A DNA stretch of 64,000 nt from a virus: IMG/VR virus record IMGVR_UViG_3300034782_000062, positions 1-64,000 of that record. One strand, given 5' to 3'. Numbering within the stretch: the first letter of the stretch is position 1; each line of letters opens with the position of its first letter. The notes under the pieces are model-generated. The model worked only from the letters and a program-made list of their open reading frames with translations, was not told the origin of the DNA and made no database searches. This document shows, in pieces, positions 1 through 64,000 of the stretch. The translations under genes and the position numbers were made by a program.

Positions 1-551
1 CTCGCGACAAAGTGCTGCGGATCAAAGTTGCAGCCGCTTCGAAAAACCTCTGGAAGATAGATAACGGCGCCATTGCCACAGATGTCACAAATGGCGTACC
101 TCGTCTTTTCGAGATCACGTTCAACGTGATGCCCCGGAACCCGATAGAGGTGCCCCTTGGACACCTTCATGAGTCTCGGAACGCTGTCCCAGTGACCAAA
201 GCCAGCAGCTCCAACCCTGAAATCACCAAGCTCCCGCTCCAACATCAGGCAAGCCCGCAGCCGATCCCAACCCATCGTCGGAATAACCGTGTCGTCGTCA
301 AGCTTAGACCAAAGATCCGTCTTACATCTTGAGGATGACTCGAAGCAGGGCAGTGAATTTCCAACGTTTTCCGATCGTATCAAGTACCGAAGCTCATAAG
401 AAAATTCCGACCGATCAGGAAGGTCGGGCAGGCGCCCACCGTTGCCTGCTCCCTGAACGACAACTTCGACTCGCAGATCCATGGTCGTCGACTCTTCGAG
501 CGATTGAAGAGCCCCAAGCAGGCACCTTATCGGCCTCAGGGGGTGATGCAT
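1..551 (-). CDS. Glycosyltransferase family 2-like protein, 3' end cut by window
   Basis: The frame is open from an ATG at 551 to the left edge (about 183 codons, no stop), so the C-terminus is missing. It begins 2 bases after the radical SAM gene's stop, as expected in an operon. The N-terminus has the helix and beta-strand order of a GT-A glycosyltransferase (PIRCLLGALQSLEES, then LRVEVVVQG). A metal-binding-like DDD follows at residues 85-87 in KLDDDTVIP. A CDICG motif near residue 155 could be half of a zinc site. It probably transfers a sugar in the glycan pathway encoded upstream; donor and acceptor are unknown. Confidence 0.6.
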   Translation of the reverse strand, partial: MHHPLRPIRCLLGALQSLEESTTMDLRVEVVVQGAGNGGRLPDLPDRSEFSYELRYLIRSENVGNSLPCFESSSRCKTDLWSKLDDDTVIPTMGWDRLRACLMLERELGDFRVGAAGFGHWDSVPRLMKVSKGHLYRVPGHHVERDLEKTRYAICDICGNGAVIYLPEVFRSGCNFDPQHFVA

Positions 552-553
552 AA

Positions 554-1540
554 TCAGCGTGGTAATTGATCCCCATACACACATCGCGTTGCCCTCATAA
601 ACCAGTCAGCCCTCGGGTAGTAGGCACCGAAACAGTCAGTACAGGGGAACTGCAACTCGCTTTCGCCCTGAATCATCCCTCGGAGCCACTTCAGGTGCTC
701 CGACTCAGTCCACAGGCCAGGACCGTCATCGAGGTTTCCGTACTCGGCCCTTGGAGGCAGTATCCGGCAACATCCTGTGATGTTGCCAAGCCCATCGACT
801 CCCAACATATTAAAAGGACTCGAACATCCGATTTCACATGTATCTGGAGACCTCACCAGCGTGGGCCAAGTATGAACCGTCAGACCAATGCGAGGAGCCA
901 CCTTCCTAATATCCTCTTCCGCTCGCAAATACTCTGTATCATTCGTCGTCAGGACTCTCGAACGGAACCATTCCGCTTTCTCTTCGCCGTCATGATGGGG
1001 GAGCGTGTTGAAGAAGGCGATGAAGTCGGCCTCCAGGCGCTTGGCGAAATGCATGTACTGCTTCATGCGGCTCCAGTTGTGCTTACCGACGACAAAGGTC
1101 ATTCCAAGCTTGGCGCCTTGCTCCTTGTAGAACTTCGCCGCCTGGATGACACGAGGTAGCCCGTCGACCCCAGTAGTCTCCTGGTAAAGCTCACGGTCGA
1201 TCTCGTTGACCGAAAGCGACACCTGAAGCAATCGAGCCCACGGAACATCGTCTATGTGCTTTTTCCAGGCAAGACCATTGGTGCTCAGAACAACGTTTTT
1301 TCCTCGCTCGAAACAGTAGTTGACCGAATCCGAGAAGCAGGACGCCAACAGCGGTTCTCCGAAGCCTGCTACTGACACACCCGTAATCGAGGGGAACATG
1401 TCGAAGGCCCTTTTCAGGATAGCTGGCGTCACCTCAGGTATCGCCGTTTTCAGTTCCCCGCGCTGTCGACGACAAAATTCGCATTTTAGATTGCATCGCC
1501 CTGTGATGTAGGCGATGAGCTGTATCGGACCAAGATGCAC
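554..1540 (-). CDS. Radical SAM protein with SPASM-like C-terminus
   Basis: 328 residues from a GTG start preceded by GGGAG. Cys16, Cys20 and Cys23 form the radical SAM CxxxCxxC motif (RCNLKCEFC), which binds the 4Fe-4S cluster that cleaves S-adenosylmethionine. A GFGEPLL segment follows in the usual place. The last third has a run of cysteines (CEIGC, GCC, FPCTDC) like an auxiliary-cluster SPASM domain. The gene sits between glycosyltransferases, so a role in sugar or glycopeptide modification is inferred. The substrate cannot be read from the sequence. Confidence 0.85.
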   Translation of the reverse strand: MHLGPIQLIAYITGRCNLKCEFCRRQRGELKTAIPEVTPAILKRAFDMFPSITGVSVAGFGEPLLASCFSDSVNYCFERGKNVVLSTNGLAWKKHIDDVPWARLLQVSLSVNEIDRELYQETTGVDGLPRVIQAAKFYKEQGAKLGMTFVVGKHNWSRMKQYMHFAKRLEADFIAFFNTLPHHDGEEKAEWFRSRVLTTNDTEYLRAEEDIRKVAPRIGLTVHTWPTLVRSPDTCEIGCSSPFNMLGVDGLGNITGCCRILPPRAEYGNLDDGPGLWTESEHLKWLRGMIQGESELQFPCTDCFGAYYPRADWFMRATRCVYGDQLPR

Positions 1541-1592
1541 GAGTGACTCTCCCTGGATTTCCCCATCTTACAGGACGATATTGACAGCCCGG

Positions 1593-2435
1593 TCAGAAAT
1601 CATCGTCAGGCACAAGAACGTCACCCCAGGACTCAGGGTTCCGCACCAGGCTCTGCGATGAGAAGACGATCTTTCGATTTCTCTCCGTCATCTCACTCTC
1701 CCGAGTAGGACTCGCAGGGTGCATGATGTGGATACCCTTGGGGCACCCGAGGTCGAGGAGATGTACCTGCCCGATGGCCCTCTCAGCCCGTGTGGCGAGG
1801 TCGTAGTCTTCGGCACCCCAGCCGTAGAGCCGCTCGTCAAAGCCGTGAGCCTTCTCGAAAAAGGAGCGCGGATAGAAGGCGTTCCCCATGCCGTCACGCC
1901 GACAGTCTAGCCTGTCCGCGAAGAAGCCCCACTCCTCTTCGTTCTGAGCCATCCTCGGGATATCCTCGTCGAACATCCCGATGCCCGGTTCTCCATCACT
2001 TCGAGCCACGGGGACTACTGCCATCTTTCCTTTGTTCAGCACCTGCGCTGCAAAGGAAAAGAGTTTCGGGTGGAAGTAAACATCGCAGTTGAGGCAGGCG
2101 ACGGCCTCTCTCGAACCATGTCGAACGCCGATATTGTAGGCCCTGGCGAGACTAAATGCCGGATCCGTCTCTGGCTTAAAGACGACTGTCGCGTGAAACT
2201 CGGCGCAGAGCGCTCCAAGATCACGAATGGCCCCGCGGCTCTCTCCCTCTTCCATAATGCACGCAACGATGACCTCGTAGTGGTCCTTTGGGTAGTCCTG
2301 AGCATCAATAGATCGAAGGCAGTGCCTCAGGTAGGGCAAGCGCTCAATAACATTGCTAATCGGCACGACAACATCAATCGAGGAGACGAATTTCTCCTCC
2401 TCGACCTCTTCCTCTTTTTTCTCTTCTTCAGACAT
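1593..2435 (-). CDS. Glycosyltransferase family 2 with galactosyltransferase-like C-terminus
   Basis: 280 residues. I chose the ATG at 2435 because upstream sequence lies inside the preceding gene; the two overlap by 8 bases. An acidic N-terminal leader (SEEEKKEEEVEEEKF) precedes a GT-A core: a DVVVPISN strand, CLNCDVYFHP in the DxD position with only one Asp, then GFDERLYGWGAEDYDL. That last motif is typical of the C-terminal domain of galactosyltransferase-like GT2/GT7 enzymes. The NCD variant of the metal motif is unusual. It is part of the glycan operon. Confidence 0.75.
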   Translation of the reverse strand: MSEEEKKEEEVEEEKFVSSIDVVVPISNVIERLPYLRHCLRSIDAQDYPKDHYEVIVACIMEEGESRGAIRDLGALCAEFHATVVFKPETDPAFSLARAYNIGVRHGSREAVACLNCDVYFHPKLFSFAAQVLNKGKMAVVPVARSDGEPGIGMFDEDIPRMAQNEEEWGFFADRLDCRRDGMGNAFYPRSFFEKAHGFDERLYGWGAEDYDLATRAERAIGQVHLLDLGCPKGIHIMHPASPTRESEMTERNRKIVFSSQSLVRNPESWGDVLVPDDDF

Positions 2436-3447
2436 CCTTGCTCTCCCACTCGAACAGCTTGCTCTGGATCTCCGACCAGGGATTGAAGCTGCCTGAGCCC
2501 ACTTTGACGCCTCCCTCAGCAACCATCCTCATCTTGGTGACGACATGCTCGTCAGGACCCATCACCCGGTAGCTCTTGAGCTGAAGAGGACGATCCTCGC
2601 GCTTGCAGACGCCGCAAGCCGGGCTGCAGCTCCCCACCCTCAACCTGGACCTCTCCTCATCAGTGAGCTTGCGGTTGCCCTGCCAATCACGATCCTCGAT
2701 ACGAGGCCCTGAAATCCGCTGATAAAAGACCCGGTTGCATCTCAGGTACTCCGGATCCGTTTCGATGGACCACGGAGGGAATCTCGGCTCTGGGAACTTG
2801 CCGTTCCGATGCTTTGTTTGGGGGAAGATGACCCCGCGCCGCCTCTGACGATGAGGAAGGTGAAAAACCTCAAGATAGATATCGAGGCGGTTCTGCCAGT
2901 CCGTGTCTTCCTCTCCATAAGCCCCGTCGTAGTTCTCGTCGAAGCCTCCCAGCTCCTCGAACACGCAACGCTTCGCCATGTAAATGCCCGGGTTATGTCC
3001 GCTAAACGGGGTCAGAGCATCGCCGTACTTCTCCAAGGGGTAGTCATCCTCTCTGATGACAGGACACAAGACGAGCCCCTGTTCGTAGAAGGTCCAATGA
3101 ATTTCATCAACCACCAAGGGGTCGATGAGAAGAAAGTCGTCAAGGAACATCAGTAGGTCACCCTGAGACACAATCGCTCCAGAGTTGCGCTGAGCGTTGA
3201 CAGCTCGGTAGCCTATCTCGACCATCCTCGATGGCTTACAAGGGACGTACTTAACTCGGTCTATCACCGAACCAAGCGCTTCCTCGACACGACCAAAACG
3301 AGTTGGCCATGCTCGATCGACAATTACCAGCTCCCAGTTGCACTGAGCTTTGGCGATGGGCGCGAGGTGATCGAACTCGTCACCGAGGCTCAGGTCGCCC
3401 ATGTTCCCTTGCTTGATGAAGCCCAGGGATACGATAATAGAAATCAT
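2428..3447 (-). CDS. Glycosyltransferase family 2
   Basis: 339 residues; the start overlaps the upstream stop as TGATG. The GT-A fold is visible: ISIIVSLGFI strand, WELVIVDRAW, then NAQRNSGAIVSQGDLLMFLDDFLLID, in which LDD is the nucleotide-sugar/metal motif. GGFDENYDGAYGEEDTDWQNRL is the acceptor-side catalytic region (ED). After the core comes a short cysteine cluster (CSPACGVC), possibly a zinc-binding extension. Sugar specificity is unknown. Confidence 0.8.
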   Translation of the reverse strand: MISIIVSLGFIKQGNMGDLSLGDEFDHLAPIAKAQCNWELVIVDRAWPTRFGRVEEALGSVIDRVKYVPCKPSRMVEIGYRAVNAQRNSGAIVSQGDLLMFLDDFLLIDPLVVDEIHWTFYEQGLVLCPVIREDDYPLEKYGDALTPFSGHNPGIYMAKRCVFEELGGFDENYDGAYGEEDTDWQNRLDIYLEVFHLPHRQRRRGVIFPQTKHRNGKFPEPRFPPWSIETDPEYLRCNRVFYQRISGPRIEDRDWQGNRKLTDEERSRLRVGSCSPACGVCKREDRPLQLKSYRVMGPDEHVVTKMRMVAEGGVKVGSGSFNPWSEIQSKLFEWESKDV

Positions 3448-4115
3448 CAGGGCCTCGTGAATTGAGCCATCATCTGAAATCCACTCGGGTTATCGGGATG
3501 GCCCCACTCACCAACATACCCGAACTTGGCGCCGGCCTTTTCGGCGATTTCACTCATCACCGAGATGGGATACTTGGTCAGCCAGCGTTCTCCCTTGCGC
3601 CACCCCTGATCCCCGTCGAGAGGGCTGCTAACGTCGATTTCAGGCCCCGGATGAAACGTAGAAAAGAACACACCATCTGGGTAGAGCCTCTCGACTACGT
3701 TTCTTATGCACCTCTCTATCTGATCCGGTACAAGATGTGTAAAAACTGAGTGCGAGATGGCGATGTCGATCGACACCCATGGAGGCAGCATTGAGAGATC
3801 GAAGTCGTCGTTGACCATGACCATGAAGTTGGCCTTCCAATCGTCAAAGACGAGTAGCTCACTTTCAAAACCGGCAGCGACGAACTTGTACTCTTTCTCT
3901 AAACCGAAGTAATTGCCCTCATTCAGATAGCCCATCAGATAGCGTCCTGCTCGAAACGGACCACTCCCCACCTCCAGCACTCTATGCTCAGGAACAAGAC
4001 CCTGCTCCTTGAGAAATCGAAGCTGAAGGGCTCCGAGTTCGTTCCAGAAAAGCGGGTCTCTTGCCTTTGGACCTCCGACCGCCTCTCGATACCAGTAATG
4101 ATCCGCAACGCTCAT
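3447..4115 (-). CDS. SAM-dependent methyltransferase
   Basis: 222 residues. VLEVGSGPFRAGRYL near residue 45 is motif I of class I methyltransferases, with the acidic GLEKE strand end following. IDIAISHSVFTHL matches the post-motif region containing the active-site-proximal histidine. It overlaps the upstream glycosyltransferase by ATGA and the downstream one by a single base, so it is probably co-translated with both. Likely methylates a sugar or glycan terminus; this is inferred from context. Confidence 0.75.
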   Translation of the reverse strand: MSVADHYWYREAVGGPKARDPLFWNELGALQLRFLKEQGLVPEHRVLEVGSGPFRAGRYLMGYLNEGNYFGLEKEYKFVAAGFESELLVFDDWKANFMVMVNDDFDLSMLPPWVSIDIAISHSVFTHLVPDQIERCIRNVVERLYPDGVFFSTFHPGPEIDVSSPLDGDQGWRKGERWLTKYPISVMSEIAEKAGAKFGYVGEWGHPDNPSGFQMMAQFTRP

Positions 4116-5122
4116 CCGACCAGTGCCTCCACGATCTCGTCCCGGCGCTCCTGCTCCCGAGTGATATCGAAGTTGAGGCGCAAGTCCTTGTAGACCGCCT
4201 CCAGTTCATCCAGCTCGCCGAGCTTGGTGCAGTCACCGTCATGCGGCCAGCACTTGTCTCCCTCGCGATACCGAATGCAGTCCTCCCAATACATCCTCCG
4301 GACGGCCTCGTCGAGCTGGTCGCCCATGAGCTTGTTGGCCTCGGTGCGGCCGAGACTCCACACGTACTGCGCGTAGGCGCCGTTGCACTTGATGGGCTGC
4401 GTGTTGACAACGTCGCCGTAGGCCCCACACTCGTACTCGATGATACGAGCCGTGTTCTCGTAGGCCATCATCTGCGAGGCTGCTGCGAGTCGCACGATCA
4501 TATCGGCGTCTTCGAGCTGTCGGCTCCCGTCGAACATTTCGTCCCAGCCGTTGACCTTTCGGAGTGTCTCCATCGGCACCATGGACATCGTACCGCCAAG
4601 AAAGCCTATATCTCTCGCTGGCTTGAGCTTACCTTCACCTTCTTGAATGCCAAGATGCACTCCCCGCTGATCGACGCCAGTGACCCGATCATCTTCCCCG
4701 TCAACACCGAGCACTCGCTTCTCGTAGGCCATGGTGCACCCGGCGCCCTGTTCAGCCCAACCAGCAATGAGTGAAAGAGCGTTCTCTGGGATTACCTGGC
4801 AGTCATCGGTAAAGACGACGTGGGTGCCCGTGGCCATGATGAGCCCAGTGTTCTTCGGTGTTGCGATGCGAAGCAGCCCACGGTCTTTAAAGGGGCTCGA
4901 CTTGTCCGGAGTATGGAGCACAGGGATGGTTTGCCCCATTCGACTGTTGAGAGTGAGCGGCACCTGGCCCTTACGGTCCTTCCAGAGCAGGTCGACGATG
5001 ATCAATTCGACCTCTCCCGAGTAGTCTTGGTTGACGATGGCATTTGTCATCATCCTGAGGACGGAGTCTGGAAGCTGATCATTGTCCTCACGGCAAGTGT
5101 GCATCACTACAGACAGTTTCAT
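4112..5122 (-). CDS. Glycosyltransferase family 2, paralog of next upstream gene
   Basis: 336 residues. LSVVMHTCREDN opens the GT-A core, VELIIVDLLW is the second strand, and VVFTDDCQVIPENAL carries the DD metal motif. FLGGTMSMVPMETL and NGWDEMFDGSRQLEDADM form the acceptor/catalytic region. This last block is almost identical in the next gene upstream (5119-6147), so the two arose by tandem duplication. A cysteine-containing C-terminal part (ECGAYGD, CWPHDGDC) is also shared. Overlaps both neighbours by ATGA. Confidence 0.8.
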   Translation of the reverse strand: MKLSVVMHTCREDNDQLPDSVLRMMTNAIVNQDYSGEVELIIVDLLWKDRKGQVPLTLNSRMGQTIPVLHTPDKSSPFKDRGLLRIATPKNTGLIMATGTHVVFTDDCQVIPENALSLIAGWAEQGAGCTMAYEKRVLGVDGEDDRVTGVDQRGVHLGIQEGEGKLKPARDIGFLGGTMSMVPMETLRKVNGWDEMFDGSRQLEDADMIVRLAAASQMMAYENTARIIEYECGAYGDVVNTQPIKCNGAYAQYVWSLGRTEANKLMGDQLDEAVRRMYWEDCIRYREGDKCWPHDGDCTKLGELDELEAVYKDLRLNFDITREQERRDEIVEALVG

Positions 5123-6147
5123 GGTTTCTCTCCCAGCAGCAGCGGGTCCTCATCGACTGTCTCCCAGGACCGCTCCGCCCTCAGCTCGGCAAGATCAAAC
5201 ACAAGCCGCTCATCCTGGTAAATGTTCATCAGCGAACGACGTTTCCATTCGCCTTGGCACTCGTCCTTGCTAACGGTGCACTCCCCTTTTCCACCGAGCT
5301 TCCAGCAATTACCGAACAGGAAAGAGTGTAGTTGCTCGTCCGTCAGCAGCTTATCATTCGCCCTGATTCGATCCTTGCGCTCATCCCAGAGAGGGTAAAT
5401 GTACGCGCCGTTGCACTTTGTATTGATGCTATGGCGGTAGACCTGAGCATCACAACTGTGCATCGCGAACTCGATGACCTTCGGATGACCTTCGAGCGCC
5501 ATTTTGAGGCCAGTAGCACCCAGGCGCTTGGCCATGTCACTATCTTCGAGCTGTCGACTCCCGTCGAACATCTCGTCCCAGCCGTTGCACTGAACCATGG
5601 TTTCGATTGGCACCATTGAAAGAGTGCCCCCGAGGTAGCCAATGTGCTGAGCATCCACGAGCTTTGTCCTCAGCGTCCCCTCTATCTTATATGCCATCCA
5701 CCTGGAGTCGATCTCTACAGCGCCTCTCCCATTGTCTCTATGCAGCCGACATGTAGCACCTACCCCGGACTTGGCCCAGGTGTAGAGACGACTGAATGCG
5801 TCCTCGGACCAGTCCTGACCGTCGTCGCTAAAGACGACAAATTCCCCCCTCGCGTAGAGGAGCCCAGTGTTTTTTGCAGAGCAGATTCGAGTCAGCATCA
5901 AGTCACGGAAAACGCTGTCTTTGTCGATGATGTGCAGAATTGGAAAGTCGACCTTCTCACGCCATTGATCCATGTAATCGTGGCGATAGTCGCGCATCAG
6001 GTCAACGACGATCAGCTCGAAATCCTTGAAAGTCTGCTTCTGGCAGCTCTCAATGATCTTTCCGAGCACATGCCAGTCGTGATGCCTGAAAGGATAATCC
6101 GGCCGACATGTCGCAACGACTACAGAGAAGAACGGCGTCTCACTCAT
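5119..6147 (-). CDS. Glycosyltransferase family 2, tandem paralog
   Basis: 342 residues, a clear paralog of the gene at 4112-5122. Shared features are the FFSVVVATCRPD first strand, VVFSDDGQDWSEDAF metal motif, YLGGTLSMVPIETM and NGWDEMFDGSRQLEDSDM. C-terminal cysteines (CDAQVYRHSINTKCNGAY, CTVSKDEC) align with those of its paralog and may form a structural metal site or disulfides. Overlaps the upstream gene by ATGA. The pair probably adds related sugars in sequence. Confidence 0.8.
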   Translation of the reverse strand: MSETPFFSVVVATCRPDYPFRHHDWHVLGKIIESCQKQTFKDFELIVVDLMRDYRHDYMDQWREKVDFPILHIIDKDSVFRDLMLTRICSAKNTGLLYARGEFVVFSDDGQDWSEDAFSRLYTWAKSGVGATCRLHRDNGRGAVEIDSRWMAYKIEGTLRTKLVDAQHIGYLGGTLSMVPIETMVQCNGWDEMFDGSRQLEDSDMAKRLGATGLKMALEGHPKVIEFAMHSCDAQVYRHSINTKCNGAYIYPLWDERKDRIRANDKLLTDEQLHSFLFGNCWKLGGKGECTVSKDECQGEWKRRSLMNIYQDERLVFDLAELRAERSWETVDEDPLLLGEKP

Positions 6148-7937
6148 TTTGCTCCGCGCCTTTTCAGGATAACCAGGTTATTGTGTCCCCACGACGGAAA
6201 CTGGAACCCTGGGTGATTGAACCACTTCTGGAAGATCTCATCGTCGACCTCCCAGTCCTCATCCTCTAGACGACCTTTCCACCAGGGGCGATGCCTGATC
6301 GTGACGTGACCGCTCACCGCTAGCCATTCGAGGTCGTCCGGAATGGGAGCGCCCTTCTTGATGCTGTGGGTGCCCTCGTTGTCTGGAGAGGTGCAGATGT
6401 TCATGACGATGTAGCGCCCAGCGGCGTTCTTCATCGCCTGGATGGCGTCCTCGACGTCCTCCTCGAAGATGTGTTCCATGACGTCGAAAGCCGTCAAGAC
6501 ATCGTATCGCCGGTGTTCGAGGTCGGTGAGCTGACCGACCTTGATATGTTTCTGCACCTCTGGCGTGGCCGCTTCCTTCCAGGCGGCTCTTGAGGAGTCG
6601 ATCCCCTCGGCCTTTACTCCGGAATCGATCATCCTCTTGATGAACCATCCGCGGGCACAGCCAACATCAATCAAAGTCTGAGGACGCATCGTCTGGACGA
6701 CGAGGTCTCTGATGACATTCCAGCCCTCCCAGTCGCCACGGGTGGGGTGGTATACCCGGAAACCCTCTGGAGATTTGTAGACGCGGGCGCCGTAGAAGTA
6801 GGACTCATCGTAGTCGTCAACCCTGAATTCACCCTTCTTCATCCCTCGTTCGAGCCCGAGTCCGTGACCAGCCTCCATGGCGTTCCAGATGGGGCAGAGT
6901 GACTCCAACATGAGCCCCTTTAGGTGCCCGCTGTAGATATTCAGACTTTCCTTGTCGCGATGACGAGTCCTGATGGCGTCATGGGCCATGGCCCCGATCT
7001 CTGCGGGCGGCAAACCCCAGTCGGCAACCCGGTGTCCCTGGCCAGCGTGGTGCATGAAGCCGTTGATCTTGTCGTAGCCGCTGAGCCATGGATAAGTCAC
7101 TGCAAAGCATGGAACACGATTGCCCACCGAGAAGACAAGCGGGTGAAGCCGACCTACGCTGACCACGTGCTCTGCGTGAGCGATAATGTAGGCGAGCTTG
7201 CCTGGGTCCGTCCAGGCGTCCTCGATAATCTTCATGTCGCTACGCGCAGGACCCGACTTCAAGAACTGCTGGTCTGCTGCGCAGAAAGGAAGGACAAAAA
7301 CGTCCTTGACTTCACGTTTCATAGCTGAAAGCAGAGTGTCAGCAATCTTGATCTGCTTCGAGGCATCCCCGTCACGCACCTCACGCACCGCCAGCACCGC
7401 ATAGGGTTTTCGCAGCTCATGTCCTTGGGTGTTCAGTGGGTAGTCGATCGCGAGGTCTGCACCCATGTGTACGCCCTGAATCCCCATGGAGCCAACAACA
7501 TCGAAGCTGGCCCTATCTCGCACGGAAATGTAGTCGAAGATGTTGAGTGACGAACGAACCAAGTCGACGGACTTCGAACCGCCCTTAACAAAGTCGTCCT
7601 TGGCCGACGTTCCAAGCCGAGCGATGAGATTGGCCCGGTTCGACTCCATGGCTTTAACGACCTGGGTCATCCCGTAGATGGCCGAGAGGTCACCGCCGCC
7701 GACGATGACGATGTCAGGCTCCTGAATGGTCTCCATGTCGTAGACGGAAATGATGTTTCGATCGTTGTAGAATGGGTTCTTCTCGTTAACCTTGGCTGCT
7801 GATTCAGGCGACATCTCGGTCGAGAAGAGCAGCTCCACATTGTGAAACGGTCTTCTCAGGTATCGGTCTATAGAACGAGCGATCGCCTCATCACCAGCGT
7901 TGCCATGTCCATAAAAACCCACACAGACGATTTTCAT
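6144..7937 (-). CDS. Polysaccharide pyruvyltransferase fused to methyltransferase
   Basis: 597 residues from the ATG at 7937, one base after the upstream stop; the longer frame starts inside the neighbour. Residues 1 to about 330 match the CsaB-type pyruvyltransferase fold: CVGFYGHGNAGDEAI at the N-terminus, DIVIVGGGDL, VRDRASFDVVGSMG and HMGADLAI. The C-terminal 230 residues are a class I SAM methyltransferase with LIDVGCARGWFIKRM (motif I), YDVLTAFDVMEHI and an aromatic tail. The predicted action is ketal-pyruvylation plus methylation of a surface glycan. The fusion is notable. Confidence 0.75.
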   Translation of the reverse strand: MKIVCVGFYGHGNAGDEAIARSIDRYLRRPFHNVELLFSTEMSPESAAKVNEKNPFYNDRNIISVYDMETIQEPDIVIVGGGDLSAIYGMTQVVKAMESNRANLIARLGTSAKDDFVKGGSKSVDLVRSSLNIFDYISVRDRASFDVVGSMGIQGVHMGADLAIDYPLNTQGHELRKPYAVLAVREVRDGDASKQIKIADTLLSAMKREVKDVFVLPFCAADQQFLKSGPARSDMKIIEDAWTDPGKLAYIIAHAEHVVSVGRLHPLVFSVGNRVPCFAVTYPWLSGYDKINGFMHHAGQGHRVADWGLPPAEIGAMAHDAIRTRHRDKESLNIYSGHLKGLMLESLCPIWNAMEAGHGLGLERGMKKGEFRVDDYDESYFYGARVYKSPEGFRVYHPTRGDWEGWNVIRDLVVQTMRPQTLIDVGCARGWFIKRMIDSGVKAEGIDSSRAAWKEAATPEVQKHIKVGQLTDLEHRRYDVLTAFDVMEHIFEEDVEDAIQAMKNAAGRYIVMNICTSPDNEGTHSIKKGAPIPDDLEWLAVSGHVTIRHRPWWKGRLEDEDWEVDDEIFQKWFNHPGFQFPSWGHNNLVILKRRGAK

Positions 7938-7938
7938 C

Positions 7939-9093
7939 CTACTTCCCCGTCTTCTTTCCTGTGAGCTGCTCGTACAGCTCAATATGCTTCAGTGCAACGT
8001 TCGTCCATGACGTCTCCTCGGCAAATTCCCGACTCCTGCGAGAGAGCTGCCTCCTGACATTCGGGTCACGAACCATCGTGAGGATGTGCGACCTGAGCTG
8101 AGGCATGGACGTGTATTTGAGCGACCTCTTCTCATTGAGATCAGAGAGGAGGCGAGCGTTTGAAGAGATGGAAGGCATGCCAAATGCCATCTCTTGGTGA
8201 GAACGACCAGAGACCGAGAAGAAGGTCTCATGCGATCCTGTAATGACGAAGTCAGAGGCCCCGTACCAAACAGGCAGCTTCTCCCTTGAAACGAAGCTCG
8301 GGACGATCCGAATATAGTTCCAGGCCCTTGCATCGTAGAGGATATTGTGAAGGGCTCGACAGTATTCAATGTTACCCTGATCGTTCTGACCCGGCTCACC
8401 AGCGATGATGTACAAGAATCTCCTCGGATCGAGAAGGCCTTCCTGTACGAGCCAGACAATCGCCTGAACCGCCTCGTGCTGCATCTTTCCGGGGGTAATA
8501 AACCCCAGAGAAATTGCAATGACCAGGTTTGGGTCCTCGGGAAGGAAAAGCTCCCTTCGAGCCTCCATGCGATTCCCAGCCGAGCACTCTTCTGGCGTCC
8601 CATGAGGAATGACGCGGACCTTGTTCGCAGGATGCCTCCACCCCTTGATGAGAGCTGCCCGTGTGCTCTCGTTATGCGCGACAATGGCGTGAGCATCGTT
8701 GAGCACATCCCTGAAGAACCAATGCTTTTCATGAGGCGCTGGCATCACCGTGTGACAGGTAAACACCACAGGGATGCGGAGCGCCTTGATCTTCCCCAGG
8801 AGGTTGATGAGTTGCTTGGCGTGATCGAAAAGCCCGAACTCGTGCTGAAAGTGCACGACCTGGGGTCTCGTGCTCTTTAAAAATTGAAAGATTCCATCGA
8901 GGGATCCGATTCGTCCATCCCAGCAGCGGTCGAAGGCTATTCTCGACTCGACGCTTATCTCCTTGATCCCAATGAGATTCTCGGCTGCGCACTCGCAGTC
9001 TGGCCCATGATCCATGATGGCCTTTACGAGCTGATCAGTGTAGGTCGCGATCCCGCACTGAACTCCCCACCTCGACACAAAAGCGACCTTCAA
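7939..9093 (-). CDS. Glycosyltransferase family 4
   Basis: 384 residues. I use a TTG start at 9093: AGGAGG lies 6 bases upstream, the start overlaps the previous stop as TTGA, and the product then begins like a GT-B enzyme (KVAFVSRWG, preceded by the initiator). Family features are VVHFQHEFGLFDHA, VVFTCHTVMP, VRVIPHGTPEE and ISLGFITPGKM. The usual EX7E motif is stretched (ETFFSVSGRSHQEMAFGMP). Paralog of the next upstream gene; the two share the histidine-rich HFQHEFG acceptor loop. Confidence 0.8.
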   Translation of the reverse strand: MKVAFVSRWGVQCGIATYTDQLVKAIMDHGPDCECAAENLIGIKEISVESRIAFDRCWDGRIGSLDGIFQFLKSTRPQVVHFQHEFGLFDHAKQLINLLGKIKALRIPVVFTCHTVMPAPHEKHWFFRDVLNDAHAIVAHNESTRAALIKGWRHPANKVRVIPHGTPEECSAGNRMEARRELFLPEDPNLVIAISLGFITPGKMQHEAVQAIVWLVQEGLLDPRRFLYIIAGEPGQNDQGNIEYCRALHNILYDARAWNYIRIVPSFVSREKLPVWYGASDFVITGSHETFFSVSGRSHQEMAFGMPSISSNARLLSDLNEKRSLKYTSMPQLRSHILTMVRDPNVRRQLSRRSREFAEETSWTNVALKHIELYEQLTGKKTGK

Positions 9094-10316
9094 AACTTGC
9101 CTCCTAATAGACTTCCGCAAGAATGGAATATCGCAGCTCGGACACTACCACCTGGGTCACCGAGGTCTTTTCCGGCCAACTGTCGATACAAGGCCGTGTG
9201 GATCGCCGCCGTCTTCCGCCACGAGTTCCGCTCGGCCATATTGTGAGCGCCCGCTGACATTGCTCGAAGACGAGCCGGCTGCTTGGCCAGAACGGGCAAC
9301 TGCGTCAAAAGGTCGTTCGGACGGTTGAAAAACTGGACCACTCCTGGAGGTAAGTCCTGGGTCAGCTCTGCCTTCTGCACCAACACCGGCATCCCGTAGG
9401 CGAGGTCCATGCGAACGCTCCCAGACGAGCTATGGAAGCTGTGCTCGCACATGTGAACAGCAATGTCTGCCGCGCCGTAATAGATAGGCAGCTTCTCAAA
9501 GGGGATAAATTCAGGGATGAGCCTGACGTGGTCCTTTATTTTGAGTCGCTCGATGGTGAGCTTGAGCGAGTTGAGCAGGCGACACCCTTCCTCATCGATC
9601 GTCGGCATCCCAGCAATAATGAGAAGGATCTCCTTCGGAGCGATCATTCGCCTCTGGACAATCGCCGCGATGAGGTGAGAGAGCATCACGTGTTTTTTGT
9701 TTCTCGTCATGAAGCCGAGAGACAATAGCGTAAAGCGATTATCCTTGGGCTCGATGCCCAGCTCTTGCTCCGCCTTTTCTCGGGACACCCTTTCTACAGG
9801 GCCGATCATTCCATGAGGGATCACTTGTAGATGCTTGATATTGTTGGCACCGGGGTAACGCACCATGACCGTCCTCGCGAGATGGGAATGCACGATGACG
9901 GCGTCCACCTCGCATATCAGGCGTATGAAGGCGTCTTTGTGGCTCTTCACCCCCGGAGGCACCGTGTGCGCTGTGAGAACCAGTTTGGTCTCGGGGGACC
10001 TGCGCCGAATCTCTATGCAGAGATTGTAGAGTCCTTCGGTGTCCCTGAAAATACCGAATTCATGCTGGATATGGATGACTCTTGGTCGCTGCTCTAATAC
10101 CTCTGAGAGCACCTTGCGAATGGCCCCCTGCTCCGACCAGCTCACAATGGACGGCACATTAGGTATCGCATCTCGACAGACATTTCCCTTCTCGGAATGA
10201 TCAGAGGCAAGCGCGCTCACTTCGAGCTTAGCGTTTGCTACAGCCTGAGCAAGTTGCTCGGTATAGGTCGACACGCCGCAGCAAGAGCCGAAGCGGGACA
10301 GGTAAATAACGTCCAA
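9090..10316 (-). CDS. Glycosyltransferase family 4, paralog
   Basis: 408 residues from a TTG start preceded by AGGGGG. GT-B features: DVIYLSRFGSCCGVSTYTEQL, VIHIQHEFGIFRD, VLTAHTVPPG, LQVIPHGMIG, LLSLGFMTRNKKH and ADIAVHMCEHSFHSSSGSVRM. The second acid of the EX7E motif is replaced, so retaining activity may be altered. It is about 30 percent similar by eye to the gene at 7939-9093. First glycosyltransferase of the 0 to 10 kb glycan operon. Confidence 0.75.
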   Translation of the reverse strand: MDVIYLSRFGSCCGVSTYTEQLAQAVANAKLEVSALASDHSEKGNVCRDAIPNVPSIVSWSEQGAIRKVLSEVLEQRPRVIHIQHEFGIFRDTEGLYNLCIEIRRRSPETKLVLTAHTVPPGVKSHKDAFIRLICEVDAVIVHSHLARTVMVRYPGANNIKHLQVIPHGMIGPVERVSREKAEQELGIEPKDNRFTLLSLGFMTRNKKHVMLSHLIAAIVQRRMIAPKEILLIIAGMPTIDEEGCRLLNSLKLTIERLKIKDHVRLIPEFIPFEKLPIYYGAADIAVHMCEHSFHSSSGSVRMDLAYGMPVLVQKAELTQDLPPGVVQFFNRPNDLLTQLPVLAKQPARLRAMSAGAHNMAERNSWRKTAAIHTALYRQLAGKDLGDPGGSVRAAIFHSCGSLLGGKF

Positions 10317-10325
10317 CCGCGCCCC

Positions 10326-10727
10326 CTATTCTTCGTCGTCTTCGTAGTAGCCGTCGTCGTCCTGGAAGCTATCGCTGTCCTCCTCGCCGTGCTCCTCTTC
10401 GACCTCGACGCTATGCTGCTTCGGAAAGCCGACCTCCGCAAAGCAGTCCTTACAGGTCACAATACCTGTGCTAGGGTCTCTCTCCAGCCGAGCATGAGGG
10501 CACCTGTCACGCATTTTGATGATGCGCTCACGGAGCTTTGCTGCCTGCTTCGAGGAAGACGCAGCCTTCTGTTCTTCTTTCTCAAGCTCCCGTGAGAGCT
10601 TCCTCATCTGCGCCGCCTTCGACATCTTCCGAGACTGGGGGTTGCTTGACTTTCGGGTCGTGGAACGGCGACCCTGAGAGCCCCGTCGTGACCCGCCCCG
10701 CACTACTCTGCCACTCTTCTTCGGCAT
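10326..10727 (-). CDS. Small basic-acidic protein with CxxC zinc motif
   Basis: 133 residues from the ATG at 10727, which has GGAG upstream. The first 40 residues are strongly basic (PKKSGRVVRGGSRRGSQGRR); the SGRVV motif recurs in the 1,171-residue DNA-binding-like protein at 40717-44232. A helical, Lys/Glu-rich middle follows, then CPHARLERDP and CKDC, a probable small zinc-binding unit, and an extremely acidic C-terminus (DDDGYYEDDEE). Overlaps the TSCPD gene by 146 bases in another frame. It could bind DNA or RNA. A shorter version from the ATG at 10625 would lack the basic part. Confidence 0.6.
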   Translation of the reverse strand: MPKKSGRVVRGGSRRGSQGRRSTTRKSSNPQSRKMSKAAQMRKLSRELEKEEQKAASSSKQAAKLRERIIKMRDRCPHARLERDPSTGIVTCKDCFAEVGFPKQHSVEVEEEHGEEDSDSFQDDDGYYEDDEE

Positions 10728-11226
10728 TCCCTTCTCCTTCTTCAGGCTTGCTTCGATCCGCGATACCAAGCTCGCCGCAAGTCTTTGAATCGAGGTACCT
10801 CAGCGCTAGTTTTTTGAACATCAGATCAAAAAACGAAGTCGCCATCGGGACAGCTCTGTCACTCGTCATCCCCGATGGCTCGAACCGGATGTTCATGAAC
10901 TTTTCTATTATCTTCTCCAGGGGTACACCATACTGGAGAGCAATGGAGAGCAACAGAGCAAAACCATCGAGCACACCCTGAATGAACGATCCTTCCTTGT
11001 CTGGAGAGATGAACACTTCGCCCAGCTCACCATCCTGGTACTCACCCGTCCTGATGTATGCCTTGATGTAGACGCCCTCCGCTGGCATCGACGTTTCACC
11101 GAGCTGAACGCCGTTCAAGTCCCCAATCTTGACCTTCCAGGTGACCCCTTGTCTTTCGTTAGGCAGGCTCTCCCTTTTCAGGTGTGGTTTCGTGCACTGC
11201 CCCACTTCTTCTCTTTCCTTCTCCAT
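10582..11226 (-). CDS. Stand-alone TSCPD domain of class II ribonucleotide reductase
   Basis: 214 residues; ATG overlaps the upstream stop as TGATG. Residues about 30-145 closely follow the C-terminal TSCPD region of B12-dependent ribonucleotide reductase NrdJ: VYIKAYIRTGEYQDGELGEV, KEGSFIQGVLDGFALLLS, LQYGVPLEKIIEKFMNIRFEPSG, and MATSFFDLMFKKLALRYL. There is no catalytic barrel and no finger-loop cysteine, so it cannot reduce nucleotides alone. It may complement or regulate a reductase encoded elsewhere. The last 60 residues are low-complexity and overlap the next gene. Confidence 0.8.
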   Translation of the reverse strand: MEKEREEVGQCTKPHLKRESLPNERQGVTWKVKIGDLNGVQLGETSMPAEGVYIKAYIRTGEYQDGELGEVFISPDKEGSFIQGVLDGFALLLSIALQYGVPLEKIIEKFMNIRFEPSGMTSDRAVPMATSFFDLMFKKLALRYLDSKTCGELGIADRSKPEEGEGNAEEEWQSSAGRVTTGLSGSPFHDPKVKQPPVSEDVEGGADEEALTGA

Positions 11227-12194
11227 CACGCCGCCCCCGTATCAACAACCCACCGTGGCGCCTTCAGCCGCGTCTCGACGATCATCGAATCATCGTGACC
11301 TGACCACAGGACAAGCTCCTTACCTTCAAGCCAGGCCATCTGCGTGTAGATAACACCCGGCACGTCCCCCTCTGGGAGTTCCGACGCCGGCTCTGCGATT
11401 ATTTCTGGAGGCCCATCAGGAGCACCCTGCGGCGACAGCCGCTGAAGCGCAGTCACGTAGTACTTTCCTGTCTCGTCACCTCGCCCAAAATGAATGACGG
11501 CAGCCCGGGGATGAATGATCGTCCCAAACCCCACGTGGCCGAAAGAGCCTCGCTCGCCCCTCAACCATGAAGGCACAGTGATTTTGGCAAGAAAACGATC
11601 TTCCCACCACATCCTCGACGTTTTGAGAGTAAAGCCCCGGAGAGCGCTCTTGATATCCTTGACCTTGTACAGTCGCACCTCTTTTTCGAGATCGGGCCGG
11701 CTTACGACAATCGCGGTGTCGTCGCCTGCCCTGAACAGAAAACCGTTCTTACTCGGGGAGATATCTGGCCGCATCTGCTTGTTGAACTCACTAGGATTAC
11801 CGCGGTGGAGCCCCATGAGCCACGAGCTATAGCCGCTCTTGCTCACATAGGTGTAAGTGAAGCCAATCTCCCCGTGTATGAGGCGGGGATCTTCGTAGGA
11901 GACGCCCCTTTCGAGATCTCCCTTCAAGAGAACGACACCAGTGTCAACGAGAAGCCTGCTCCGCTTGCGTTCGAGGAGCACGATATCAGAGCTAACGGCT
12001 GATGAGGTTGCCATGTCAGCAGAAGCTGGATTTCTTCGGGCTATGACGTACTGCTGACCGCCTCTCTGAACAAAACCCCCTGGATTGGTGTACTTATGCT
12101 TTCCCTCGACATGAACCAATTGGTGTTTGTAAAGTGTCATCTTGCTTTTGTGCTTGTTGTGAATCGTCCATAGGACGGATGGAACGGCATCCAT
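11226..12194 (-). CDS. GH130-like beta-propeller glycosidase/phosphorylase fold protein
   Basis: 322 residues. The ATG at 12194 has GGAGG at 9 bases; the ATG at 12203 abuts that site, so it is less likely. YEDPRLI followed by FTYTYVSK resembles the EDPR signature of GH130 mannoside phosphorylases and related five-bladed propellers. GTIIHPRAAVIHFGR and VIYTQMAWLEGKELVLWSGHDDSMI fit later blades, where GH130 enzymes have a G-A-D motif. First gene of a transcript starting at the promoter around 12229-12255. It may trim or make the glycans built by the downstream operon. Catalytic residues not assigned. Confidence 0.5.
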   Translation of the reverse strand: MDAVPSVLWTIHNKHKSKMTLYKHQLVHVEGKHKYTNPGGFVQRGGQQYVIARRNPASADMATSSAVSSDIVLLERKRSRLLVDTGVVLLKGDLERGVSYEDPRLIHGEIGFTYTYVSKSGYSSWLMGLHRGNPSEFNKQMRPDISPSKNGFLFRAGDDTAIVVSRPDLEKEVRLYKVKDIKSALRGFTLKTSRMWWEDRFLAKITVPSWLRGERGSFGHVGFGTIIHPRAAVIHFGRGDETGKYYVTALQRLSPQGAPDGPPEIIAEPASELPEGDVPGVIYTQMAWLEGKELVLWSGHDDSMIVETRLKAPRWVVDTGAA

Positions 12195-12228
12195 GCTGAC
12201 CATCCTCCCTATAACGCATGCGAACGAC

Positions 12229-12255
12229 GTTATAGCATATGCTATGTTACGTCAA
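12229..12255 (-). promoter_or_regulatory. Promoter with ATAGCATATGCTAT palindrome
   Basis: Minus strand TTGACG (12250-12255), 15-base spacer, then TGC-TATAAC (extended -10, 12229-12234). A perfect 14-base palindrome at 12232-12245 covers spacer and -10. It would drive the GH130-like gene. Same layout as the site at 16043-16069, so a common repressor is likely. Confidence 0.6.
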
Positions 12256-12270
12256 GAACGATGTGAAGAA

Positions 12271-12942
12271 TCAGGCGTATGCCTGCGACATGATCGCCTG
12301 GCCGATTACTTCCTGGCCAGTCCTATTGAGGTGCAGCCGATCTGGAGCAGCAAGGTCGGAGCGAAGATCGTCGTTGAAATCGCGAACCGCTGAGTGAGTA
12401 TCCACGACAACGTCAGCGCCCCAGCTTCGACCATCACGAAGAATGATAGCGTTCCCCTGGGCAACAAAGGACTTGTTCGCGTAGTAGGGCGTCATGGTGA
12501 CGAGAACCACCTTGAGCCCCGCTGCCTTCGCCTCCTGAACCATCGCTCGGAGGTTACCGATGATGTAGTCGAGCGCATTCGGTCGGCCGGCGTCATTTAG
12601 CCCACCCTCGATGATGACCTCATCGAAACCCTGTCCGATGACTCGGGTCTGTAGATCATTACGGATCGCCGCCGTACCCTGCCCTACAATGCCAAAGTTA
12701 GTGAAGGATCGCCCTGGAATGTTCTGATCGAGGTAGCGAACAAAACCGTACTGATGGGCGACGATGGAATCTCCGATGACGGCGGTTCGACCTGGGCCAG
12801 GATTGCGTCGGGGGAGGCGGACCCCACCCTGTGCCATTCTCCAGAAGACATACCCGATGACTCCGGCACCGGCAAGAGCCGCGATTCCGATGGGAGACAT
12901 CACGACCTTGGGCACCTGAGCGAGGGTTCTTTTCAACGACAC
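12271..12942 (-). CDS. Membrane-anchored GDSL/SGNH hydrolase
   Basis: 223 residues from a GTG start with GGGAGG upstream. Residues about 17-36 form a transmembrane anchor (GIAALAGAGVIGYVFW) followed by basic residues. The catalytic domain shows the SGNH blocks: AVIGDSIVAH (nucleophile Ser), GIVGQG (Gly), IIEGGLNDAGR (Asn) and APDRLHLN (Asp/His). This is an esterase or deacetylase fold that often acts on acylated sugars or lipids. Together with the glycan genes it could remove acetyl groups from surface polysaccharide; substrate inferred only. Confidence 0.8.
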   Translation of the reverse strand: MSLKRTLAQVPKVVMSPIGIAALAGAGVIGYVFWRMAQGGVRLPRRNPGPGRTAVIGDSIVAHQYGFVRYLDQNIPGRSFTNFGIVGQGTAAIRNDLQTRVIGQGFDEVIIEGGLNDAGRPNALDYIIGNLRAMVQEAKAAGLKVVLVTMTPYYANKSFVAQGNAIILRDGRSWGADVVVDTHSAVRDFNDDLRSDLAAPDRLHLNRTGQEVIGQAIMSQAYA

Positions 12943-12945
12943 GTC

Positions 12946-13350
12946 TCAGCCTCCCACTGCTTCAGCATTCTCCTTCGGCTCATAGCTGTATGCAAGGAAT
13001 TTGCGTCTGAGATCGCGTGATTGCACGCGGAGCGGATGCACCTTTTTTGCTGCCTTATTGATACGGCACGACAGGCGCCACAGTAGCTGACGCACCTGAG
13101 CCAGCTCTTTCTCGAACGTCGTTTTCTTTTTCTTGGTGATGAGCCCTTCGTCGTCGGCTTCCTGTATGGCTTTCTCCGACTCCTCGATCGCGTCTACTGC
13201 ACGTTTGTTACGATGAATGGCGCTTTCGAGGGTATCCGGCTCATCAATGAGGCTGGTTGCAGTCTGGATATGAAGACGCGCGTCATCGATAGCTTGCTGA
13301 ATGAGCGCGTAAACAATCGTTCGATCTGATCGACTCACCTTATTAGCCAT
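12946..13350 (-). CDS. Helical protein of unknown function
   Basis: 134 residues, ATG start. It is almost entirely alpha-helical, with charged heptad-like stretches (residues about 45-85, rich in Lys and Glu) and a basic C-terminal half (RRKFLAYSYEPKENAE). No membrane segment, cysteine motif or catalytic signature is visible. It follows the 98-residue gene by 3 bases and precedes the GDSL hydrolase by 3 bases. I do not recognise the family. Confidence 0.55.
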   Translation of the reverse strand: MANKVSRSDRTIVYALIQQAIDDARLHIQTATSLIDEPDTLESAIHRNKRAVDAIEESEKAIQEADDEGLITKKKKTTFEKELAQVRQLLWRLSCRINKAAKKVHPLRVQSRDLRRKFLAYSYEPKENAEAVGG

Positions 13351-13353
13351 CGT

Positions 13354-13650
13354 CTACCCCCATTCCGGCCGTGGTGTTAGCACGCCCGTCAGTGGGTTGA
13401 CCGAGAACCATTGAAACAGTTTTTCTCGTGGGTCTTCGGCACGCTCTAAAGCATGCACTGTCCGCACTCGAAAAACAACATCGCCTTCGAGAAGCTCCTT
13501 GACGCCTGGCAGCTCTTCGTCCTCCTTCTTGAGGACTCCCTTCTCGCAGAGCCACTTCTCTTCCTGGCCCTCCACGCACCCGAGAAGGTGACCAAAATCA
13601 CCATCCCAGAACCAAACCTCGTCGAGCACTGCGTCCGATATTTCACTCAC
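13354..13650 (-). CDS. Small acidic protein, unknown
   Basis: 98 residues from a GTG start. Contains a tryptophan-rich N-terminus (DEVWFWDGDFGHLLG), an acidic middle (KKEDEELPGVKELLEGD) and a VNPLTGVLTPRPEW end. No recognisable domain. It is the first gene after the regulatory region at 13688-13780, so it opens a short operon with the genes at 12946 and 12271. Confidence 0.5.
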   Translation of the reverse strand: MSEISDAVLDEVWFWDGDFGHLLGCVEGQEEKWLCEKGVLKKEDEELPGVKELLEGDVVFRVRTVHALERAEDPREKLFQWFSVNPLTGVLTPRPEWG

Positions 13651-13687
13651 GGGATGACCCCTTCCAGCGCCCTCTTCCCCAATCGTT

Positions 13688-13780
13688 CATCCTCAGGATG
13701 GACAATCAATGTCGTAAGTCGTGAATACCATTCAAGAATGAACGAGTAACGCGCAAACTTCAAGAACTATATTTTGTCAA
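13688..13780 (-). promoter_or_regulatory. Regulatory region with TCCTnAGGA palindrome
   Basis: Between the lysozyme-like gene and the 98-residue gene. TTGATT at 13704-13709 is followed by a perfect CATCCTCAGGATG palindrome (13688-13700). Farther upstream are a TTGACA (13775-13780) and a TATAGT (13766-13771) on the minus strand, not ideally spaced to each other. The exact start site is uncertain. Confidence 0.35.
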
Positions 13781-13835
13781 GAAGAAACTCGCGCTCTACG
13801 AGCACGGAATGGCTGGGATTTTCAGGGCGTATCGC

Positions 13836-14825
13836 TCAGAGACTCAAGGCGAAGTCATCGTCATGGTCTCTTGGCCAAAGCTCGTCACAGTCATCCCTGA
13901 CAGCGCAAAGAAAGCGACGTGCATTGACTGGCCCCCTGTGATGGCGTGCTTCCTCCGGTGTGGGCATCCGGTTCATTCCGTAGCCCGCCATGAACACATC
14001 GGTGGTGCAGCGGTCATCGTAAAGCTCGATGCACCGACAGCGTATCCATGCCAATGCGTTGGCAGCTCCCCTTGTAGCACACAGGCGATCGAAGGGGCTG
14101 CAGCGCTCCCTGGTCTGATTATTCTTGAACCTCGGCATGAAGCGGCCCTCAATCCACCCGCGCTTTCCGTTGGACTGAGGTAGGAACTGGAACATCCCCC
14201 TCTCACCCCGCCCCCCAAGCTTCTTTCCAAGCTCAATGCGCCTGGCAAGCCTGGACTCTCTGTAGCCCATTGAGAGAAGATGGTAAGGACTCACATGGGG
14301 TACGTTGTTGCTCGCGACGTCCTCGGAGAATCTCTCGTCGATATCATGGCACGATTGCTCCTGTGCCTCGTGTGCTCCTCTGTAGAGATCAATCGCAATG
14401 AGCATCGCCCGCTGAATGCCGCCGTCCCATCCCTTTTCGAATGCAGGCTGCATGTCCAGAGTGGTGTGCAGAAGATCGACGTATTCGTCTGCCAAGAGGA
14501 TAGGATCAACCCCCTTTTCTTGACCAAGCCTGAAGATTTGGAGAGAGACGTCTATAGACTGAGCCTTCGCTCGCTTTGTCATTCTCTCAGACCAAGTGTC
14601 TCTGAAACCGTCAAGGATCTCCTCTCTCACGTCACGAGATGTCACCGGCTCCTCATCGGGTTCTTGGGACTCTTCCTCTTCCGCCTCAGTCAGCGGCTCC
14701 GATTCAACCTCAACCGGCTCCCCGTCCAATTCCTGCGGTGGCTCCGAGCACCGGGTCAAAACCAGCAGCGCCAGGGCTGCTATGACACACGACACCACGA
14801 CTACCCACCTCCGGATCATTTGCAT
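13836..14825 (-). CDS. Lysozyme/lytic transglycosylase-like membrane-anchored protein
   Basis: 329 residues; ATG with an excellent GGAGG site. An N-terminal hydrophobic helix (residues about 6-24) ends in LTRC, a poor lipobox because Arg precedes Cys, so it may be a simple anchor. An acidic spacer follows (about 27-62). The C-terminal half looks like a goose-type/SLT lysozyme fold: MGYRESRLARRIELG (catalytic Glu candidate), GERGMFQFLPQSN, CATRGAANALAWI and VFMAGYGMN. Six or more cysteines suggest disulfides outside the cytoplasm. A good promoter lies just upstream. A cell-wall-cutting role in entry or exit is inferred. Confidence 0.65.
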   Translation of the reverse strand: MQMIRRWVVVVSCVIAALALLVLTRCSEPPQELDGEPVEVESEPLTEAEEEESQEPDEEPVTSRDVREEILDGFRDTWSERMTKRAKAQSIDVSLQIFRLGQEKGVDPILLADEYVDLLHTTLDMQPAFEKGWDGGIQRAMLIAIDLYRGAHEAQEQSCHDIDERFSEDVASNNVPHVSPYHLLSMGYRESRLARRIELGKKLGGRGERGMFQFLPQSNGKRGWIEGRFMPRFKNNQTRERCSPFDRLCATRGAANALAWIRCRCIELYDDRCTTDVFMAGYGMNRMPTPEEARHHRGPVNARRFLCAVRDDCDELWPRDHDDDFALSL

Positions 14826-14855
14826 GACCCACCTCCTTTACAAAGTCGGCCGACA

Positions 14856-14884
14856 CAAATATGCGCCGGCCGGCCATCCGTCAA
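14856..14884 (-). promoter_or_regulatory. Sigma-70-like promoter
   Basis: Minus strand TTGACG (14879-14884), 17-base spacer containing a GGCCGGCCGGC tract, TATTTG (14856-14861). It lies 31 bases ahead of the lysozyme-like gene, which also has a strong ribosome binding site. Confidence 0.55.
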
Positions 14885-14966
14885 GCACGGAATAATACCA
14901 CACAGGCCAGGTTGTTCGGATTTTTTGAAAAAACACCGCTGGATTCGATGGGAATTCTTGACCCTA

Positions 14967-15422
14967 TCACCTTGTTTTTACAACAGATCTCATCTTTGAC
15001 TCTATCCGATTTATCAACTTCTCACCAGCAGGTAGTATTTTTTTCAGCTCAAAGGAGATCACCCATACAGGGTGATACTGATTGTTCTCGAATTTTAGAG
15101 CCCGATTAAACCAGACACGATTCCAGTAGGCGATAAAAACATCGAGCGATGCAAAACCCTCTCGAACCGCCTCTGTGTCGTTCATATCGCCCAATGGCTC
15201 CAGCTCGACAGAGCTGACCAGCACCTCAACAAGAGGCTGCGCATTCGGATCCCCGTCCCTACCAAAGGGCGCACGCGTATAGACACGGTGCAGCTTCCCC
15301 GCGGTGATCTTAGGGTGCGTAACCTCGTCGCTGTCCTTTTTGTACCGGGCTGGAAACCGATGAGTCGTCTTCTTTTTGAGAGCGATAAGCCGAACCAGCC
15401 GAGGATCAGCTACATGTATCAC
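14967..15422 (-). CDS. ASCH-domain-like protein
   Basis: 151 residues from GTG at 15422, which overlaps the previous stop as GTGA; the longer frame would run through the neighbour. DPRLVRLIALKKKTTHRFPARY resembles the RNA-binding K-T-x-x-R region of ASCH domains, and TEAVREGFASLDVFIAYWN is the diagnostic EGF-helix. VWVISFELKK closes the beta barrel. ASCH proteins bind RNA or modified nucleosides, and some act as N4-acetylcytidine amidohydrolases. It is translationally coupled to a small HTH regulator. Confidence 0.65.
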   Translation of the reverse strand: MIHVADPRLVRLIALKKKTTHRFPARYKKDSDEVTHPKITAGKLHRVYTRAPFGRDGDPNAQPLVEVLVSSVELEPLGDMNDTEAVREGFASLDVFIAYWNRVWFNRALKFENNQYHPVWVISFELKKILPAGEKLINRIESKMRSVVKTR

Positions 15423-15607
15423 TGGGCAGCAAGCTGTTGCAGCTTCTCCAGCGCTAATCCAGAGGGGTTGAAGCCCCCCTTCTCCCACCTGATGACGGTG
15501 ACGACATGAACGCCTACCTCGGCAGCGAACTGTTTCTGAGTAAGACCAAGACGCTTTCGCAGCGACTTAATTTCGTCAGGTGTCCATTCTCTTCCGTTAC
15601 CACTCAT
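15419..15607 (-). CDS. XRE-type helix-turn-helix protein
   Basis: 62 residues. A complete helix-turn-helix is visible: EIKSLRKRLGLTQKQFAAEVGVHVVTVIRWEKG, in which LTQKQFA is helix 2 and VTVIRWE helix 3. It is essentially only the DNA-binding domain. The start overlaps the upstream stop by ATGA and the stop overlaps the ASCH gene's GTG. It could regulate its own promoter at 16043-16069. The layout also resembles a toxin-antitoxin pair, but I see no toxin family. Confidence 0.75.
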   Translation of the reverse strand: MSGNGREWTPDEIKSLRKRLGLTQKQFAAEVGVHVVTVIRWEKGGFNPSGLALEKLQQLAAQ

Positions 15608-16020
15608 TGGAGCGTGCCTCCGGTGCTTCCCCCGCGGTTTCCTTGGCCAGGCGTCCAGATGGCCGACCCCTGATCGTCGTCGCCCTCCTCCTTGTGCGCG
15701 TTCATCGCCGCCTGCTCTTGTCTTATCTTCTCTGTGGCCTCTGCCACCGTCTCCACGGCGATTAGCGGATACCAGAAGTCTTCGATGGTGAAGACGACGA
15801 CCGTCTCCGGGATGACGACGACTTGGCCAGCGTGATTATGAGTAGCTGTCCTCGGCGTCCTGATGATCCAAGTGCCGGGGATGCCTCCCATATCTTCTTC
15901 GGGACGTTGCAGGATGCCTGTGTGGACGACGTCGGTTCCATTCCGCTGGAGATGCACCGATATCTCTCGGCCGATGTACCGTTCCAGCAGTCGCTCTTTC
16001 AAGTCTGCGCTATCGCACAT
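15604..16020 (-). CDS. Small beta-rich protein, unknown
   Basis: 138 residues. Residues about 18-75 alternate short hydrophobic strands (ISVHLQRNG, TWIIRTPRT, GQVVVIPETVVVFTIEDF), suggesting a small SH3- or Sm-like barrel. A helix and a Gly-rich low-complexity tail follow. The gene is first behind the palindrome-containing promoter at 16043-16069 and leads the HTH and ASCH genes. Its start has no strong Shine-Dalgarno sequence. Function not recognised. Confidence 0.5.
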   Translation of the reverse strand: MCDSADLKERLLERYIGREISVHLQRNGTDVVHTGILQRPEEDMGGIPGTWIIRTPRTATHNHAGQVVVIPETVVVFTIEDFWYPLIAVETVAEATEKIRQEQAAMNAHKEEGDDDQGSAIWTPGQGNRGGSTGGTLQ

Positions 16021-16042
16021 GCTACACCCATTTCGCTTGGAT

Positions 16043-16069
16043 GGTATAGCACATGCTATGTCATGTCAA
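16043..16069 (-). promoter_or_regulatory. Promoter with ATAGCACATGCTAT palindrome
   Basis: Minus strand TTGACA (16064-16069), 15-base spacer, TGC-TATACC (16043-16048). The near-perfect palindrome at 16046-16059 overlaps the -10. Controls the small beta-rich/HTH/ASCH operon; the HTH protein is a candidate repressor. Confidence 0.6.
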
Positions 16070-16075
16070 GAAAGT

Positions 16076-16981
16076 CTAATCTTCTTCATCTTCAGGATGG
16101 AAAGTAATGCCGGCTGGAATCTTTCCTTCTCTCATCAGATTCATGGTTTCAGCCATCTTTTTGGCCCGTTTCATGGAGAAGTCTTCACGGGGCTTCAGGG
16201 CGTCTACAGGACGGTCATAGGCAGCGTCGTGGCTGAAGGGTTCAACGTAGGAGTGCTCTTCAAAGCCGTCCAAAAACTGAAGAAACGGCTGATCGAGCCA
16301 CGGAGGCGTCCAGGCAGATGACCGACAAACGAAAAGAGCTTCGACATTCAGATACTCATCTGGCTCGATGACGGTGTTGCTCACCTGACCGTTGTCCCAG
16401 AACCAGCCAAGCTCGATTCGATCAGAAACACTCTTTGGAACATGTTCACGAATGTGCCTCCACTGAGCTTCAAGGTCGCTCTCCTCTTTCATCCAGTTCG
16501 GGTAGACGACACGAGACTCAAGCTCAGGCATCCACATCATCAAAGCACCGAGCCACATGTCGCAGGTGCACTCCCCTTTTTCGATCATCATCTCGATGCG
16601 CTCCCACTCGCAGTACCCAAGATCGTGGTGAGCGTCGAAGTTGACAAGCACATCAGCGGGACCGCCAAGACGATCGGCCACCTCACTAAACACCGGACCA
16701 GCCGCTGCATGGGAGTCTGCAACGACGAAAAAGTCCAGGTCATCAAAGCCATAGCCTGCCTCGGCAAGAACGTTCCAGAAATCCTGAGGACGAGGCCTTG
16801 ACCACTTCTGTGGGTCCATTTCTCCGACGAGATCGTAGCCCTGCATCAGAAAGGGCGAGAGCCTGGTTTCCCACATGAAGCCGCCCATAAAAAAAGGCGC
16901 CTCCTTGTGCGACCAATCCCACATTCCAAGGCTTCTTACGAAGAAGTCCCAATCGACCGACAGCCAGGTGCGCTTGTCCAT
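16076..16981 (-). CDS. UPF0489/arginase-fold-like metalloprotein
   Basis: 301 residues. WLSVDWDFF at the N-terminus and VNFDAHHDLGYCEW near residue 120 match the pattern of the UPF0489 family. The DAHHD motif there resembles the metal-binding histidines and aspartates of ureohydrolases. FVVADSHAAA is consistent with a further active-site loop. There is no transmembrane segment; the protein is probably cytoplasmic. It precedes a small beta-rich gene across a promoter. A hydrolase role is inferred from the fold only. Confidence 0.55.
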   Translation of the reverse strand: MDKRTWLSVDWDFFVRSLGMWDWSHKEAPFFMGGFMWETRLSPFLMQGYDLVGEMDPQKWSRPRPQDFWNVLAEAGYGFDDLDFFVVADSHAAAGPVFSEVADRLGGPADVLVNFDAHHDLGYCEWERIEMMIEKGECTCDMWLGALMMWMPELESRVVYPNWMKEESDLEAQWRHIREHVPKSVSDRIELGWFWDNGQVSNTVIEPDEYLNVEALFVCRSSAWTPPWLDQPFLQFLDGFEEHSYVEPFSHDAAYDRPVDALKPREDFSMKRAKKMAETMNLMREGKIPAGITFHPEDEED

Positions 16982-16983
16982 TG

Positions 16984-17658
16984 CTAACTCACCACAAAAT
17001 TCACGGTGATTGCGCTGTGTCCCACGGTCACATTACGACTGGACTCTCCTCCTGATGTCGGTCTGAAAACCATCCTGTAGTCGCCCCTCGGAAGATCGTA
17101 GACCGTATATCTACCACTGACGGCGTTGGTATATCCCATCCTGCGACCCCCCTGATAGACATCGATCCTTCCAGGAGCAGGTGTTCCACGCGTCGTCGTC
17201 GCTGTTCCCTGTATGACCATGCGACTTCCGCTGGTCAAATCAGGTGCATCAGAAAGCGGCACCATTGTCATGACTGTAGGTGTCCATCCGCCCTCCGTGG
17301 CGGCACCCGTATCACTAGAAACAAAGTTTACGGTAATGGGGCTGAGCCCGACGGTGACGTTGCGAGGCGTCGAATCGACGCCGGTCGCCTCAGGCACGAG
17401 CTGGTAAGAGCCCGGACCAAGATCGTAGATGGTGTAGCGCCCACTGATAATTGTAACGAACGCGATTCTCCTTCCAGCGCTCAGGACGTAAATCCTGCCC
17501 GTGACCGGCGTTCCCCTTATCGTCGTCACGGTACCCTGAATGTCCAGGTGACGACCCTCGCTGCGGTTGGGGATACCGGCGCCTGTTCTCAGACGACGCT
17601 TTCCCCTTCTGAAACGATCAAAAAGCCCTGCAAAGCCAGGAGAGTATTCGTAGCTCAT
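16984..17658 (-). CDS. MSYEY-tagged protein with two Cna-B-like repeats
   Basis: 224 residues; GAGG lies 5 bases before the ATG. It starts with MSYEYSPGFAGL, the same N-terminal tag as the membrane-protein family 30 kb away. Two tandem repeats follow (residues about 38-112 and 148-224), each with a GTxTTxRGTPxxGRI strand, SGRYTxYDL and RNVTVGxSxITVNFV. This is the layout of carboxypeptidase-regulatory or Cna-B beta-sandwich domains. No transmembrane helix. A structural or adhesive role, possibly on the particle, is inferred from the tag. Confidence 0.6.
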   Translation of the reverse strand: MSYEYSPGFAGLFDRFRRGKRRLRTGAGIPNRSEGRHLDIQGTVTTIRGTPVTGRIYVLSAGRRIAFVTIISGRYTIYDLGPGSYQLVPEATGVDSTPRNVTVGLSPITVNFVSSDTGAATEGGWTPTVMTMVPLSDAPDLTSGSRMVIQGTATTTRGTPAPGRIDVYQGGRRMGYTNAVSGRYTVYDLPRGDYRMVFRPTSGGESSRNVTVGHSAITVNFVVS

Positions 17659-17665
17659 GACAACC

Positions 17666-18166
17666 TCACATCACCGAAACAAGCGCTACCACCCCGCCAG
17701 CGACGAGTATCACGCTCGTGAGTATCCCCATCCCATAGGCAAAGCCCCACCGTCTATACCAAGGCGTCGGCCTCGCCAGCTCCTCGGCCTGCTCACGCAC
17801 CCGCTCTTCGAGGAGGTTGATCTGAAAGTCGCGCCGCTCTTCTTCCAGCTCACGGCGCCTGGTCTCGAAATGAATCTGAGCACGACACAAACGCTGCTCC
17901 CGCTCGACATCGAGACGCAGCCTGGTCTGAAGCGTCTCGATGCGAAAGCCCATCTGGATCGCCAGCTCGATTGGAAAGAGTATTCCGTCGAAGGGAGCTT
18001 CTTCGCCTGCAGAGATCGATATCGCCCCATCCAGGGACGTCTCGTCAGACTCACCCGACTCCGCGTCTTCGCACCACGCCTGAGAGCCCCACAGGAGGAG
18101 GACCAGCAGCGTCGCCACCGCCAGGATACCTCGAAGCGTCTTCGTATCCGTACTGCACCGCATCAT
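17666..18166 (-). CDS. Signal-anchored coiled-coil membrane protein, spanin-like layout
   Basis: 166 residues (166 or 165, two adjacent ATGs). N-terminal hydrophobic segment (GILAVATLLVLLLWGSQAW), an acidic spacer, a charged coiled coil at residues about 75-135 (REQRLCRAQIHFETRRRELE) and a C-terminal transmembrane helix (AYGMGILTSVILVAGGVVAL). The layout resembles phage lysis proteins of the spanin type, but no sequence motif proves it. The first 116 bases overlap the upstream gene in another frame. Confidence 0.5.
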   Translation of the reverse strand: MMRCSTDTKTLRGILAVATLLVLLLWGSQAWCEDAESGESDETSLDGAISISAGEEAPFDGILFPIELAIQMGFRIETLQTRLRLDVEREQRLCRAQIHFETRRRELEEERRDFQINLLEERVREQAEELARPTPWYRRWGFAYGMGILTSVILVAGGVVALVSVM

Positions 18167-18410
18167 CCATCTCCTCGTCGAACTGGGGCCACATCACCTG
18201 ACCGATATAGCTCCCGATGGCCATGACATCGCGGCGCAATCCGAGGTTTTCAACGAAAAACCTTTTCGTCTGCTCTGCGAGCGCAGGGCTGATGGTCTCC
18301 GCGGTCTCGATGGCCTTGTTGCCAGCGCCGACACCATGAGCCACGTGCCGAGCGGCGACGTTCAGCTCACGAGCCATCTTGTTCAGCTTCATCTGCCGTT
18401 CGTAGCTCAT
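18051..18410 (-). CDS. Small helical protein, unknown
   Basis: 119 residues; starts with MSYERQMKLNKMA, reminiscent of the MSYEY tag although not identical. Helical middle (AIETAETISPALAEQTKRFF) and a Gly/Pro-rich end (RYPGGGDAAGPPPVG). The start overlaps the upstream helix-turn-helix gene as ATGA, and the last 116 bases overlap the next gene. Function not recognised. Confidence 0.45.
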   Translation of the reverse strand: MSYERQMKLNKMARELNVAARHVAHGVGAGNKAIETAETISPALAEQTKRFFVENLGLRRDVMAIGSYIGQVMWPQFDEEMDDAVQYGYEDASRYPGGGDAAGPPPVGLSGVVRRRGVG

Positions 18411-19561
18411 CGACGCGCCCTTTCATCAGTCTCGTCCTCGTCTATTGCGCTATAAACAACTCTTTCGCAATCTTCGCAGATCCCGTGCGTCTGCTGCACT
18501 GTCTCAGGAATGAATCCGTACTGCCACCGGCCATCGCGCCACACGCGCTTGCACCAAGCGCACACTCGCAGCATTTCTTCCCCCTCTGGATTCCTGGATC
18601 GTTTCTTCGGGTATCTACCCCTTCGCGGAACATAGATGCCCTCTTGCACCAGCCATTTCTTGGCCGTTGCCTCATTCACCCCAACATCCTTAGCCAAAGC
18701 CCTGATGCTCATCTCTGGCTCGTAGAGAGAAATGAGCAGGCGCCGCTTCTCTTGCAGCCCCTCTGACAATACCCGCGTCGACGGATCTGGCGGTTGATAG
18801 AATTCGGTCTCCTGTAACCATCGAAGCGCTGTAACTGGTTCAATCCCCAGATCACGCGCTAGCTTTCTGACGCTTGCCCCAGGAGTGTACCTGCGAAAAA
18901 GCTCTTGCTTCAGCGACTCATACTCGGAATACTTCGGCAGGCTCCTCTTTGTCCTTCTCCCTTTTCTCGGGACATAAATCCCCTCCTCTTTGAGCCATTT
19001 CTTGGCCGTTGCCTCATTCACCCCAACATCCTTAGCCAAAGCCCTGATGCTCATCTCTGGCTCGTAGAGAGAGATGAGAAGTCGTCGCTTTTCTTCTAGC
19101 TCGGGCGACACCCCTCGCGGGACATAAACACCTGCCTCTTTTAGCCATTTTGTTACCGTTGCCCTCGGGATGCCCAAGGACGCAGCAAGCCTATTAATGC
19201 TCATCCCTGGTTCATATGCTTCAAGAAGAACTCCCCTCAGCTCCTCTTGCTCCTCAGTCCGTGCTGGATTCACTTCCCAAGCCGCTGGAGTCCGGGGCGC
19301 CCCCAAGAAAAACGGCTCATCGTATCGAAGCACGCGATAGCTCTTGTAGAGGATCGCCGCCATGCCCACCCAGAATCCCCACTTGATGATGAAGTCGAGC
19401 GGGGCGCTTCCTGTCGAGACACGGACACCAGCCGCGTCGATGAAGTAGCCAGCCCCCTGCTGGTCCTGAACCGGCTGAATCGCGCTCGGGCAGGGGTAGT
19501 ACATCGAGGGGCCATTGGGTCGTCGCGTGACGCTATAGGGCAAATTGACCGCGTATGTCAT
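18407..19561 (-). CDS. Membrane protein with four HTH repeats and a zinc ribbon
   Basis: 384 residues from the ATG at 19561 (AGAGG 5 bases upstream); the longer frame starts inside the promoter. A hydrophobic segment (residues about 61-80, FIIKWGFWVGMAAILY) is followed by four helix-turn-helix units of about 50 residues with SIRALAKDVGVNEATAKKWL cores and GIYVPR ends. Two units are nearly identical in DNA as well as protein. The C-terminus has CAWC and CEDC, a zinc ribbon. A membrane-linked DNA-binding protein is inferred; HTH repeats of this kind also occur in resolvases and DNA-tethering proteins. Confidence 0.65.
   Translation of the reverse strand: MTYAVNLPYSVTRRPNGPSMYYPCPSAIQPVQDQQGAGYFIDAAGVRVSTGSAPLDFIIKWGFWVGMAAILYKSYRVLRYDEPFFLGAPRTPAAWEVNPARTEEQEELRGVLLEAYEPGMSINRLAASLGIPRATVTKWLKEAGVYVPRGVSPELEEKRRLLISLYEPEMSIRALAKDVGVNEATAKKWLKEEGIYVPRKGRRTKRSLPKYSEYESLKQELFRRYTPGASVRKLARDLGIEPVTALRWLQETEFYQPPDPSTRVLSEGLQEKRRLLISLYEPEMSIRALAKDVGVNEATAKKWLVQEGIYVPRRGRYPKKRSRNPEGEEMLRVCAWCKRVWRDGRWQYGFIPETVQQTHGICEDCERVVYSAIDEDETDERARR
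18651..18730. repeat. 80-base direct repeat, copy 1
   Basis: Identical to 18993-19072 (offset 342 bases). Encodes part of an HTH repeat in the gene at 18407-19561. Identity at the DNA level, including third codon positions, indicates recent duplication or gene conversion. Confidence 0.85.
18993..19072. repeat. 80-base direct repeat, copy 2
   Basis: Identical to 18651-18730. Recombination between the copies would delete exactly two HTH units in frame (342 bases). Confidence 0.85.
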
Positions 19562-19639
19562 TACATCCTCTGACGAGGAAGGAGGATGAGCCACCTGATA
19601 GACCTGGGCCGGCGGTGGCAACAGGTGGCCTGCACCGGC

Positions 19640-19650
19640 ATCATAGCACA
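19640..19650 (-). promoter_or_regulatory. Extended -10 promoter
   Basis: Minus strand TGTGC-TATGAT (-10 at 19640-19645) upstream of the HTH-repeat gene. No good -35 is visible. The half-site TGTGCTAT matches one arm of the palindromes at 12232 and 16046. Confidence 0.35.
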
Positions 19651-19671
19651 TTCCTTAGGTCTCACGCTAGG

Positions 19672-20079
19672 TTACGATCTCTTGGCTTGTTCTGGAATTT
19701 CCCAGAATTCTTCGAGAGCGATGCGTTCACCGTTGGAAGAATCAGCAAGACCAACCAACCGCCCGTCGGGCCTGACGAGGATCATCTCCTGGACCTGTCC
19801 GCCGATACCAGCGCCCTGAACCCGACGAGCAAGGGTTGCGGCAAGGGCCATGCACACCTGAGTGGTCTTAATAGGAAGGCACGCTCGATCCATCGCCGAA
19901 AAGTCAGCAAGAACCAGCGTCTCCGGCTCCAGCTTGTCGGGTGGCCTCAAGGTCACAGGAGGATTATTGGGCCGCTTCGCAATCCGCTGCACCGCCTCCA
20001 TGCTGTGCTTAAGCTGCTCCTCGGGGGGCAACCCTGGGAGTCCCGACTGCGTGGGAACCCCTTCCTCTCTAGCCATCAT
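19672..20079 (-). CDS. Small protein, unknown
   Basis: 135 residues; starts within the last 11 bases of the upstream gene. The middle (ETLVLADFSAMDRACLPIK) and the C-terminus (VQEMILVRPDGRLVGLADS) show short strands separated by an Ala-rich helix (CMALAATLARRVQGAG). No membrane segment. No family recognised. Confidence 0.45.
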   Translation of the reverse strand: MMAREEGVPTQSGLPGLPPEEQLKHSMEAVQRIAKRPNNPPVTLRPPDKLEPETLVLADFSAMDRACLPIKTTQVCMALAATLARRVQGAGIGGQVQEMILVRPDGRLVGLADSSNGERIALEEFWEIPEQAKRS

Positions 20080-20479
20080 CTTCGCCCCTCGCGAGCCCGG
20101 TCAACCAACGAGCCAGCCTCTTCGGATTCTTCCGATACTCCTGGCGTCTTCGCTCCTGGTCCTCTGTAAGCTTGTCGAGTTGCTCTTGATGCTCACGCTC
20201 GATGCGGATGACCTCGTCGACGTGAGCTTGGCGGGCTGCTTCAATCTCAGCATCAACCTCTTCATCGTGTTGCCTTACAGCCTCTCGAATGTCGTCAAGC
20301 GGCGTGATGACTTTTCCGTCACGACGACGAAAGAGTACTCCCCCGAGAACAAACCCGAGAACCAGGATGACAAAGCCAGCCGGTATCCAGCCCCATTTTC
20401 GGAACCAGTTCCACGCCTTCGTCCACCAGGGCAGCTCAAAGGGAATATCCTTGCCAATCGTGTTCTGTTCGGATGGCAT
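20069..20479 (-). CDS. Single-pass membrane protein with long coiled coil
   Basis: 136 residues from the ATG at 20479 (GGAGG 5 bases upstream). Transmembrane helix at about 32-52 (GWIPAGFVILVLGFVLGGVLF), flanked by tryptophans on one side and RRR on the other. A charged coiled coil follows (residues about 62-120, EEVDAEIEAARQAHVDEVIR). The layout is like small phage scaffolding or spanin-type proteins. It has its own promoter at 20495-20524. Function not proven. Confidence 0.5.
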   Translation of the reverse strand: MPSEQNTIGKDIPFELPWWTKAWNWFRKWGWIPAGFVILVLGFVLGGVLFRRRDGKVITPLDDIREAVRQHDEEVDAEIEAARQAHVDEVIRIEREHQEQLDKLTEDQERRRQEYRKNPKRLARWLTGLARGEDDG

Positions 20480-20492
20480 CAAACCCTCCGGG

Positions 20493-20524
20493 ATAACATA
20501 TGCTATCTTGGGATCGAGTGTCAA
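20493..20524 (-). promoter_or_regulatory. Promoter with one-mismatch ATAGCA/TGCTAT palindrome
   Basis: Minus strand TTGACA (20519-20524), 18-base spacer, TATGTT (20495-20500). ATAACATATGCTAT at 20493-20506 is the same palindrome with one mismatch. Drives the coiled-coil membrane gene. Confidence 0.5.
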
Positions 20525-20544
20525 GCGAGTAGGAGGGCGCAGCA

Positions 20545-21045
20545 TCAGTCTTCGTCATCACCGTCTTTGCCCTTGTCCTTCTCCTTCTCGTCCTCGTCGC
20601 TCTTGGGAATCGGCGTCTCCTTTGGAGTAACACGATCATCTGACGACACCTCATCACCATCGACATCATCGTCTTCGACGGGAGCAGGAGGCGGCGTTGG
20701 CGTAATACTTGGAACAAGTTTGCTTGGGTCTTCGGGTAGCACCACCCCCTGACGCTCCAATATGCGACGGATGAGCTGGTAGCCAATAGAAGCAAGGAAG
20801 CCACACCAGAGACCAGTAAGAATGCGCGTTCCTATTGTTGGGGTATCCTCCCCTGGCGGCATTGCCCCCGGTATCCATACAAAACCCTGACAAAGAATGG
20901 CTGGGTAGATCGGCATGAGTTTTCTGACCCACTCGATCCTCTTCATCCCCTTCCAAACCTTTCTGATGACCCACATGATGAACCATGCTGCGGCTGCCAT
21001 CAGAACGATATTTGTATTCAGAAGCTGCTGCTCAAGATCGCCCAT
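20545..21045 (-). CDS. Holin-like membrane protein with acidic tail
   Basis: 166 residues with GGAGG at 8 bases. Three hydrophobic segments (about 10-28, 44-60 and 72-92) are joined by short basic loops, then a long Asp/Glu/Lys-rich tail (DEDEKEKDKGKDGDDED). Small size, three helices and a charged C-terminus fit phage holins, and coiled-coil and lysozyme-like genes lie downstream. The evidence is topology only. A promoter with a clear -10 lies at 21071-21076. Confidence 0.45.
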   Translation of the reverse strand: MGDLEQQLLNTNIVLMAAAAWFIMWVIRKVWKGMKRIEWVRKLMPIYPAILCQGFVWIPGAMPPGEDTPTIGTRILTGLWCGFLASIGYQLIRRILERQGVVLPEDPSKLVPSITPTPPPAPVEDDDVDGDEVSSDDRVTPKETPIPKSDEDEKEKDKGKDGDDED

Positions 21046-21070
21046 AGGATGTCCCTCCTTTAAAGGAGAG

Positions 21071-21100
21071 AGTATACCATTAATGTATTCATCCTGAGGA
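21071..21100 (-). promoter_or_regulatory. Promoter with TCCTGAGGA at -35
   Basis: Minus strand TATACT (21071-21076) is a near-consensus -10. The -35 position is occupied by the TCCTCAGGA palindrome (21092-21100), so an activator or repressor may bind there. Upstream of the holin-like gene with a GGAGG site. Confidence 0.5.
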
Positions 21101-21144
21101 CTATCGGCGGGATGGATATTTTACGCCTATGGAGTGACCACGAC

Positions 21145-22275
21145 TTAACTCAACAGCCACTTAACCAAGGGTGCCGAGGTGGTTTCCCACGACCACTGAG
21201 CCTGTACCGCCTCGGCCATGTCCCGAGAAGCCTGCCTGAGGTTGTCATAGCCGTTGAGACAGCTCTCCATGGCTGCTCTTACGTCCGTGGCCCTTACTTC
21301 GGGCGCGAGCCCGAACTTACCCCACGCCTTGATCATCGGGCCGTGAGGCACTTCGACGATTCCCCAGCGGAAAGGAGCGTCGTCTGGATCCATATGATCC
21401 CTGTGCCCAGTGCAAAAGGTCTGGATGACAGGCACTCCGCATGCTCTCATCTCCAGGGGAATCATCCCGAACCCCTCAGCGCGGCTTGGGAAAACCCCAG
21501 CATGGCACCCAAGATAGCTCTTGCGAATCTCGTCCTGGGATCGAGCCCCAGAAAAGAAGTGGATTTGCATCCGACTCTTGACCTCTGAGGGAATTGCCTT
21601 GAGGAGCTGCCTGACCGGCTTCGACTTCATCCCAAAAATGATTCTCAGGATGACGTCCTGGCCGGCTTCAACGAGCTGCTCGAAGGCGTCGATGACCTGG
21701 GGCGTCCCTTTGCGCTCGGGAAAGAAAACAGCAGAGCACAAGTGAAGGAACACAAACTTCTCTCCGACGACCTCTTCATCGAACAAGTTATCATCCTGAG
21801 GACGAAACACCGGAGATAGACCATGGTTGAGAACCATGACCGGCCGTTCGACACCCGAGTCTTGGATTACTGACCTGTACCAGCTCGACGGCGTAAGGAC
21901 GAGGTCTTGCTGGTTCATGAGCTGCTTCCAGGAGTCCGGAAGCACGTCGACATCACCGACGAACATGCCGGCCATCTTGATACTGTTCTCCTTGACCCGC
22001 ATAAGGTGATGAGACGGGTTGACGGCCACGCACTTATCAACCCCGTCAACAGGAACGACCCCCCCCTGCACAAGATCGATCACCTCGTTTTGACTCAAGA
22101 AGGTGACCTGATCGTTTGAGTCGAAGCAGGGCTCCGTGTGATCCGGAGAGCCGTCCCAAGTAACGTCCGCAACAACCGGTTCGATTCCGGCTTCGAGCAT
22201 GGCTTTGAGGATACCCTTCGAGACGACCGGATAGCTGGTGTAGCCAGACACAGGCCCCACGAAAAGCACTCTCAT
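21145..22275 (-). CDS. Glycosyltransferase family 4
   Basis: 376 residues, GT-B fold. The N-terminal RVLFVGPVSGYTSYPVVSKG includes the glycine loop; the C-terminal domain has FLHLCSAVFFPERKGTPQVI and GVFPSRAEGFGMIPLEMRACGVPVI. In the latter, EGFGMIPLE is a canonical EX7E motif of retaining enzymes. Last gene of the second glycosyltransferase cluster; the start overlaps the upstream small gene by ATGA. Donor and acceptor unknown. Confidence 0.85.
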   Translation of the reverse strand: MRVLFVGPVSGYTSYPVVSKGILKAMLEAGIEPVVADVTWDGSPDHTEPCFDSNDQVTFLSQNEVIDLVQGGVVPVDGVDKCVAVNPSHHLMRVKENSIKMAGMFVGDVDVLPDSWKQLMNQQDLVLTPSSWYRSVIQDSGVERPVMVLNHGLSPVFRPQDDNLFDEEVVGEKFVFLHLCSAVFFPERKGTPQVIDAFEQLVEAGQDVILRIIFGMKSKPVRQLLKAIPSEVKSRMQIHFFSGARSQDEIRKSYLGCHAGVFPSRAEGFGMIPLEMRACGVPVIQTFCTGHRDHMDPDDAPFRWGIVEVPHGPMIKAWGKFGLAPEVRATDVRAAMESCLNGYDNLRQASRDMAEAVQAQWSWETTSAPLVKWLLS

Positions 22276-22517
22276 GAGTCTTTCCTTTTTTGACCAGGAC
22301 TTAATTTCGTCCTGCGAATGGAAAGCTCCGGCTGGTCCCTAGTAAACACGAAAATTGTACATTCGCGCAGGTCCAGCAATATCGGAGCGTCCGTCCTTGC
22401 GATGTGATAGGTGTTTCCGTGCTTGTCCTTCTTCGGGATGAGCTTCAGTGTCACATCGGTCTTCTGACCTTCGTCCCTCTCATCCGGAGGAGACCCTGTA
22501 TCCTTCCTAGAACTCAT
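22272..22517 (-). CDS. Small protein in glycosyltransferase cluster, unknown
   Basis: 81 residues from the ATG at 22517, 11 bases inside the previous gene's end. A polar N-terminus (SSRKDTGSPPDERDE) precedes two beta-strands (DVTLKLIPKKDKHGNTYHI and LDLRECTIFVFTRD). The phrase KDKHGN also occurs in the upstream glycosyltransferase. No family recognised. Packed between two glycosyltransferases with overlaps on both sides. Confidence 0.45.
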   Translation of the reverse strand: MSSRKDTGSPPDERDEGQKTDVTLKLIPKKDKHGNTYHIARTDAPILLDLRECTIFVFTRDQPELSIRRTKLSPGQKRKDS

Positions 22518-23946
22518 CGTCCGCTTCCTCCTCCGCGGTCTCCCTTGCATGCACAAGGGCCTGTGCGAGCTGCGTTCCCACGTCGAGTTGCCCGAACTTC
22601 GCCTGCATCGAATCCCAGGCGAGCCTGTCAGGGCCGAATCGCTGCTCAGCCGCAAGCCTCATGGCATCGACCAAGGAATCATCTTTCGGATCAGCCCATT
22701 GCTGCTCGGGCTCATAGCACCCGATGCCCTGCATATTTTTGACAGAGGTCAGCTCGTAATCCACGAGCAGATTTGGTCCGTAATCTCCTTCGACCTGCTC
22801 GACGGCGCCCGCCGTCCTGTAGGTCTGAAGCATCTCATCTCCGAACTTTTGCCAGGTGGTTCCGTTCTTGAGCACCTCGCAGGCTGCTCCCCATCCTGTC
22901 GTGATGACCCGGCTGCCACAGAGGCGCGCTTCCATTTCTGGAAGCCCGAACCCCTCTCCTCGGGTCGCTGAGACGTAGCAATCGCCGTCCAGGTGGAAGG
23001 CGCGTATCTGATCGATCGGCCATTGACCAGTGAAAAATCTAAGTGGTGGACGCTTCTCGGTGATACCCGACTGCTCCAGCGCTTCCTTTGCCAGCTCCTT
23101 GAGCTGACTCTTCTCCCCGCTGCTCTTGATCCTGAGGATGACGTCGTCTCGCCCCTGGAACGCCTTGAAATAGCAGCGCATTAGACCAGTAAGGTTTTTG
23201 CGTTCGATCGGAGTCGCGATGGAGTAAAACACGTACTTCTCGCGACCTCGATCGGGTAGCAGCTCTTCCTCTGTCGGTCTTGGCCATTTCTCCTCGTCGA
23301 AGGTGTGCGGCACCACCTCTATGGGGCACGAAACTCCGCTCTGCTCGAAAGCTTTTTTCGCATGCTCCGACGGAACAATGATGAGGTCCAGCTCGCTTAA
23401 CACGACTGCGATCGCTTCAGGCACCTCAGAGGTCTCCCAGACTGTGAGCCCGACATAGGCGACACCAGGGGGGCGCCCCTTCTTGACGAAGTTCGTGTAG
23501 TGTCGACAGATGGATGCAGGATCGTGGTGAATGACCACACACCTCACCTCGAAGCGTTGGCTGCTTGTGTACTGCTGCTCGACATCGAGATCGATTGATC
23601 CTTCTGTTATTTCGATCTCGACCTTCTCTGGATTCCCGTGTTTGTCCTTGCCGTCGATGATTCTCTTTGTTCCGATGCGCGGATCGCCAGCCTTGACCAG
23701 CGTCATCGGCTTCATGCGCACCTGGTCAGGTGGCCGCATCAGCGGCGCGAAGACCTCCATATCTGAGTCCGACTCACCATCAATCCGAAGCAGCGCTGTC
23801 GAAAGCGACGGCGGCAGACGGAGACCCTGATAATTCGTGCTCATCAGACCGCGGAGATAGCCCCTGGTAGCAAAGTCGTGGCCGTCGCCCATCCCCAAGG
23901 TGCTGTACCAAATCGTAATCGGAAATGCTTTTTCTTCGTCGCCCAT
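22507..23946 (-). CDS. Glycosyltransferase family 4
   Basis: 479 residues from the ATG at 23946 (GGAGG 5 bases upstream, one base after the previous stop). GT-B fold: ITIWYSTLGMGDGHDFATRGYLRG at the start, GVAYVGLTVWETSEVP, IIVPSEHAKKAFE, EVVPHTFDEE, then FYSIATPIERKNL and SATRGEGFGLPEMEARLCGSRVI. The last segment holds the EX7E motif. An insertion of about 60 residues (residues 75-145) with DGKDKHGNPEKVEIEI interrupts the N-terminal domain. Confidence 0.8.
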   Translation of the reverse strand: MGDEEKAFPITIWYSTLGMGDGHDFATRGYLRGLMSTNYQGLRLPPSLSTALLRIDGESDSDMEVFAPLMRPPDQVRMKPMTLVKAGDPRIGTKRIIDGKDKHGNPEKVEIEITEGSIDLDVEQQYTSSQRFEVRCVVIHHDPASICRHYTNFVKKGRPPGVAYVGLTVWETSEVPEAIAVVLSELDLIIVPSEHAKKAFEQSGVSCPIEVVPHTFDEEKWPRPTEEELLPDRGREKYVFYSIATPIERKNLTGLMRCYFKAFQGRDDVILRIKSSGEKSQLKELAKEALEQSGITEKRPPLRFFTGQWPIDQIRAFHLDGDCYVSATRGEGFGLPEMEARLCGSRVITTGWGAACEVLKNGTTWQKFGDEMLQTYRTAGAVEQVEGDYGPNLLVDYELTSVKNMQGIGCYEPEQQWADPKDDSLVDAMRLAAEQRFGPDRLAWDSMQAKFGQLDVGTQLAQALVHARETAEEEADDEF

Positions 23947-23947
23947 G

Positions 23948-24700
23948 TCACCCTCCAACCTTCTGCCACTCGTCGAAAGACACCTCCTTGAAGTGAGGCT
24001 CGACATCTTCCTGCCAGTACTGGGTCCACCAGTGGAAGTCGGTCCCGAGTCGAAGGTGGGGATTCATCACGATCTTGTGGATCAGGTGCCAGTAGAGGAT
24101 GCGTTTTCGCTCGGCAAAGACAGGATCGTCAGCCGACGGGCCTGCATGTTCGACCCAGGCAATGGGATCGTACTCACGCGCCCACACAGCCCACAGATCA
24201 CCCGTCGCCTTGTGCAGCGGCGCCTCGTGTATGTAGCCCATCATCTTCATGACTGACTTGCGGAAAACTCGACCGTTGTCATCGGTGAGTATCCCGGGGT
24301 CGAGCTTGCCTTCTACGACGGCTCGAACCTTATCCGGTTCGCCGCGCATTGCTCTAAGGGCAGGAACATTTTTATGAAGGTCGTCGATGGTGACCAGAAG
24401 ACCATTATCGTGCCAGACCTCGCCCGGATCGCCGTATATGATCCACTCGTTCGACGACTGGTCGACAGCCTTCTGCTTGGCCGAACCGAACCCATACTCC
24501 CACAGCTCTCGATCGCTGACCTCGCAGAATACGTCTGCCGTGTCCCTGAACCATCGGCGCGACTCGGCATCACTCTCCTGATCAGCGATGCTAATCTCCA
24601 GGTCGATGCCAGGGATGGCTCGAATGCTATCGATGAGCTGAACGGTCTCGTCCACTCTGTTGTGCGTCAGGATACACAACGTCATCGCAAGATCTGCCAT
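23948..24700 (-). CDS. Glycosyltransferase family 2-like protein
   Basis: 250 residues, ATG with GGAGG at 5 bases. The N-terminus has the GT-A first strand (MTLCILTHNRVDETVQLIDSI) and LEISIADQESD. The expected DxD position reads IIYGDPGEVW, so metal binding may be weak. A WAVWAREYDP segment and a long aromatic C-terminus (FHWWTQYWQEDVE) follow. Part of the 21 to 25 kb glycan cluster. Confidence 0.65.
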   Translation of the reverse strand: MADLAMTLCILTHNRVDETVQLIDSIRAIPGIDLEISIADQESDAESRRWFRDTADVFCEVSDRELWEYGFGSAKQKAVDQSSNEWIIYGDPGEVWHDNGLLVTIDDLHKNVPALRAMRGEPDKVRAVVEGKLDPGILTDDNGRVFRKSVMKMMGYIHEAPLHKATGDLWAVWAREYDPIAWVEHAGPSADDPVFAERKRILYWHLIHKIVMNPHLRLGTDFHWWTQYWQEDVEPHFKEVSFDEWQKVGG

Positions 24701-24709
24701 AGCGGCCTC

Positions 24710-25276
24710 CTATGCGTCTTGCATGAAGTTGTCTGTGATCTTAAAACGCCTGCCACAGTAGGTGCACTTGAACGTCTCCTTGATTGTCAAGCGCCTCGAC
24801 ACGATGGCTGGCTGCCCCTTCGAGCCCATGACCGGCCGTCCATCCGGGAGCGTTACGACACCCCAGTCTTTTTGGTCCAGGTCTTCAATCTCGAAGTGCT
24901 TGTTGCCGTAAGTAATCGAGAGGATGCTCCTCTTTGAGTCCTCAGGACGAGTCCCGGGAGGATCAGGCTTCGAGCACCTCGGACACTCGATATGAATAAC
25001 AGGAGGGAGTTTCCCATCACTGTTCATGACAGCCTGGTCACCAAGAAGGTCACACTCGACGACCGCATCCTTCACTGGGCTACGATAGACGAGGTAGATG
25101 TGCTCCTCGGGGGTTTCGCTCAATGTCGTGAGCGCGCTAAGGATCGGGCGCCCCTTCTCATCGAAGCCTTTGCGAATCTGCACCCTTGCGGGGGGCTGCA
25201 CGTTGGGATTGACAGGCTCAGGATCGTCGATCTGCGGACCCTTGATCAGATACTTGTCGTCGGGATCGTGCGACAT
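24710..25276 (-). CDS. Zinc-ribbon-like protein, unknown
   Basis: 188 residues; first gene behind the promoter at 25331-25359, with AGGAGC upstream. Residues about 97-102 (ECPRC) and about 168-173 (KCTYC) form two CxxC pairs that could make one zinc site. Between them are beta-rich stretches (SILSITYGNKHFEIEDL, GVVTLPDGRPV). The N-terminus is proline-rich. No enzyme motif. It heads the second glycosyltransferase cluster. Confidence 0.5.
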   Translation of the reverse strand: MSHDPDDKYLIKGPQIDDPEPVNPNVQPPARVQIRKGFDEKGRPILSALTTLSETPEEHIYLVYRSPVKDAVVECDLLGDQAVMNSDGKLPPVIHIECPRCSKPDPPGTRPEDSKRSILSITYGNKHFEIEDLDQKDWGVVTLPDGRPVMGSKGQPAIVSRRLTIKETFKCTYCGRRFKITDNFMQDA

Positions 25277-25330
25277 CTGTGTAAGCTCCTTGGATCATTC
25301 GGTTTTGTGATTTTTGCGTGTGTGAATGGG

Positions 25331-25359
25331 ATGGTAGCAGATGCGAGCATTCATGTCGA
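25331..25359 (-). promoter_or_regulatory. Extended -10 promoter
   Basis: Minus strand TCGACA (25354-25359), 17-base spacer, TGC-TACCAT (25331-25336). Drives the zinc-ribbon gene and second glycosyltransferase cluster. Confidence 0.4.
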
Positions 25360-25360
25360 G

Positions 25361-26788
25361 CTATGTCACGACGCGCTCAACCCTTCTCTGAGCATAAGCC
25401 GTCTTCATGACCACATCGAACACACGCCATGAATAGTTGTAGAGCAGCCCGTAATCCAGGCCGACAGAAAGAGCTTTTGCTTCATCTCGACTGGTCTTGA
25501 GAGGAATGACGTCGCCCCGGAAGTCGATTGCTTCGAGAAATGCTCTCACCGAACGCATGAGGGGAGTTGGTGCGACACAGGCGACGAGTGCATCTACCGA
25601 GACGATGCCGTTGCCCTTGGCTTCGAGATATGGATAGCGCTCTTCTTCCTCTGTGAGCTGCATCTCCTCAACCTCTTCGCCTGTGAGATCACGATGCCAG
25701 CGCCTGACACGCCGTGTGAGAGCAGCAGAAAGCTTTTTCGTGTTCAGAACCATATCGCTTTCCATGGGGCCATCGAATCGCAGAGGCGGACCAAGCACGT
25801 AAAAGTGTGACCGCCCATAGACGCTAATCTCCCATTGCCCAGTGAGCTGCTCGAACAGAATGGCGGATGCGTTGCTCAGGAAGTCTCTCGTTACCTCTGT
25901 CCAGACGTCTGTCGTGTATGTCACAACAGGCCATTGGCCTCGACGCCTGAAATAGGGTTTCATCCCTTCGAGCACCACCATGGGATTGACGACGAGACAT
26001 ACTGGACCGAAGCGCGCTCCTGGCACCTGACTCACAGCCATAGATGGGTAGAGGAGACCACCACAGTGGTTTATGAGTCTGGCTATCTTTCTCCAACCGA
26101 CACCGTAGCGCGCAACGTCGAGGCTGTGAGTGACGATGAAATCGAGGTCCCGATCCTCAAACCGACAAGCCATTGGACCGTCGGGCTCTGCCGATATGAC
26201 AGGGGCAAGCCTGCAGAAATCGGCACCTGGCGCCTTCACATACTGTGATGTGCGCTCATCCCGCACCTCAACCTGAACGATCCAGTCAGGCTTGGCAGTG
26301 CTTTCGGTTTCCTTTCGCTTCGCGTTGTAGAAATATGTCTGTTTCTGGTTCCACTCCCAGGGAGAACCCTCCTTGGGCATCAGCGTCGTGAATGCTTCGG
26401 CCTCAATGTCTCGCTGCTCGAAGAAAGCCTGAATCGACTCGCTAATAGAGTCCATCACCTGGCTGACATGAGCCCTGCGGCTATCCATCGTCTGACCGAT
26501 GCCGCCCTTTACGCCGACAACTCGCCCATCATCATGCCTCCAAGGCCGCGCCTTGAGACCCATCGCCTGCTGTATCGAGATATCGAGGAGGTGGTCTTGG
26601 TTGTTCAACATGGGGTCAATGAAAGCCCGAAGCTCGATGCGAAGCGCAGGGCCGCGCAGAGCGAATTTGGCAGTGCCATCCTTGCCCCACCAAGCCAGAA
26701 CCTCATCTGCACCAATCTGGTTGAGCCCGTACCAATTCTGAAGAGCATCAGCAGCTTCGATGAGTTCGGTGGTGGGCTTCCGGGCCAT
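25361..26788 (-). CDS. Unknown protein, 475 residues
   Basis: 475 residues from the ATG at 26788; the longer frame starts inside the upstream gene. Mixed alpha/beta, cytoplasmic in appearance. Recognisable stretches are WWGKDGTAKFALRGPALRIELRAF, HSLDVARYGVGWRKIARL, FYVLGPPLRFDGP and an acidic EEVEEMQLTEEEERY. There are no clear catalytic, nucleotide-binding or membrane motifs, and I do not recognise the family. It ends the operon that begins near 30.8 kb. Confidence 0.5.
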   Translation of the reverse strand: MARKPTTELIEAADALQNWYGLNQIGADEVLAWWGKDGTAKFALRGPALRIELRAFIDPMLNNQDHLLDISIQQAMGLKARPWRHDDGRVVGVKGGIGQTMDSRRAHVSQVMDSISESIQAFFEQRDIEAEAFTTLMPKEGSPWEWNQKQTYFYNAKRKETESTAKPDWIVQVEVRDERTSQYVKAPGADFCRLAPVISAEPDGPMACRFEDRDLDFIVTHSLDVARYGVGWRKIARLINHCGGLLYPSMAVSQVPGARFGPVCLVVNPMVVLEGMKPYFRRRGQWPVVTYTTDVWTEVTRDFLSNASAILFEQLTGQWEISVYGRSHFYVLGPPLRFDGPMESDMVLNTKKLSAALTRRVRRWHRDLTGEEVEEMQLTEEEERYPYLEAKGNGIVSVDALVACVAPTPLMRSVRAFLEAIDFRGDVIPLKTSRDEAKALSVGLDYGLLYNYSWRVFDVVMKTAYAQRRVERVVT

Positions 26789-26793
26789 GACGA

Positions 26794-27219
26794 TCACCTC
26801 TTGAAGAAAACAACATTTAATCCAGGAAACGAGGGCAGGTGCTCCATCCTCGGATCGACACCTCGTTTCCATGGAGGAATCTCAGGCTCGATGCTGCGCG
26901 CCTTGAGAGCCTCCTTGTCGATCCAGATGTACTCGATACCTGACCAGTCGACGAAGTAGCAACGCATCCCGTCGTAGAACCCCTTCTTGAAGGTTATCCA
27001 CGACGACCGCTCCAGCTTCTCGACCATGCCGTATCGCTCGTCGACGACGCCCTTCCAGAGCATCCAGTCGACGAGACCTCGGCAGTGTCGCTGCATCGTC
27101 TGATAGGTGACCTCGACAGAGCCCTCCTGCATGTCGTTGATCAGCACGCCTGGGCTCTCCTCTATGGGCCACCACGGCTCGTCTGGACACGCCAGCATGT
27201 AGACGTAGCGCTTACTCAT
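26794..27219 (-). CDS. Unknown small protein
   Basis: 141 residues from the ATG at 27219 (GGAG 7 bases upstream), overlapping the first Nudix gene by 8 bases. Tryptophan-rich (DEPWWPIEESPG, DWMLWKGVVDERYGM, FVDWSGIEYIWID). Mixed strands and helices, no membrane segment and no cysteine motif. Not recognised. Tight packing with the Nudix genes suggests a shared pathway. Confidence 0.5.
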   Translation of the reverse strand: MSKRYVYMLACPDEPWWPIEESPGVLINDMQEGSVEVTYQTMQRHCRGLVDWMLWKGVVDERYGMVEKLERSSWITFKKGFYDGMRCYFVDWSGIEYIWIDKEALKARSIEPEIPPWKRGVDPRMEHLPSFPGLNVVFFKR

Positions 27220-27739
27220 CGAGGTACTCCTGGATCGTCTCGATGCTGTCCTCGTCTTCGAGGAGAGCAGCGAGCCCGAAGTGCTTGGGCTCGATGGCGA
27301 GCAGCTCATCGAAGGTGAGCCACGCCCAGCGCTCGGTCTCCCAGGTGATATGAGGCTCGAACTCAAACGGAATGATTCCGAGGAAGTTGTAGTAGGTGAA
27401 GCCGACCTCCGGATCCTCGAAGACGTAGAGATCGATCAGCTCCATCGGAAGTGAATAACCTGTCTCCTCCTCGAACTCCCGATATACTGCGTCCTCAGGA
27501 TTCTCAAGCTCGGCGTCTTCAGGATCGGGCTCGATCCACTCCCCCTCCTCGTCATCGTAGTAAGGCTCTGTGGACTCTGGCGTTGTGTCGAGCTTGCCGC
27601 CGATGGTGCTCCATGTCAGTGGCTCATAGACCCGATGAGACCGCAGGGGCACCAGAAAACGTCCGGTGTCCTCGGCCATGGGAAGCACCCCGGCGCCGGC
27701 CGCACCCCAATACGCTGGATTCCGACGCCATTGTTCCAT
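27212..27739 (-). CDS. Nudix hydrolase
   Basis: 175 residues; the start overlaps the second Nudix gene's stop as TAATG, with GGGAGG upstream. GGKLDTTPES and, after an acidic insertion, NPEDAVYREFEEETGY make a Nudix box whose REFEEETG metal-binding helix is intact. The insertion of about 25 acidic residues inside the box is unusual. Nudix enzymes hydrolyse nucleoside diphosphates linked to another moiety, such as nucleotide sugars, ADP-ribose, dNTPs or RNA caps. The substrate is unknown. Confidence 0.8.
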   Translation of the reverse strand: MEQWRRNPAYWGAAGAGVLPMAEDTGRFLVPLRSHRVYEPLTWSTIGGKLDTTPESTEPYYDDEEGEWIEPDPEDAELENPEDAVYREFEEETGYSLPMELIDLYVFEDPEVGFTYYNFLGIIPFEFEPHITWETERWAWLTFDELLAIEPKHFGLAALLEDEDSIETIQEYLDE

Positions 27740-28173
27740 TACGCCTCCCGAAAATTCTTGAGCGTCTCAAACGTCCCAGGATGCATCAGGAAGCGGTCGA
27801 ACTCGTGGTGCTTGCCTTCGAGGATATAGAGGCTCCCGAGGTCGAGCCATCGGAAGCAATCATTCTCCCAGTTGAGCCGAGGAGTAAACTCCTGACCGAA
27901 AATGCCGAGGAAGACGTGAAAGATCGTTCCGTCCTGGTTCATCATCTTGCCGAGCGGGAAGACATGACGAGGATCAGTGAAAGTCTCCTCCACAAACTCC
28001 CGCACCGCGGTCTCATAGGGCGTTTCCCTACGGTTCACATCAAAGTTGAATTGAGACATCCCACACGGGAAGGACCACGTTACAGGCTCCGAGACGGCCA
28101 GAGATCGCCTGGTCACCATGAAGCGTCCAGTGTTCTGGGCCAAGGGGAGAATGCCTGCTGCGTGGTGTCTCAT
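27739..28173 (-). CDS. Nudix-like protein, degenerate box
   Basis: 144 residues, tandem paralog of the gene at 27212-27739. Both begin with G(V/I)LP-A-(E/Q)(D/N)TGRF and share (E/S)P-TWS. The Nudix helix reads ETPYETAVREFVEETFTD: REFVEET is present but the glycine that normally follows is replaced by Phe. It may be catalytically altered or act as a regulatory partner. Reading both as a duplicated pair is well supported. Confidence 0.7.
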   Translation of the reverse strand: MRHHAAGILPLAQNTGRFMVTRRSLAVSEPVTWSFPCGMSQFNFDVNRRETPYETAVREFVEETFTDPRHVFPLGKMMNQDGTIFHVFLGIFGQEFTPRLNWENDCFRWLDLGSLYILEGKHHEFDRFLMHPGTFETLKNFREA

Positions 28174-28175
28174 CG

Positions 28176-28883
28176 CTATTCCGTTTCCTCCAGGGGAGGA
28201 TAGGGCTCTCCCTCCTGCTTTGCCTCCATCACATCGACGAAGCGCTTGATTTGCCAGAGGGCTTCCCGCTTCTGCCCACTGATGTTATTGAAACCCACGC
28301 TATTACGCGACCTCAGTGCGCACCCCCCCAGAGAATTCCTAATAAATTCCATCGCCTGTTGGTACTGATAGGTCAGAGTGTCAGTCTTGATTGCGGCGAC
28401 TGTACTCGATGCCTTCATGGCGTAGCCCGCGGCCTTCGCTACTTCAACGACGTCTATTGACGGATAAAAGTCGAATCGACCTTCACGAATCGCCACGTGC
28501 CTTTTCCAGATATCCGATGCTTCGAGCCTGTCGATATGGTCGTGGGCGACGTTCTCTATCGACTCCAGGAGAGCAAAGGTCTCAGCCCGTCGAAGGTCAC
28601 TGACCTCCTGCTCATCGAGATGCCCTATCGCATGGCGAACCCAGTCTACCGCAAGCAAGAGAGAGAGATCGAGGTCCAGATAAAGCATCTTGACGATGAC
28701 TGTTATCGGCTCCCTTTCCCACTGCTGCACCAGGTAGAGACACCGAGAAGCTTCGTAGCCCATCTCGTTGAGGACGGCATCTTCTTCGAGGCTGTCGTAG
28801 CCATGGAGAACGAGGTCACCACCACGAGTTATCTCGACCTCGACAAGCTCACCATCGCAAAACTCCTGGAACGTCACCGCCAT
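28176..28883 (-). CDS. Unknown helical protein
   Basis: 235 residues from the ATG at 28883, one base after the upstream stop. N-terminal beta strands (VTFQEFCDGELVEVEITRGGDLVLHGYDSLEED) precede an all-helical region (LLLAVDWVRHAIGHLDEQ through YQYQQAMEFIRNSLGG). The helical arrangement with repeated Ala and acidic residues resembles some putative immunity-type proteins, but that link is weak. No catalytic motif. Confidence 0.5.
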   Translation of the reverse strand: MAVTFQEFCDGELVEVEITRGGDLVLHGYDSLEEDAVLNEMGYEASRCLYLVQQWEREPITVIVKMLYLDLDLSLLLAVDWVRHAIGHLDEQEVSDLRRAETFALLESIENVAHDHIDRLEASDIWKRHVAIREGRFDFYPSIDVVEVAKAAGYAMKASSTVAAIKTDTLTYQYQQAMEFIRNSLGGCALRSRNSVGFNNISGQKREALWQIKRFVDVMEAKQEGEPYPPLEETE

Positions 28884-28884
28884 C

Positions 28885-30015
28885 TCACCACCGATACGGC
28901 TCGTGCTCCAAATCCTCGAACTCTCCAACAAACTCTTCTATCTCGAACGGACCTTCCTTGTAACCAGGGGGGACTGCGAAGGCTGCTCCGCACGACTTGC
29001 ACTCCATCACGCGAATAGGATTGTCAAATCCCGGAACCCTCATTCTGTCGTGATAGACACGCGGACCCCACGATGAGGCGCTTTCTGGAAGATCAAGTGG
29101 AGCCAAATACATCCAACCACCACAACGAGCACAGCGCGCTGGATGACCCGTCCTCTCGCTAACCCAATGAGCAAAATGAAAATCCAACGCTTCAGGCGGC
29201 TCAGTCCCAGGAGGGCCGTAGTGCTCTATGAAGTCGTCTATTCTTATCCAATTTTTGCGGAATATGACACCAACCAACCAGTCGAGTGAAAGCACCTTTG
29301 GCATTACAATCTCCGCATAACCAATCGCGGAAACCTTGTTCGTTGAGAGCCACCGAATAATGTTTCTATGACCGCCCCCGCCGACCTCACGATCCACGTA
29401 GCGCAGGGCTGCTGCATTGACAGGAGAAGACTCACGAGCACCCTGAACCCATTCGAGCCAGTCCTCAGCCTCCCCCCCTTTTATCCTCCAGACGTTTTGG
29501 ATGAACCTAGCGTCCTCCTGAAAGGCTTCGAGCTGCTCGGGCGTCCAGGTTCGCTCATCGTTCCGATCTTCGATACGGAGGCCGTCTGCGACGCTCATAT
29601 AGAGACCTTGAAGGTCATCGAATCCAACGAGCGCCCCTTCCTCGATGAGCCTGTAGGGGTCAAAAACGAGGTGATATCCCCATTTCCCCGCGTCATGAGG
29701 CTTGCAGATGTTCAGGAAGACGTACTCATCATCACCAGCCGCCCGGTCCATCCCAAAAAACATGGATCGTTGGTCGCCAATGCCGAGTCGCTGCCTCTCC
29801 GCGTTCGAATAGACAGCTCCTTGCTCCCAAATCGTGCGAAAAGCGTTTTCAGTGGCTATCAGCTCCTGAGGGCCATAAACGAGCCTGGGGTTGTAGTCCT
29901 CCTCATCAACTTTTCCCATGATGCCATGGTAGGCGAAAAGAGAGTGTGGGCCGCAGGCTGGGTAGTAAACGCCGGTTCCGGTGGTGGGATTCTCTTCGGG
30001 GACAATAACAGGCAT
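28885..30015 (-). CDS. Unknown protein with C-terminal zinc ribbon
   Basis: 376 residues from the ATG at 30015 (GGAG 7 bases upstream). The N-terminal 130 residues contain HSLFAYHGIMG, AFRTIWEQGAVY and DDEYVFLNICKPHDAGKWGYHLVFDPYRL, a mixed alpha/beta domain I cannot assign. Near residue 305 a CARCGGWMYL pair, and 55 residues later ECKSCGAAF, make a plausible four-cysteine zinc ribbon. An acidic tail ends the protein. Cytoplasmic in appearance. Confidence 0.5.
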   Translation of the reverse strand: MPVIVPEENPTTGTGVYYPACGPHSLFAYHGIMGKVDEEDYNPRLVYGPQELIATENAFRTIWEQGAVYSNAERQRLGIGDQRSMFFGMDRAAGDDEYVFLNICKPHDAGKWGYHLVFDPYRLIEEGALVGFDDLQGLYMSVADGLRIEDRNDERTWTPEQLEAFQEDARFIQNVWRIKGGEAEDWLEWVQGARESSPVNAAALRYVDREVGGGGHRNIIRWLSTNKVSAIGYAEIVMPKVLSLDWLVGVIFRKNWIRIDDFIEHYGPPGTEPPEALDFHFAHWVSERTGHPARCARCGGWMYLAPLDLPESASSWGPRVYHDRMRVPGFDNPIRVMECKSCGAAFAVPPGYKEGPFEIEEFVGEFEDLEHEPYRW

Positions 30016-30051
30016 CGCGCAGCTCCTCGTGACCAAAGCCACGCTTTGGCT

Positions 30052-30783
30052 TTAATCCTCTTCTGGTATCGGAATATGGGCTCCAAGAAGCGGGGACCCA
30101 GGTGCGTCATGACCTCGCATAGCCCAGATATCGACGCGGTCTTGGTTGGTGTACCCGGGGAACAAGAAATTTTTGTTGTCGTACCAAAAAACCCTCATAA
30201 AATCGGCCTTTGCGGTCATTGATATAACCCTAAAAATATTTGGGCTTCGTGCTCCTCTGTCCGGACCCGGGCCTTCATCATAAAAGAAGTTGTTGTCAAG
30301 CGGGAACTTGTAATAGTTATACCTCATCTCCCCTCGTTGAAGTCCCCAATCCTCAACCTGAAGAGTCTGAGCGTCAAAGTAATCGACCTTTGCCTCTTGC
30401 CACCATTGTTTTCTCATATCCAGAAGAGAGGGAGAAACTGATGGATCGAAGCCGTCCATAAAATTCCTGTATGTCGTCTCTCCATTTATGTCAGCATCAG
30501 GGCGATCCCTGCCACCTTTGAGCCTACCAAAGTATGACCAGGCCACGTAGATGCCGAAATCGAAAAGATTTGGCTGTTCCCGGGTCTCTTCTGAAATCAA
30601 ATCCGCGATGTAAAGAATAACCCTGTTTCCAACCCCTGGATTGAAGTCCAAGGTGCCCGACTCTCCCGAAATATTCAAAGGAGGGTTTCGGAAGTCAGAA
30701 CCTGCGTACAGGTTTCCAGCAAGACCAGAGAGGGTGCCAACTCGAAAAATGTCGCTCCTGTACTGTCCCGAATTATCTGACAT
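30052..30783 (-). CDS. Unknown beta-rich protein
   Basis: 243 residues, GGAG 6 bases before the ATG. Aromatic and glycine-rich, with strands such as NRVILYIADLI, FGIYVAWSYFG and FRVISMTAKADFMRVFWY. No cysteine, membrane or catalytic motif. Composition and position downstream of the structural genes fit a particle or surface protein, but nothing proves it. Confidence 0.45.
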   Translation of the reverse strand: MSDNSGQYRSDIFRVGTLSGLAGNLYAGSDFRNPPLNISGESGTLDFNPGVGNRVILYIADLISEETREQPNLFDFGIYVAWSYFGRLKGGRDRPDADINGETTYRNFMDGFDPSVSPSLLDMRKQWWQEAKVDYFDAQTLQVEDWGLQRGEMRYNYYKFPLDNNFFYDEGPGPDRGARSPNIFRVISMTAKADFMRVFWYDNKNFLFPGYTNQDRVDIWAMRGHDAPGSPLLGAHIPIPEED

Positions 30784-30861
30784 GGCTCACTCCACTCGCC
30801 ACACCAAGTGCGGCTCGGTTGAATCTGTGATTGAAGACCTTGGTGATCATACGCTCGGCTC

Positions 30862-31083
30862 CTAGTTCGGCGACTCGTCGGTCGCTTTACCCTCAAGGAA
30901 CCTCGCGCACTTCGGTATGAGTTCGCCCTCAAGGGCCTCTTTTACTTCGAGGATACCACTTGCATCGACATCCGGGACATAAGTGTAGTTTCCAAGAGCG
31001 TGAGCAAGTCGCAGGAGGGCCTCGTTCAGATGATGGACAGCAGAACGAAGCTCCTTTCCAGCGATTTTCTCATGGTCTGGCAT
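30862..31083 (-). CDS. Small helical protein, unknown
   Basis: 73 residues; the ATG overlaps the upstream stop as TGATG. One or two amphipathic helices (AGKELRSAVHHLNEALLRLAH and VKEALEGELIPKCARFL). No motif recognised. The last small gene of the group of membrane-protein genes that runs down from about 37 kb. Confidence 0.45.
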   Translation of the reverse strand: MPDHEKIAGKELRSAVHHLNEALLRLAHALGNYTYVPDVDASGILEVKEALEGELIPKCARFLEGKATDESPN

Positions 31084-31487
31084 CAGTCCCGCGGATAGCT
31101 CCGCCTCGTTCCGAAGTAAGTCAGCAACGCCATCCCACCGAAAGCGAGAAAGAAAGGCCACAGCGCCCCAAAGGTCGACGGCTGCATCTCGCCGTTTCCA
31201 TTATCGGTACCGAAAGCGTCCGGGCCATAGGGTGCCACCCTGCTCAGCGCGCCCGCCGCACCGAGACGGTAGATATTCGACCACAAGGGGCTCGCCTTGG
31301 GGTTGATCGGCGTCGCGACGTAGCGGCCGTCGCTGTTCGCCGGATCGGCCTCACCCATTCCCATACCGCCGTTGATCTCCTGAATTGGAACAGCGATCTC
31401 GGGCCTTGGGTACCCAGTCTGCAGCGTCCACATGACGGGGCTCAGCCTTGACAAGTGAACCTGCTTGAGCTGTTTCACAGCGTTCAT
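31083..31487 (-). CDS. Small C-terminal membrane protein
   Basis: 134 residues from the ATG at 31487, overlapping the upstream stop as ATGA, with GAGGAG at 8 bases. A soluble N-terminal region contains GTDNGNGE, a variant of the recurrent TNG motif. A C-terminal transmembrane helix (about 108-126, LWPFFLAFGGMALLTYF) ends in GTRRSYPRD. The layout matches the tail-anchored family at 44 to 58 kb. Confidence 0.55.
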   Translation of the reverse strand: MNAVKQLKQVHLSRLSPVMWTLQTGYPRPEIAVPIQEINGGMGMGEADPANSDGRYVATPINPKASPLWSNIYRLGAAGALSRVAPYGPDAFGTDNGNGEMQPSTFGALWPFFLAFGGMALLTYFGTRRSYPRD

Positions 31488-31861
31488 ATTACAATCTCCT
31501 CTTTGCGTGTCAGCCAGAGGATTGCGAGACCTCCAACAAACATCGCAGCGAGTATCCCAAAGAAGGGAATCGTCCCAGAACCGTTCTGGGTTGCCCCGTT
31601 CTCTCCGTTCGTCCCGAGTCCACAGCACCCCCCAAAGGGAAGCACGACAGGGTAATGAGCGCTCGGACTCGCAATAACAGCTCCGCCTCCGATGCCACGA
31701 GAGACTGTGCCCCACAAAGGCTGATGGATCTCCTGATCGAGCTGAAGCGTTTCACCAGGCAATTTCTCAGCCACGCGACCATTGACTCGACTCGTCGGAA
31801 GCTGACTGACTGGACGCGGATACATCCAAGGTACCACTGGACTTTCTACTGCCGTCGGCAT
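31484..31861 (-). CDS. Small tail-anchored membrane protein with GLGTNG motif
   Basis: 125 residues; AGGAG 8 bases upstream of ATG. Proline-rich N-terminus, then CCGLGTNGENG, the recurrent motif seen near the start of many particle-family proteins but here placed just before the membrane helix. Transmembrane segment about 98-117 (IPFFGILAAMFVGGLAILWL) and a short RKEEIVI tail. Tail-anchored topology. Confidence 0.55.
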   Translation of the reverse strand: MPTAVESPVVPWMYPRPVSQLPTSRVNGRVAEKLPGETLQLDQEIHQPLWGTVSRGIGGGAVIASPSAHYPVVLPFGGCCGLGTNGENGATQNGSGTIPFFGILAAMFVGGLAILWLTRKEEIVI

Positions 31862-31863
31862 CC

Positions 31864-32184
31864 TCAGGACTCCTGCTTCTTCTCGCCACGCTCCATCTTA
31901 CTGCCGAGGGCAGCGAGATTGAGGTTCTCTGGCGTCCCTTGCTCGTTGAGCACCCTCCATGAAACGTTCCACCCGTGGAGAAGGCCCTGCTGCACCATCA
32001 TGGCAGCAAGCTTGATCGCCGGCTTCCGCTTCTGGAAACCCGGACGGAACAGGCGAATACCATTGACGAAAACACAGACGCGCCAGACCTTCCCACGAAC
32101 AGGAGAGTCTTGCAGCTTGACGACGACGAGCATCGTCTTCTCAGGCTGCTGCTGTTTCTCCGTCTTTGGCGCTGCATAGGTCAC
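31864..32184 (-). CDS. Small basic protein, unknown
   Basis: 106 residues from a GTG start. A beta-rich core (MLVVVKLQDSPVRGKVWRVCVFVNGIRLF) is followed by a basic helical part (FQKRKPAIKLAAMMVQQG) and a C-terminus rich in Lys and Glu. No membrane segment. Not recognised. Confidence 0.45.
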   Translation of the reverse strand: MTYAAPKTEKQQQPEKTMLVVVKLQDSPVRGKVWRVCVFVNGIRLFRPGFQKRKPAIKLAAMMVQQGLLHGWNVSWRVLNEQGTPENLNLAALGSKMERGEKKQES

Positions 32185-32189
32185 AGGGA

Positions 32190-32642
32190 CTACCTGTAGC
32201 TCCTGCGACTTCGCCTCGCTCGTGTCCGCTCACGTCGGCTTCGAGCACGCCTCGCACTCCTGAGCATCGCCGCCTTCTCTTGCTTCGCCGCTTGCTTTGC
32301 CTCGCCGGATCCATACTTCGCGATCCAGTTGACCACATCGGCGCAGGTCGGGAACTCCGTCTCGGAACACCTTCCTGCCTGGACGTAGGTTAGGGCTTTG
32401 CGCTGGTGATACTGATCACCAACCGGCCACCGGCACTTGCCTCCCTTTCTGGAGATGCATCGGCTGCTGGCAGCCTTGCGAGAAGTGCGAGAGCTGCGAG
32501 TCTCGTAACGCCGCGGGTTTGCCACCGCGCCTTCGAGCGCAAGCTCTTCTTCGAGCATCGCCGTCTCGTCTCCCTTGGTGAGGAGCTTCACGACGGCGTA
32601 CCCCAAGCCGGCTCCGAGAGCGACTTGCAAAAATGGATGCAT
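32190..32642 (-). CDS. Membrane-anchored basic protein
   Basis: 150 residues; the ATG overlaps the J-domain gene's stop as TGATG. One hydrophobic helix at the N-terminus (FLQVALGAGLGYAVVKLL), then a middle with four cysteines (CISRKGGKC, CSETEFPTC) and a strongly Arg/Lys-rich C-terminus (RRARSRRERTRARRSRR). A membrane anchor plus nucleic-acid-binding tail is inferred, echoing the layout of the 1,171-residue protein. Confidence 0.55.
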   Translation of the reverse strand: MHPFLQVALGAGLGYAVVKLLTKGDETAMLEEELALEGAVANPRRYETRSSRTSRKAASSRCISRKGGKCRWPVGDQYHQRKALTYVQAGRCSETEFPTCADVVNWIAKYGSGEAKQAAKQEKAAMLRSARRARSRRERTRARRSRRSYR

Positions 32643-33187
32643 CACTGACCCCTTCTGTGACGCAGCATATGCTCGGCAGCAGCGTTGACCTTCTTCATCG
32701 CCTTTTCGCGCTGAACACGATCTTGCTCGTCTCTCGCATGGTCCGGATGAACCTGACGAGCCTTCTGCTTCCGAGCAGCTTCGATATCCTCCTCCTTGGC
32801 GTACCAGTCGACCCCCAGAATATCCCAGGGTTGCTCTGGATATGGCCAACGAGCCTCTTCTTGCTGTGCGTGTTGGTTCTGATAGTTGGCGTAGTGTGGC
32901 GGAGGTTCGACGGTCACAAATTCGAAGTGGTGAGAGATGCAATCGGCACAGATGACATTGTAGCGGTCGACGGCCACGGCGTTGACGAACACGTGAACAC
33001 GACAGACGAACCGACCACAAGCCTGGCACTTGACGATCGTCGGCGAATAGCAGAAAGCGCACTTCGGCGCGACCTGTCTCGCTGTCTCGACGACCTTCTG
33101 AGCACCGCTTCCAATCAGCTCATCGAGCATGGACCCAAACATCGTTTTGGCCCAGCCCCCGGCCTTCTGCTTCGGTTGTCCTGGCAA
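32642..33187 (-). CDS. J-domain protein with N-terminal zinc finger
   Basis: 181 residues from a TTG start with GGAG 6 bases upstream. Residues about 42-90 hold CAFC, CQAC, C and CADC, a double zinc-finger-like module. The C-terminal 60 residues are a J domain: PWDILGVDWYAKEEDIEAARKQKARQVHPDHA, with the invariant HPD tripeptide, then a helix with KKVNAAAEHM. J domains stimulate Hsp70 (DnaK). The protein could recruit the host chaperone for capsid or membrane assembly; this is inference. Confidence 0.8.
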   Translation of the reverse strand: MPGQPKQKAGGWAKTMFGSMLDELIGSGAQKVVETARQVAPKCAFCYSPTIVKCQACGRFVCRVHVFVNAVAVDRYNVICADCISHHFEFVTVEPPPHYANYQNQHAQQEEARWPYPEQPWDILGVDWYAKEEDIEAARKQKARQVHPDHARDEQDRVQREKAMKKVNAAAEHMLRHRRGQ

Positions 33188-33718
33188 CTACATCTCCATA
33201 TCGAGCAGCGACCACTTGCTGTTGGGGTTGCCGCCCGAGGCTCTCGGGATCGGACCAGCCGCTCCCGGCGTCTGAGAAACCGGCATGATTCCACCGGACA
33301 TTGCTGGAGCACCTCCGTTAGGAGGGACGCCGTTGCCGTTGGGCAGAGCACCGCCATTCATCATGGCCTGGGCCTGTTGATTCATGGCCTGCATCTGAGC
33401 CGGTGGGAGCGCGCCAGCAACGGTTTGACCGTTGGGTAGAGCGGCTCCGTTCTGCGGAGCCTGTGCGACGGTCGGATAGTGCATGACCATCGAGACCGCA
33501 TAGGCTCCCGCAACCCCTGCGACTGCCACCGCCGCGTTCGCCATGCCCCTCTTGTGAAGGTAGTAGGCCAACCCGGCTCCGGCGCCAGCAGCGAGGACTT
33601 TGTGAGTGGTAGAAGATTGTCGCCATCGTGTGATTGGCGCCTTGGCAACGTCGGTGAGCATCCCAGAAAGACCGGAGAGCCCAGCGAGCGCCGCCAGAGA
33701 ATTTCTAGCAGCGTTCAT
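33188..33718 (-). CDS. Small membrane protein with NG-rich tail
   Basis: 176 residues. Two hydrophobic stretches (about 40-55, VLAAGAGAGLAYYL, and 62-80, AAVAVAGVAGAYAVSMVM), then a long flexible Gln/Asn/Gly/Pro-rich tail with ALPNGQT and ALPNGNG. The NGNG composition recurs in the 1,171-residue protein (NGLVNGNG repeats). Probably a particle-membrane protein. Confidence 0.5.
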   Translation of the reverse strand: MNAARNSLAALAGLSGLSGMLTDVAKAPITRWRQSSTTHKVLAAGAGAGLAYYLHKRGMANAAVAVAGVAGAYAVSMVMHYPTVAQAPQNGAALPNGQTVAGALPPAQMQAMNQQAQAMMNGGALPNGNGVPPNGGAPAMSGGIMPVSQTPGAAGPIPRASGGNPNSKWSLLDMEM

Positions 33719-33722
33719 GGTC

Positions 33723-34253
33723 CTAGCCCTTCGTATCGACGATCCTGAAGACCTTGCGCGGATACTTCGCCTCCAGCGCAGCCTGCTTCTTCCGTGCCGA
33801 GGTCAGCAGCTTGTGCGAGGACTGGTAGCGCATGCTTCCATCCACCACGACATAGCGCTGACAACGCGTCGGACAAGCCCTGACCGTCACGGACGAGCCC
33901 TTGCGACGCTTCGGCGTGGCGCGCTTTGCGGCCGTCTTGCGCTTCGGCGCGGCCTTTTTGGTGGTTCTCTTGCGCTTCGGCGCGGCCTTGCGAGTGGCCG
34001 TCTTCTTGAGACCGTAGGCCTCCTTCACCATGGTCGGCGTAACGCCTGCGCGTCTCTTGCCCATCTTGGTGAAGAGCTTCTGGTCGCGCTGCGACATCGG
34101 TCGGCCAGCGCAAGGCTTCCCCGTCACGGGGTGGCCCTTGACGTCCTTGCCCCAGGTTAGCCCCTTCTTCTTCGCCGGGTTCTTCCTCGCGGGCTTGCGG
34201 CCCGTGTTCCGGCGAACTGTCTTCTTTCGAGCATTTTTTCTTGCGGTCGCCAT
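33723..34253 (-). CDS. Histone-like basic protein
   Basis: 176 residues with AAGGAGG upstream. Lys/Arg-rich N-terminus (RKNARKKTVRRNTGRKPARK), then a conserved block KGHPVTGKPCAGRPMSQRDQKLFTKMG followed by AYGLKK, and alternating KRxTTKKAAPKRK repeats. The block GHPVTG..GRPMS.RD.KLF plus AYGLK also occurs in the 1,171-residue protein (residues about 315-370), so both share a domain. The C-terminus (RYVVVDGSMRYQSSHKLL) is folded-looking. Likely compacts DNA in the particle. Confidence 0.65.
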   Translation of the reverse strand: MATARKNARKKTVRRNTGRKPARKNPAKKKGLTWGKDVKGHPVTGKPCAGRPMSQRDQKLFTKMGKRRAGVTPTMVKEAYGLKKTATRKAAPKRKRTTKKAAPKRKTAAKRATPKRRKGSSVTVRACPTRCQRYVVVDGSMRYQSSHKLLTSARKKQAALEAKYPRKVFRIVDTKG

Positions 34254-34266
34254 CGCGGCACCCTCC

Positions 34267-34851
34267 TTAGTTCATGAACTCCCGAGGCCGCTCCCTCGGG
34301 AGCAGCGTTTTCGCCTGTGCCGCTGTCCTCGGCCAGACGCGTTGGCCATCTCTATACGTGCGAATATGTTTCCCTCGCGGTCCTCCGCGAAAGATTTTTC
34401 TCGTTTTTCCAGTCTGTGATCCAATTCTAGCAAAATCTTGAGCAGATCTCAGAGGATAGCCGCCAGGGTGGTATTTGCTTCCTGGCTGAGGGTAGAGCAC
34501 CCTCTCTCCGACGACCTTGACGACGTAGCGATCTGAGCGGACATTTTCCTCCAGCTCGTCGTCGCCGAGATTCTCTTCAATCTCTCGTTCGTCCTCTTTT
34601 CTCGTGTAGAGGTAGAAGACGAACCAGGCCAAACCGCCCAACAGCAGGCCCTTCGCCCAGATCGGCGTCTGAGACATCGCATCGCCCAGAGGAGGCTGCG
34701 GCGTTTGAGCTTGCTGCTGTCGACGACGGTAATACAGCCCGAGTGCGATCGCGCCGACGCCCACCGCCAAGGCAACATCCCCAGGACGAACTTTCCAGGT
34801 CTCTTCCGATGGATTGATGAGCGTCAGGACTTCGACTGGATTTTCTCTCAT
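34267..34851 (-). CDS. Two-pass membrane protein with basic C-terminus
   Basis: 194 residues. Two hydrophobic helices (about 24-41, GDVALAVGVGAIALGLYY, and 63-82, IWAKGLLLGGLAWFVFYLY) flank a Gln/Pro loop. The second is followed by an acidic linker (EDEREIEENLGDDELEENV) and a basic domain (GKTRKIFRGGPRGKHIRTY). No catalytic motif. It could bridge membrane and genome; inferred. Confidence 0.5.
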   Translation of the reverse strand: MRENPVEVLTLINPSEETWKVRPGDVALAVGVGAIALGLYYRRRQQQAQTPQPPLGDAMSQTPIWAKGLLLGGLAWFVFYLYTRKEDEREIEENLGDDELEENVRSDRYVVKVVGERVLYPQPGSKYHPGGYPLRSAQDFARIGSQTGKTRKIFRGGPRGKHIRTYRDGQRVWPRTAAQAKTLLPRERPREFMN

Positions 34852-34860
34852 CGTCGCCCC

Positions 34861-35691
34861 CTACACCACGACCGCCCCAGTCGATATCCAAGTTTCAGCC
34901 GGCACTCCTTGGAATGCGCTGACCCAAGAGTTGTAGTTTGCCCCTGATCCCCATGTCTCTTCCATAACCGATTCGCAGGGCTGCCCGATGGCTGAGCGCG
35001 AAACAGGGCACTCGCGTGCTCCTGGATTTGCAGAAACGTGACCGGGGGCAGTATGCCCACCGTGCTCAATACCCCAGAGCACGCCTGGTGTCTGGGCCAT
35101 CTCATCTCGCACCTGAGCAATGAAGCTTCGCTCTCCTCCATCTTCGTAGGAAGCGCTGCTCCATCCGGACTCGCCTGGATTACTCGCAGAGGAGCAACCA
35201 GCCCAGCCAATCCAGCCGCCTGCTGCCATTCGAGGCCCAACCTCGCGAGCAAACGTTCGATGAGACATCCACGTCGGGAGCTGATCGTCTCCGACACGAA
35301 TTCCAGAGTGGCCAGGGCGCATGTACTGTGTCGTCGTCCCGTGGCCCACCATGATGAGATTCTTGATTCTGCGATAACGCCTCACCGCATCGAGAACATC
35401 TTGCGCGTTTCGAGCTGGATAGAGAGCCGCTCCAATGTTCGCCGCGATTCGCTCGCCAACGTGTCGGAACTCGCCAGCACCATCTCCCTCGGCGACGTAG
35501 ATGACAACGTTGTCTCCCGTCGTTACGACAGCGGTGTAGATGACACCACCGATGAGAATGGCCACGCTCAGGCCACCGGCCGCGAGCAGCAGCGGCCTTT
35601 CTTTAAGGTGATCAATGAAGTCACGCGCGACACTGAAGAATCGAGGATTCTCGTTCCACTCGTACTCAACGATGTCGGCGTCGTACTGCAT
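34861..35691 (-). CDS. Membrane-anchored clan CD-like cysteine peptidase candidate
   Basis: 276 residues, ATG overlapping the upstream stop as TGATG. N-terminal FFSVARDFIDHLKERPLLLAA runs into a transmembrane helix (about 37-57), an arrangement shared with the upstream SleB-like protein (FKERPLIALLGAGAMVLLGY). In the soluble part, a hydrophobic strand ends in MVGHG and a later one in IGWAGCSS. This His-Gly ... Gly-Cys order is the clan CD (caspase/gingipain-like) dyad. It could process the particle proteins. Family membership is unproven. Confidence 0.45.
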   Translation of the reverse strand: MQYDADIVEYEWNENPRFFSVARDFIDHLKERPLLLAAGGLSVAILIGGVIYTAVVTTGDNVVIYVAEGDGAGEFRHVGERIAANIGAALYPARNAQDVLDAVRRYRRIKNLIMVGHGTTTQYMRPGHSGIRVGDDQLPTWMSHRTFAREVGPRMAAGGWIGWAGCSSASNPGESGWSSASYEDGGERSFIAQVRDEMAQTPGVLWGIEHGGHTAPGHVSANPGARECPVSRSAIGQPCESVMEETWGSGANYNSWVSAFQGVPAETWISTGAVVV

Positions 35692-37181
35692 CAAGCCACC
35701 GCCGATCGTCGTCGTGCGTTGTCCGCTGTGATAAAGATGTTTCCAGCCACGTTCACGGCATCGGCCGAGCCCTCCAGACCCGTTCCGGCCGCACGGAAGT
35801 CAGTCCTCGTTCCGATAGGATTCGGCACCTGGCCAGCGACGAACCGCTGCACTAGATTCGTCAGCGCAGGTGGAAAATCCGTCCAGGGCTTCGATCGAAG
35901 CGCACGCCGAAAAGCAACTCTCTCTGGAGTACACATGTCGGGGCTACTCGGACAGCGCCCAGAGTTTGGATCTACCCACGCCGGGTTAATTGGCTGCGAA
36001 TAGGCCTGAACGAATGACCCAAGTGTCGGATAAAGCTGACGCTTCTGCCCAACTGTCATGTAGTGGTTCGCGTAGGCCCACAACACCGCCGACGCACCCT
36101 GCTGAACATCGCTCTGACTCCAGGCCGACGGTGTCCTGCTGACCTCTCCCCAGATGGAGCGCGCCAGCCAGAGCATGTCGTCCTGAGTAATCTGGTACGG
36201 AGCTTCGCCGGGGAAGTGCATGACGCCATTGACGATTTGAGCCCCAGAAGAGAAGCTACTCTGCGCTGTCTTGACGATGCGGTAAATCGCATAACCCAAC
36301 AGCACCATCGCTCCTGCGCCAAGCAGCGCGATAAGCGGCCTTTCCTTGAAAAAGTCAACAATCTCGACGAAACGTTGAGCAAGCGTCCGCGGGCGGTTGT
36401 ACATCATCGCCCGGCTCAAACGTCGTTCTGCCAGCTCTCGATTCCGCACCATTGGGCGAACGTCCTGAAGACTCGCCTCGCACAGACGACCAACTCTCTG
36501 TGTCTCCTCTAAAATTTTGAACTGACAGGGATCGCAAGCCTCCGGAGCGATTCCTACCTCATCAATATCCAGGGAGAGCTGCCTGTCTTCATATTCCTGT
36601 TCGTCCGCATGGACCTGGTCCGGCACCACAAAGACACGCTCAACCTTCTTGCGCTTGCGCCTCTGGGGCACGACGATGACTTCACGCACCGTCTCTTCTT
36701 CATCTTCATTCCGGTCGATCAGGGCTTCAGCAACCAGGGCTTCTAGTCGACGAATATCCTTACGGATATCGTCGTCAAGACGCTCAGTTCGCCGACGAGT
36801 CTCACGGCGCTCGGACTTCGAGGTCTTCTTTCGGCGACGTTTCCCTGACTTGGAAACAAACTGACCGGATTCCTTACTGCGCCTGACCTTGGTGCCCGGA
36901 ACGATGCCCTCTTCAAGAGCACTCTCATAGGCCCTCCGCTCGGAAGCGCTCCACTCATCCATGGGAAGGAACTGTCCGGTCTCAGGATCCTGAGGAGGAA
37001 TCCAAACGTCCTTAGTCGTCTTGCGGCGCTTTCCCTTCTTCTTGACGACTGGATTCTTGAACGCACCTTCCCTTTTCAGGCGGTCGAACGTGCGCTGATC
37101 CTTCTTGCTCCACAACTCACGAGGTAGAAAGGTTCCATCCTCTCCCCGTGGTGGCGTAAATGTTGTCTGACGCTTGGACAT
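35691..37181 (-). CDS. SleB-like cell-wall hydrolase with basic repeat N-terminus
   Basis: 496 residues. N-terminal 110 residues hold repeated units of the form G(T/Q)FLPxxxW(S)xxxxRxxxxxLxxEG (DGTFLPRELWSKKDQRTF, TGQFLPMDEWSASERRAY) with Lys/Arg-rich linkers. A charged helical part and a transmembrane helix (FFKERPLIALLGAGAMVLLGYAIY, residues about 288-311) follow. The C-terminal DMLWLARSIWGEVS, with a following helix and NPIGTRTDF ... VAGNIFI, resembles the SleB/hydrolase-2 peptidoglycan-cutting fold; Glu in IWGEV is the catalytic candidate. Start coupled to a 22-codon leader ORF. Confidence 0.55.
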   Translation of the reverse strand: MSKRQTTFTPPRGEDGTFLPRELWSKKDQRTFDRLKREGAFKNPVVKKKGKRRKTTKDVWIPPQDPETGQFLPMDEWSASERRAYESALEEGIVPGTKVRRSKESGQFVSKSGKRRRKKTSKSERRETRRRTERLDDDIRKDIRRLEALVAEALIDRNEDEEETVREVIVVPQRRKRKKVERVFVVPDQVHADEQEYEDRQLSLDIDEVGIAPEACDPCQFKILEETQRVGRLCEASLQDVRPMVRNRELAERRLSRAMMYNRPRTLAQRFVEIVDFFKERPLIALLGAGAMVLLGYAIYRIVKTAQSSFSSGAQIVNGVMHFPGEAPYQITQDDMLWLARSIWGEVSRTPSAWSQSDVQQGASAVLWAYANHYMTVGQKRQLYPTLGSFVQAYSQPINPAWVDPNSGRCPSSPDMCTPERVAFRRALRSKPWTDFPPALTNLVQRFVAGQVPNPIGTRTDFRAAGTGLEGSADAVNVAGNIFITADNARRRSAVA

Positions 37182-37249
37182 TACTTCGTAACTCTCCGAT
37201 GCTGCGAAGCATTAGCAAGGGTGTCAGGGGCCGGCCCCATAAGACTCAA
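37181..37249 (-). CDS. 22-codon leader ORF
   Basis: TTG start with GGAGG 6 bases upstream, the best ribosome binding site in the leader of the 496-residue gene. The peptide (SLMGPAPDTLANASQHRRVTK after the initiator) ends in TAATG, overlapping the next start by one base. The main gene's own binding site is weak. This suggests translational coupling. A GGGGCCGGCCCC palindrome lies inside the ORF. Confidence 0.4.
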   Translation of the reverse strand: MSLMGPAPDTLANASQHRRVTK

Positions 37250-37285
37250 GGTTACCCTCCTTCTTTTATTTAAGCACCCTGGTCT

Positions 37286-37314
37286 CGTATATTGACCCAG
37301 GACACCCTTGATAA
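37286..37314 (-). promoter_or_regulatory. Promoter of leader ORF and SleB-like gene
   Basis: Minus strand TTATCA (37309-37314), 17-base spacer, TATACG (37286-37291). A 10-base GACACCCTTG (37301-37310) inside it has its exact inverted copy at 37216-37225 in the leader. Confidence 0.5.
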
Positions 37315-37334
37315 CACCCCGCAACACTCGGGTC

Positions 37335-38231
37335 TTATTCTTCGCTCTCTTCCTCCTCGTCATTCTCCTCAGGAGCTGGATTCTCTTCAGGCTCTTCCTC
37401 TTCCAGCTCTTCGATCTTCTCGCCGTTCACGGTTGCGAAGAACCTGTCTTGCTCATCATCTGACAGGTTTTCGAGCTGAGCGGCGAGCTTCTCGCCAGGG
37501 CTGAGTCCCGGATTTCTTTCGGGCGGGAAAAGAGCGTTTTTGACAAAGCCAGTGACCTTCTCCGTCAGAGTTTCTTCTTCTGGATTTTTCCGCAGCTCCG
37601 ACTCTTCGCGCATGGCCTTGCCGACGGCCTTTCCCATCACGCGAACACGCTCCAGCTCGACCTCTCGCTTCTGCTCCGCCGCTTTGGTGGTCCGGTAGTA
37701 CACAAGACCACCGAGGCCGACGGCTCCAACAGCCGCGACGCCCCAGATGTTGTCACTGAGTGCCTGGAGCCCTCTCTCTAGAGGCGTGGCCGTCTGCTGC
37801 TGGTTCCCCTCCTCGATGGTTGTCAGATAGTCGAACACAGAGAAGACACCAGCGCCGATTGAGATCGCCACTGCCGCCACGGCGAATGGCACTCCCCCCA
37901 TGGGGAGCTGTTCTTCAAGACCTTCTGGAATACCGGCTTGCATCTCTTGGCGAGACGGCTCGTGACCCCTGAGCACCGACAAGAACTGCCGAAGCTGTTC
38001 GACAGCTCTCTGCTCCATCTGAGGGTCTCGATTCGAACGCAGAACCATCTGGACCTGCTGCGGCGTCATCATCGCTGCTCGCATCCCTGCAGCGCGCTCG
38101 TTGTTCTTGCGGCGAAGCTTGTGAAAGCGTGCAATGACTGCGCGAACCTTCGCAATGGTGTCGCGCATCTCCCTTTCTTGCTCAGGAGATGCCATCGCCA
38201 TTTGTTCTTGCATGAATTGAGGCTGTGTCAT
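37335..38231 (-). CDS. Two-pass membrane protein with helical N-terminus and acidic tail
   Basis: 298 residues from the ATG at 38231 (ATGA overlap with the upstream gene). A helical Gln/Arg-rich N-terminal region (residues about 15-95) is followed by two hydrophobic segments (about 113-135, PFAVAAVAISIGAGVFSVF, and 163-182, IWGVAAVGAVGLGGLVYY) and a charged helix (EQKREVELERVRVMGKAVGK). A highly acidic C-terminus ends it (EELEEEEPEENPAPEEN). Follows the capsid candidates directly, so a membrane-associated particle protein is likely. Confidence 0.5.
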   Translation of the reverse strand: MTQPQFMQEQMAMASPEQEREMRDTIAKVRAVIARFHKLRRKNNERAAGMRAAMMTPQQVQMVLRSNRDPQMEQRAVEQLRQFLSVLRGHEPSRQEMQAGIPEGLEEQLPMGGVPFAVAAVAISIGAGVFSVFDYLTTIEEGNQQQTATPLERGLQALSDNIWGVAAVGAVGLGGLVYYRTTKAAEQKREVELERVRVMGKAVGKAMREESELRKNPEEETLTEKVTGFVKNALFPPERNPGLSPGEKLAAQLENLSDDEQDRFFATVNGEKIEELEEEEPEENPAPEENDEEEESEE

Positions 38232-38914
38232 CGTTGCTGCTCCAAGATCTCCTCGATAATGTTCGAGTCGATGAGCCATCCCTCAACACGAAAGCCAACG
38301 GTGCCAATGGGAACTGGCGAGACTGCCCTGTTGATATAGTAGGCTTCCACCTCTCGCCCTGACTTCGCATAAAGAGAGAACTCCACCTCACGGGAACCAA
38401 CGCGATCACCCAAAAACGGGAAGTAAGCTCTGTCTTCAGCAGGCAAAAGCGGCTGCACCCTTGTCGAACGAATTTCGACTGGCACTACCTCACCTATCTC
38501 GAAGAAGCATTGAACCGACCCCTCGATGACCCCGGGGGGGAGCAGCTCACCAAGACCGAAAGCAGCTTTGGCGAAGAAGTACATGTTGTCGATGACGAGG
38601 GTCCGATCGGAAGGCACATTGAAGCTGAGTATGGGGAATCGCCGCCCCAGAGGGACTGTGCTGAACTCGACCTCGTCGGTGAGATCGACGAAGACTATCT
38701 GCTCGTCTTGAAGACGGGAATAGAAGTCCTTAACCAGCCTGACACGACGGGCATCTTTTTTGCCGCCGCTGATAGGCTTCGCCCTGAGCATATCCGGGTC
38801 CAGTCCATAGACCTTCTCCCGAACCTGGGGATTGATCACACCGGGTTCTTTGTGGTCGCGCCTGACCAATGGCCCGATCGGAATACCGTGGCGCTTTTTT
38901 CGTCCGCCACCCAT
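38228..38914 (-). CDS. Beta-rich candidate capsid/spike protein
   Basis: 228 residues; GGAG upstream. A basic N-terminal arm (GGGRKKRHGIPIGPLVRRD) precedes a run of alternating strands: IVFVDLTDEVEFSTV, FPILSFNVPSDRTLVIDNMYFFA, SVQCFFEIGEVVPVEI, EVEFSLYAKSG and VGFRVEGWLI. Basic arm plus eight-strand pattern and about 200 residues fit a single jelly-roll capsid protein. It is adjacent to two other beta-rich proteins. No sequence homolog can be named, so this is a structural guess. Confidence 0.4.
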   Translation of the reverse strand: MGGGRKKRHGIPIGPLVRRDHKEPGVINPQVREKVYGLDPDMLRAKPISGGKKDARRVRLVKDFYSRLQDEQIVFVDLTDEVEFSTVPLGRRFPILSFNVPSDRTLVIDNMYFFAKAAFGLGELLPPGVIEGSVQCFFEIGEVVPVEIRSTRVQPLLPAEDRAYFPFLGDRVGSREVEFSLYAKSGREVEAYYINRAVSPVPIGTVGFRVEGWLIDSNIIEEILEQQR

Positions 38915-38917
38915 CGA

Positions 38918-39688
38918 CTACATCTCCAGCGGCTGCAGCACCTTGAAGCCGTCGAATGTAATCTTGAGCTGAAGGTTGACGGGACCTGAATCGATTTCTT
39001 CACCCGACCCGATCGAAAGGATTGGAACAGCTCTGAGGGGGTTGCAGATGAAGCTGATCGTCGTGCCGGCAGCGAAGATTTCATTGTTCATGAAATATCC
39101 GTCGTCGTCACGGCGAAACAGGATATCCCCGCTGATAGGCTTGTCCTGACGGTTTCGCTCGCTTCCGCCATCGCTGTACTGCCACTCGAAATCGAGAGGC
39201 GGCGCTATGTAGCCATCGAATGGAGGTGTACCGGTACTGAACGCAAGCTGAGCTGCGTCACGTGCCCAGTTGAAGTACTCAACCCTCGAAGTGACAGGTG
39301 CAAACCGACCGATAAAGTCGGTATAGTCCGCTGTTCCGAGACCGATCACCTCCAACGATGGGGCTTCGGTGTAGATGAGCGAAGCAAACAGTCTTCGGGC
39401 GATGAATGGACCGTCTCGGCTGACGTTCACCGTCCCCGTCACGGGAGCCTGAGACCCACCTGGCAGGTTGATGTTGATCTGATACTTGTACGGGAGTTGC
39501 TTGCCAGGCATGTCGTCGATGTGAACTTCTTGGCGCTCCAGCGTCTCGCGAGCCTTCCGTTCATCCGCCAGCTCGGCAGAAAGGCGCTGGTTTTCGACAA
39601 CAGCCTCATCGATCTGCCCCTGAAGCTTGCGCAGTTCGAACGCGACCTCAGGTGCAATAACTCGCCGCTTTCCGTTGTTGTTTGGCAT
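38918..39688 (-). CDS. Candidate minor capsid protein, beta-rich with N-terminal coiled coil
   Basis: 256 residues, GGGAGG upstream. Residues about 15-55 form a charged coiled coil (ELRKLQGQIDEAVVENQRLS), then beta strands from about 65: PYKYQININLPGG, GTVNVSRDGPFIARRLFASLIY, RFAPVTSRVEYFNWARD, LDFEWQYSDGGSERN, TTISFICNPLRAVP and VNLQLKITFDGFKVL. The FIARRLFASLIY strand and the DFEWQYSDGGSxR loop give a jelly-roll-like pattern. Separate transcription unit from the downstream side of the main capsid candidate. Confidence 0.4.
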   Translation of the reverse strand: MPNNNGKRRVIAPEVAFELRKLQGQIDEAVVENQRLSAELADERKARETLERQEVHIDDMPGKQLPYKYQININLPGGSQAPVTGTVNVSRDGPFIARRLFASLIYTEAPSLEVIGLGTADYTDFIGRFAPVTSRVEYFNWARDAAQLAFSTGTPPFDGYIAPPLDFEWQYSDGGSERNRQDKPISGDILFRRDDDGYFMNNEIFAAGTTISFICNPLRAVPILSIGSGEEIDSGPVNLQLKITFDGFKVLQPLEM

Positions 39689-39796
39689 CCTTCCAACCTC
39701 CCGTCATGAACGGGGTAACAGCTCATTGCGAGCCGCCTCTGGCCGGAACGATGTTAAGATTGCCGCACAGACCGGCCAGGACAATGATGGGTATCA

Positions 39797-39825
39797 GCCC
39801 CTCCCGTCACCAGGACGAGAGGGGC
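39797..39825 (-). terminator. GC-rich hairpin downstream of capsid candidate
   Basis: GCCCCTC and GAGGGGC arms with a 15-base loop. The U-run is poor, so it could be a 3'-end stabiliser rather than a terminator. It also lies in the leader of the next gene. Confidence 0.35.
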
Positions 39826-39855
39826 GTCACCTCACTTTTTCGCGTCAGAGACTCT

Positions 39856-39873
39856 AAGGGGCTCTAACCCCTT
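39856..39873 (-). terminator. AAGGGG/CCCCTT hairpin after capsid candidate stop
   Basis: Six-pair stem with a 6-base loop, 8 bases after the stop at 39881. No T-run follows in the direction of transcription, so it may be an attenuator or RNA-stability element. Confidence 0.35.
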
Positions 39874-39880
39874 GAAATCC

Positions 39881-40528
39881 CTACTGAACCTCGCGAGTTC
39901 CGAGACCGTCAAGGAAGTACTTGATATCCTTGGCGATGTCGTCTTCGAGATTCAGTGCCTGCACCAGGTCGTGGTCCGCGGTGTTCGCCATGGGGAAGAC
40001 CTCTGCGAGAACTTCGATACCCTGGCGGGGCGGGACGGCGATCGGGCGACCGAGGCGAAGCAGAGCCGAGTGGCTGGGCACGCCGTTGTTGATGAGGACA
40101 AGCGAGGTGTCCCCACCGATGTCGCCGTAGATGCCGGCTGCCATGGGCACGTAGTGGGTGCCCGACACGAACTGCGGCTTGTCGCCGATGGCGACCGTCC
40201 AGAAGAGCTGGGCCTGGCACTGCAGGTACAGCCTGTGGACGTAGTAGGCCGGCGATCCGACCAAGCCGGACGTCAGCTCACCCGCACGGAAGTGCGTGAG
40301 GCAGCGGAGCGCCTTGATCTTGAAGGTCCGGTCGGCGACGAGCTGACCGGCGATCTTCATGTTGGTCCAGGCCCTGTTACCGAGGTTTGTCCCCGAGAAC
40401 AGACGGGTCTGGGTGCTCACCGGCTGACCGTTCGGGCCGATGTTCGTGGTCGCGTCCGACACGCCTCGGCAGAGGGTGTCGTACAGGGGCTGATGCAGAC
40501 GCTCGATGACGCCAACGATTGCAGGCAT
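39881..40528 (-). CDS. Candidate major capsid protein (single jelly roll)
   Basis: 215 residues with GGAGG 9 bases before ATG and a structured 5' leader. Codon choice is strikingly skewed to C/G-ending codons compared with neighbours, suggesting very high expression. After a short N-terminal helix, residues 45-200 are beta strands: TRLFSGTNLGNRAWTNMKIA, GQLVADRTFKIKALRCL, HRLYLQCQAQLFWTVAIG and IEVLAEVFPM. Size and strand count fit a single jelly-roll subunit of a tailless icosahedral virus. Hairpins follow the stop. The identity is inferred from expression signals, size and context, not homology. Confidence 0.5.
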   Translation of the reverse strand: MPAIVGVIERLHQPLYDTLCRGVSDATTNIGPNGQPVSTQTRLFSGTNLGNRAWTNMKIAGQLVADRTFKIKALRCLTHFRAGELTSGLVGSPAYYVHRLYLQCQAQLFWTVAIGDKPQFVSGTHYVPMAAGIYGDIGGDTSLVLINNGVPSHSALLRLGRPIAVPPRQGIEVLAEVFPMANTADHDLVQALNLEDDIAKDIKYFLDGLGTREVQ

Positions 40529-40554
40529 GTCTTTTCTCCTCCCGTTTTGATTCA

Positions 40555-40615
40555 GCCCTTGCGGGCCTAGCGGGTGGTCGTCCCGCTGTCTTACCTGCTA
40601 CCCCTCTCCGCGGGG
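40555..40615 (-). promoter_or_regulatory. Three hairpins in the capsid candidate's 5' leader
   Basis: GCCC-TTGC-GGGC (40555-40566; in the RNA the loop reads GCAA, a GNRA tetraloop), AGCGGG/CCCGCT (40569-40587) and CCCC/GGGG (40601-40615). They sit 13 to 75 bases upstream of the ribosome binding site. They probably stabilise a highly expressed messenger. Confidence 0.4.
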
Positions 40616-40652
40616 CCAAACACTCCGAAATAATGTTCAAGGCCTCGGGGAA

Positions 40653-40674
40653 GGCGGTCGGAGAAACCGCTTTT
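40653..40674 (-). terminator. GCGGT/ACCGC hairpin between giant gene and capsid gene
   Basis: Five to six base-pair stem with a 7-base loop, 43 bases after the stop of the 1,171-residue gene. The T-run (TTTT) is on the plus-strand side, so termination on the minus strand is uncertain. Confidence 0.3.
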
Positions 40675-40716
40675 CGGGGTGCACGTCCCTATCCCCGAGA
40701 CCATGATGACGATCAG

Positions 40717-43700
40717 CTAGAAGATTCCCTCTTCCTCACCGCTTGTGAAGATCCCCTCGTCACCGCCCTTGGGGCCGTGAGTCGGAATCGGCTCTGCCAC
40801 GCCAGGGACTCGACCGGGCGCCGGGTCGTGGACGGGACGTCGGTACATGGGAGCCGACCTGCGAAGCAGCGGGGGCTTCCAGGGTTCCATCGGGAGGTGA
40901 CCTGGTCGACCCGATACCTGGCGAACCCGCTGAGCGAACTTCTTGCGAGCGAGGCCAGCGGCTGCTCGGCCGAGCTTCGAGTAGAACGCGTCATCGAGAG
41001 GAAGACCGGCAGCGATGCGCTCCCGGACCATCTTGGCGACGGCCTGCTTGAAGCCAGGCATCAGCGGACGCGTTCGGATGCTCTGTTCGACGGCCGCGAC
41101 GGAGGGCTCCTGGCCCATGCCCGCGTAGGCCTCTTCGACCATCGCACCCATGCCGCTCATGGGAACTTCGAGGTACTCGCCGGTGCCGGCGTATGCCTCT
41201 TCGACCATGGCTCCCATCCCAGCGTAGGCTTCCTCGACCTGAGCGCCCATGCCCGACATCGGGACTTCCAGGTACTCACTCATCGGAACTTCGAGGTACT
41301 CGCTGACACCGCCGCTTCCGCCACCGGCGAAAGCCTCTTCGACCATGGCTCCCATCCCACTCATCGGGACTTCCAGGTACTCGCTCATGGGAACTTCGAG
41401 GTACTCGCCGGTACCGTCCATCCCAGAGAGAACACCCGCCTTGCCGCCTTCGAAGATGCCGCCCTGGTCGCCGCCCATACCGCTCATGCGGTCCAGCTCC
41501 AGCTCCAGCTCTTCCTCGATCCCACCGACACCGTCGAGGGCTGCCTCGTAGATGTCGATCTGACCGAATCCAGCGGTCCCCTCAGCCTCCAGCTCGGGCG
41601 GCATGCCGTTGCCGTTCACGAGGCCGTTGCCGTTGCCGTTCACGAGGCCGTTGCCGTTGCCGTTCACGAGGCCGTTGCCGTTGGTGACCATCGCCTGCGG
41701 AGCGATCGGGAGCATACCGTTGGCAGGCTCGACGATTGCGGCTGGTGCGGCCTCAGCAGCGCCAGCACCAGGCATGACCCAAGCAGCGTAGTCGGACGGG
41801 ATCGTCCTGGACGCGACGAGGTTCAGCATGATGTTGACGATCGCGGCCATACCAGCACCGGCTGCGACGAAGGGCTTCATCGCCTGCAGCTTCTCGTTCT
41901 CCGGCATCAAGGATGCGAGAGCCCAGAAGCCGAGACCGGCTGCGACGTTTCCGACGACCGAGGTCCAGTTGCCGAGGTGCTGAGAGATCGAGGTGACGTT
42001 CGTCAGAGCGCGACCAGCAGCGACCGCGGCGCCAAAGCCGATGAATCCGAGACCCGCTGCCTTGCCGACCGACATGAGCTGCTCGCTCGTCGGGAGCATG
42101 GCGAGTGCTTCGGGGTTCGTGACCATGGCGGCGTGGCCACCATTTCGCATCATGGCTCGCTGCTCACGCTTGGTGAGGAGGCCGAGCTTCTTGGCCTTTG
42201 CCTGCGAGATCCACTTGCCACCGTAGTGGTGCGGATACCACTGGTTCCTGCGGCCACCGGGGACCTTCACGCGCTTCCGACGCGGCTTCCGGCGCGTGTA
42301 GCTGTAGGGATGCACGCGGACCTTGGACCGCTTGTAGGGGTTGCGGGTGATCTTGCCCTTGCGGCTTCCCGTCTTCTTGAGACGGTAGGAGTAGCCCTTC
42401 ACCCTCACGCCGTCGGCGCGGGTGTAGCCCTTCACGCGAACGATCTTGCCCTTGCGGCGACCGTTCGAACGCTTGCGGGAGTAGGTGCGCTTGCGACCCT
42501 TGGCCTTGCGACGCGGGTAGCGGCGCATGTAGGTGCCGCCGCCCGGCTTGCGGACGCGGTACCGACGGGCCTTGCCGCGCTTGGCCTTCTTGGTGGCGCG
42601 CTTCTTGGTCGCCTTCCGACGCTTGGTCGGGTAGCGGCGCATGTAGGTGCCGCCGCCCGGCTTGCGGACGCGGTACCGACGCGGCCTGCGCGTGGTCTTC
42701 TTGGTGGCGCGCTTCTTGGTCGCCTTCCGACGCTTGGTCGGATAGCGGCGCATGTAGGTGCCGCCGCCCGGCTTGCGGACGCGGTACCGACGAGCGGTCT
42801 TCCGCTTGGCGGTCTTGCGCTTGGCCGGCTTGCGCTTCTTGGTGGTCGTGGCCTTTCGCTTGTAGCTGTAGGCCTTGCGCAAGATCTTTCCGCTTCGAGA
42901 GCGCTTGGCGGGGACTTTGACCGTGACGGTCTTGCCCCGACGGGCGGTCTTCTTCTTGGCGGTCTTCCGACGCTTGGTCGGGTACCGGCGCAGATAGGTG
43001 CCGCCACTGGGCTTTCGCACGCGGTAGCGCTTCCCAGTCGTGCGGCGGCGCTTCTTCGCGGTCGTCTTCCGCTTCTTGGGCTTCGCTGCCACGGTCTTCC
43101 TCCTGGTTGGTTTCGCCTTTTTTGCCGCGCTGGGCTTGAGCCCATACGCTGCGTTGACTGCCGCCGGCCCGACTCCCTTGCGAGTCGTTCCGTCGGTCTT
43201 GAACAGCTTGCTGTCGCGCTCAGACATGGGCCGACCGCCGACGAGCCGACCGGTGACGGGGTGGATGACACCCTGCCTCCAGTGACCCTTCGCCGCTGCG
43301 CCCTTGACACCTGGCGCTCGTTTCTTCCCCGCCGTCGCCTTGACACGCTGAGCACGCTCAGCTTTCTGCTTCGCGCGCTGGAACCCACGAGAGGTCCACT
43401 TCTTGCGCTCAGCCATCGTCATGGGCGTACCCAGGATGCCGCGCTTCTTGGTGCCGGGGTGGACGTCTGTCCGCCAACGAACCGTCTTGTTCGCCGTGAT
43501 GCGCTTCTTCTTGTTCGAGACCATGCGGCCCGTTCGGGTGTTGCGCTTCGGGGCCGGGTTACGACGACGAGTCGTCGTCTTTCTCCGGGTCGCCGTCTTG
43601 CGCTTCGGCTTTGCTGCTCGCTTGTAGGTATACGCCTTGCGGACGACCCTACCTGTACGAGTGCGCTTCGCCGGAACCTTCACGGTCACCTTCCGGGGCT

Positions 43701-44232
43701 TGCGCTTCGTGGCTCTCTTTTTGGTTGCCACTGACTTCTTCTTCCCTGCGGCATTGCGGGACTGGGGCCGCGACCGCGTGGAGTTCCTCTTCGGGCTTGC
43801 GCTCGAAGCTCGTTTGCTCGCAGATGCGCTACGCGACGTCTTCACGACGCGGCCGGAGACGGTGTTCTTGGAAACACTTTTTCTCCGGCCGGTATTCGCT
43901 CTGCGAGCATATGATCCAGCCTTTTTATTAGGAACCACACGACCGCTCACTTGCTTGGTCGAGGAGTTCTTCCGAGCCTTGGGAGACTTTCCACTCTCGA
44001 CGATCCTGCCCTGAACCGGATTCGAGGAGCGCCTGCTACTCCTTCGCGGCGAGGGGTTCTCCCATGCTGCCCGAGTCCGTTCACGACGAGAATACCTGCG
44101 GGGAAGGATGCTCTCATGGCCCCACCGAGACGCACTGGCGCGCGGTCTGGGGTTGACCATGGTCACACCGCGCCGCGTCCCATTGCTGGGATTCTTGCGT
44201 TTTGGTGTGTTCAGCACGTAGCCCTTGGCCAT
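40717..44232 (-). CDS. Giant histone-like basic / membrane / acidic repeat protein
   Basis: 1,171 residues. Residues 1 to about 690 are Lys/Arg-rich with SGRVV motifs, TVKVPAKR-R-G-(V/I)(V/L)RKAY-YKR repeats (two copies), four RYRVRKPGGGTYMRRYP repeats and one GxxHPVTGRLVGGRPMSERDSKLF block shared with the histone-like protein at 33723. Residues about 735-860 hold four hydrophobic helices (GLGFIGFGAAVAAGRAL, VVGNVAAGLGFWALASL, FVAAGAGMAAIVNIML). Then come NGNGLVNG repeats, acidic EYLEVPMSGMGAMVEEAYAG repeats, and a tail ending DEGIFTSGEEEGIF. It looks built to tie condensed DNA to a membrane. Own promoter and a structured leader. Confidence 0.75.
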   Translation of the reverse strand: MAKGYVLNTPKRKNPSNGTRRGVTMVNPRPRASASRWGHESILPRRYSRRERTRAAWENPSPRRSSRRSSNPVQGRIVESGKSPKARKNSSTKQVSGRVVPNKKAGSYARRANTGRRKSVSKNTVSGRVVKTSRSASASKRASSASPKRNSTRSRPQSRNAAGKKKSVATKKRATKRKPRKVTVKVPAKRTRTGRVVRKAYTYKRAAKPKRKTATRRKTTTRRRNPAPKRNTRTGRMVSNKKKRITANKTVRWRTDVHPGTKKRGILGTPMTMAERKKWTSRGFQRAKQKAERAQRVKATAGKKRAPGVKGAAAKGHWRQGVIHPVTGRLVGGRPMSERDSKLFKTDGTTRKGVGPAAVNAAYGLKPSAAKKAKPTRRKTVAAKPKKRKTTAKKRRRTTGKRYRVRKPSGGTYLRRYPTKRRKTAKKKTARRGKTVTVKVPAKRSRSGKILRKAYSYKRKATTTKKRKPAKRKTAKRKTARRYRVRKPGGGTYMRRYPTKRRKATKKRATKKTTRRPRRYRVRKPGGGTYMRRYPTKRRKATKKRATKKAKRGKARRYRVRKPGGGTYMRRYPRRKAKGRKRTYSRKRSNGRRKGKIVRVKGYTRADGVRVKGYSYRLKKTGSRKGKITRNPYKRSKVRVHPYSYTRRKPRRKRVKVPGGRRNQWYPHHYGGKWISQAKAKKLGLLTKREQRAMMRNGGHAAMVTNPEALAMLPTSEQLMSVGKAAGLGFIGFGAAVAAGRALTNVTSISQHLGNWTSVVGNVAAGLGFWALASLMPENEKLQAMKPFVAAGAGMAAIVNIMLNLVASRTIPSDYAAWVMPGAGAAEAAPAAIVEPANGMLPIAPQAMVTNGNGLVNGNGNGLVNGNGNGLVNGNGMPPELEAEGTAGFGQIDIYEAALDGVGGIEEELELELDRMSGMGGDQGGIFEGGKAGVLSGMDGTGEYLEVPMSEYLEVPMSGMGAMVEEAFAGGGSGGVSEYLEVPMSEYLEVPMSGMGAQVEEAYAGMGAMVEEAYAGTGEYLEVPMSGMGAMVEEAYAGMGQEPSVAAVEQSIRTRPLMPGFKQAVAKMVRERIAAGLPLDDAFYSKLGRAAAGLARKKFAQRVRQVSGRPGHLPMEPWKPPLLRRSAPMYRRPVHDPAPGRVPGVAEPIPTHGPKGGDEGIFTSGEEEGIF
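41155..41412 (-). repeat. Repeats encoding EYLEVPMS / GAMVEEAYAG
   Basis: Five copies of an EYLEVPMS-encoding segment interleaved with four GMGA(M/Q)VEEA(Y/F)AG segments, near-identical in DNA. They form the acidic C-terminal region of the giant protein. Confidence 0.75.
41605..41682 (-). repeat. 24-base tandem repeat (three units) encoding NGNGNGLV
   Basis: Coding repeat within the 1,171-residue gene, between its membrane helices and acidic repeats. Period 24 bases, marked by CACGAG at 41617, 41641 and 41665. Confidence 0.8.
42511..43027 (-). repeat. Repeats encoding RYRVRKPGGGTYMRRYP
   Basis: Four copies (around 42511-42567, 42625-42683, 42740-42795 and 42974-43027) in the basic half of the giant protein. 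The first three are almost identical DNA; the fourth is diverged (SGGTYLRRYP). Confidence 0.8.
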
Positions 44233-44234
44233 AC

Positions 44235-44311
44235 TAAGCCTGTCCCTTGTTCAGGTCTGAGAGGGATTGGGTTTTCTCTCGGCACCATCCTATGGGGCTG
44301 GGACAGGCTTA
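44235..44311 (-). promoter_or_regulatory. Structured 5' leader with 12-bp stem next to start codon
   Basis: TAAGCCTGTCCC at 44235-44246 and its exact reverse complement at 44300-44311 would pair in the RNA. The 3' arm ends 2 bases before the AUG at 44232 and covers the weak ribosome binding region (AAGGGACAGG). GAGAG/CTCTC arms inside the loop can form a nested hairpin. Translation control of the giant protein is inferred. Confidence 0.55.
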
Positions 44312-44325
44312 CCGAGACGATTACA

Positions 44326-44355
44326 AGACTACGTTCGTCCTGAGGACGATGTCAA
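44326..44355 (-). promoter_or_regulatory. Promoter with 15-base TCGTCCTGAGGACGA palindrome
   Basis: Minus strand TTGACA (44350-44355), 18-base spacer, TAGTCT (44326-44331). A perfect palindrome (44335-44349) fills the spacer, an ideal place for a repressor. Drives the 1,171-residue gene. Confidence 0.6.
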
Positions 44356-44363
44356 GCGTATTT

Positions 44364-44384
44364 AACGTCTTCAAGACGTTTTTT
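44364..44384. other. 17-base perfect palindrome with adjacent T-run
   Basis: AACGTCTTCAAGACGTT (44364-44380) is followed on the plus strand by TTTT to 44384, the form of a factor-independent terminator for plus-strand transcription. No plus-strand gene is present. It lies 9 bases upstream of the -35 of the giant gene's promoter, so it may instead be a protein-binding site. Confidence 0.5.
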
Positions 44385-44455
44385 CTTTAAAAAGAACCCT
44401 TAAGTAGGCAGGAACTCAGAAAATCGGAGAGACGAGCGCGAGCTTTTATCTGACT

Positions 44456-44665
44456 CTATCCCTGACGGCAGCGCTGCAGGCGCAACTGTGCTGCTCGATG
44501 CTCCAGCGTCGCCAAATGCAACTCATGTTCTCGCAAACGCAATTCTTCTTCGTATGATGCACAAAGCGAAACAGCTCTAGCGGGCGGCACGGGGGCATGT
44601 GTTCTCACACGAGTAGGTGCTGCTGCACCTAGCCCACCCTGCACCCTCTGATACTCGTAAGACAT
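44456..44665 (-). CDS. MSYEY-family small protein
   Basis: 68 residues from the ATG at 44665 (AGGAGGA upstream). Begins MSYEYQRVQGGLGAAAP, the family tag, then a helical Glu/Leu/Arg-rich end (EEELRLREHELHLATLEHRA). Unlike its relatives it has no membrane helix. It ends the operon of particle-like genes; intergenic promoter and palindromes follow. Confidence 0.55.
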   Translation of the reverse strand: MSYEYQRVQGGLGAAAPTRVRTHAPVPPARAVSLCASYEEELRLREHELHLATLEHRAAQLRLQRCRQG

Positions 44666-44675
44666 GCTCTCCTCC

Positions 44676-45179
44676 TTAATCGATTGCGCCTTCTTCACGC
44701 AAACGTTCTTTCTGCTTGTAGCCGATGTAGAGTCCGACAGCGAAAGGAACGAGACCAGAGCCTCCAACGTAACGACCGCTGCCCTGACTCACACTTTCGA
44801 GGCCAGCAGAGACGATGGTCAGCACGATGCCCGCGCCAATACCAGCAAGACCGCCGTAGATGGCACCCTTCTTCGCCGCCTCCTTCTTGTATCCCTTCGC
44901 TCCGGTAATCGCTGCACCAGCAGCTCCGAGCGCGAACGGCATGGCAATTCCAATCACGACGATCCCAAGCAGGAGAAGAGCGAGTGCCCCGACGCCAGCT
45001 CCGATGGCAAGAGCCCTCGTTCCGTTGTCTGCAGGAGCTGGAACGCCCGTATCAACAAAAGCCTGATCTTCGAGCTGCAAACCAGGAACGGTAACTGCCA
45101 CCGGCTCAGCGCCGTTGCCATTTGTACCAAGTCCGAATCCCATCATCGACTCGTAAGTCGCTGGAGTGTACTCGTACAT
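44676..45179 (-). CDS. MYEY-family multi-pass membrane protein
   Basis: 167 residues. Starts MYEYTPATYESMMGFGLGTNGNG, combining both family motifs. Hydrophobic stretches at about 57-90 (ALAIGAGVGALALLLLGIVVIGIAMPF), 105-124 (GAIYGGLAGIGAGIVLTIV) and 138-153 make it a three- or four-pass membrane protein. Gly-zipper-like spacing (GLAGIGAGIV) is conspicuous. C-terminal KQKERLREEG is charged. Confidence 0.6.
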   Translation of the reverse strand: MYEYTPATYESMMGFGLGTNGNGAEPVAVTVPGLQLEDQAFVDTGVPAPADNGTRALAIGAGVGALALLLLGIVVIGIAMPFALGAAGAAITGAKGYKKEAAKKGAIYGGLAGIGAGIVLTIVSAGLESVSQGSGRYVGGSGLVPFAVGLYIGYKQKERLREEGAID

Positions 45180-45188
45180 CGTCCCCTC

Positions 45189-45542
45189 CTACGCCCTTGC
45201 GCGAGAAGCAAGACGCTGCGCTCGATCCAGCTCGTAGCTTGCCCTCAGCTCTCGCTCCCATTGCTTCTGTTGCCAAATCCCGACGACCGCACCTGCACCA
45301 GATGGAATAGCAAACGTTCGCAACCAGAACAGGACCCCACTCATCGGAACAATCGCCTGAGCGGCTTGTGCCAGCGCAACAGCAGCGACGCCGCCCTCAA
45401 TGACGGCGTACTTGCGGTCCATTGGAGAAACGATGGCAGCAGCAGCTCCGCCGAGCGCGAACTGCGCCAGGACAAGTCCGAAGTTCCCCATCGAGGTCTC
45501 CGGTTGCCCCATCCCAACAGCTTCTTCCCAATATCCCAGCAT
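45189..45542 (-). CDS. Small multi-pass membrane protein
   Basis: 117 residues from the ATG at 45542 (GGAG 7 bases upstream; the in-frame TTG 6 bases earlier is less likely). Three hydrophobic helices (FGLVLAQFALGGAAAAIV, YAVIEGGVAAVALAQAAQAIV, VLFWLRTFAIPSGAGAVVGIW) and a basic/acidic C-terminal helix (ERELRASYELDRAQRLASRA). No known family. Within the particle-like gene block. Confidence 0.5.
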   Translation of the reverse strand: MLGYWEEAVGMGQPETSMGNFGLVLAQFALGGAAAAIVSPMDRKYAVIEGGVAAVALAQAAQAIVPMSGVLFWLRTFAIPSGAGAVVGIWQQKQWERELRASYELDRAQRLASRARA

Positions 45543-45554
45543 CGCCAATCTCCT

Positions 45555-45896
45555 TTATGACTTTTGAACGACGTCAAACACCTTGTGGGTGCCGCCCTTG
45601 AAGTTCTCCACCTGTTTTATGTCGCGCAGGTGCCCAATGATCCTAACGCGGTATGCCTTATGAGGACTTGTGGCGTAAGAGAATCGATAGCTTTGTGTCG
45701 AGCCCACGTAACAGTTGATATCGAGACGACCTACAACACGAGGCATAATCCCCGGATACCACTCGTCCAGCTCGGCCTGAAGCTCCCGGTTTGGAGCACG
45801 CTGCCCGCACGGTGCTACACGAAGAGTGACACTCCCACCAGACTGACCACCAGCAGCGCCACCCATCGAGCTTTTTGTTGTGTACTCGTAGCTCAT
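45555..45896 (-). CDS. MSYEY-tagged small soluble protein
   Basis: 113 residues from the ATG at 45896, one base after the upstream stop. MSYEYTTKSSMGGAAGG is the tag. The rest is beta-rich (VTLRVAPCGQ, RVVGRLDINCYVGSTQSYRFSYAT, AYRVRIIGHLRDIKQV) with no membrane helix. A soluble particle component or linker is plausible by the tag. Confidence 0.55.
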   Translation of the reverse strand: MSYEYTTKSSMGGAAGGQSGGSVTLRVAPCGQRAPNRELQAELDEWYPGIMPRVVGRLDINCYVGSTQSYRFSYATSPHKAYRVRIIGHLRDIKQVENFKGGTHKVFDVVQKS

Positions 45897-45897
45897 A

Positions 45898-46650
45898 TCA
45901 CCCCTCGATCCCATGTGAGGTGATGCGGAGGTTGGGGCCGTCTATGACACTCTCGACTCCTCCTCCGTCCAGGTTGATGATCGCCAAGAAAACTCGGTTC
46001 GGTCGCCGCGGATCAACCCACCCGTCAGGTGACGCGACCAAAACGTTCTTTCCCTTCATCGTACCCTCGGTGATCTCTCCAGTATCCAGGGGCCGAACGA
46101 CGAATCCAATACACTCTCCGATGAGCATCACCTCTTCTGGCCAACCGTAAGGAAGCTGCACTGGTTCGAGTGCGCCTCCCTCATCTGAAGGAACCATGAA
46201 CTTCACAACGTTTCGATCGTGATCGTGGTAGTACTCGACGGTCTCACCGCGCTGGTGCCATTTGTCACTCTCATAGAGCGTTCGCATTGCGACACCGAGT
46301 AAGCTCACCTGCTCAGGCCAGTCAACACCTTCCAGCTCGAATACCGAGTGCTCCTGCCCGTGAAAAGGGAAGACCGGTTCAAGTTTCTTGCGCGAGTGAA
46401 AGCGCTTGAACGTTTTCGCTGCAGCCTGCGCCGACCTTGCGTCGTTTCGCTCGATGGGCGAACCTGGGTTCGGACGCTGATGACGCAGCTCTCGCTGAAT
46501 CTTGTCATAGACCTCTTCAGCTCGCTCGCGAGTGACGGTGATCCCCTCACGAGCCTGCGTTGCGATGATCGTCCTGATCATCAGTTCGCGTCGTTCGATC
46601 GGGTCATTGAGAATATCGCGCACTTGGACGCGCCGCCTACTGCGAGCCAT
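45898..46650 (-). CDS. Unknown protein with basic helical N-terminus
   Basis: 250 residues. N-terminal basic arm (ARSRRRVQVRDILND), helices to about residue 85, then a beta-rich domain (HSVFELEGVDWPEQVSLLG, VVKFMVPSDEGGALEPVQL, VMLIGECIGFVVRPL, NRVFLAIINLDGGG). Repeated (Y/V)(G/D)WPE(E/Q)V phrases suggest an internal duplication of about 70 residues. The promoter with a TCCTnAGGA palindrome at 46687-46708 directs it. Confidence 0.5.
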   Translation of the reverse strand: MARSRRRVQVRDILNDPIERRELMIRTIIATQAREGITVTRERAEEVYDKIQRELRHQRPNPGSPIERNDARSAQAAAKTFKRFHSRKKLEPVFPFHGQEHSVFELEGVDWPEQVSLLGVAMRTLYESDKWHQRGETVEYYHDHDRNVVKFMVPSDEGGALEPVQLPYGWPEEVMLIGECIGFVVRPLDTGEITEGTMKGKNVLVASPDGWVDPRRPNRVFLAIINLDGGGVESVIDGPNLRITSHGIEG

Positions 46651-46652
46651 GT

Positions 46653-47057
46653 CTACTCCATCTCCGACTCGAAGGTACCGAATCTTTCGTCCTGAGGACG
46701 ATTATCAAGTCTGGTTGTCAGCCAGAGAAGTGCCGTCGGAACGACGATCGCTAACCCAACGCACAGCCATGGATTGATCGGTGTCTGGGTGCTCACCTCG
46801 GAAACAATTTCACCCATTGCGAGAGAGCCTGTTCCAACATACTTCGCCCTTGGTGGAAGACTGTGGCCCGAGGTATCTGGGGCTTCGCCGAGAGCGCTTC
46901 CGAGCGCTGGCGAAAAAGGCGGCGGCGGGACTTCCTCACCGTACTTGGGACGATCAGGCTCTGGAGCCTGATAGTATTTGTACTTCCCGGTCGTCCAATC
47001 CCAAACGCTGTACATTCCATTGGTCGCGATCGCGCCGTAATTAACTCCGGGCCTCAC
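46653..47057 (-). CDS. Small tail-anchored protein
   Basis: 134 residues from GTG at 47057, overlapping the previous stop as GTGA. An aromatic N-terminal motif (MYSVWDWTTGKYKYYQAP) precedes a Pro-rich stretch (EEVPPPPFSPALGS) and one transmembrane helix near the C-terminus (about 95-113, PWLCVGLAIVVPTALLWL). A promoter palindrome lies inside its last codons. Confidence 0.55.
   Translation of the reverse strand: MRPGVNYGAIATNGMYSVWDWTTGKYKYYQAPEPDRPKYGEEVPPPPFSPALGSALGEAPDTSGHSLPPRAKYVGTGSLAMGEIVSEVSTQTPINPWLCVGLAIVVPTALLWLTTRLDNRPQDERFGTFESEME
46687..46708 (-). promoter_or_regulatory. Promoter element with TCGTCCTGAGGACGA palindrome inside a gene
   Basis: Minus strand TTGATA (46703-46708) followed directly by the same perfect 15-base palindrome (46687-46701) as at 44335. 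It lies in the last codons of the gene at 46653-47057 and faces the 250-residue gene. The -10 is weak (AGATTC). Confidence 0.45.
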
Positions 47058-47350
47058 AGCTCCTCCACCTCCTCCTGCTTAGACTTGTGCAAGAGGTACG
47101 CCCCAATGAGCACCATCGCCGGAACAGATGCCCACATCCATGGGCGCATCTGCTCGATCATCATTTGCGTCTGCAATTGCGCAACACGGGCTTGCTCTTC
47201 TTGTCGAATAGCCTGTTGCCTCTGTTGCTCCAGCCTCTCCCTCTCTCCCTCGGACACTGAACGCGATATGGCATAGCCAGCCCATCCCGTACCAACAACC
47301 AACGGAACGCCATACAACAGAGCAGGGACCCACCATGGATTTGGCTGCAT
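47054..47350 (-). CDS. Two-pass membrane protein with coiled coil
   Basis: 98 residues. Two membrane helices (about 7-27, VPALLYGVPLVVGTGWAGYAI, and 70-87, MWASVPAMVLIGAYLL) flank a Gln/Glu/Arg-rich coiled coil (SEGERERLEQQRQQAIRQEE). The acidic tail is KQEEVEEL. The next gene downstream has the same layout, so the two are probably duplicates. Confidence 0.55.
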   Translation of the reverse strand: MQPNPWWVPALLYGVPLVVGTGWAGYAISRSVSEGERERLEQQRQQAIRQEEQARVAQLQTQMMIEQMRPWMWASVPAMVLIGAYLLHKSKQEEVEEL

Positions 47351-47623
47351 CTATCGCTCTCTCTTCCTTAGGATAAAATACATCCCCAGGATGGCTGTCG
47401 CTGGGATTGCGATCATCCCCATCGGAACGAGCAGCCCGTACATTGCTTGCGACTGAGCCGCCGCTGCACGTCGTCGCTGCTCCTCAATCTGCTGCTGCTG
47501 GTCCTGAACTTCCGTCGTTCCGTTCTGTTGAAACGCACCAAAGGCCATACCGGCAAAAATCAACGAACCACCGATGAGGATCGGATAGGCAGCAGCAGCA
47601 ATTGGTCCGAAGTTTCGCTCCAT
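47351..47623 (-). CDS. Two-pass membrane protein with coiled coil, paralog
   Basis: 90 residues from the ATG at 47623, overlapping the upstream stop as TGATG. The same layout as 47054-47350: helix (AAYPILIGGSLIFAGMAFGAF), Gln/Glu/Arg coiled coil (QDQQQQIEEQRRRAAAAQ), helix (LLVPMGMIAIPATAILGMYFIL) and a basic tail. Probably both coiled coils lie on the same membrane face. Confidence 0.55.
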   Translation of the reverse strand: MERNFGPIAAAAYPILIGGSLIFAGMAFGAFQQNGTTEVQDQQQQIEEQRRRAAAAQSQAMYGLLVPMGMIAIPATAILGMYFILRKRER

Positions 47624-48297
47624 CACGACCTCTTCTTGAACTTCCATGCGGCGTAAAGCATGAACATGGCCGCTGCAGAGGTCCCAATCACAAGAGCCCA
47701 TGGGAGCTGAATGCCAAGATCGAATCCACCTCCTGGTCCGGCCGGTACAAGAGTTCCGGCCATCCTCTGAGCATCAGCCGCAGAGAACCCCATCCGAAAG
47801 AGAGTCGCTTGATCCGGGGTCCCTGTCTGCGGAATACCACCGCGCGCTTGGGATGCCCGAATAGCCGCTGCGAATGACGTTGCTTCCCCAACACCATCAA
47901 TCGGACCCGGATCAATACCCATTGAGCAAAGACGCGATTGAATATCCCAAATGACCCGTGAACGAGACGTCGTCAGGCTGTTCCTGTCGACGCGATGGGA
48001 CTGACACGTCGCTACCGAAGGCTCTATCCGCCCACCAGCCTGAGTAGGACATGCCAGGAAAGGACGAGGCCAGTGGGGTGGACAGCACCACGTCGAACCA
48101 GCCACTCCCTCAACCGAACACGTCTGCCCTCTGGCAGAAGGAACGCATCCCCCCTCACGAGCACACGCCCCTGCATCTGCCGTATTCTCGAAGCATCGAG
48201 TGACACCCCCTCCAACAACTTCTGAGCAGGGGGGGTTACCAGAAATATCCGTCCAGCCGGGGCCGACGAGCCCGAGCCCTGTCGAGTACTCGTACAT
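47623..48297 (-). CDS. MYEY-family tail-anchored protein with peptidoglycan-binding-like domain
   Basis: 224 residues. Tag MYEYSTGLGLVGPGW; a cysteine-rich domain ending STWCCPPHWP (residues about 70-77); a PG_binding_1-like unit (IQSRLCSMGIDPGPIDGVGEATSFAAAIRAS, about 120-150); one transmembrane helix (about 200-218, LPWALVIGTSAAAMFMLYAAW); tail KFKKRS. Eight or more cysteines suggest disulfides, so the N-terminal part probably lies outside the cytoplasm or on the particle exterior. No signal peptide. Confidence 0.6.
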   Translation of the reverse strand: MYEYSTGLGLVGPGWTDISGNPPCSEVVGGGVTRCFENTADAGACAREGGCVPSARGQTCSVEGVAGSTWCCPPHWPRPFLACPTQAGGRIEPSVATCQSHRVDRNSLTTSRSRVIWDIQSRLCSMGIDPGPIDGVGEATSFAAAIRASQARGGIPQTGTPDQATLFRMGFSAADAQRMAGTLVPAGPGGGFDLGIQLPWALVIGTSAAAMFMLYAAWKFKKRS

Positions 48298-48950
48298 CAG
48301 CCCATCTCCTCTGAGAACAGCATGCGCTCTTCTCGCTTCCGGTCGAAGTAGCGCTTGCCGAGATAAGCCGCCGTCCCCAGGATGCCTACAGCAACCCAAA
48401 CCTTTGGATCGGACAGAATCTTTCCGATGCCAGTGATCGGCGTCGTCGTGATCCTCGCTGTCGGTGTCGATCCTTCAGGAGGAAGCTCTTTCGTCGGAGA
48501 CTGAACAGGCGGCTGCGTAGTCGTAGGAGGTTCCACCGTCGGAAGACCGGGAATCTCGGGCGGCAAAGGGAGCTGTGCCTCCTCCTCACGAATCTGAGCG
48601 GCCTCCGGAGTCTCGGGATCGGCCCGCGGTGTTCCACTCGGGCAGCAAAAGCAAAAACCGGGGTTACCAGAAGCAGTCTCACAGCGCTTCGGCTCATCTC
48701 CGGTGAGAAACGTCTGCATATTCTGAACGCAGCCGTAGAGGTTGGCGACGTTGAGGTCTGGAGGATAAACTTCACCAGCGTTCTGTGGATCCTCCATGAA
48801 GCAAACTTCGTCCGGAGGATACTGTCTTCCTACGTCATCCGTCGTACACATACACTGAGGACGACCAAAGAGCGGGGCCAAATCCCAACTGCTCATCACA
48901 GACCAGCCGAGAGCACCGAGACCGCCAGGTCTTCTGTTGTACTCGTACAT
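48297..48950 (-). CDS. MYEY-family tail-anchored cysteine-rich protein
   Basis: 217 residues. MYEYNRRPGGLGALGW is the most complete form of the family tag. The cysteine-rich region (CMCTTDD, CVQN, FCFCCPSGTP) is followed by a long Pro/Thr linker (about 125-175), a transmembrane helix (about 180-200, VWVAVGILGTAAYLG) and a charged tail (RKREERMLFSEEMG). No peptidoglycan-binding-like domain. TGATG overlaps at both ends. Confidence 0.6.
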   Translation of the reverse strand: MYEYNRRPGGLGALGWSVMSSWDLAPLFGRPQCMCTTDDVGRQYPPDEVCFMEDPQNAGEVYPPDLNVANLYGCVQNMQTFLTGDEPKRCETASGNPGFCFCCPSGTPRADPETPEAAQIREEEAQLPLPPEIPGLPTVEPPTTTQPPVQSPTKELPPEGSTPTARITTTPITGIGKILSDPKVWVAVGILGTAAYLGKRYFDRKREERMLFSEEMG

Positions 48951-49402
48951 CAGATGTGCCCCTCTCTCTTCAAATACCGATACCCAAACCAGCCGCCGAC
49001 CCCGAGAGCCAACAACGCCACGACCGGACCAAACATCGAGGCAGATGCCACCTGCGGCAAAGCTGGAGGCTGAGGAGAAGTAGGCACTGGCTGAGGCTGC
49101 GGTTGCGGTTCTGGCTCTACCGGAGCTGGCTCGGCGGGCTGCACTGGGAAGTCTGGGAATCCAGGAGGACAGCACCAGACGGCACCAGCATTATTCTCCG
49201 CGGTGTTGCAAGGCCACCCAATTCGCTCACAAGCTCTGTCATAAGCGAACTGGTATTCATCCGGCTCCACGAAACAGTATTGATTCCCCCCTGGAAACTC
49301 CAAGCACTGCTTCTGTGTCCTCTCTCCGCTGAAGATCTGACCGAACGTTGGAGGTTCATTGACCTGCGACCAGCCCATCCCTCTGGGGTTGTATTCGTAC
49401 AT
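48950..49402 (-). CDS. MYEY-family tail-anchored cysteine-rich protein
   Basis: 150 residues. MYEYNPRGMGW tag, cysteines at QKQC, QYC and RAC, then GAVWCCPPGFP near residue 75. A Pro/Glu/Gln linker (PAPVEPEPQPQPQPVP) leads to a transmembrane helix (about 122-140, SMFGPVVALLALGVGGWFGY) and tail RYLKREGHI. A shorter relative of the neighbouring genes, lacking the peptidoglycan-binding-like unit. Confidence 0.6.
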   Translation of the reverse strand: MYEYNPRGMGWSQVNEPPTFGQIFSGERTQKQCLEFPGGNQYCFVEPDEYQFAYDRACERIGWPCNTAENNAGAVWCCPPGFPDFPVQPAEPAPVEPEPQPQPQPVPTSPQPPALPQVASASMFGPVVALLALGVGGWFGYRYLKREGHI

Positions 49403-49405
49403 GGA

Positions 49406-49843
49406 TCAGAACTCCTCTTCGAGTTCCAGCTCTTCTCGCTTCGCCTCGTACTCCTTGTAGCCAAAAAAGGCGATGCCAGCGAGACCAAGTGCTCCAAGCC
49501 AGAACCACCACCGGCTCGATGACTGCTGAAACCATCGACCGATACCCGGTGGCGCAGGCGGCGCAGGCGGCGTCTGACCCGGTTCCAGAGGAGGCGACCC
49601 CGGTGGACGCGGCCAACCAGGAGGACAGCACCAGACGAGACCCGGGTTTCCAGCCGGTGAGGTGCTGCAAGGCTGATTGATCGGAGCGCACCCCTGAGCA
49701 CGAGCGAAATCTTGCTCGGGCGGCTGACCATCAACGGTCGTCGTTCGAAAACAGCGCTGCTCGTAGCCCGGATAGTCAGGACACATCGGATGACCGACGA
49801 CGTCCGACCAACCGAGGCCGTACATCTGCCTAAAACCGCCCAT
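49406..49843 (-). CDS. Family tail-anchored cysteine-rich protein (MYGLGW start)
   Basis: 145 residues from the ATG at 49843 (GGAG 4 bases upstream); an in-frame ATG at 49825 would give MYGLGWSDVVG, closer to the family tag. Cysteines at HPMC, QRC, QGC and PC, then GLVWCCPPGWPRPPG. Pro-rich linker, transmembrane helix (about 113-131, WWFWLGALGLAGIAFFGY) and an acidic tail (KREELELEEEF). Overlaps the upstream gene by 14 bases. Confidence 0.6.
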   Translation of the reverse strand: MGGFRQMYGLGWSDVVGHPMCPDYPGYEQRCFRTTTVDGQPPEQDFARAQGCAPINQPCSTSPAGNPGLVWCCPPGWPRPPGSPPLEPGQTPPAPPAPPGIGRWFQQSSSRWWFWLGALGLAGIAFFGYKEYEAKREELELEEEF

Positions 49844-50762
49844 AGCGCTCCTCCTCGAACTCGAACTCTTCTTCCTTCTTTCGAGTCATGTAGGCACCAA
49901 GGACGATGATCCCCAGAAGACCAAAGCCTGCAGCAGCCCACGGGACCCAGGATGGAAGTCCGGTTGTCGGAATCGAAGGCCCCATCGACGCGGTTTGAAC
50001 TCGCGGCGGTTGCTGCGCGACGCTGGGAGGCACAGGTAGCGGAGAAAACGATGGCTTCACTACGGTAGCGACACCCGTCGGGAACGTCGTTGGTGTAGTC
50101 GTAACGGGAGGAGGGCCGGATGGAACGGTCATCCTCTGAGCGACAGTCGGGAACTGCTGAACGACCTGTTGCCAGCTCTGGCGAGCAGCAAGGCATCGGA
50201 CGCCGGCCTCGGTCTCATCGCCCCATCGACCATCGACCCCATAGCGGGGGAGAGTACATCCAGCAGCAATGACTGCGTTCTGCACTGCCTCTACCTGAGG
50301 GTCGGGCGGCAAAACAGTGCGAGCAATCCTTCTTCCAGCGGCAGCAACATTCTCCGCAAATCTCGTCAGAAGACCCTCTGCCTCTACGATTTCTTCGGCC
50401 GTGGGCGCCGGAAGTCGATTCATTTCTTCAGGGCTCAGAGCTTCTGCAAAGGTCAAGTAGTAATCACAGTCACCGGGGATATTAGGAGGACTCATCACGT
50501 TGCAATATGTTGCAACTTCAAAATTGCTGCATGGGGCGCCGCCTGAATCTACTCGACACGCCTCTGCTGCCGTAAATAGTCGTCGACATTCCGTAAAGTC
50601 AGTGCCGATCCTGTCAGGGGCGAGGTTAAAACAGACGTCTCTGGCTTGTCCCCGAGAGAGAACACCTGTCTGAACGTCGCGAAGGAGATCGGCTCCATCA
50701 CGGCCTTCGCCGTTTGTGCCCAAAGCGCCAAGCCCACCAGGTGTTCTTCGGTATTCGTACAT
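49830..50762 (-). CDS. MYEY-family protein with peptidoglycan-binding-like domain
   Basis: 310 residues. MYEYRRTPGGLGALGTNGEG joins tag and TNG motif. An N-terminal helical domain with cysteines (VCFNLA, TECRRLF, ACRVDSGGAPC) is followed by a PG_binding_1-like unit (VQNAVIAAGCTLPRYGVDGRWGDETEAGVRC, about 158-190). A Cys pair brackets the DGRWGxET motif. A long Pro/Thr/Val linker, transmembrane helix (about 274-292, VPWAAAGFGLLGIIVLGAY) and acidic tail follow. Its paralog is at 52293-52712. Confidence 0.65.
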   Translation of the reverse strand: MYEYRRTPGGLGALGTNGEGRDGADLLRDVQTGVLSRGQARDVCFNLAPDRIGTDFTECRRLFTAAEACRVDSGGAPCSNFEVATYCNVMSPPNIPGDCDYYLTFAEALSPEEMNRLPAPTAEEIVEAEGLLTRFAENVAAAGRRIARTVLPPDPQVEAVQNAVIAAGCTLPRYGVDGRWGDETEAGVRCLAARQSWQQVVQQFPTVAQRMTVPSGPPPVTTTPTTFPTGVATVVKPSFSPLPVPPSVAQQPPRVQTASMGPSIPTTGLPSWVPWAAAGFGLLGIIVLGAYMTRKKEEEFEFEEERYGRF

Positions 50763-50780
50763 TTTAAATGTTTAACCTCT

Positions 50781-51464
50781 TTAATAGGCGCCTGTCGGTG
50801 CCTCGACCCAGCGTGCCTCTCTCTCTTCAATGTCCACGTCGCCGACACCTCGGCCGCTCATCAGGTACTGCATCAAGATGAAAAGACCGATACCACCAAC
50901 ACCCACTGCCAAAATGGTCCAAGTTGCGTTCCACTCAGAACGGGCCGGTGTAGGCTGAATCGGCTGCGAGGGTTGCGTTGCGACTGGCGCTGCTGCCGCT
51001 ACAGGCCGTGGACGAAATTCCTCCGGCACCTCCACCAAAGAAAGCACAACAGGATATCGCCCAACGATACTTCCCCATCCGACAGCCTGCGCCAAACAGT
51101 TGATCCCGGAACGCGTTTCGGACCCGAAGAGACCATCTGCGCCGTAGGTCGGCAGCCTACAGCCTGCTCGAAGAATAGCCATCTGAAGCTCGCGCACCTT
51201 GTCACGTCGAGGGCAGCAGTAGTACGCACCAGCGTCTGTGGCGTCTGGCTGAGCGCAATAGGGCTCACCACCAACCTGCACTCCAACACAAGCCCGACTG
51301 TCTGCTCGACCCTCCTGCCCGGAAGGAACGCAGGCGACCTCGCCATCAGCCATCGGGAAGTCGGCACTTCCACGGCATGATTGGCCGATCCAGCTCCATG
51401 CCCCATTGGAACCGAGTGCCCCAAGGCTCATCAAAGGCCGACGTGTTCTTGTCCGCATATACAT
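50781..51464 (-). CDS. Family protein with peptidoglycan-binding-like domain
   Basis: 227 residues from the ATG at 51464 (GAGG 6 bases upstream). The N-terminus is a diverged tag (MYMRTRTRRPLMSLGALGSNGAW). Cysteines and AYYCCPRRD lead into LQMAILRAGCRLPTYGADGLFGSETRSGINC, a PG_binding_1-like unit with the same Cys pair as its paralogs. A Pro/Gln linker, transmembrane helix (about 183-201, WTILAVGVGGIGLFILMQYL) and an acidic tail follow. Confidence 0.65.
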   Translation of the reverse strand: MYMRTRTRRPLMSLGALGSNGAWSWIGQSCRGSADFPMADGEVACVPSGQEGRADSRACVGVQVGGEPYCAQPDATDAGAYYCCPRRDKVRELQMAILRAGCRLPTYGADGLFGSETRSGINCLAQAVGWGSIVGRYPVVLSLVEVPEEFRPRPVAAAAPVATQPSQPIQPTPARSEWNATWTILAVGVGGIGLFILMQYLMSGRGVGDVDIEEREARWVEAPTGAY

Positions 51465-51472
51465 GTCACACC

Positions 51473-51811
51473 TCACACAACGAAGGGAACGAGCGAGAAC
51501 GCTCTACCAATACCGTCCGCATAGGCGAACGTCGGCCCAATCGCCGGCCATGGGGCCAGCATATTCGGGTACATCGGCTCACTTCTAAGCTTGTTGTAAA
51601 GAGCAAAGCCGACGGCACCAACCGCCATCGCAAGAGCGACCTTTACCCAAAAATTGAACCGAGTCGCCTGATCCGTCACCATAGACGCCGTCTGCGTGAC
51701 CTGGTCTCCGTTCGTTCCCATTCCCTGAGGAAGGAGAGGTCGAGCAGGATTGTAGGGAACGAGGGTGCTCAGAGGAGAGAGCTGTCGACCCTTCGTCGTG
51801 TAGATGTACAT
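51473..51811 (-). CDS. MYIY-family small membrane protein
   Basis: 112 residues from the ATG at 51811 (TGATG overlap). Tag variant MYIYTTKGRQLSPLST, then GMGTNGDQ. One transmembrane helix (about 55-71, FWVKVALAMAVGAVGFALY) and a hydrophobic C-terminus (AFSLVPFVV) after a short loop. No cysteines, unlike its neighbours. Confidence 0.55.
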   Translation of the reverse strand: MYIYTTKGRQLSPLSTLVPYNPARPLLPQGMGTNGDQVTQTASMVTDQATRFNFWVKVALAMAVGAVGFALYNKLRSEPMYPNMLAPWPAIGPTFAYADGIGRAFSLVPFVV

Positions 51812-52293
51812 CAGTATCCCTCCAGCTCCATCTCCTCCTGGCGATTCTTCGCCCATCGCCAGACGAGATATCCACCGATACCCATGACACCCACCGTCAC
51901 TAGGACGGTTCCGATGCCCATGCCGATACCGGCGCCCGCTGCGGTTGCAGCAGCAGGGATCATGGACGCCGCCACCTGCTGTCCATCTCTGGGTGCAGGA
52001 ATCGCTGCTGCTCGGGCCAGCTCAGCGTCGAGGACTCCAGGCGGGCAGCAGTAGAAAACTCCCTGGTTACCCTCATCGGTATAGCAGTGGTGGTTTCCTT
52101 GGAAGCCAACTGTTCTACATCCGATGCGCTGCAAGTATTGAATCTCGGCGGAGCGACCACAGATGAGGTCACTGCTCGGGTCCATTGGGTTCGCGGCTGG
52201 ACCTGAGCACGTTTGCTGAGAGAAACGATGTTCCTGACCTGGAACGGTAAAACCACCGGTCCAGCCAAGGCCTTGACGGGCTCTTGTATACAT
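51811..52293 (-). CDS. Family tail-anchored cysteine-rich protein
   Basis: 160 residues from the ATG at 52293 (TGATG overlap). MYTRARQGLGWTGGF is a tag variant. Cysteines at QTC, LIC, GC and HC, then GVFYCCPPGVLD (about 78-89). An Ala/Gly-rich helix (AAATAAGAGIGMGIG) merges with the transmembrane segment (GTVLVTVGVMGIGGYLVW). Charged tail KNRQEEMELEGY; the terminal GY recurs in two other members. Confidence 0.6.
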   Translation of the reverse strand: MYTRARQGLGWTGGFTVPGQEHRFSQQTCSGPAANPMDPSSDLICGRSAEIQYLQRIGCRTVGFQGNHHCYTDEGNQGVFYCCPPGVLDAELARAAAIPAPRDGQQVAASMIPAAATAAGAGIGMGIGTVLVTVGVMGIGGYLVWRWAKNRQEEMELEGY

Positions 52294-52712
52294 CAGAATT
52301 GACCTCTTCTTTCTCGCTCCTCTTCCATTTTTGCTGTGACATAGGAGCCGATCATGATGATGCCGACGAGACCGACACCGGCAGCGGCCCATGGAAGCCA
52401 TGCTGGAGTCTGACCGTTTCCTGTGACTCGGGGAACGACAGAGGCGACCTGCTGCGCCACTCCCTGTTGTTGGGGAATTGTCATCCTCTGAGCGACCCAG
52501 GGCCAGCTCTGGAGAACGAAATCCCAACCGCGGCGCTCCGCGAGACAACGAGTACCCGCCTCGGTCTCTGAGCCCCATCGGCTGTCGCGGCCAAACCGCG
52601 GAAGAGAACAGCCGTTTTCGAGTATGGCACTCTGAATGGAACCAACCTGCTCCTCAGGCTCTGTTCCCAGGCCCATCATGCCCCGACGACTTCTGGTGGT
52701 GTACTCGTACAT
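52293..52712 (-). CDS. MYEY-family protein with peptidoglycan-binding-like domain
   Basis: 139 residues, the shortest of the domain-bearing members. MYEYTTRSRRGMMGLG tag directly followed by IQSAILENGCSLPRFGRDSRWGSETEAGTRC (about 25-56) and a WPWVAQRMTIP helix shared with 49830-50762. Transmembrane helix (about 106-126, LPWAAAGVGLVGIIMIGSYV) and charged tail KMEEERERRGQF. It looks like the other gene with its N-terminal domain and linker deleted. Confidence 0.65.
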   Translation of the reverse strand: MYEYTTRSRRGMMGLGTEPEEQVGSIQSAILENGCSLPRFGRDSRWGSETEAGTRCLAERRGWDFVLQSWPWVAQRMTIPQQQGVAQQVASVVPRVTGNGQTPAWLPWAAAGVGLVGIIMIGSYVTAKMEEERERRGQF

Positions 52713-52721
52713 GACGACCTC

Positions 52722-53519
52722 CTAATATCCGAGCGCGGCCAGCTCAGCCTCTTCCAGCTCGGCTTCTTCTTCCTCGCCCCTCTTGTAGAGGTAGTATCCG
52801 CCGGCTGCGAGAAGACCAACGCCTCCGAGAATGGCGAGCCAGCCCCACCAAGGCATTCCGCCAGGAACGATGCCAGCCTGCTGAATAGCAGGAGCACCCG
52901 GGGCGCCTGTCGTGGTGGTTGCTGCAGCTCCTCCGCTTGCATAGCGAACGCCGCCCTGTTCAGGGGTCTTCGACCCGGTCGCACCGGGGTCAAAGATCAT
53001 TCCGGATGGACGAGCCGCTCCGGAAGGATCGGCCATCAGTGTGCTGAGGAACGGGAAGCGCCCGGCCACGTTGGTCCAGCTCGTCTGGCCCACTGCGCAT
53101 TCGACACCACTGCGCGTGTTCGGCCCCCAGACACCATCAGCACCCGTTGAGCCGACAGAACAGCCTTGCTGGACAAGCCAGTTCTGCATCTGACGAATCT
53201 GATCACGGCTCACTGCCTGCTGGACGATCGTGCTGGGCTCTCCGGCACCAGGGCGCCCTGGCGGACAGCACCAGGTGTTTCCAGAAGCTCCCGATGATGT
53301 TCGGCAAGCCCCGGTGCCACCTCCCTGCTCAGGATACGTGACCTGGCACCCCTGGCTCACCATGAAGCCCTGTTCGCCGGTAGTAGCACAGGCAATCGTG
53401 CCACCTCCCTCACAAGGGATGCTCCGAGCGATTTCCCGACTCATCGGGATTTCCCAGTTGTACGACCACCCGAGCGCTCCCATGCCCAAACCACCGGGCT
53501 TCCTTACATATTCGTACAT
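52722..53519 (-). CDS. MYEY-family protein with peptidoglycan-binding-like domain
   Basis: 265 residues. MYEYVRKPGGLGMGALGW tag; cysteine-rich N-terminal domain ending NTWCCPPGRPG (about 83-93); PG_binding_1-like unit (MQNWLVQQGCSVGSTGADGVWGPNTRSGVEC, about 112-144); Thr/Ala/Gly linker; transmembrane helix (GMPWWGWLAILGGVGLLAAG, about 222-243); tail EEEEAELEEAELAALGY. Nearly collinear with the next gene downstream, a recent duplicate. Confidence 0.7.
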   Translation of the reverse strand: MYEYVRKPGGLGMGALGWSYNWEIPMSREIARSIPCEGGGTIACATTGEQGFMVSQGCQVTYPEQGGGTGACRTSSGASGNTWCCPPGRPGAGEPSTIVQQAVSRDQIRQMQNWLVQQGCSVGSTGADGVWGPNTRSGVECAVGQTSWTNVAGRFPFLSTLMADPSGAARPSGMIFDPGATGSKTPEQGGVRYASGGAAATTTTGAPGAPAIQQAGIVPGGMPWWGWLAILGGVGLLAAGGYYLYKRGEEEEAELEEAELAALGY

Positions 53520-53541
53520 TTTTAGCTCCTACTCTTTGCCC

Positions 53542-54405
53542 TTAGTATCCGAGCGCGGCCAGCTCAGACTCTTCACGCAGCACGTCTTCTTCCTCTCCCT
53601 TTCGGTAAAGGTAAAGACCACCCAGCGCGAGAGCGCCGACGCCTCCGAGCAGGCCCATCCAGCCCCACCAAGGCATGCCACCCGCGACCATTCCGGCCTG
53701 AGTGACCGGTGTTGTCCCCGGTGTGGTTCCAGTGCTTGCCACACGACCACCAGGGATGATGGTCTGGCCCGCAGCAACCTGCTCCGGTGTCTTTGTTCCC
53801 ACAACAGGAGGCTGAAAAACGAAGTCTGCAGGACGCGCCTGTCCGGTTGGAGTCTGCCTCATCGTGGCGACGAAGGGGAAGTTCGCAGCGATCACAGTCG
53901 CGTTCCCCTGAGCCTCAGCACACCGAACGGCCGTCGCTGTATCAGGACCCCAGATTCCATCGATGCCGTGTGTGCCGACAGAACAGTTGATGGACTCCAG
54001 CCACTGCTGAAGCTCACGAATGTCAGCACGGGACGCTCCAGCCTGAGTCACAGCCGCGCCCTCACCCGGCGTTGCACGGGGGCGACCAGGAGGACAACAC
54101 CAGACCAAGCCAGCGTTTGCCTCCGTCGTTGGACCTGTACCCGTGAAGCAAATTCGAGTGGAACCGCCCAGTTCGGTGTCGAGGTTCATGGGCCTGCAGC
54201 CTTCATTGGCCATGAAGGTGCTTTCTGCTGTTCGACCACAGGTCACGGTCCCTGAGCCATCCGGCGTTTGACACGAAGGGCCACGGAATGTCTGACCAAA
54301 TGAGGTAAAGGTGGGCATCCAGCCCAAACCGCCCGGGACGGGAACGTATTCGTGGCTGTTCTTCGAAGCGCCCAAACCGCCCGGCCTTCTTACGTACTCG
54401 TACAT
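53542..54405 (-). CDS. MYEY-family protein with peptidoglycan-binding-like domain, duplicated tag
   Basis: 287 residues from the ATG at 54405 (GAGGAG upstream). The tag occurs twice in tandem: MYEYVRRPGGLGASK then HEYVPVPGGLGW. Cysteine-rich domain ending LVWCCPPGRPR, PG_binding_1-like unit (LQQWLESINCSVGTHGIDGIWGPDTATAVRC), linker, transmembrane helix (GMPWWGWMGLLGGVGALALGG) and tail RKGEEEDVLREESELAALGY. Termini are almost identical to 52722-53519 in both protein and DNA. Confidence 0.7.
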   Translation of the reverse strand: MYEYVRRPGGLGASKNSHEYVPVPGGLGWMPTFTSFGQTFRGPSCQTPDGSGTVTCGRTAESTFMANEGCRPMNLDTELGGSTRICFTGTGPTTEANAGLVWCCPPGRPRATPGEGAAVTQAGASRADIRELQQWLESINCSVGTHGIDGIWGPDTATAVRCAEAQGNATVIAANFPFVATMRQTPTGQARPADFVFQPPVVGTKTPEQVAAGQTIIPGGRVASTGTTPGTTPVTQAGMVAGGMPWWGWMGLLGGVGALALGGLYLYRKGEEEDVLREESELAALGY

Positions 54406-54409
54406 GGTT

Positions 54410-54676
54410 TCACTCTCCTCTTCTCTTCGTGAGGTAGTAAGAAAGGCCCAGCGCAGCCACCGCGCCGAGGCCAAACCAGAACAGACCCGACGACGTAAAT
54501 GGGCCTGATACATTCGTCGTTGCTTGCACAGGTGGCTGAGAAGGGATCGCCTGGCTCTGAGCCTGAATCTGCTGCGCCCCTTGCTGGACCTGTGATGCAG
54601 TTTCCATGGCCTGTGCCACGATGAAGTCAGTGATCTGGTCGATGTTCTCCGCCGTCTGTTGGAAGTTGTTCGACAT
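54410..54676 (-). CDS. Small tail-anchored membrane protein
   Basis: 88 residues from the ATG at 54676, two bases after the upstream stop. A helical Gln/Ala-rich N-terminal region (NIDQITDFIVAQAMETASQVQQGAQQ) is followed by a transmembrane helix (about 63-82, LFWFGLGAVAALGLSYYL) and tail TKRRGE. No MYEY tag and no cysteines. Confidence 0.55.
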   Translation of the reverse strand: MSNNFQQTAENIDQITDFIVAQAMETASQVQQGAQQIQAQSQAIPSQPPVQATTNVSGPFTSSGLFWFGLGAVAALGLSYYLTKRRGE

Positions 54677-54678
54677 GA

Positions 54679-55050
54679 TCAATCCTTCGTCAGAAAAACT
54701 GTTATCGCCAAGACCGACGTCACAATGCTCGCACCTATGGCGATCTTCATGAGGCGCTGTGCACGTTCCAGCTCGGCTCGCGTTTCCTGAGCCTCCTGCA
54801 CCAGCTCCTGAGGCCGCTGCTGAAGCCAGCTCATCCACTCGCTGACGTTGAGCCCTGAGGACTCAGTACCCCCATCAGTCCCGAGCGCCGAGGTCACAGC
54901 ATACTGACGCTCACCCATGTGCCTCGGGTAGACCCACATCCGCCTACCAGAAACTGGGTTGATGAGCAGGTAGTAATCGCCAGGCTTCACGTGCGGCCTG
55001 ACAAAATACATCGGGACGCTGACTGGTTTTCGTGCAAGCTTCGATGCCAT
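54679..55050 (-). CDS. Small membrane protein with beta N-terminus
   Basis: 123 residues. Basic N-terminus, beta-rich segment (PGDYYLLINPVSGRRMWVYPRHMGERQYAV), ALGTDGGTESS (variant of the TNG motif), a coiled coil (PQELVQEAQETRAELERAQRL) and a C-terminal transmembrane helix (about 100-120, MKIAIGASIVTSVLAITVFL). Particle-like gene by motif and position. Confidence 0.55.
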   Translation of the reverse strand: MASKLARKPVSVPMYFVRPHVKPGDYYLLINPVSGRRMWVYPRHMGERQYAVTSALGTDGGTESSGLNVSEWMSWLQQRPQELVQEAQETRAELERAQRLMKIAIGASIVTSVLAITVFLTKD

Positions 55051-55059
55051 CGGCTGCTC

Positions 55060-55527
55060 CTACTCTTCTTCTCGATACTTCTTGATGAGCATCTGAATAC
55101 CAAGAGCTGCAGCCGCCCCCGCACCCAGCCAGAAGAGCTTGGCGCCGAACGTTGTTCCCTGCTGAGCAGGCGCCTCCGTGGTGCCCATGCTCGGCCCCTC
55201 CAGGACGATGCCGTAGGAGGACGACCCCGGATAGAGCGGACGACCCGGACGTCTGAGCATATTCCACTGCATGTCCGGTGCAGCAACCTCGTAGTCATAT
55301 CGAGCATAGTCATCGAAGAAAATGCCAGTGTTGCTCGGCGGTTCAGTGTCGCCGCTGAAGATCCCGTTGTCTTCGCCCTCGTAGCCGAAGATTCCGCTTC
55401 CGATCACCTTCGGGAGTCGGCCAGTCGGCGCGGCACCGTTGATGACATTGACGCCCTTGAATCCAAGGCGCTGGCGGTACCTTTCCTCACGGGGCGGAGC
55501 TTTTACGATGCTCTTTGGTGGTGCCAT
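55060..55527 (-). CDS. Tail-anchored protein with GIF motifs
   Basis: 155 residues from the ATG at 55527 (GAGGGA upstream). Basic N-terminus (PPKSIVKAPPREERYRQRLG), then three acidic-flanked GIF motifs (SGIFGYEGEDNGIFSGDTEPP, NTGIF) between about 43 and 72. The same motif ends the 1,171-residue protein and occurs in the gene at the right edge. Transmembrane helix about 128-148 (LFWLGAGAAAALGIQML). Confidence 0.55.
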   Translation of the reverse strand: MAPPKSIVKAPPREERYRQRLGFKGVNVINGAAPTGRLPKVIGSGIFGYEGEDNGIFSGDTEPPSNTGIFFDDYARYDYEVAAPDMQWNMLRRPGRPLYPGSSSYGIVLEGPSMGTTEAPAQQGTTFGAKLFWLGAGAAAALGIQMLIKKYREEE

Positions 55528-55535
55528 TGTTCCCT

Positions 55536-56069
55536 CTAATCCTTTTTCCGAGTCAGCAGCCAAATGCCAACGATCCCGAACGTCAGCACCAAGCCCCCTA
55601 TCACGATGTAGGGGACATATGACCTCTGTGGCTGAACCACGAGGGGAGCCGCAGTCGATGTTGGAGAAGGCGTTTCTTCTGACGCCGCCTCTCCCTCATC
55701 CGCTGAAGCTGTCGTTGACTGAGCTGGTGCAGGAGTTGTCGTCGTTGGAGCGCCCTTTCCGCTGGGCGCTGGAGCTGCCCCAGTCGGCGTTGCGCCGCTT
55801 GGCTGCTTTCCACCGGGCGCTCCAGTTGAAGACCCCGTAACCTCAGTCGCCGTATTGCTCGCAAACTGCTGAGCGAGCCCGGAGAACAGATTAGCGATCC
55901 CCGAGTAGATGCTTGTATCGCCCGAAGACTCCCTACCACCCTGAAGCTCTGGCGGCATCGGACGAAGACCCATTCCAGCGGACACCAGATCCTCTGGCGT
56001 CGCGAAATCCATGTCTGGGTTATCGATGTCGCCGTTCGTCCCCAGGCCAGTCATATACTCGTAAGACAT
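55536..56069 (-). CDS. MSYEY-family tail-anchored protein
   Basis: 177 residues. MSYEYMTGLGTNGDID tag; a helix around IYSGIANLFSGLAQQFASNT; a long Ser/Thr/Ala/Pro low-complexity linker; transmembrane helix (about 151-172, YVPYIVIGGLVLTFGIVGIWLL); tail TRKKD. The linker is the kind seen in O-linked or extended extracellular stalks. The next gene downstream (end part) has the same helix with a different head. Confidence 0.6.
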   Translation of the reverse strand: MSYEYMTGLGTNGDIDNPDMDFATPEDLVSAGMGLRPMPPELQGGRESSGDTSIYSGIANLFSGLAQQFASNTATEVTGSSTGAPGGKQPSGATPTGAAPAPSGKGAPTTTTPAPAQSTTASADEGEAASEETPSPTSTAAPLVVQPQRSYVPYIVIGGLVLTFGIVGIWLLTRKKD

Positions 56070-56732
56070 CTACTTTTTCCTCACGAGCAACCAAATACCG
56101 ACACCAGCGAAACCGAAGACAAGCAGCCCTCCGACGATGTAAGGAGCGATCGTTGACCCGACAGAAGGCATAGGAGCTGTTACAGCAGCGGGCGAAGGAC
56201 CAGGAGGAGGAAGGGTTTCCGTGGCTGCTGCAGCACCCGCGCCGGGAACCATCACCTGACCTGTGAGGTTGGCCGCGGTTTCCATGGCAACGCCCTGTGC
56301 CTCTTGATTTGCCTGACCCCCGATACCAAGTTTCGTTGCGACCGTCTCAAACATCGCACCGACGTCGGTAGGCCACCACGTCTGCTTTTCTGCTGTTGGG
56401 GCCGGTTCACCTGCTGCTGTTGCCGGAGCACCAGTAGTAGGGCACGAAGCCCCTACCAAGCGCTCATATTGTGAAAAAGCTGGGTCGCTGGAAAATCGAG
56501 AACGAAATCCATCGAGAACGCGACGCGCCTCATCACATCGATTCGCACGAGCAAGAGCCTGTGCTCGACGTAGAGCGTAGTTCTGAGGAGTTGCCGGGTC
56601 TTCGCGCTCCGCTTGTTCCAGAAGACGAATTGCTTCTGAGTAGTTCCCTGAATCGTAAGCGGTGCGTGCCTGCGCAGAGAGTCTTTCCGCCTCCTCGACG
56701 GTCCCCATCCCGGTCATATATTCGTAAGTCAT
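56070..56732 (-). CDS. MTYEY-family protein with TPR repeats
   Basis: 220 residues from the ATG at 56732. MTYEYMTGMGTVEEAER tag, then a tetratricopeptide-like region (about 12-85): LSAQARTAYDSGNYSEAIRLLEQAEREDP, YALRRAQALARANRCDEARRVL. TPRs mediate protein-protein contacts. A Pro/Ala linker and a transmembrane helix (IAPYIVGGLLVFGFAGVGIWLL, about 193-215) match the end of 55536-56069. A head swap on a common stalk-and-anchor is apparent. Confidence 0.65.
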   Translation of the reverse strand: MTYEYMTGMGTVEEAERLSAQARTAYDSGNYSEAIRLLEQAEREDPATPQNYALRRAQALARANRCDEARRVLDGFRSRFSSDPAFSQYERLVGASCPTTGAPATAAGEPAPTAEKQTWWPTDVGAMFETVATKLGIGGQANQEAQGVAMETAANLTGQVMVPGAGAAAATETLPPPGPSPAAVTAPMPSVGSTIAPYIVGGLLVFGFAGVGIWLLVRKK

Positions 56733-56740
56733 GATTCTAC

Positions 56741-57370
56741 CTAGTCTTTCTTCCTTATGACCAGCCAAACAAGGAAGGTTCCGAGGCCGATCGCCGTCGA
56801 GGCCAGTGTGATATGGGTCTGGTATCGCTCTATCCAGGTCTGTTCTTCGGCAGCTTGCTGGCCGGCAGAGTCCGGAGGAGTCTCCTCAATAGGGAGAACC
56901 TCGTTCTCGGCGGCTGCGCCTGTACGAAGAGCCGCTTCCTGTGCATACGTCGCAAAGCCCTGGGCAGTGGGCTTGTTTGCGCCTGTGCCACCTGGCATAG
57001 GGGCCGCTGGAACCTGTTGACCTGTAGGCATACCAATGGCTCCCTTGACCCAATCGACGATACCCCCTGTATCCTGAGATGGGGCAGCCCCTGGCTGAGC
57101 CGCTACGGTCGACTCTTCTTCTTCTCTGACAGCTTCGCCGAGGATAAGAGTAGGAGTGGATGGACAGCAGTAATGCTGACACGCCTCGTTCAGCCTTCCG
57201 ACCTGACCAGTGTCACTGGGTATCTCAACACAGCTCATTCGACTGGCGGTGGATGCCTCTCTCGGCCTGAAACAACGTTTCTGACCCGTCACAGAGCCCT
57301 GCGTACAAGCTCCTCTTGGGTCCGAAAATCCGAGAGAACCCAAGCCAGGACCGTAGTAATGATAGGACAT
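56741..57370 (-). CDS. MSYHYY-family tail-anchored cysteine-rich protein
   Basis: 209 residues. Tag variant MSYHYYGPGLGSLGF. Six cysteines (ACTQ, RCF, SCVEI, ACQHYCCPST) form the small domain seen elsewhere, ending QHYCCPS at about 66-72. A long Ala/Gly/Pro/Gln linker, then a transmembrane helix (about 186-205, ITLASTAIGLGTFLVWLV) and tail RKKD as in the next two relatives. Confidence 0.6.
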   Translation of the reverse strand: MSYHYYGPGLGSLGFSDPRGACTQGSVTGQKRCFRPREASTASRMSCVEIPSDTGQVGRLNEACQHYCCPSTPTLILGEAVREEEESTVAAQPGAAPSQDTGGIVDWVKGAIGMPTGQQVPAAPMPGGTGANKPTAQGFATYAQEAALRTGAAAENEVLPIEETPPDSAGQQAAEEQTWIERYQTHITLASTAIGLGTFLVWLVIRKKD

Positions 57371-57378
57371 CGTTTACC

Positions 57379-57870
57379 TTAATCCTTCATCTTGGAGACG
57401 AGCCACACGCCGCCGATGACAACCCCTGTCACTCCGACTCCAACGACAGCCCAGACCCACATGGGAGTAGGCCGACTCCCTCCAAATGTTCCACCGACGC
57501 GGGCTTGAGCCTCGCGAGCGAACGCAGCCGCTTGTTCACGGCTGATCTCTTCAGCAAGTTCCCGCTCCTGTGCGGAATACTCACTCGCGATGCCTCTACG
57601 AGCCTCGTTGATAGCATCACGCTCAGCGTTCGCTCTTTCATCGAAATACTGTTGCCTTGCCATGTCGTCGAGCATCGACGACATTCCGGATTCGCGCCCC
57701 TCAGCGTAGGCACCCTGCTGGTAACGAATCTGGTCGATGGTGTTGATCGCACCAAAGATCGCACCGACCGTACTTCCAACAGCGCCAGCGGCTGCACTGG
57801 CGTAGTCTCCGGCCGTCGTTCCCATGCCGACATCGCCCCCATCAGGGGCACCTACGAAGACGAAGCTCAT
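57379..57870 (-). CDS. Tail-anchored protein with coiled coil
   Basis: 163 residues. N-terminus MSFVFVGAPDGGDVGMGTTAG is a loose tag variant. A Gly/Ala-rich region (AAAGAVGSTVGAIFGAI) may be a second membrane-active segment. Then comes a charged coiled coil (about 78-120, RDAINEARRGIASEYSAQ), a transmembrane helix (MWVWAVVGVGVTGVVIGGVWL) and tail SKMKD. Confidence 0.55.
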   Translation of the reverse strand: MSFVFVGAPDGGDVGMGTTAGDYASAAAGAVGSTVGAIFGAINTIDQIRYQQGAYAEGRESGMSSMLDDMARQQYFDERANAERDAINEARRGIASEYSAQERELAEEISREQAAAFAREAQARVGGTFGGSRPTPMWVWAVVGVGVTGVVIGGVWLVSKMKD

Positions 57871-57879
57871 CGAAGCCGC

Positions 57880-58770
57880 CTACTCCTCTTCGTCTTTCTT
57901 CTTGGACATGTACCAGAACACGCCACCGACGCCGCCTGCGAGAACGAGCGCGAGAAAAATCCAAACGACCGGTGAGGTACCCTGCTGAGTGACGATCGGA
58001 GCCGCTGTCGTTGACGGCGCAGACGACACAGCAGCTTCCGTCTCACGAAGAGCCCGAAGCTCTTCTGCACGCTGCGACAGCTCCTCAAGACGAAGCTCAT
58101 GCTCCTGCTGACGGGCGAGCTGCTCGGTCTGGAACGCCATGTCACGAGCCTCAGACTCAGCTTCCATTTGCTCGCGACGAAGCTGAGCTTCCAGCTCCAT
58201 CTCGGCCTCCGCTCGCTGATGACCCGTGACCGTTGTGGCGATACCGACTCCCAGCTCAGAGAGCGGAGCCAGGATAGAGCCGATGCCTTCCATGATTCCG
58301 CCAGCTCGTGATCCGTTGGTACCCATCCCCATGTCGCCGTCGTTGCCCATGCCGCCGCCATACAATCCGCTCGGGCCGATCGAAGGTCCATAGGTGACGT
58401 AAGTGCCAGGCTGCACCCTTCGAGCAGCTCGGCCACCAACATTCACCACTGGAGAACCAGCGGCTCTTTGCGCTGCTTCACCGTTCATGGCGAAGCGGGC
58501 GCCATTCTCCATGTCGTAGTAGTACATCTGCCCACCTTTATCTCCATTGCCCCTTCGAATTGGAGCTGATTCCGCACCAAGAGTCGCAGCCTGTTGAAAC
58601 CTCGGCCGCTGAGGCACAACGCGGCGAACGGGGCGGCGGGGTGCCTGAACATGCGGAGCAGCACTCACATCTTCTTCGACGGTGCCGACGTATTCAACAT
58701 CGTCATCGTTTCCATTTCCGTTTGCTCCGTAGCTTGTCATGTCTTCATCAAGAGCATCCCACTCGCTCAT
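57880..58770 (-). CDS. Tail-anchored coiled-coil protein with TNG motif
   Basis: 296 residues. Acidic N-terminus with YGANGNGNDDDVEYVG, a basic proline-rich part (RRPVRRVVPQRPRFQQ), a MYYYDMENGARFAMNGE strand, GMGTNGSR near residue 152, a possible short hydrophobic helix (about 160-180), a Glu/Gln coiled coil (about 188-243) and a transmembrane helix (SPVVWIFLALVLAGGVGGVFWYM). Tail KKKDEEE. First of the tail-anchored genes behind the transglutaminase-like gene. Confidence 0.55.
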   Translation of the reverse strand: MSEWDALDEDMTSYGANGNGNDDDVEYVGTVEEDVSAAPHVQAPRRPVRRVVPQRPRFQQAATLGAESAPIRRGNGDKGGQMYYYDMENGARFAMNGEAAQRAAGSPVVNVGGRAARRVQPGTYVTYGPSIGPSGLYGGGMGNDGDMGMGTNGSRAGGIMEGIGSILAPLSELGVGIATTVTGHQRAEAEMELEAQLRREQMEAESEARDMAFQTEQLARQQEHELRLEELSQRAEELRALRETEAAVSSAPSTTAAPIVTQQGTSPVVWIFLALVLAGGVGGVFWYMSKKKDEEE

Positions 58771-58787
58771 CGTTTCCTCCGACGTTT

Positions 58788-59423
58788 TCAGTCGCTTGAC
58801 TCATAGATCCTGTATTGCTTGACTCGCTGATGCATCCGCGGGGTTCGAGGTCCAGCGACCGGGTCGACTGTCACCCAACCACCACTCCCCTTCGCCGCCT
58901 GAGCGAAGACATGAGTGAATGGTCCAGGAAGCCTTGGATGCGGTGATGACATCAGACGAAAGGCGGGGTCCTCAAACAGCCTTGGATTCGGCGATTTACC
59001 GTTCGTCGGACGAAATCCGACGGTGACTATTCGACTTCTCCCACCGATTGAACCAATTGAGGCTCTCAAGAACGTAGCAAACTCATCGCAGTCGATGAGC
59101 GTCGAGCCGTAGTTGTCGATCTCCCACAAGATTCGCAGAGGATCCTTGACCTGCTCGACCTTTCGAGGGTCTCGCGTGTACCGGAACTGCGGGCCACATG
59201 TCCAGTAGTAAACCGCAAGGATTTCGCTCCAGTAATCTCGGGGACGAACGTATCGAATGATATCTTCGACTCGCTCACGAAGAGCGAACGACTTCTGACC
59301 GCGCTCACCGTCAGCAATGCGGAACATCTCACGCACTGTTTGCGGAGTTCCGCGGTATTTCATCACATTTACGGTCTGGTTTCCGGCCACCGGCCACACT
59401 CCGGCTTTAAAAATACCTGCCAA
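58788..59423 (-). CDS. Transglutaminase-like cysteine hydrolase
   Basis: 211 residues from a TTG start without a clear ribosome binding site; an ATG at 59363 is the alternative. LIDCDEFATFLRASIGSI carries the candidate nucleophile Cys, FTHVFAQAAKG the His and GWVTVDPV the Asp. This Cys-His-Asp order and the DCD(E/D)xA motif are typical of bacterial and phage transglutaminase-like peptidases. The upstream promoter has TTGACA at 59495-59500. It could process or cross-link the particle proteins encoded just downstream. Confidence 0.7.
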   Translation of the reverse strand: MAGIFKAGVWPVAGNQTVNVMKYRGTPQTVREMFRIADGERGQKSFALRERVEDIIRYVRPRDYWSEILAVYYWTCGPQFRYTRDPRKVEQVKDPLRILWEIDNYGSTLIDCDEFATFLRASIGSIGGRSRIVTVGFRPTNGKSPNPRLFEDPAFRLMSSPHPRLPGPFTHVFAQAAKGSGGWVTVDPVAGPRTPRMHQRVKQYRIYESSD

Positions 59424-59471
59424 ATTTGACGCCGGGGCCGGCTTATACGTCTGACAGGAGGGTCGCTTTAG

Positions 59472-59506
59472 AAGTACATCATATTAAGTTTAAATGTCAA
59501 GCGTCT
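59472..59506 (-). promoter_or_regulatory. Promoter region of transglutaminase-like gene
   Basis: Minus strand TTGACA (59495-59500). Possible -10s are GTACTT at 17 bases (59472-59477) or, independently, TATGAT at 59478-59483. A CTTGAGGATGG sequence at 59504-59514, reading CCATCCTCAAG on the minus strand, resembles the TCCTnAGGA site. Confidence 0.4.
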
Positions 59507-59527
59507 TGAGGATGGACGAAAATTAGG

Positions 59528-62257
59528 TTAGCCGATCAGCTTGGACAGCTCGACCTGAAGAGCAGAGAGGTACTTACGACCCTGGTAGGACGCCAGCATG
59601 CTCTCAGGGATGACCTGCTGGATGTCAGCCACCAATTGCTGGATTGGTGTCTGAGCAAATGGCCGCAACTGCTCGGGGGGAGCGACCTGCATGATGGTCC
59701 CTGCGAGAACATTCGGCGGAACACCGTTTGTCATCGACTCTTCGAGACCTGAGATCATGGCTTTCATCTGCTCTGCAACATCTGGCGGAATCTTCTCTGT
59801 CGAGATGGGAGGTTGCTGTGGCTGGGCAGGGGAGACCACTGGTTGAGGCTGAGCCGCTGGAGCGGCCGGCGCAGATCTTGGCGACTCCGGAGTCGATGGC
59901 GAATGAATTCGTTCCATTTCCTCTGGGGTGATCTGAGGACTTTTCGACTCGGGAGACGTTCCCATCGAATAACTCGACGTCGCCGGTGGAACTGTCGCCC
60001 TCACCACCCCCTCTGAGTCAACCTGACTGCGAATTTGAGGAGCCGGTTCCGGTCCCGGCCCTGCCTCCTCGACTTCGTCGTCGACAAAAGATCCTGTCAC
60101 GACACCACCACCGGGCTCCATGACCTCCTCTTCATACTCTTCCTCATCGACCATCACCTGATGGGAGTATGGCTGAGCTTGTGGCGGCGGCGAATAGGTT
60201 GGCTGAGGAGGTGGTCCATAGGAAGGACCGGGCGCCGGCTGATGGGGCATTCCGTATACAGCCCCAGGTGGCGGTCCATAACTTGGCTGAACCTGACCCG
60301 GGAGACCAGGCATCATGCCGGGCATGGGCGCACCAGGATGCATACCAGCAGCACCAGCCGCCATGTTCTTCAGGAACTCAAACACGCTTTCTCCGACGTT
60401 GGACTCGGAGAACTGCATGACCTTGCCCCACCACGTCTTCGGCTCTTCCTGCTTTGGTTCCAGGTCGACGTCGGCAGATAGAGCCCCAGCACCCACCGAA
60501 GCACCGCCAAGACCAAGCACACCAGACAGAGATTCACCAACCGTCTTGAGCTTCTGCGCCTGAGTGACCAAGTCTCCCTGATCGGCCACCTTCTGCTTTG
60601 TCGCGTCGAGATCGGCCCTGGCGCGAGCCAACTCCTGCTGCAGGGAATCGATTTGAGCCTTATAGCTCGTCTCCTGGAGCTTGACCGACATGTCGAGCTG
60701 CGTGTTAAGCTGAGAAATCGCGGCTTCGTGCTGGGCCTTCAGACTCGCGATAGCAGCTTCACCACGAGTACGCTCTTGTTCGACCTGGTTGCCAAGAGAG
60801 CCTGTGAGCTGGGTAACCTGCGTCTCGTGAAGAGACTTCATGTGGTCGAGCTGCATCTGATTGTTTCGATCAGCCGTATCTCGCTCAGTGCGTGCTCTTT
60901 CCTGTGCCTGGTCCAAAGCGGCTCTAGCCCGGTCTTGCTCCTGATCGAAACGACGTTGCCAGTCGTCGTTCAGCTTCTCGTAACGCTGCTTGGCTTGAGT
61001 CTCTGCATCGTTGTAACGACGATCAGCCTCTTCCTTCAGGCGCTCTACCTCCTTGCGGTTGTTGTCTCGCTCTCGCTCCATCTCTCGCTTGAACTGTTCT
61101 TGCTCTCTGTCGAGACGACCCTGAAGCTCGCTTCGTACTCGATCGACCTCGTCTCGATTTCTCTCCTGTAGGTTTGTGATCTCGCGCTCATATCTTTCTC
61201 TCAGCGCGTTCACCTCTTGTTCGTGACGGTCCTGAAGCTGAGTGAGCTGAGTGAGTCTTGACTCGTTGAGCGCGTTGATCTCGGAGCGATGCTGCTCGGT
61301 CAGACTCGCGAGCATTTCAGGCGGGATACCGTGGTTCTGATTACTGACCTTGGCGATCATACGCTCGAAATCCTGGCGATGCTGCTGTTCTGTCTTCCGA
61401 AGACGCTCTGCGGCGGCTCTCTCACTCTCAATCGCTCGGTCAGCAGACTCTTTGATCATCAAGAGCGCTTCTGATGAAAGACCTTCACCGCCTACCTTTC
61501 TGGTCGCCTCATCGATTAGGCGCTCACGGAGTTGCTTTGCCTCCTCCGAAGCAGAGTCAGCCAGCTTGCCGAGACGATCGAAGCTCATCCGAACCATCTC
61601 AGGGTCTTCGCCGTTACCCCTCCCGCCGCCTTCCTCATCTTCCCACGCCGCTTGTGCTCTTCTACCTCCTCTTCTCGCCATCTGTGCCTCCCGTATCTGC
61701 GCTTGAGACGGAGGACCACCCTGCGGATTGCTGAGCATGATGCCGCCATCATCGAAAGCGAGGTGTTTGTCCATCGCGCTCACGATAGGTTCACCACTTA
61801 TTTTTACCCTGGTTCCATCGAGGAAACCCTTGGACGTTCCGGCCCTCGGATTCGGCCCACGAATTTTGAGGTCGTAGACGCCACCGCCGAAGTGCTCACG
61901 GATGAAAGCCTCGTCGATCGAGTGCGGAAATGAGGCGATGTAGCCCTGGATGTTTCGCCCGTGCCAGTTCTGTGGCTGCACTCTGAGCACCGAGACGTCA
62001 TAGTCGCCCGATTCCCAGTCGTAGCGGTTCATGACCTCCATCATGTCGCCCTGAGCCAGAGACGTTTTCACTTGTGATTCCACAAAGGCACGCCTTCGAG
62101 GTGGCTGAGCCGTCCTGGGGACGTCGTCTTGACCACCACTTTTTTTCTTCCGGCGCTTCTTGGCCGGTTTTGGCTTTGAAGTCGGCGTCTGTTCGACATC
62201 TTCTTCATCGAGGAGATCGGGGTCTGTGCCCATTTCCTCTTCCGGTACTTCAGCCAT
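59528..62257 (-). CDS. Large coiled-coil structural protein
   Basis: 909 residues. Basic N-terminus (KPKPAKKRRKKKSGG), then a small folded domain at about 75-165 (VSVLRVQPQNWHGRNIQGYI, FIREHFGGGVYDLKIRGP, GTRVKISGEP). From about 225 to 560 there is an almost unbroken coiled coil rich in Arg, Glu and Gln (REITNLQERNRDEVDRVRSE), and then a Pro/Gln/Tyr-rich region (PGAPMPGMMPGLPGQVQPSYG). A helical C-terminus (TPIQQLVADIQQVIPESMLASY) ends it. Tape-measure or scaffold-like architecture, with no catalytic motif. Overlaps the upstream gene by 8 bases. Confidence 0.6.
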   Translation of the reverse strand: MAEVPEEEMGTDPDLLDEEDVEQTPTSKPKPAKKRRKKKSGGQDDVPRTAQPPRRRAFVESQVKTSLAQGDMMEVMNRYDWESGDYDVSVLRVQPQNWHGRNIQGYIASFPHSIDEAFIREHFGGGVYDLKIRGPNPRAGTSKGFLDGTRVKISGEPIVSAMDKHLAFDDGGIMLSNPQGGPPSQAQIREAQMARRGGRRAQAAWEDEEGGGRGNGEDPEMVRMSFDRLGKLADSASEEAKQLRERLIDEATRKVGGEGLSSEALLMIKESADRAIESERAAAERLRKTEQQHRQDFERMIAKVSNQNHGIPPEMLASLTEQHRSEINALNESRLTQLTQLQDRHEQEVNALRERYEREITNLQERNRDEVDRVRSELQGRLDREQEQFKREMERERDNNRKEVERLKEEADRRYNDAETQAKQRYEKLNDDWQRRFDQEQDRARAALDQAQERARTERDTADRNNQMQLDHMKSLHETQVTQLTGSLGNQVEQERTRGEAAIASLKAQHEAAISQLNTQLDMSVKLQETSYKAQIDSLQQELARARADLDATKQKVADQGDLVTQAQKLKTVGESLSGVLGLGGASVGAGALSADVDLEPKQEEPKTWWGKVMQFSESNVGESVFEFLKNMAAGAAGMHPGAPMPGMMPGLPGQVQPSYGPPPGAVYGMPHQPAPGPSYGPPPQPTYSPPPQAQPYSHQVMVDEEEYEEEVMEPGGGVVTGSFVDDEVEEAGPGPEPAPQIRSQVDSEGVVRATVPPATSSYSMGTSPESKSPQITPEEMERIHSPSTPESPRSAPAAPAAQPQPVVSPAQPQQPPISTEKIPPDVAEQMKAMISGLEESMTNGVPPNVLAGTIMQVAPPEQLRPFAQTPIQQLVADIQQVIPESMLASYQGRKYLSALQVELSKLIG

Positions 62258-63164
62258 TTTTCTTCTCCTCCCCTTGCTCAGCTACCTCCGCTGCAGGCGG
62301 CTCTGGAGTGGGCTCAGGAGTGGGCTCGGGAGCTGCTTGCTCAACCGCTGCCTCTTCAGTTGGCGGCGGTTCGGGAGCTGATTCCTGTTGTGGCTCGGTC
62401 TCGGGCGCCACAGAGGCTGCCTCGGGTGCCGGGCTCTCGACCAGAGGCGCCTCCTGAGACGGCGAAGTCTCGGGCTCTGGAGCAGCGGGGGCAGTGGATT
62501 CCTCCGCCTCCGGAGCCGCCACCTCCGCTTTAGCAGCGTCGGCAGCCGCCGCTTGTTCCTCGGTCATTTGAGAGCGAGGTTCGAGCACCTCGGGAGTTTC
62601 GACATCTTCTTCGTCTTCCTCTTCGTCCTCCTCTTCCTCTTCCTCCGAAAGAGTGATCTCCTGAATCCTGGCGATGAGCCCAGGCGCCCTGGCGATCATC
62701 ATTTGCACCGAGTGGGCAACCTCTGGATTTCCCTTGGTGAGGTTGACCAGAAGGCCGAAGAGCTGGAGCGACTGACCGATGAACTCGATGAGCTGCTCAG
62801 CGAACTCGGGGCTGATGCCCTCTCCGCCCGTGCCCTCGACCTCGTCCTCGATATTGCTGACTCGCTCGTGGAGGTCACCGGTATACCAGTTGGCCATCTG
62901 AGCGAAGTCGACCAGGATGGGGTAGAGGTCGTTGATCAAGAACATCTTGAGCCGCGCCGGATTGGCCTGCGGCATCTGCTTGAGCGTCTGCATCCCCATC
63001 TGCAGCGCTTCGGAGATGCCGAGGAACTCTGTGTTGGGAATGCTCCCCGGATCTTGGACGTCGGCCACCTGTTCCTCGGCCTGGGGCTGCTCGGGAGCTG
63101 CCTGGGGCTGAGCTGATGCCTCGGTCGTTGAGTCTGCGGTCGGCTGTGCCTGGGCTTCACCCAT
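62250..63164 (-). CDS. Acidic Pro/Ala/Glu-rich protein with helical core
   Basis: 304 residues. A low-complexity N-terminus, a helical core at about 40-165 (EALQMGMQTLKQMPQANPARL, INDLYPILVDFAQMANWYTGD, QLIEFIGQSLQLFGLLVNL, VAHSVQMMIARAPGLIARIQEI) and a very acidic tail (EEEEEEDEEEDEEDVE) running into a Pro/Glu/Ala low-complexity end. The core has no known motif. The layout suggests a soluble scaffold or adaptor. Overlaps the next gene by 8 bases. Confidence 0.5.
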   Translation of the reverse strand: MGEAQAQPTADSTTEASAQPQAAPEQPQAEEQVADVQDPGSIPNTEFLGISEALQMGMQTLKQMPQANPARLKMFLINDLYPILVDFAQMANWYTGDLHERVSNIEDEVEGTGGEGISPEFAEQLIEFIGQSLQLFGLLVNLTKGNPEVAHSVQMMIARAPGLIARIQEITLSEEEEEEDEEEDEEDVETPEVLEPRSQMTEEQAAAADAAKAEVAAPEAEESTAPAAPEPETSPSQEAPLVESPAPEAASVAPETEPQQESAPEPPPTEEAAVEQAAPEPTPEPTPEPPAAEVAEQGEEKKNG

Positions 63165-64000
63165 TGTGATCCTCCTTCATGGATTCCATTGCTGCTTCGG
63201 TCTCTGCGAGCATTTCGCCCGCCGTCTTTCCTGTTTTTTCGACGCCTTCGTCGATTTCTCGCTCGGCCATAAGTTTTCTATAGCGAGCGATCGTTTGAAT
63301 GTTTTTCGCGGCGATCGCGGCGATCTGGGGGTTGTTTCCAAGAGGTCGCCAGCCGGTACAAGCCATTACCGGTCGTTCTCGCAGACTGTAAAGGCGACCA
63401 AGTCCTCCGAGGCGCAAACACCACCGGTGCGACTCCATATCTTCTTCGGTCGGCTTTCGAATGATCATTTCGATGAACGACTCGCAGGGACCAAAAGCGC
63501 AGATGCCGAGATTTACCTTCTGGTCAATCTCCAACTGACGTATCTCGGCAAGAACAAGAGAGTTTTGTACGCACGCTCTTCGGATTCTGTCCGGGTCTCC
63601 GTGACCGACCGGCTCGAACGCAGTGCAGCCCTTGATCTCGGCCTCGGTGAGGTCTGTCTGCTCGGCCCAGGTCCGTACTTTCCCACACCACCGTCCAATC
63701 TCGACATTCTGATCGGAGTCGGGCGCTGGCCCCTCAAATACGAGGCTGACGTTTTCTGTGTAGTGTCGACACTCTCCTAGACAGATGAAGTTCTCGATGT
63801 CTACGGCTGGTGGCGGATCGAGAATGCTCTGCTCGCCTTCCAGCTCTGGGAACATAACGAAGCCATCTGCATCGACGGCCATCGTAATTCCAGGAACAAA
63901 GGACTCAGCCTCCATATCGGCTCTTGCATCTGGGTCTCCAGCAGCTCTTTTGGGGTCGTCGCCAAAGATTCCTTCATCATCGTTTTCGTCGAACAGATAT
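63157..64000 (-). CDS. Cysteine-rich protein with two CxxxC/WC/C modules, 5' end outside window
   Basis: The frame stays open from the stop at 63157 to the right edge (about 280 codons). The ATG at 63915 lacks a ribosome binding site, so the true start lies beyond the window. Two copies of a module occur: CLGECRHY ... RWCGKV ... GCTAFEP and CAFGPCESF ... RWCLRL ... ACTGWRP. Four cysteines per module suggest metal or Fe-S binding. Near the edge the frame reads NDDEGIFGDDPKRA, sharing the acidic GIF motif with two other proteins. Confidence 0.6.
   Translation of the reverse strand, partial: YLFDENDDEGIFGDDPKRAAGDPDARADMEAESFVPGITMAVDADGFVMFPELEGEQSILDPPPAVDIENFICLGECRHYTENVSLVFEGPAPDSDQNVEIGRWCGKVRTWAEQTDLTEAEIKGCTAFEPVGHGDPDRIRRACVQNSLVLAEIRQLEIDQKVNLGICAFGPCESFIEMIIRKPTEEDMESHRWCLRLGGLGRLYSLRERPVMACTGWRPLGNNPQIAAIAAKNIQTIARYRKLMAEREIDEGVEKTGKTAGEMLAETEAAMESMKEDHNG

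Follow-up and report, generated by a model that had tools for sequence, protein, structure and literature searches.

A minus-strand gene (40717-44232) in a 64,000-nucleotide stretch of viral DNA, hereafter the window, encodes a tripartite protein of 1,171 residues, made up of a hyper-basic N-terminal arm, a group of hydrophobic helices and a charged tail that includes acidic repeats. The window is part of a 182,770-base (182.8-kb) IMG/VR virus record, and the gene is recognized by its open frame, its codon bias and its partial homology to the gene at 33723-34253. At a confidence that falls slightly short of even, we interpret the product as an abundant core protein of a membrane-containing bacterial virus that condenses the genome or tethers it at the virion membrane. 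The preliminary description had proposed DNA condensation combined with attachment to a membrane, and this is the best-supported reading of the basic repeats, a free paralogue, the codon bias and a membrane-rich late module; we infer the location in the virion, the binding to DNA and the sidedness in the membrane. The gene would then correspond to the large DNA-condensing proteins of some eukaryotic DNA viruses, with a membrane tether added. If the protein works as its layout looks, the packed genome of a virus without close known relatives would be physically tied to the viral membrane, a single-molecule answer to joining the two.

An intact reading frame on the minus strand

The frame starts with ATG and runs for 1,171 codons with zero internal stops, in agreement with the earlier claim of one uninterrupted chain. 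Two sets of randomized sequences were used for comparison. First-order Markov copies of the gene region (n = 200) had a longest open run of 528 codons, and 64-kb Markov copies of the window had longest open runs of ~230-305 codons. Because no copy exceeded 528 open codons, a frame of this length is far beyond chance, and we rejected a chance ORF.

The opposite strand carries a long open frame as well (40519-43734, plus strand, 1071 aa), which is best read as a non-gene shadow of the minus-strand frame. GC at the third codon position peaks at 0.79 in the minus frame, whereas the antisense frame peaks at the first position, and the codon score is 0.166 for the minus frame versus 0.055 for the antisense frame; these two measures led us to reject the wrong-strand explanation. 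In addition, the homology to gene 33723-34253 runs in the minus frame, with 15, 22 and 39 differences at the first, second and third codon positions over 58 codons, and the neighbouring genes all lie on the minus strand. The openness of the antisense frame would follow from composition, since the stop-free codons of Lys and Arg are also stop-free when read backwards.

A hyper-basic arm with a domain shared by a free basic protein

The arm (aa 1-698; 42139-44232, minus strand) contains 257 Lys and Arg residues (37%) and only 12 Asp and Glu, giving a net charge of +245 and a pI of 12. It has no Cys. About 690 hyper-basic residues with repeats had been described, and the repeats are indeed present: four copies of RRYRVRKPGGGTYMRRYPTKRRKATKKRATKK lie at aa 401-573 (42514-43032, minus strand) in a unit of ~32-37 residues, two of them nearly identical in DNA with a period of 111 nt, and a KVPAKR-x-R-x-G-(R/K) unit occurs twice. 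The basic repeats are diverging. Judged by its composition, such an arm of ~700 Lys/Arg-rich residues could neutralize and condense viral DNA. A dsDNA genome of 182.8 kb has ~366,000 phosphates. With an assumed copy number of a few hundred, arms of +245 would together neutralize between a tenth and a third of them.

The arm also carries a small domain in common with a separate protamine-like protein of 176 aa (33723-34253, minus strand; net charge +51), a paralogue with high codon bias. The clearer, second copy (aa 318-381; 43090-43281, minus strand; HPVTGxxxxGRPMSxRDxKLF...AYGLK) is 55% identical to this paralogue over 58 aa (E 1e-16). Sequence comparison suggests that aa 252-312 (43297-43479, minus strand; W..DV.HP.T....G.PM) are probably a degenerate first copy, as their alignment with the second copy beat 497 of 500 shuffles and 3 of 500 scored as well. 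Because a domain at 55% identity is common to the arm and a separate basic protein, the arm is under protein-level selection and is more than low-complexity sequence. Two proteins with a specific domain in common, one of them with a membrane anchor, may have the same docking partner, and the domain would then dock the arm to the partner of the free paralogue.

Two further candidates found no support. The neighbouring protein at 33188-33718 was considered as the unfused membrane part of a split gene, but 23 of 500 shuffles reached its score and BLASTP gave no match. The SleB-like protein at 35691-37181 was tested for the shared domain as well, and its presence there was unsupported. The latter protein (minus strand) combines a basic N-terminal half, in which GxFLPxxxWSxxxxR occurs twice, with a membrane helix and a cell-wall-hydrolase-like C-terminal part.

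Predicted membrane helices, charged tail and topology

Downstream of the arm, Gly/Ala-rich hydrophobic helices at about aa 716-811 (41800-42087, minus strand) form three likely membrane spans. Hydropathy gives three clear helices at aa 719-737, 758-776 and 785/788-806, that is, three 19-residue peaks with KD of at least 1.5 within 90 aa, versus 15 peaks (at least 1.4) in 20,765 aa of early genes. Two of the three are rich in Ala and Gly and only moderately hydrophobic (KD 1.5). An AF2 model of this part, of low confidence (pLDDT 57), places helices at 716-744, 751-773, 778-807 and 813-834. The last of these, seen only in this weak model, has too little hydrophobicity for a membrane call, and we consider a fourth span doubtful; of the four hydrophobic helices noted previously, three hold by hydropathy. 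They are predicted to anchor the protein in the membrane of the virion or of its assembly site.

The helices are followed by Gly/Asn linker repeats of NGNGLVNG (aa 851-876; 41605-41682, minus strand; 24-nt unit), and by acidic repeats of EYLEVPMS / GMGAMVEEAYAG (aa 881-1045; 41098-41592, minus strand) with a net charge of -31. The acidic repeat tail of the preliminary description is therefore real over this region, but the tail is not purely acidic: a second basic stretch at aa 1046-1145 (40798-41097, minus strand; net +14) had been missed, and the final 26 aa have a net charge of -5. We speculate that the flexible acidic repeats and the terminal basic stretch contact another structural layer, or keep the arm from engaging other partners while assembly proceeds.

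For the acidic part to lie across the membrane from the arm, the number of spans must be odd, and its placement therefore depends on the choice between three and four helices. Export of a hyper-basic N-terminus of 700 aa across a membrane is unlikely, and the arm would almost certainly be made and kept in the cytosol. What it then faces would depend on assembly. A membrane that is wrapped around a condensed core, or that grows as an open sheet, would leave the arm facing DNA, whereas enclosure of the membrane in the manner of PRD1 would turn the cytosolic side towards the capsid, and the arm would then bind coat or lipid. In PRD1-style assembly the cytosolic face of the membrane becomes the capsid side and not the DNA side, and this geometry counts against a DNA-facing arm.

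The same geometry speaks for a different role, in which the protein is a capsid-membrane linker or assembly organizer whose arm lies on the capsid side and has lipid head groups or acidic structural proteins, not the genome, as its binding targets. Possible partners are present in the late module, which encodes several strongly acidic proteins; one of them, 37335-38279, has a poly-E tail, and its C side carries a net charge of -23. A precedent exists in VP11 of phage P23-77, a minor capsid protein of a membrane-containing bacteriophage that acts in assembly via lipid-protein contacts (PMC12429598; Pawlowski 2015). VP11 differs in its size of 22 kDa, P23-77 is defined by two single-jelly-roll major capsid proteins, and we found no sequence relation to VP11. 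However, the charge of the arm, +245 in 700 residues, and its protamine-like repeats exceed the needs of a linker, and the paralogue at 33723-34253 is protamine-like too, yet has no membrane part. We consider the linker role unlikely.

Codon bias, capsid candidates and the late module

Three genes stand out in the window by their codon usage. The highest GC3s values belong, in this order, to the genes at 39881-40528 (215 aa; 0.84), 33723-34253 (the 176-aa basic paralogue; 0.81) and 40717-44232 (0.78), versus a record mean of 0.63. Because the genes on either side of 40717-44232 have ordinary GC3, its high value is not a local composition effect. Some plus-strand, non-structural genes match the same bias, so that codon bias by itself is no proof of a virion role. 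On the premise that bias reflects expression, all three proteins are probably abundant, and the pattern would be that expected for one coat protein and two core proteins.

The 215-aa soluble protein, encoded directly downstream of the 1,171-aa gene (39881-40528, minus strand), is a candidate major capsid protein; it had no match in family and PDB searches. Two adjacent soluble proteins without membrane segments, of 256 aa (38918-39688, minus strand) and 228 aa (38228-38914, minus strand), are candidate capsid components. Homology searches with the 256-aa protein gave no match, and the 228-aa protein reached a pLDDT of 30 in a single-sequence AF2 model. For jelly-roll or capsid candidates in 38228-40528, sequence matches to the three proteins were absent, with the pLDDT 30 model as the single fold attempt. 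The gap between the 1,171-aa and 215-aa genes contains a match to the int-alpA RNA (RF02996; 40625-40699, minus strand; 40.3 bits versus a gathering score of 35.8), placed here as the leader of the 215-aa gene and remote from its described context.

These genes lie in a minus-strand module that is rich in membrane proteins. In the module (window 10-63 kb) 28 of 67 ORFs have membrane segments, versus 6 of 74 ORFs elsewhere in the record. Many of these proteins are small and have a single helix, including a family that begins with MYEY...PGGLGALG, and some, among them members of this family, have peptidoglycan-binding domains. About a dozen late-module proteins between 16984 and 58770 (minus strand) start with M(S/T)YEY or MYEY, continue with a Gly-rich GGLGALG/GLGTNG sequence and vary in the remainder; this N-terminus is possibly a common targeting or processing tag. 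The module is not purely structural, because it also encodes glycosyltransferases and hydrolases. Clusters of glycosyltransferase, polysaccharide pyruvyl transferase, methyltransferase and radical SAM genes at 554-9120 and 21145-24700 (minus strand) suggest a virus-encoded glycan.

Codon bias and genomic setting bear on two further explanations. First, the protein may be packaged with the genome and ejected on infection, when its Gly-rich helices would form a host-membrane conduit and the arm would travel with the DNA. The Gly/Ala-rich helices would suit such a role, and the module encodes cell-wall-hydrolase-like proteins with membrane or basic parts (35691-37181 and 13836-14825). Nonetheless, the codon bias suggests more copies than is usual for ejection proteins, and PHROGs revealed no similarity to known ones, which leaves ejection improbable. 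Second, the protein may act outside the virion, as an anchor during infection that holds replicating viral DNA, or the nucleoid of the host, to the cell membrane. This explanation draws on the layout alone. It sits poorly with a gene in the middle of a late-type minus-strand module, beside capsid candidates and with codon bias in common, and with replication-type genes detected outside the window and mostly on the plus strand; we regard it as very improbable.

Alternatively, the chain may be a precursor polyprotein from which post-assembly cleavage releases two separate products, a free DNA-condensing core protein and a membrane protein. Such processing is known for adenovirus core precursors, which are cleaved by a viral protease (PMC4246237). 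In the module, NP dipeptides are twice as frequent as composition predicts (57 observed versus 29 expected), with seven occurrences in the 1,171-aa protein; early genes show no such excess (40 observed versus 35 expected). NP often adjoins basic stretches or membrane helices in module proteins. The module also contains a transglutaminase-like cysteine hydrolase (58788-59423, minus strand; weak Pfam match, E 0.04) in which the Cys, His and Asp motif positions seem by eye to be present, a candidate maturation protease or cross-linker. Yet the maturation protease and the cleavage site are both putative, and NP may simply mark turns or domain borders, so that we judge a precursor to be unlikely. 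The geometry of the arm and the number of spans are the features that separate our favoured explanation, a membrane-tethered core protein, from both the linker and the precursor.

Comparison with known core and membrane proteins

Eukaryotic viruses are known to have protamine-like genome cores, and to our knowledge tailed dsDNA phages pack their DNA largely without protamine-like proteins. The adenovirus virion has no membrane. If our interpretation is true, nucleoprotein cores would have arisen in bacterial viruses as well, an architecture so far familiar from eukaryotic DNA viruses.

For the basic half, ascovirus P64 is a clear precedent, and the addition here is a predicted membrane anchor in the same chain. 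P64 of SfAV-1a condenses the genome through basic repeats and, together with the capsid protein, is the most abundant virion protein (PMC6163548). It is likewise large, with a pI of ~12 and tandem basic repeats, and has a repeated small adaptor-type motif. The arm has tandem basic repeats at the same pI, but their sequence is unrelated to that of P64. Furthermore, P64 comes from an insect virus, measures 64 kDa versus ~125 kDa here and has R/S-rich repeats, and membrane helices and an acidic tail go unmentioned for it. The P64-type 2-cysteine adaptor (PF08793) was unmatched in the whole record at E 10, and aa 1-698 are free of Cys. The TGR-V motifs of the arm were thus rejected as such an adaptor, and membership of the P64 family fails on this point.

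Other systems resemble single parts of the protein. Adenovirus proteins VII, V and X/mu are protamine-like and bound to packaged dsDNA (PMC5491326), but they are small, separate proteins of an animal virus. African swine fever virus (ASFV) pEP84R is a transmembrane protein of the internal envelope that organizes the genome core beneath it (PMC9910796), and in this sense is also a membrane-anchored core organizer. In contrast to the protein described here, pEP84R is small, has two helices and acts via the polyprotein pp220, not through a DNA-binding arm.

Relatives, head genes and the wider record

The statement that no described viral protein has this layout holds across IMG/VR, GenBank phages, plasmids, Pfam, PHROGs and NCBIfam, in which we found no relatives of the 1,171-aa protein. 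IMG/VR scans with this protein, with its 215-, 256- and 909-aa neighbours and with the AAA ATPase gave zero relatives, as did scans with the shared domain, the MYEY paralogues and a DNA pattern for the MYEY N-terminus. No meaningful match was obtained by tblastn of the protein and its neighbours against GenBank phages and plasmids, and a scan of genome contigs gave one match, in Paenibacillus.

Models for terminase (PF03237 and PF03354, the two large-terminase families tried), portal (PF04860), HK97 capsid (PF05065) and FtsK/HerA-type packaging ATPase (PF01580) were unmatched in the 182.8-kb record, whereas the terminase, portal, HK97 capsid and FtsK models do match in control genomes. Walker-A type motifs are few in the record, and the clear one sits in the AAA protein. 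A tailed-phage head is not indicated by these models. However, end repeats are lacking and the record may be incomplete, which makes the missing head and packaging genes weak, suggestive evidence. A broader proposal, that the record represents a new lineage of tail-less, membrane-containing bacterial viruses of very large size (>180 kb) with protamine-like genome condensation and DNA tied to an internal membrane by this one fused protein, rests on absences and composition; we think it rather unlikely as a whole. A 182.8-kb record without recognizable head or packaging genes nonetheless merits work on particles.

Elsewhere, at about 166-183 kb of the record, we found ~31 tRNA genes and a tmRNA with the tag VNTDNYHEAPLARAA; the tmRNA points to a bacterial host. 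The record also encodes a TnpB/Cas12-like protein of 587 aa (record 82383-84146; L003:384-2147), followed by a CRISPR array (L003:2211-2855) of 9 repeats of ~37 nt at a spacing of 72-77. Together they constitute a virus-borne compact CRISPR effector. The best phage relative of this protein is found in Virus Rctr197k (KX853510.1), likewise beside a CRISPR array; the annotation of this virus describes it as tailed and includes a terminase.
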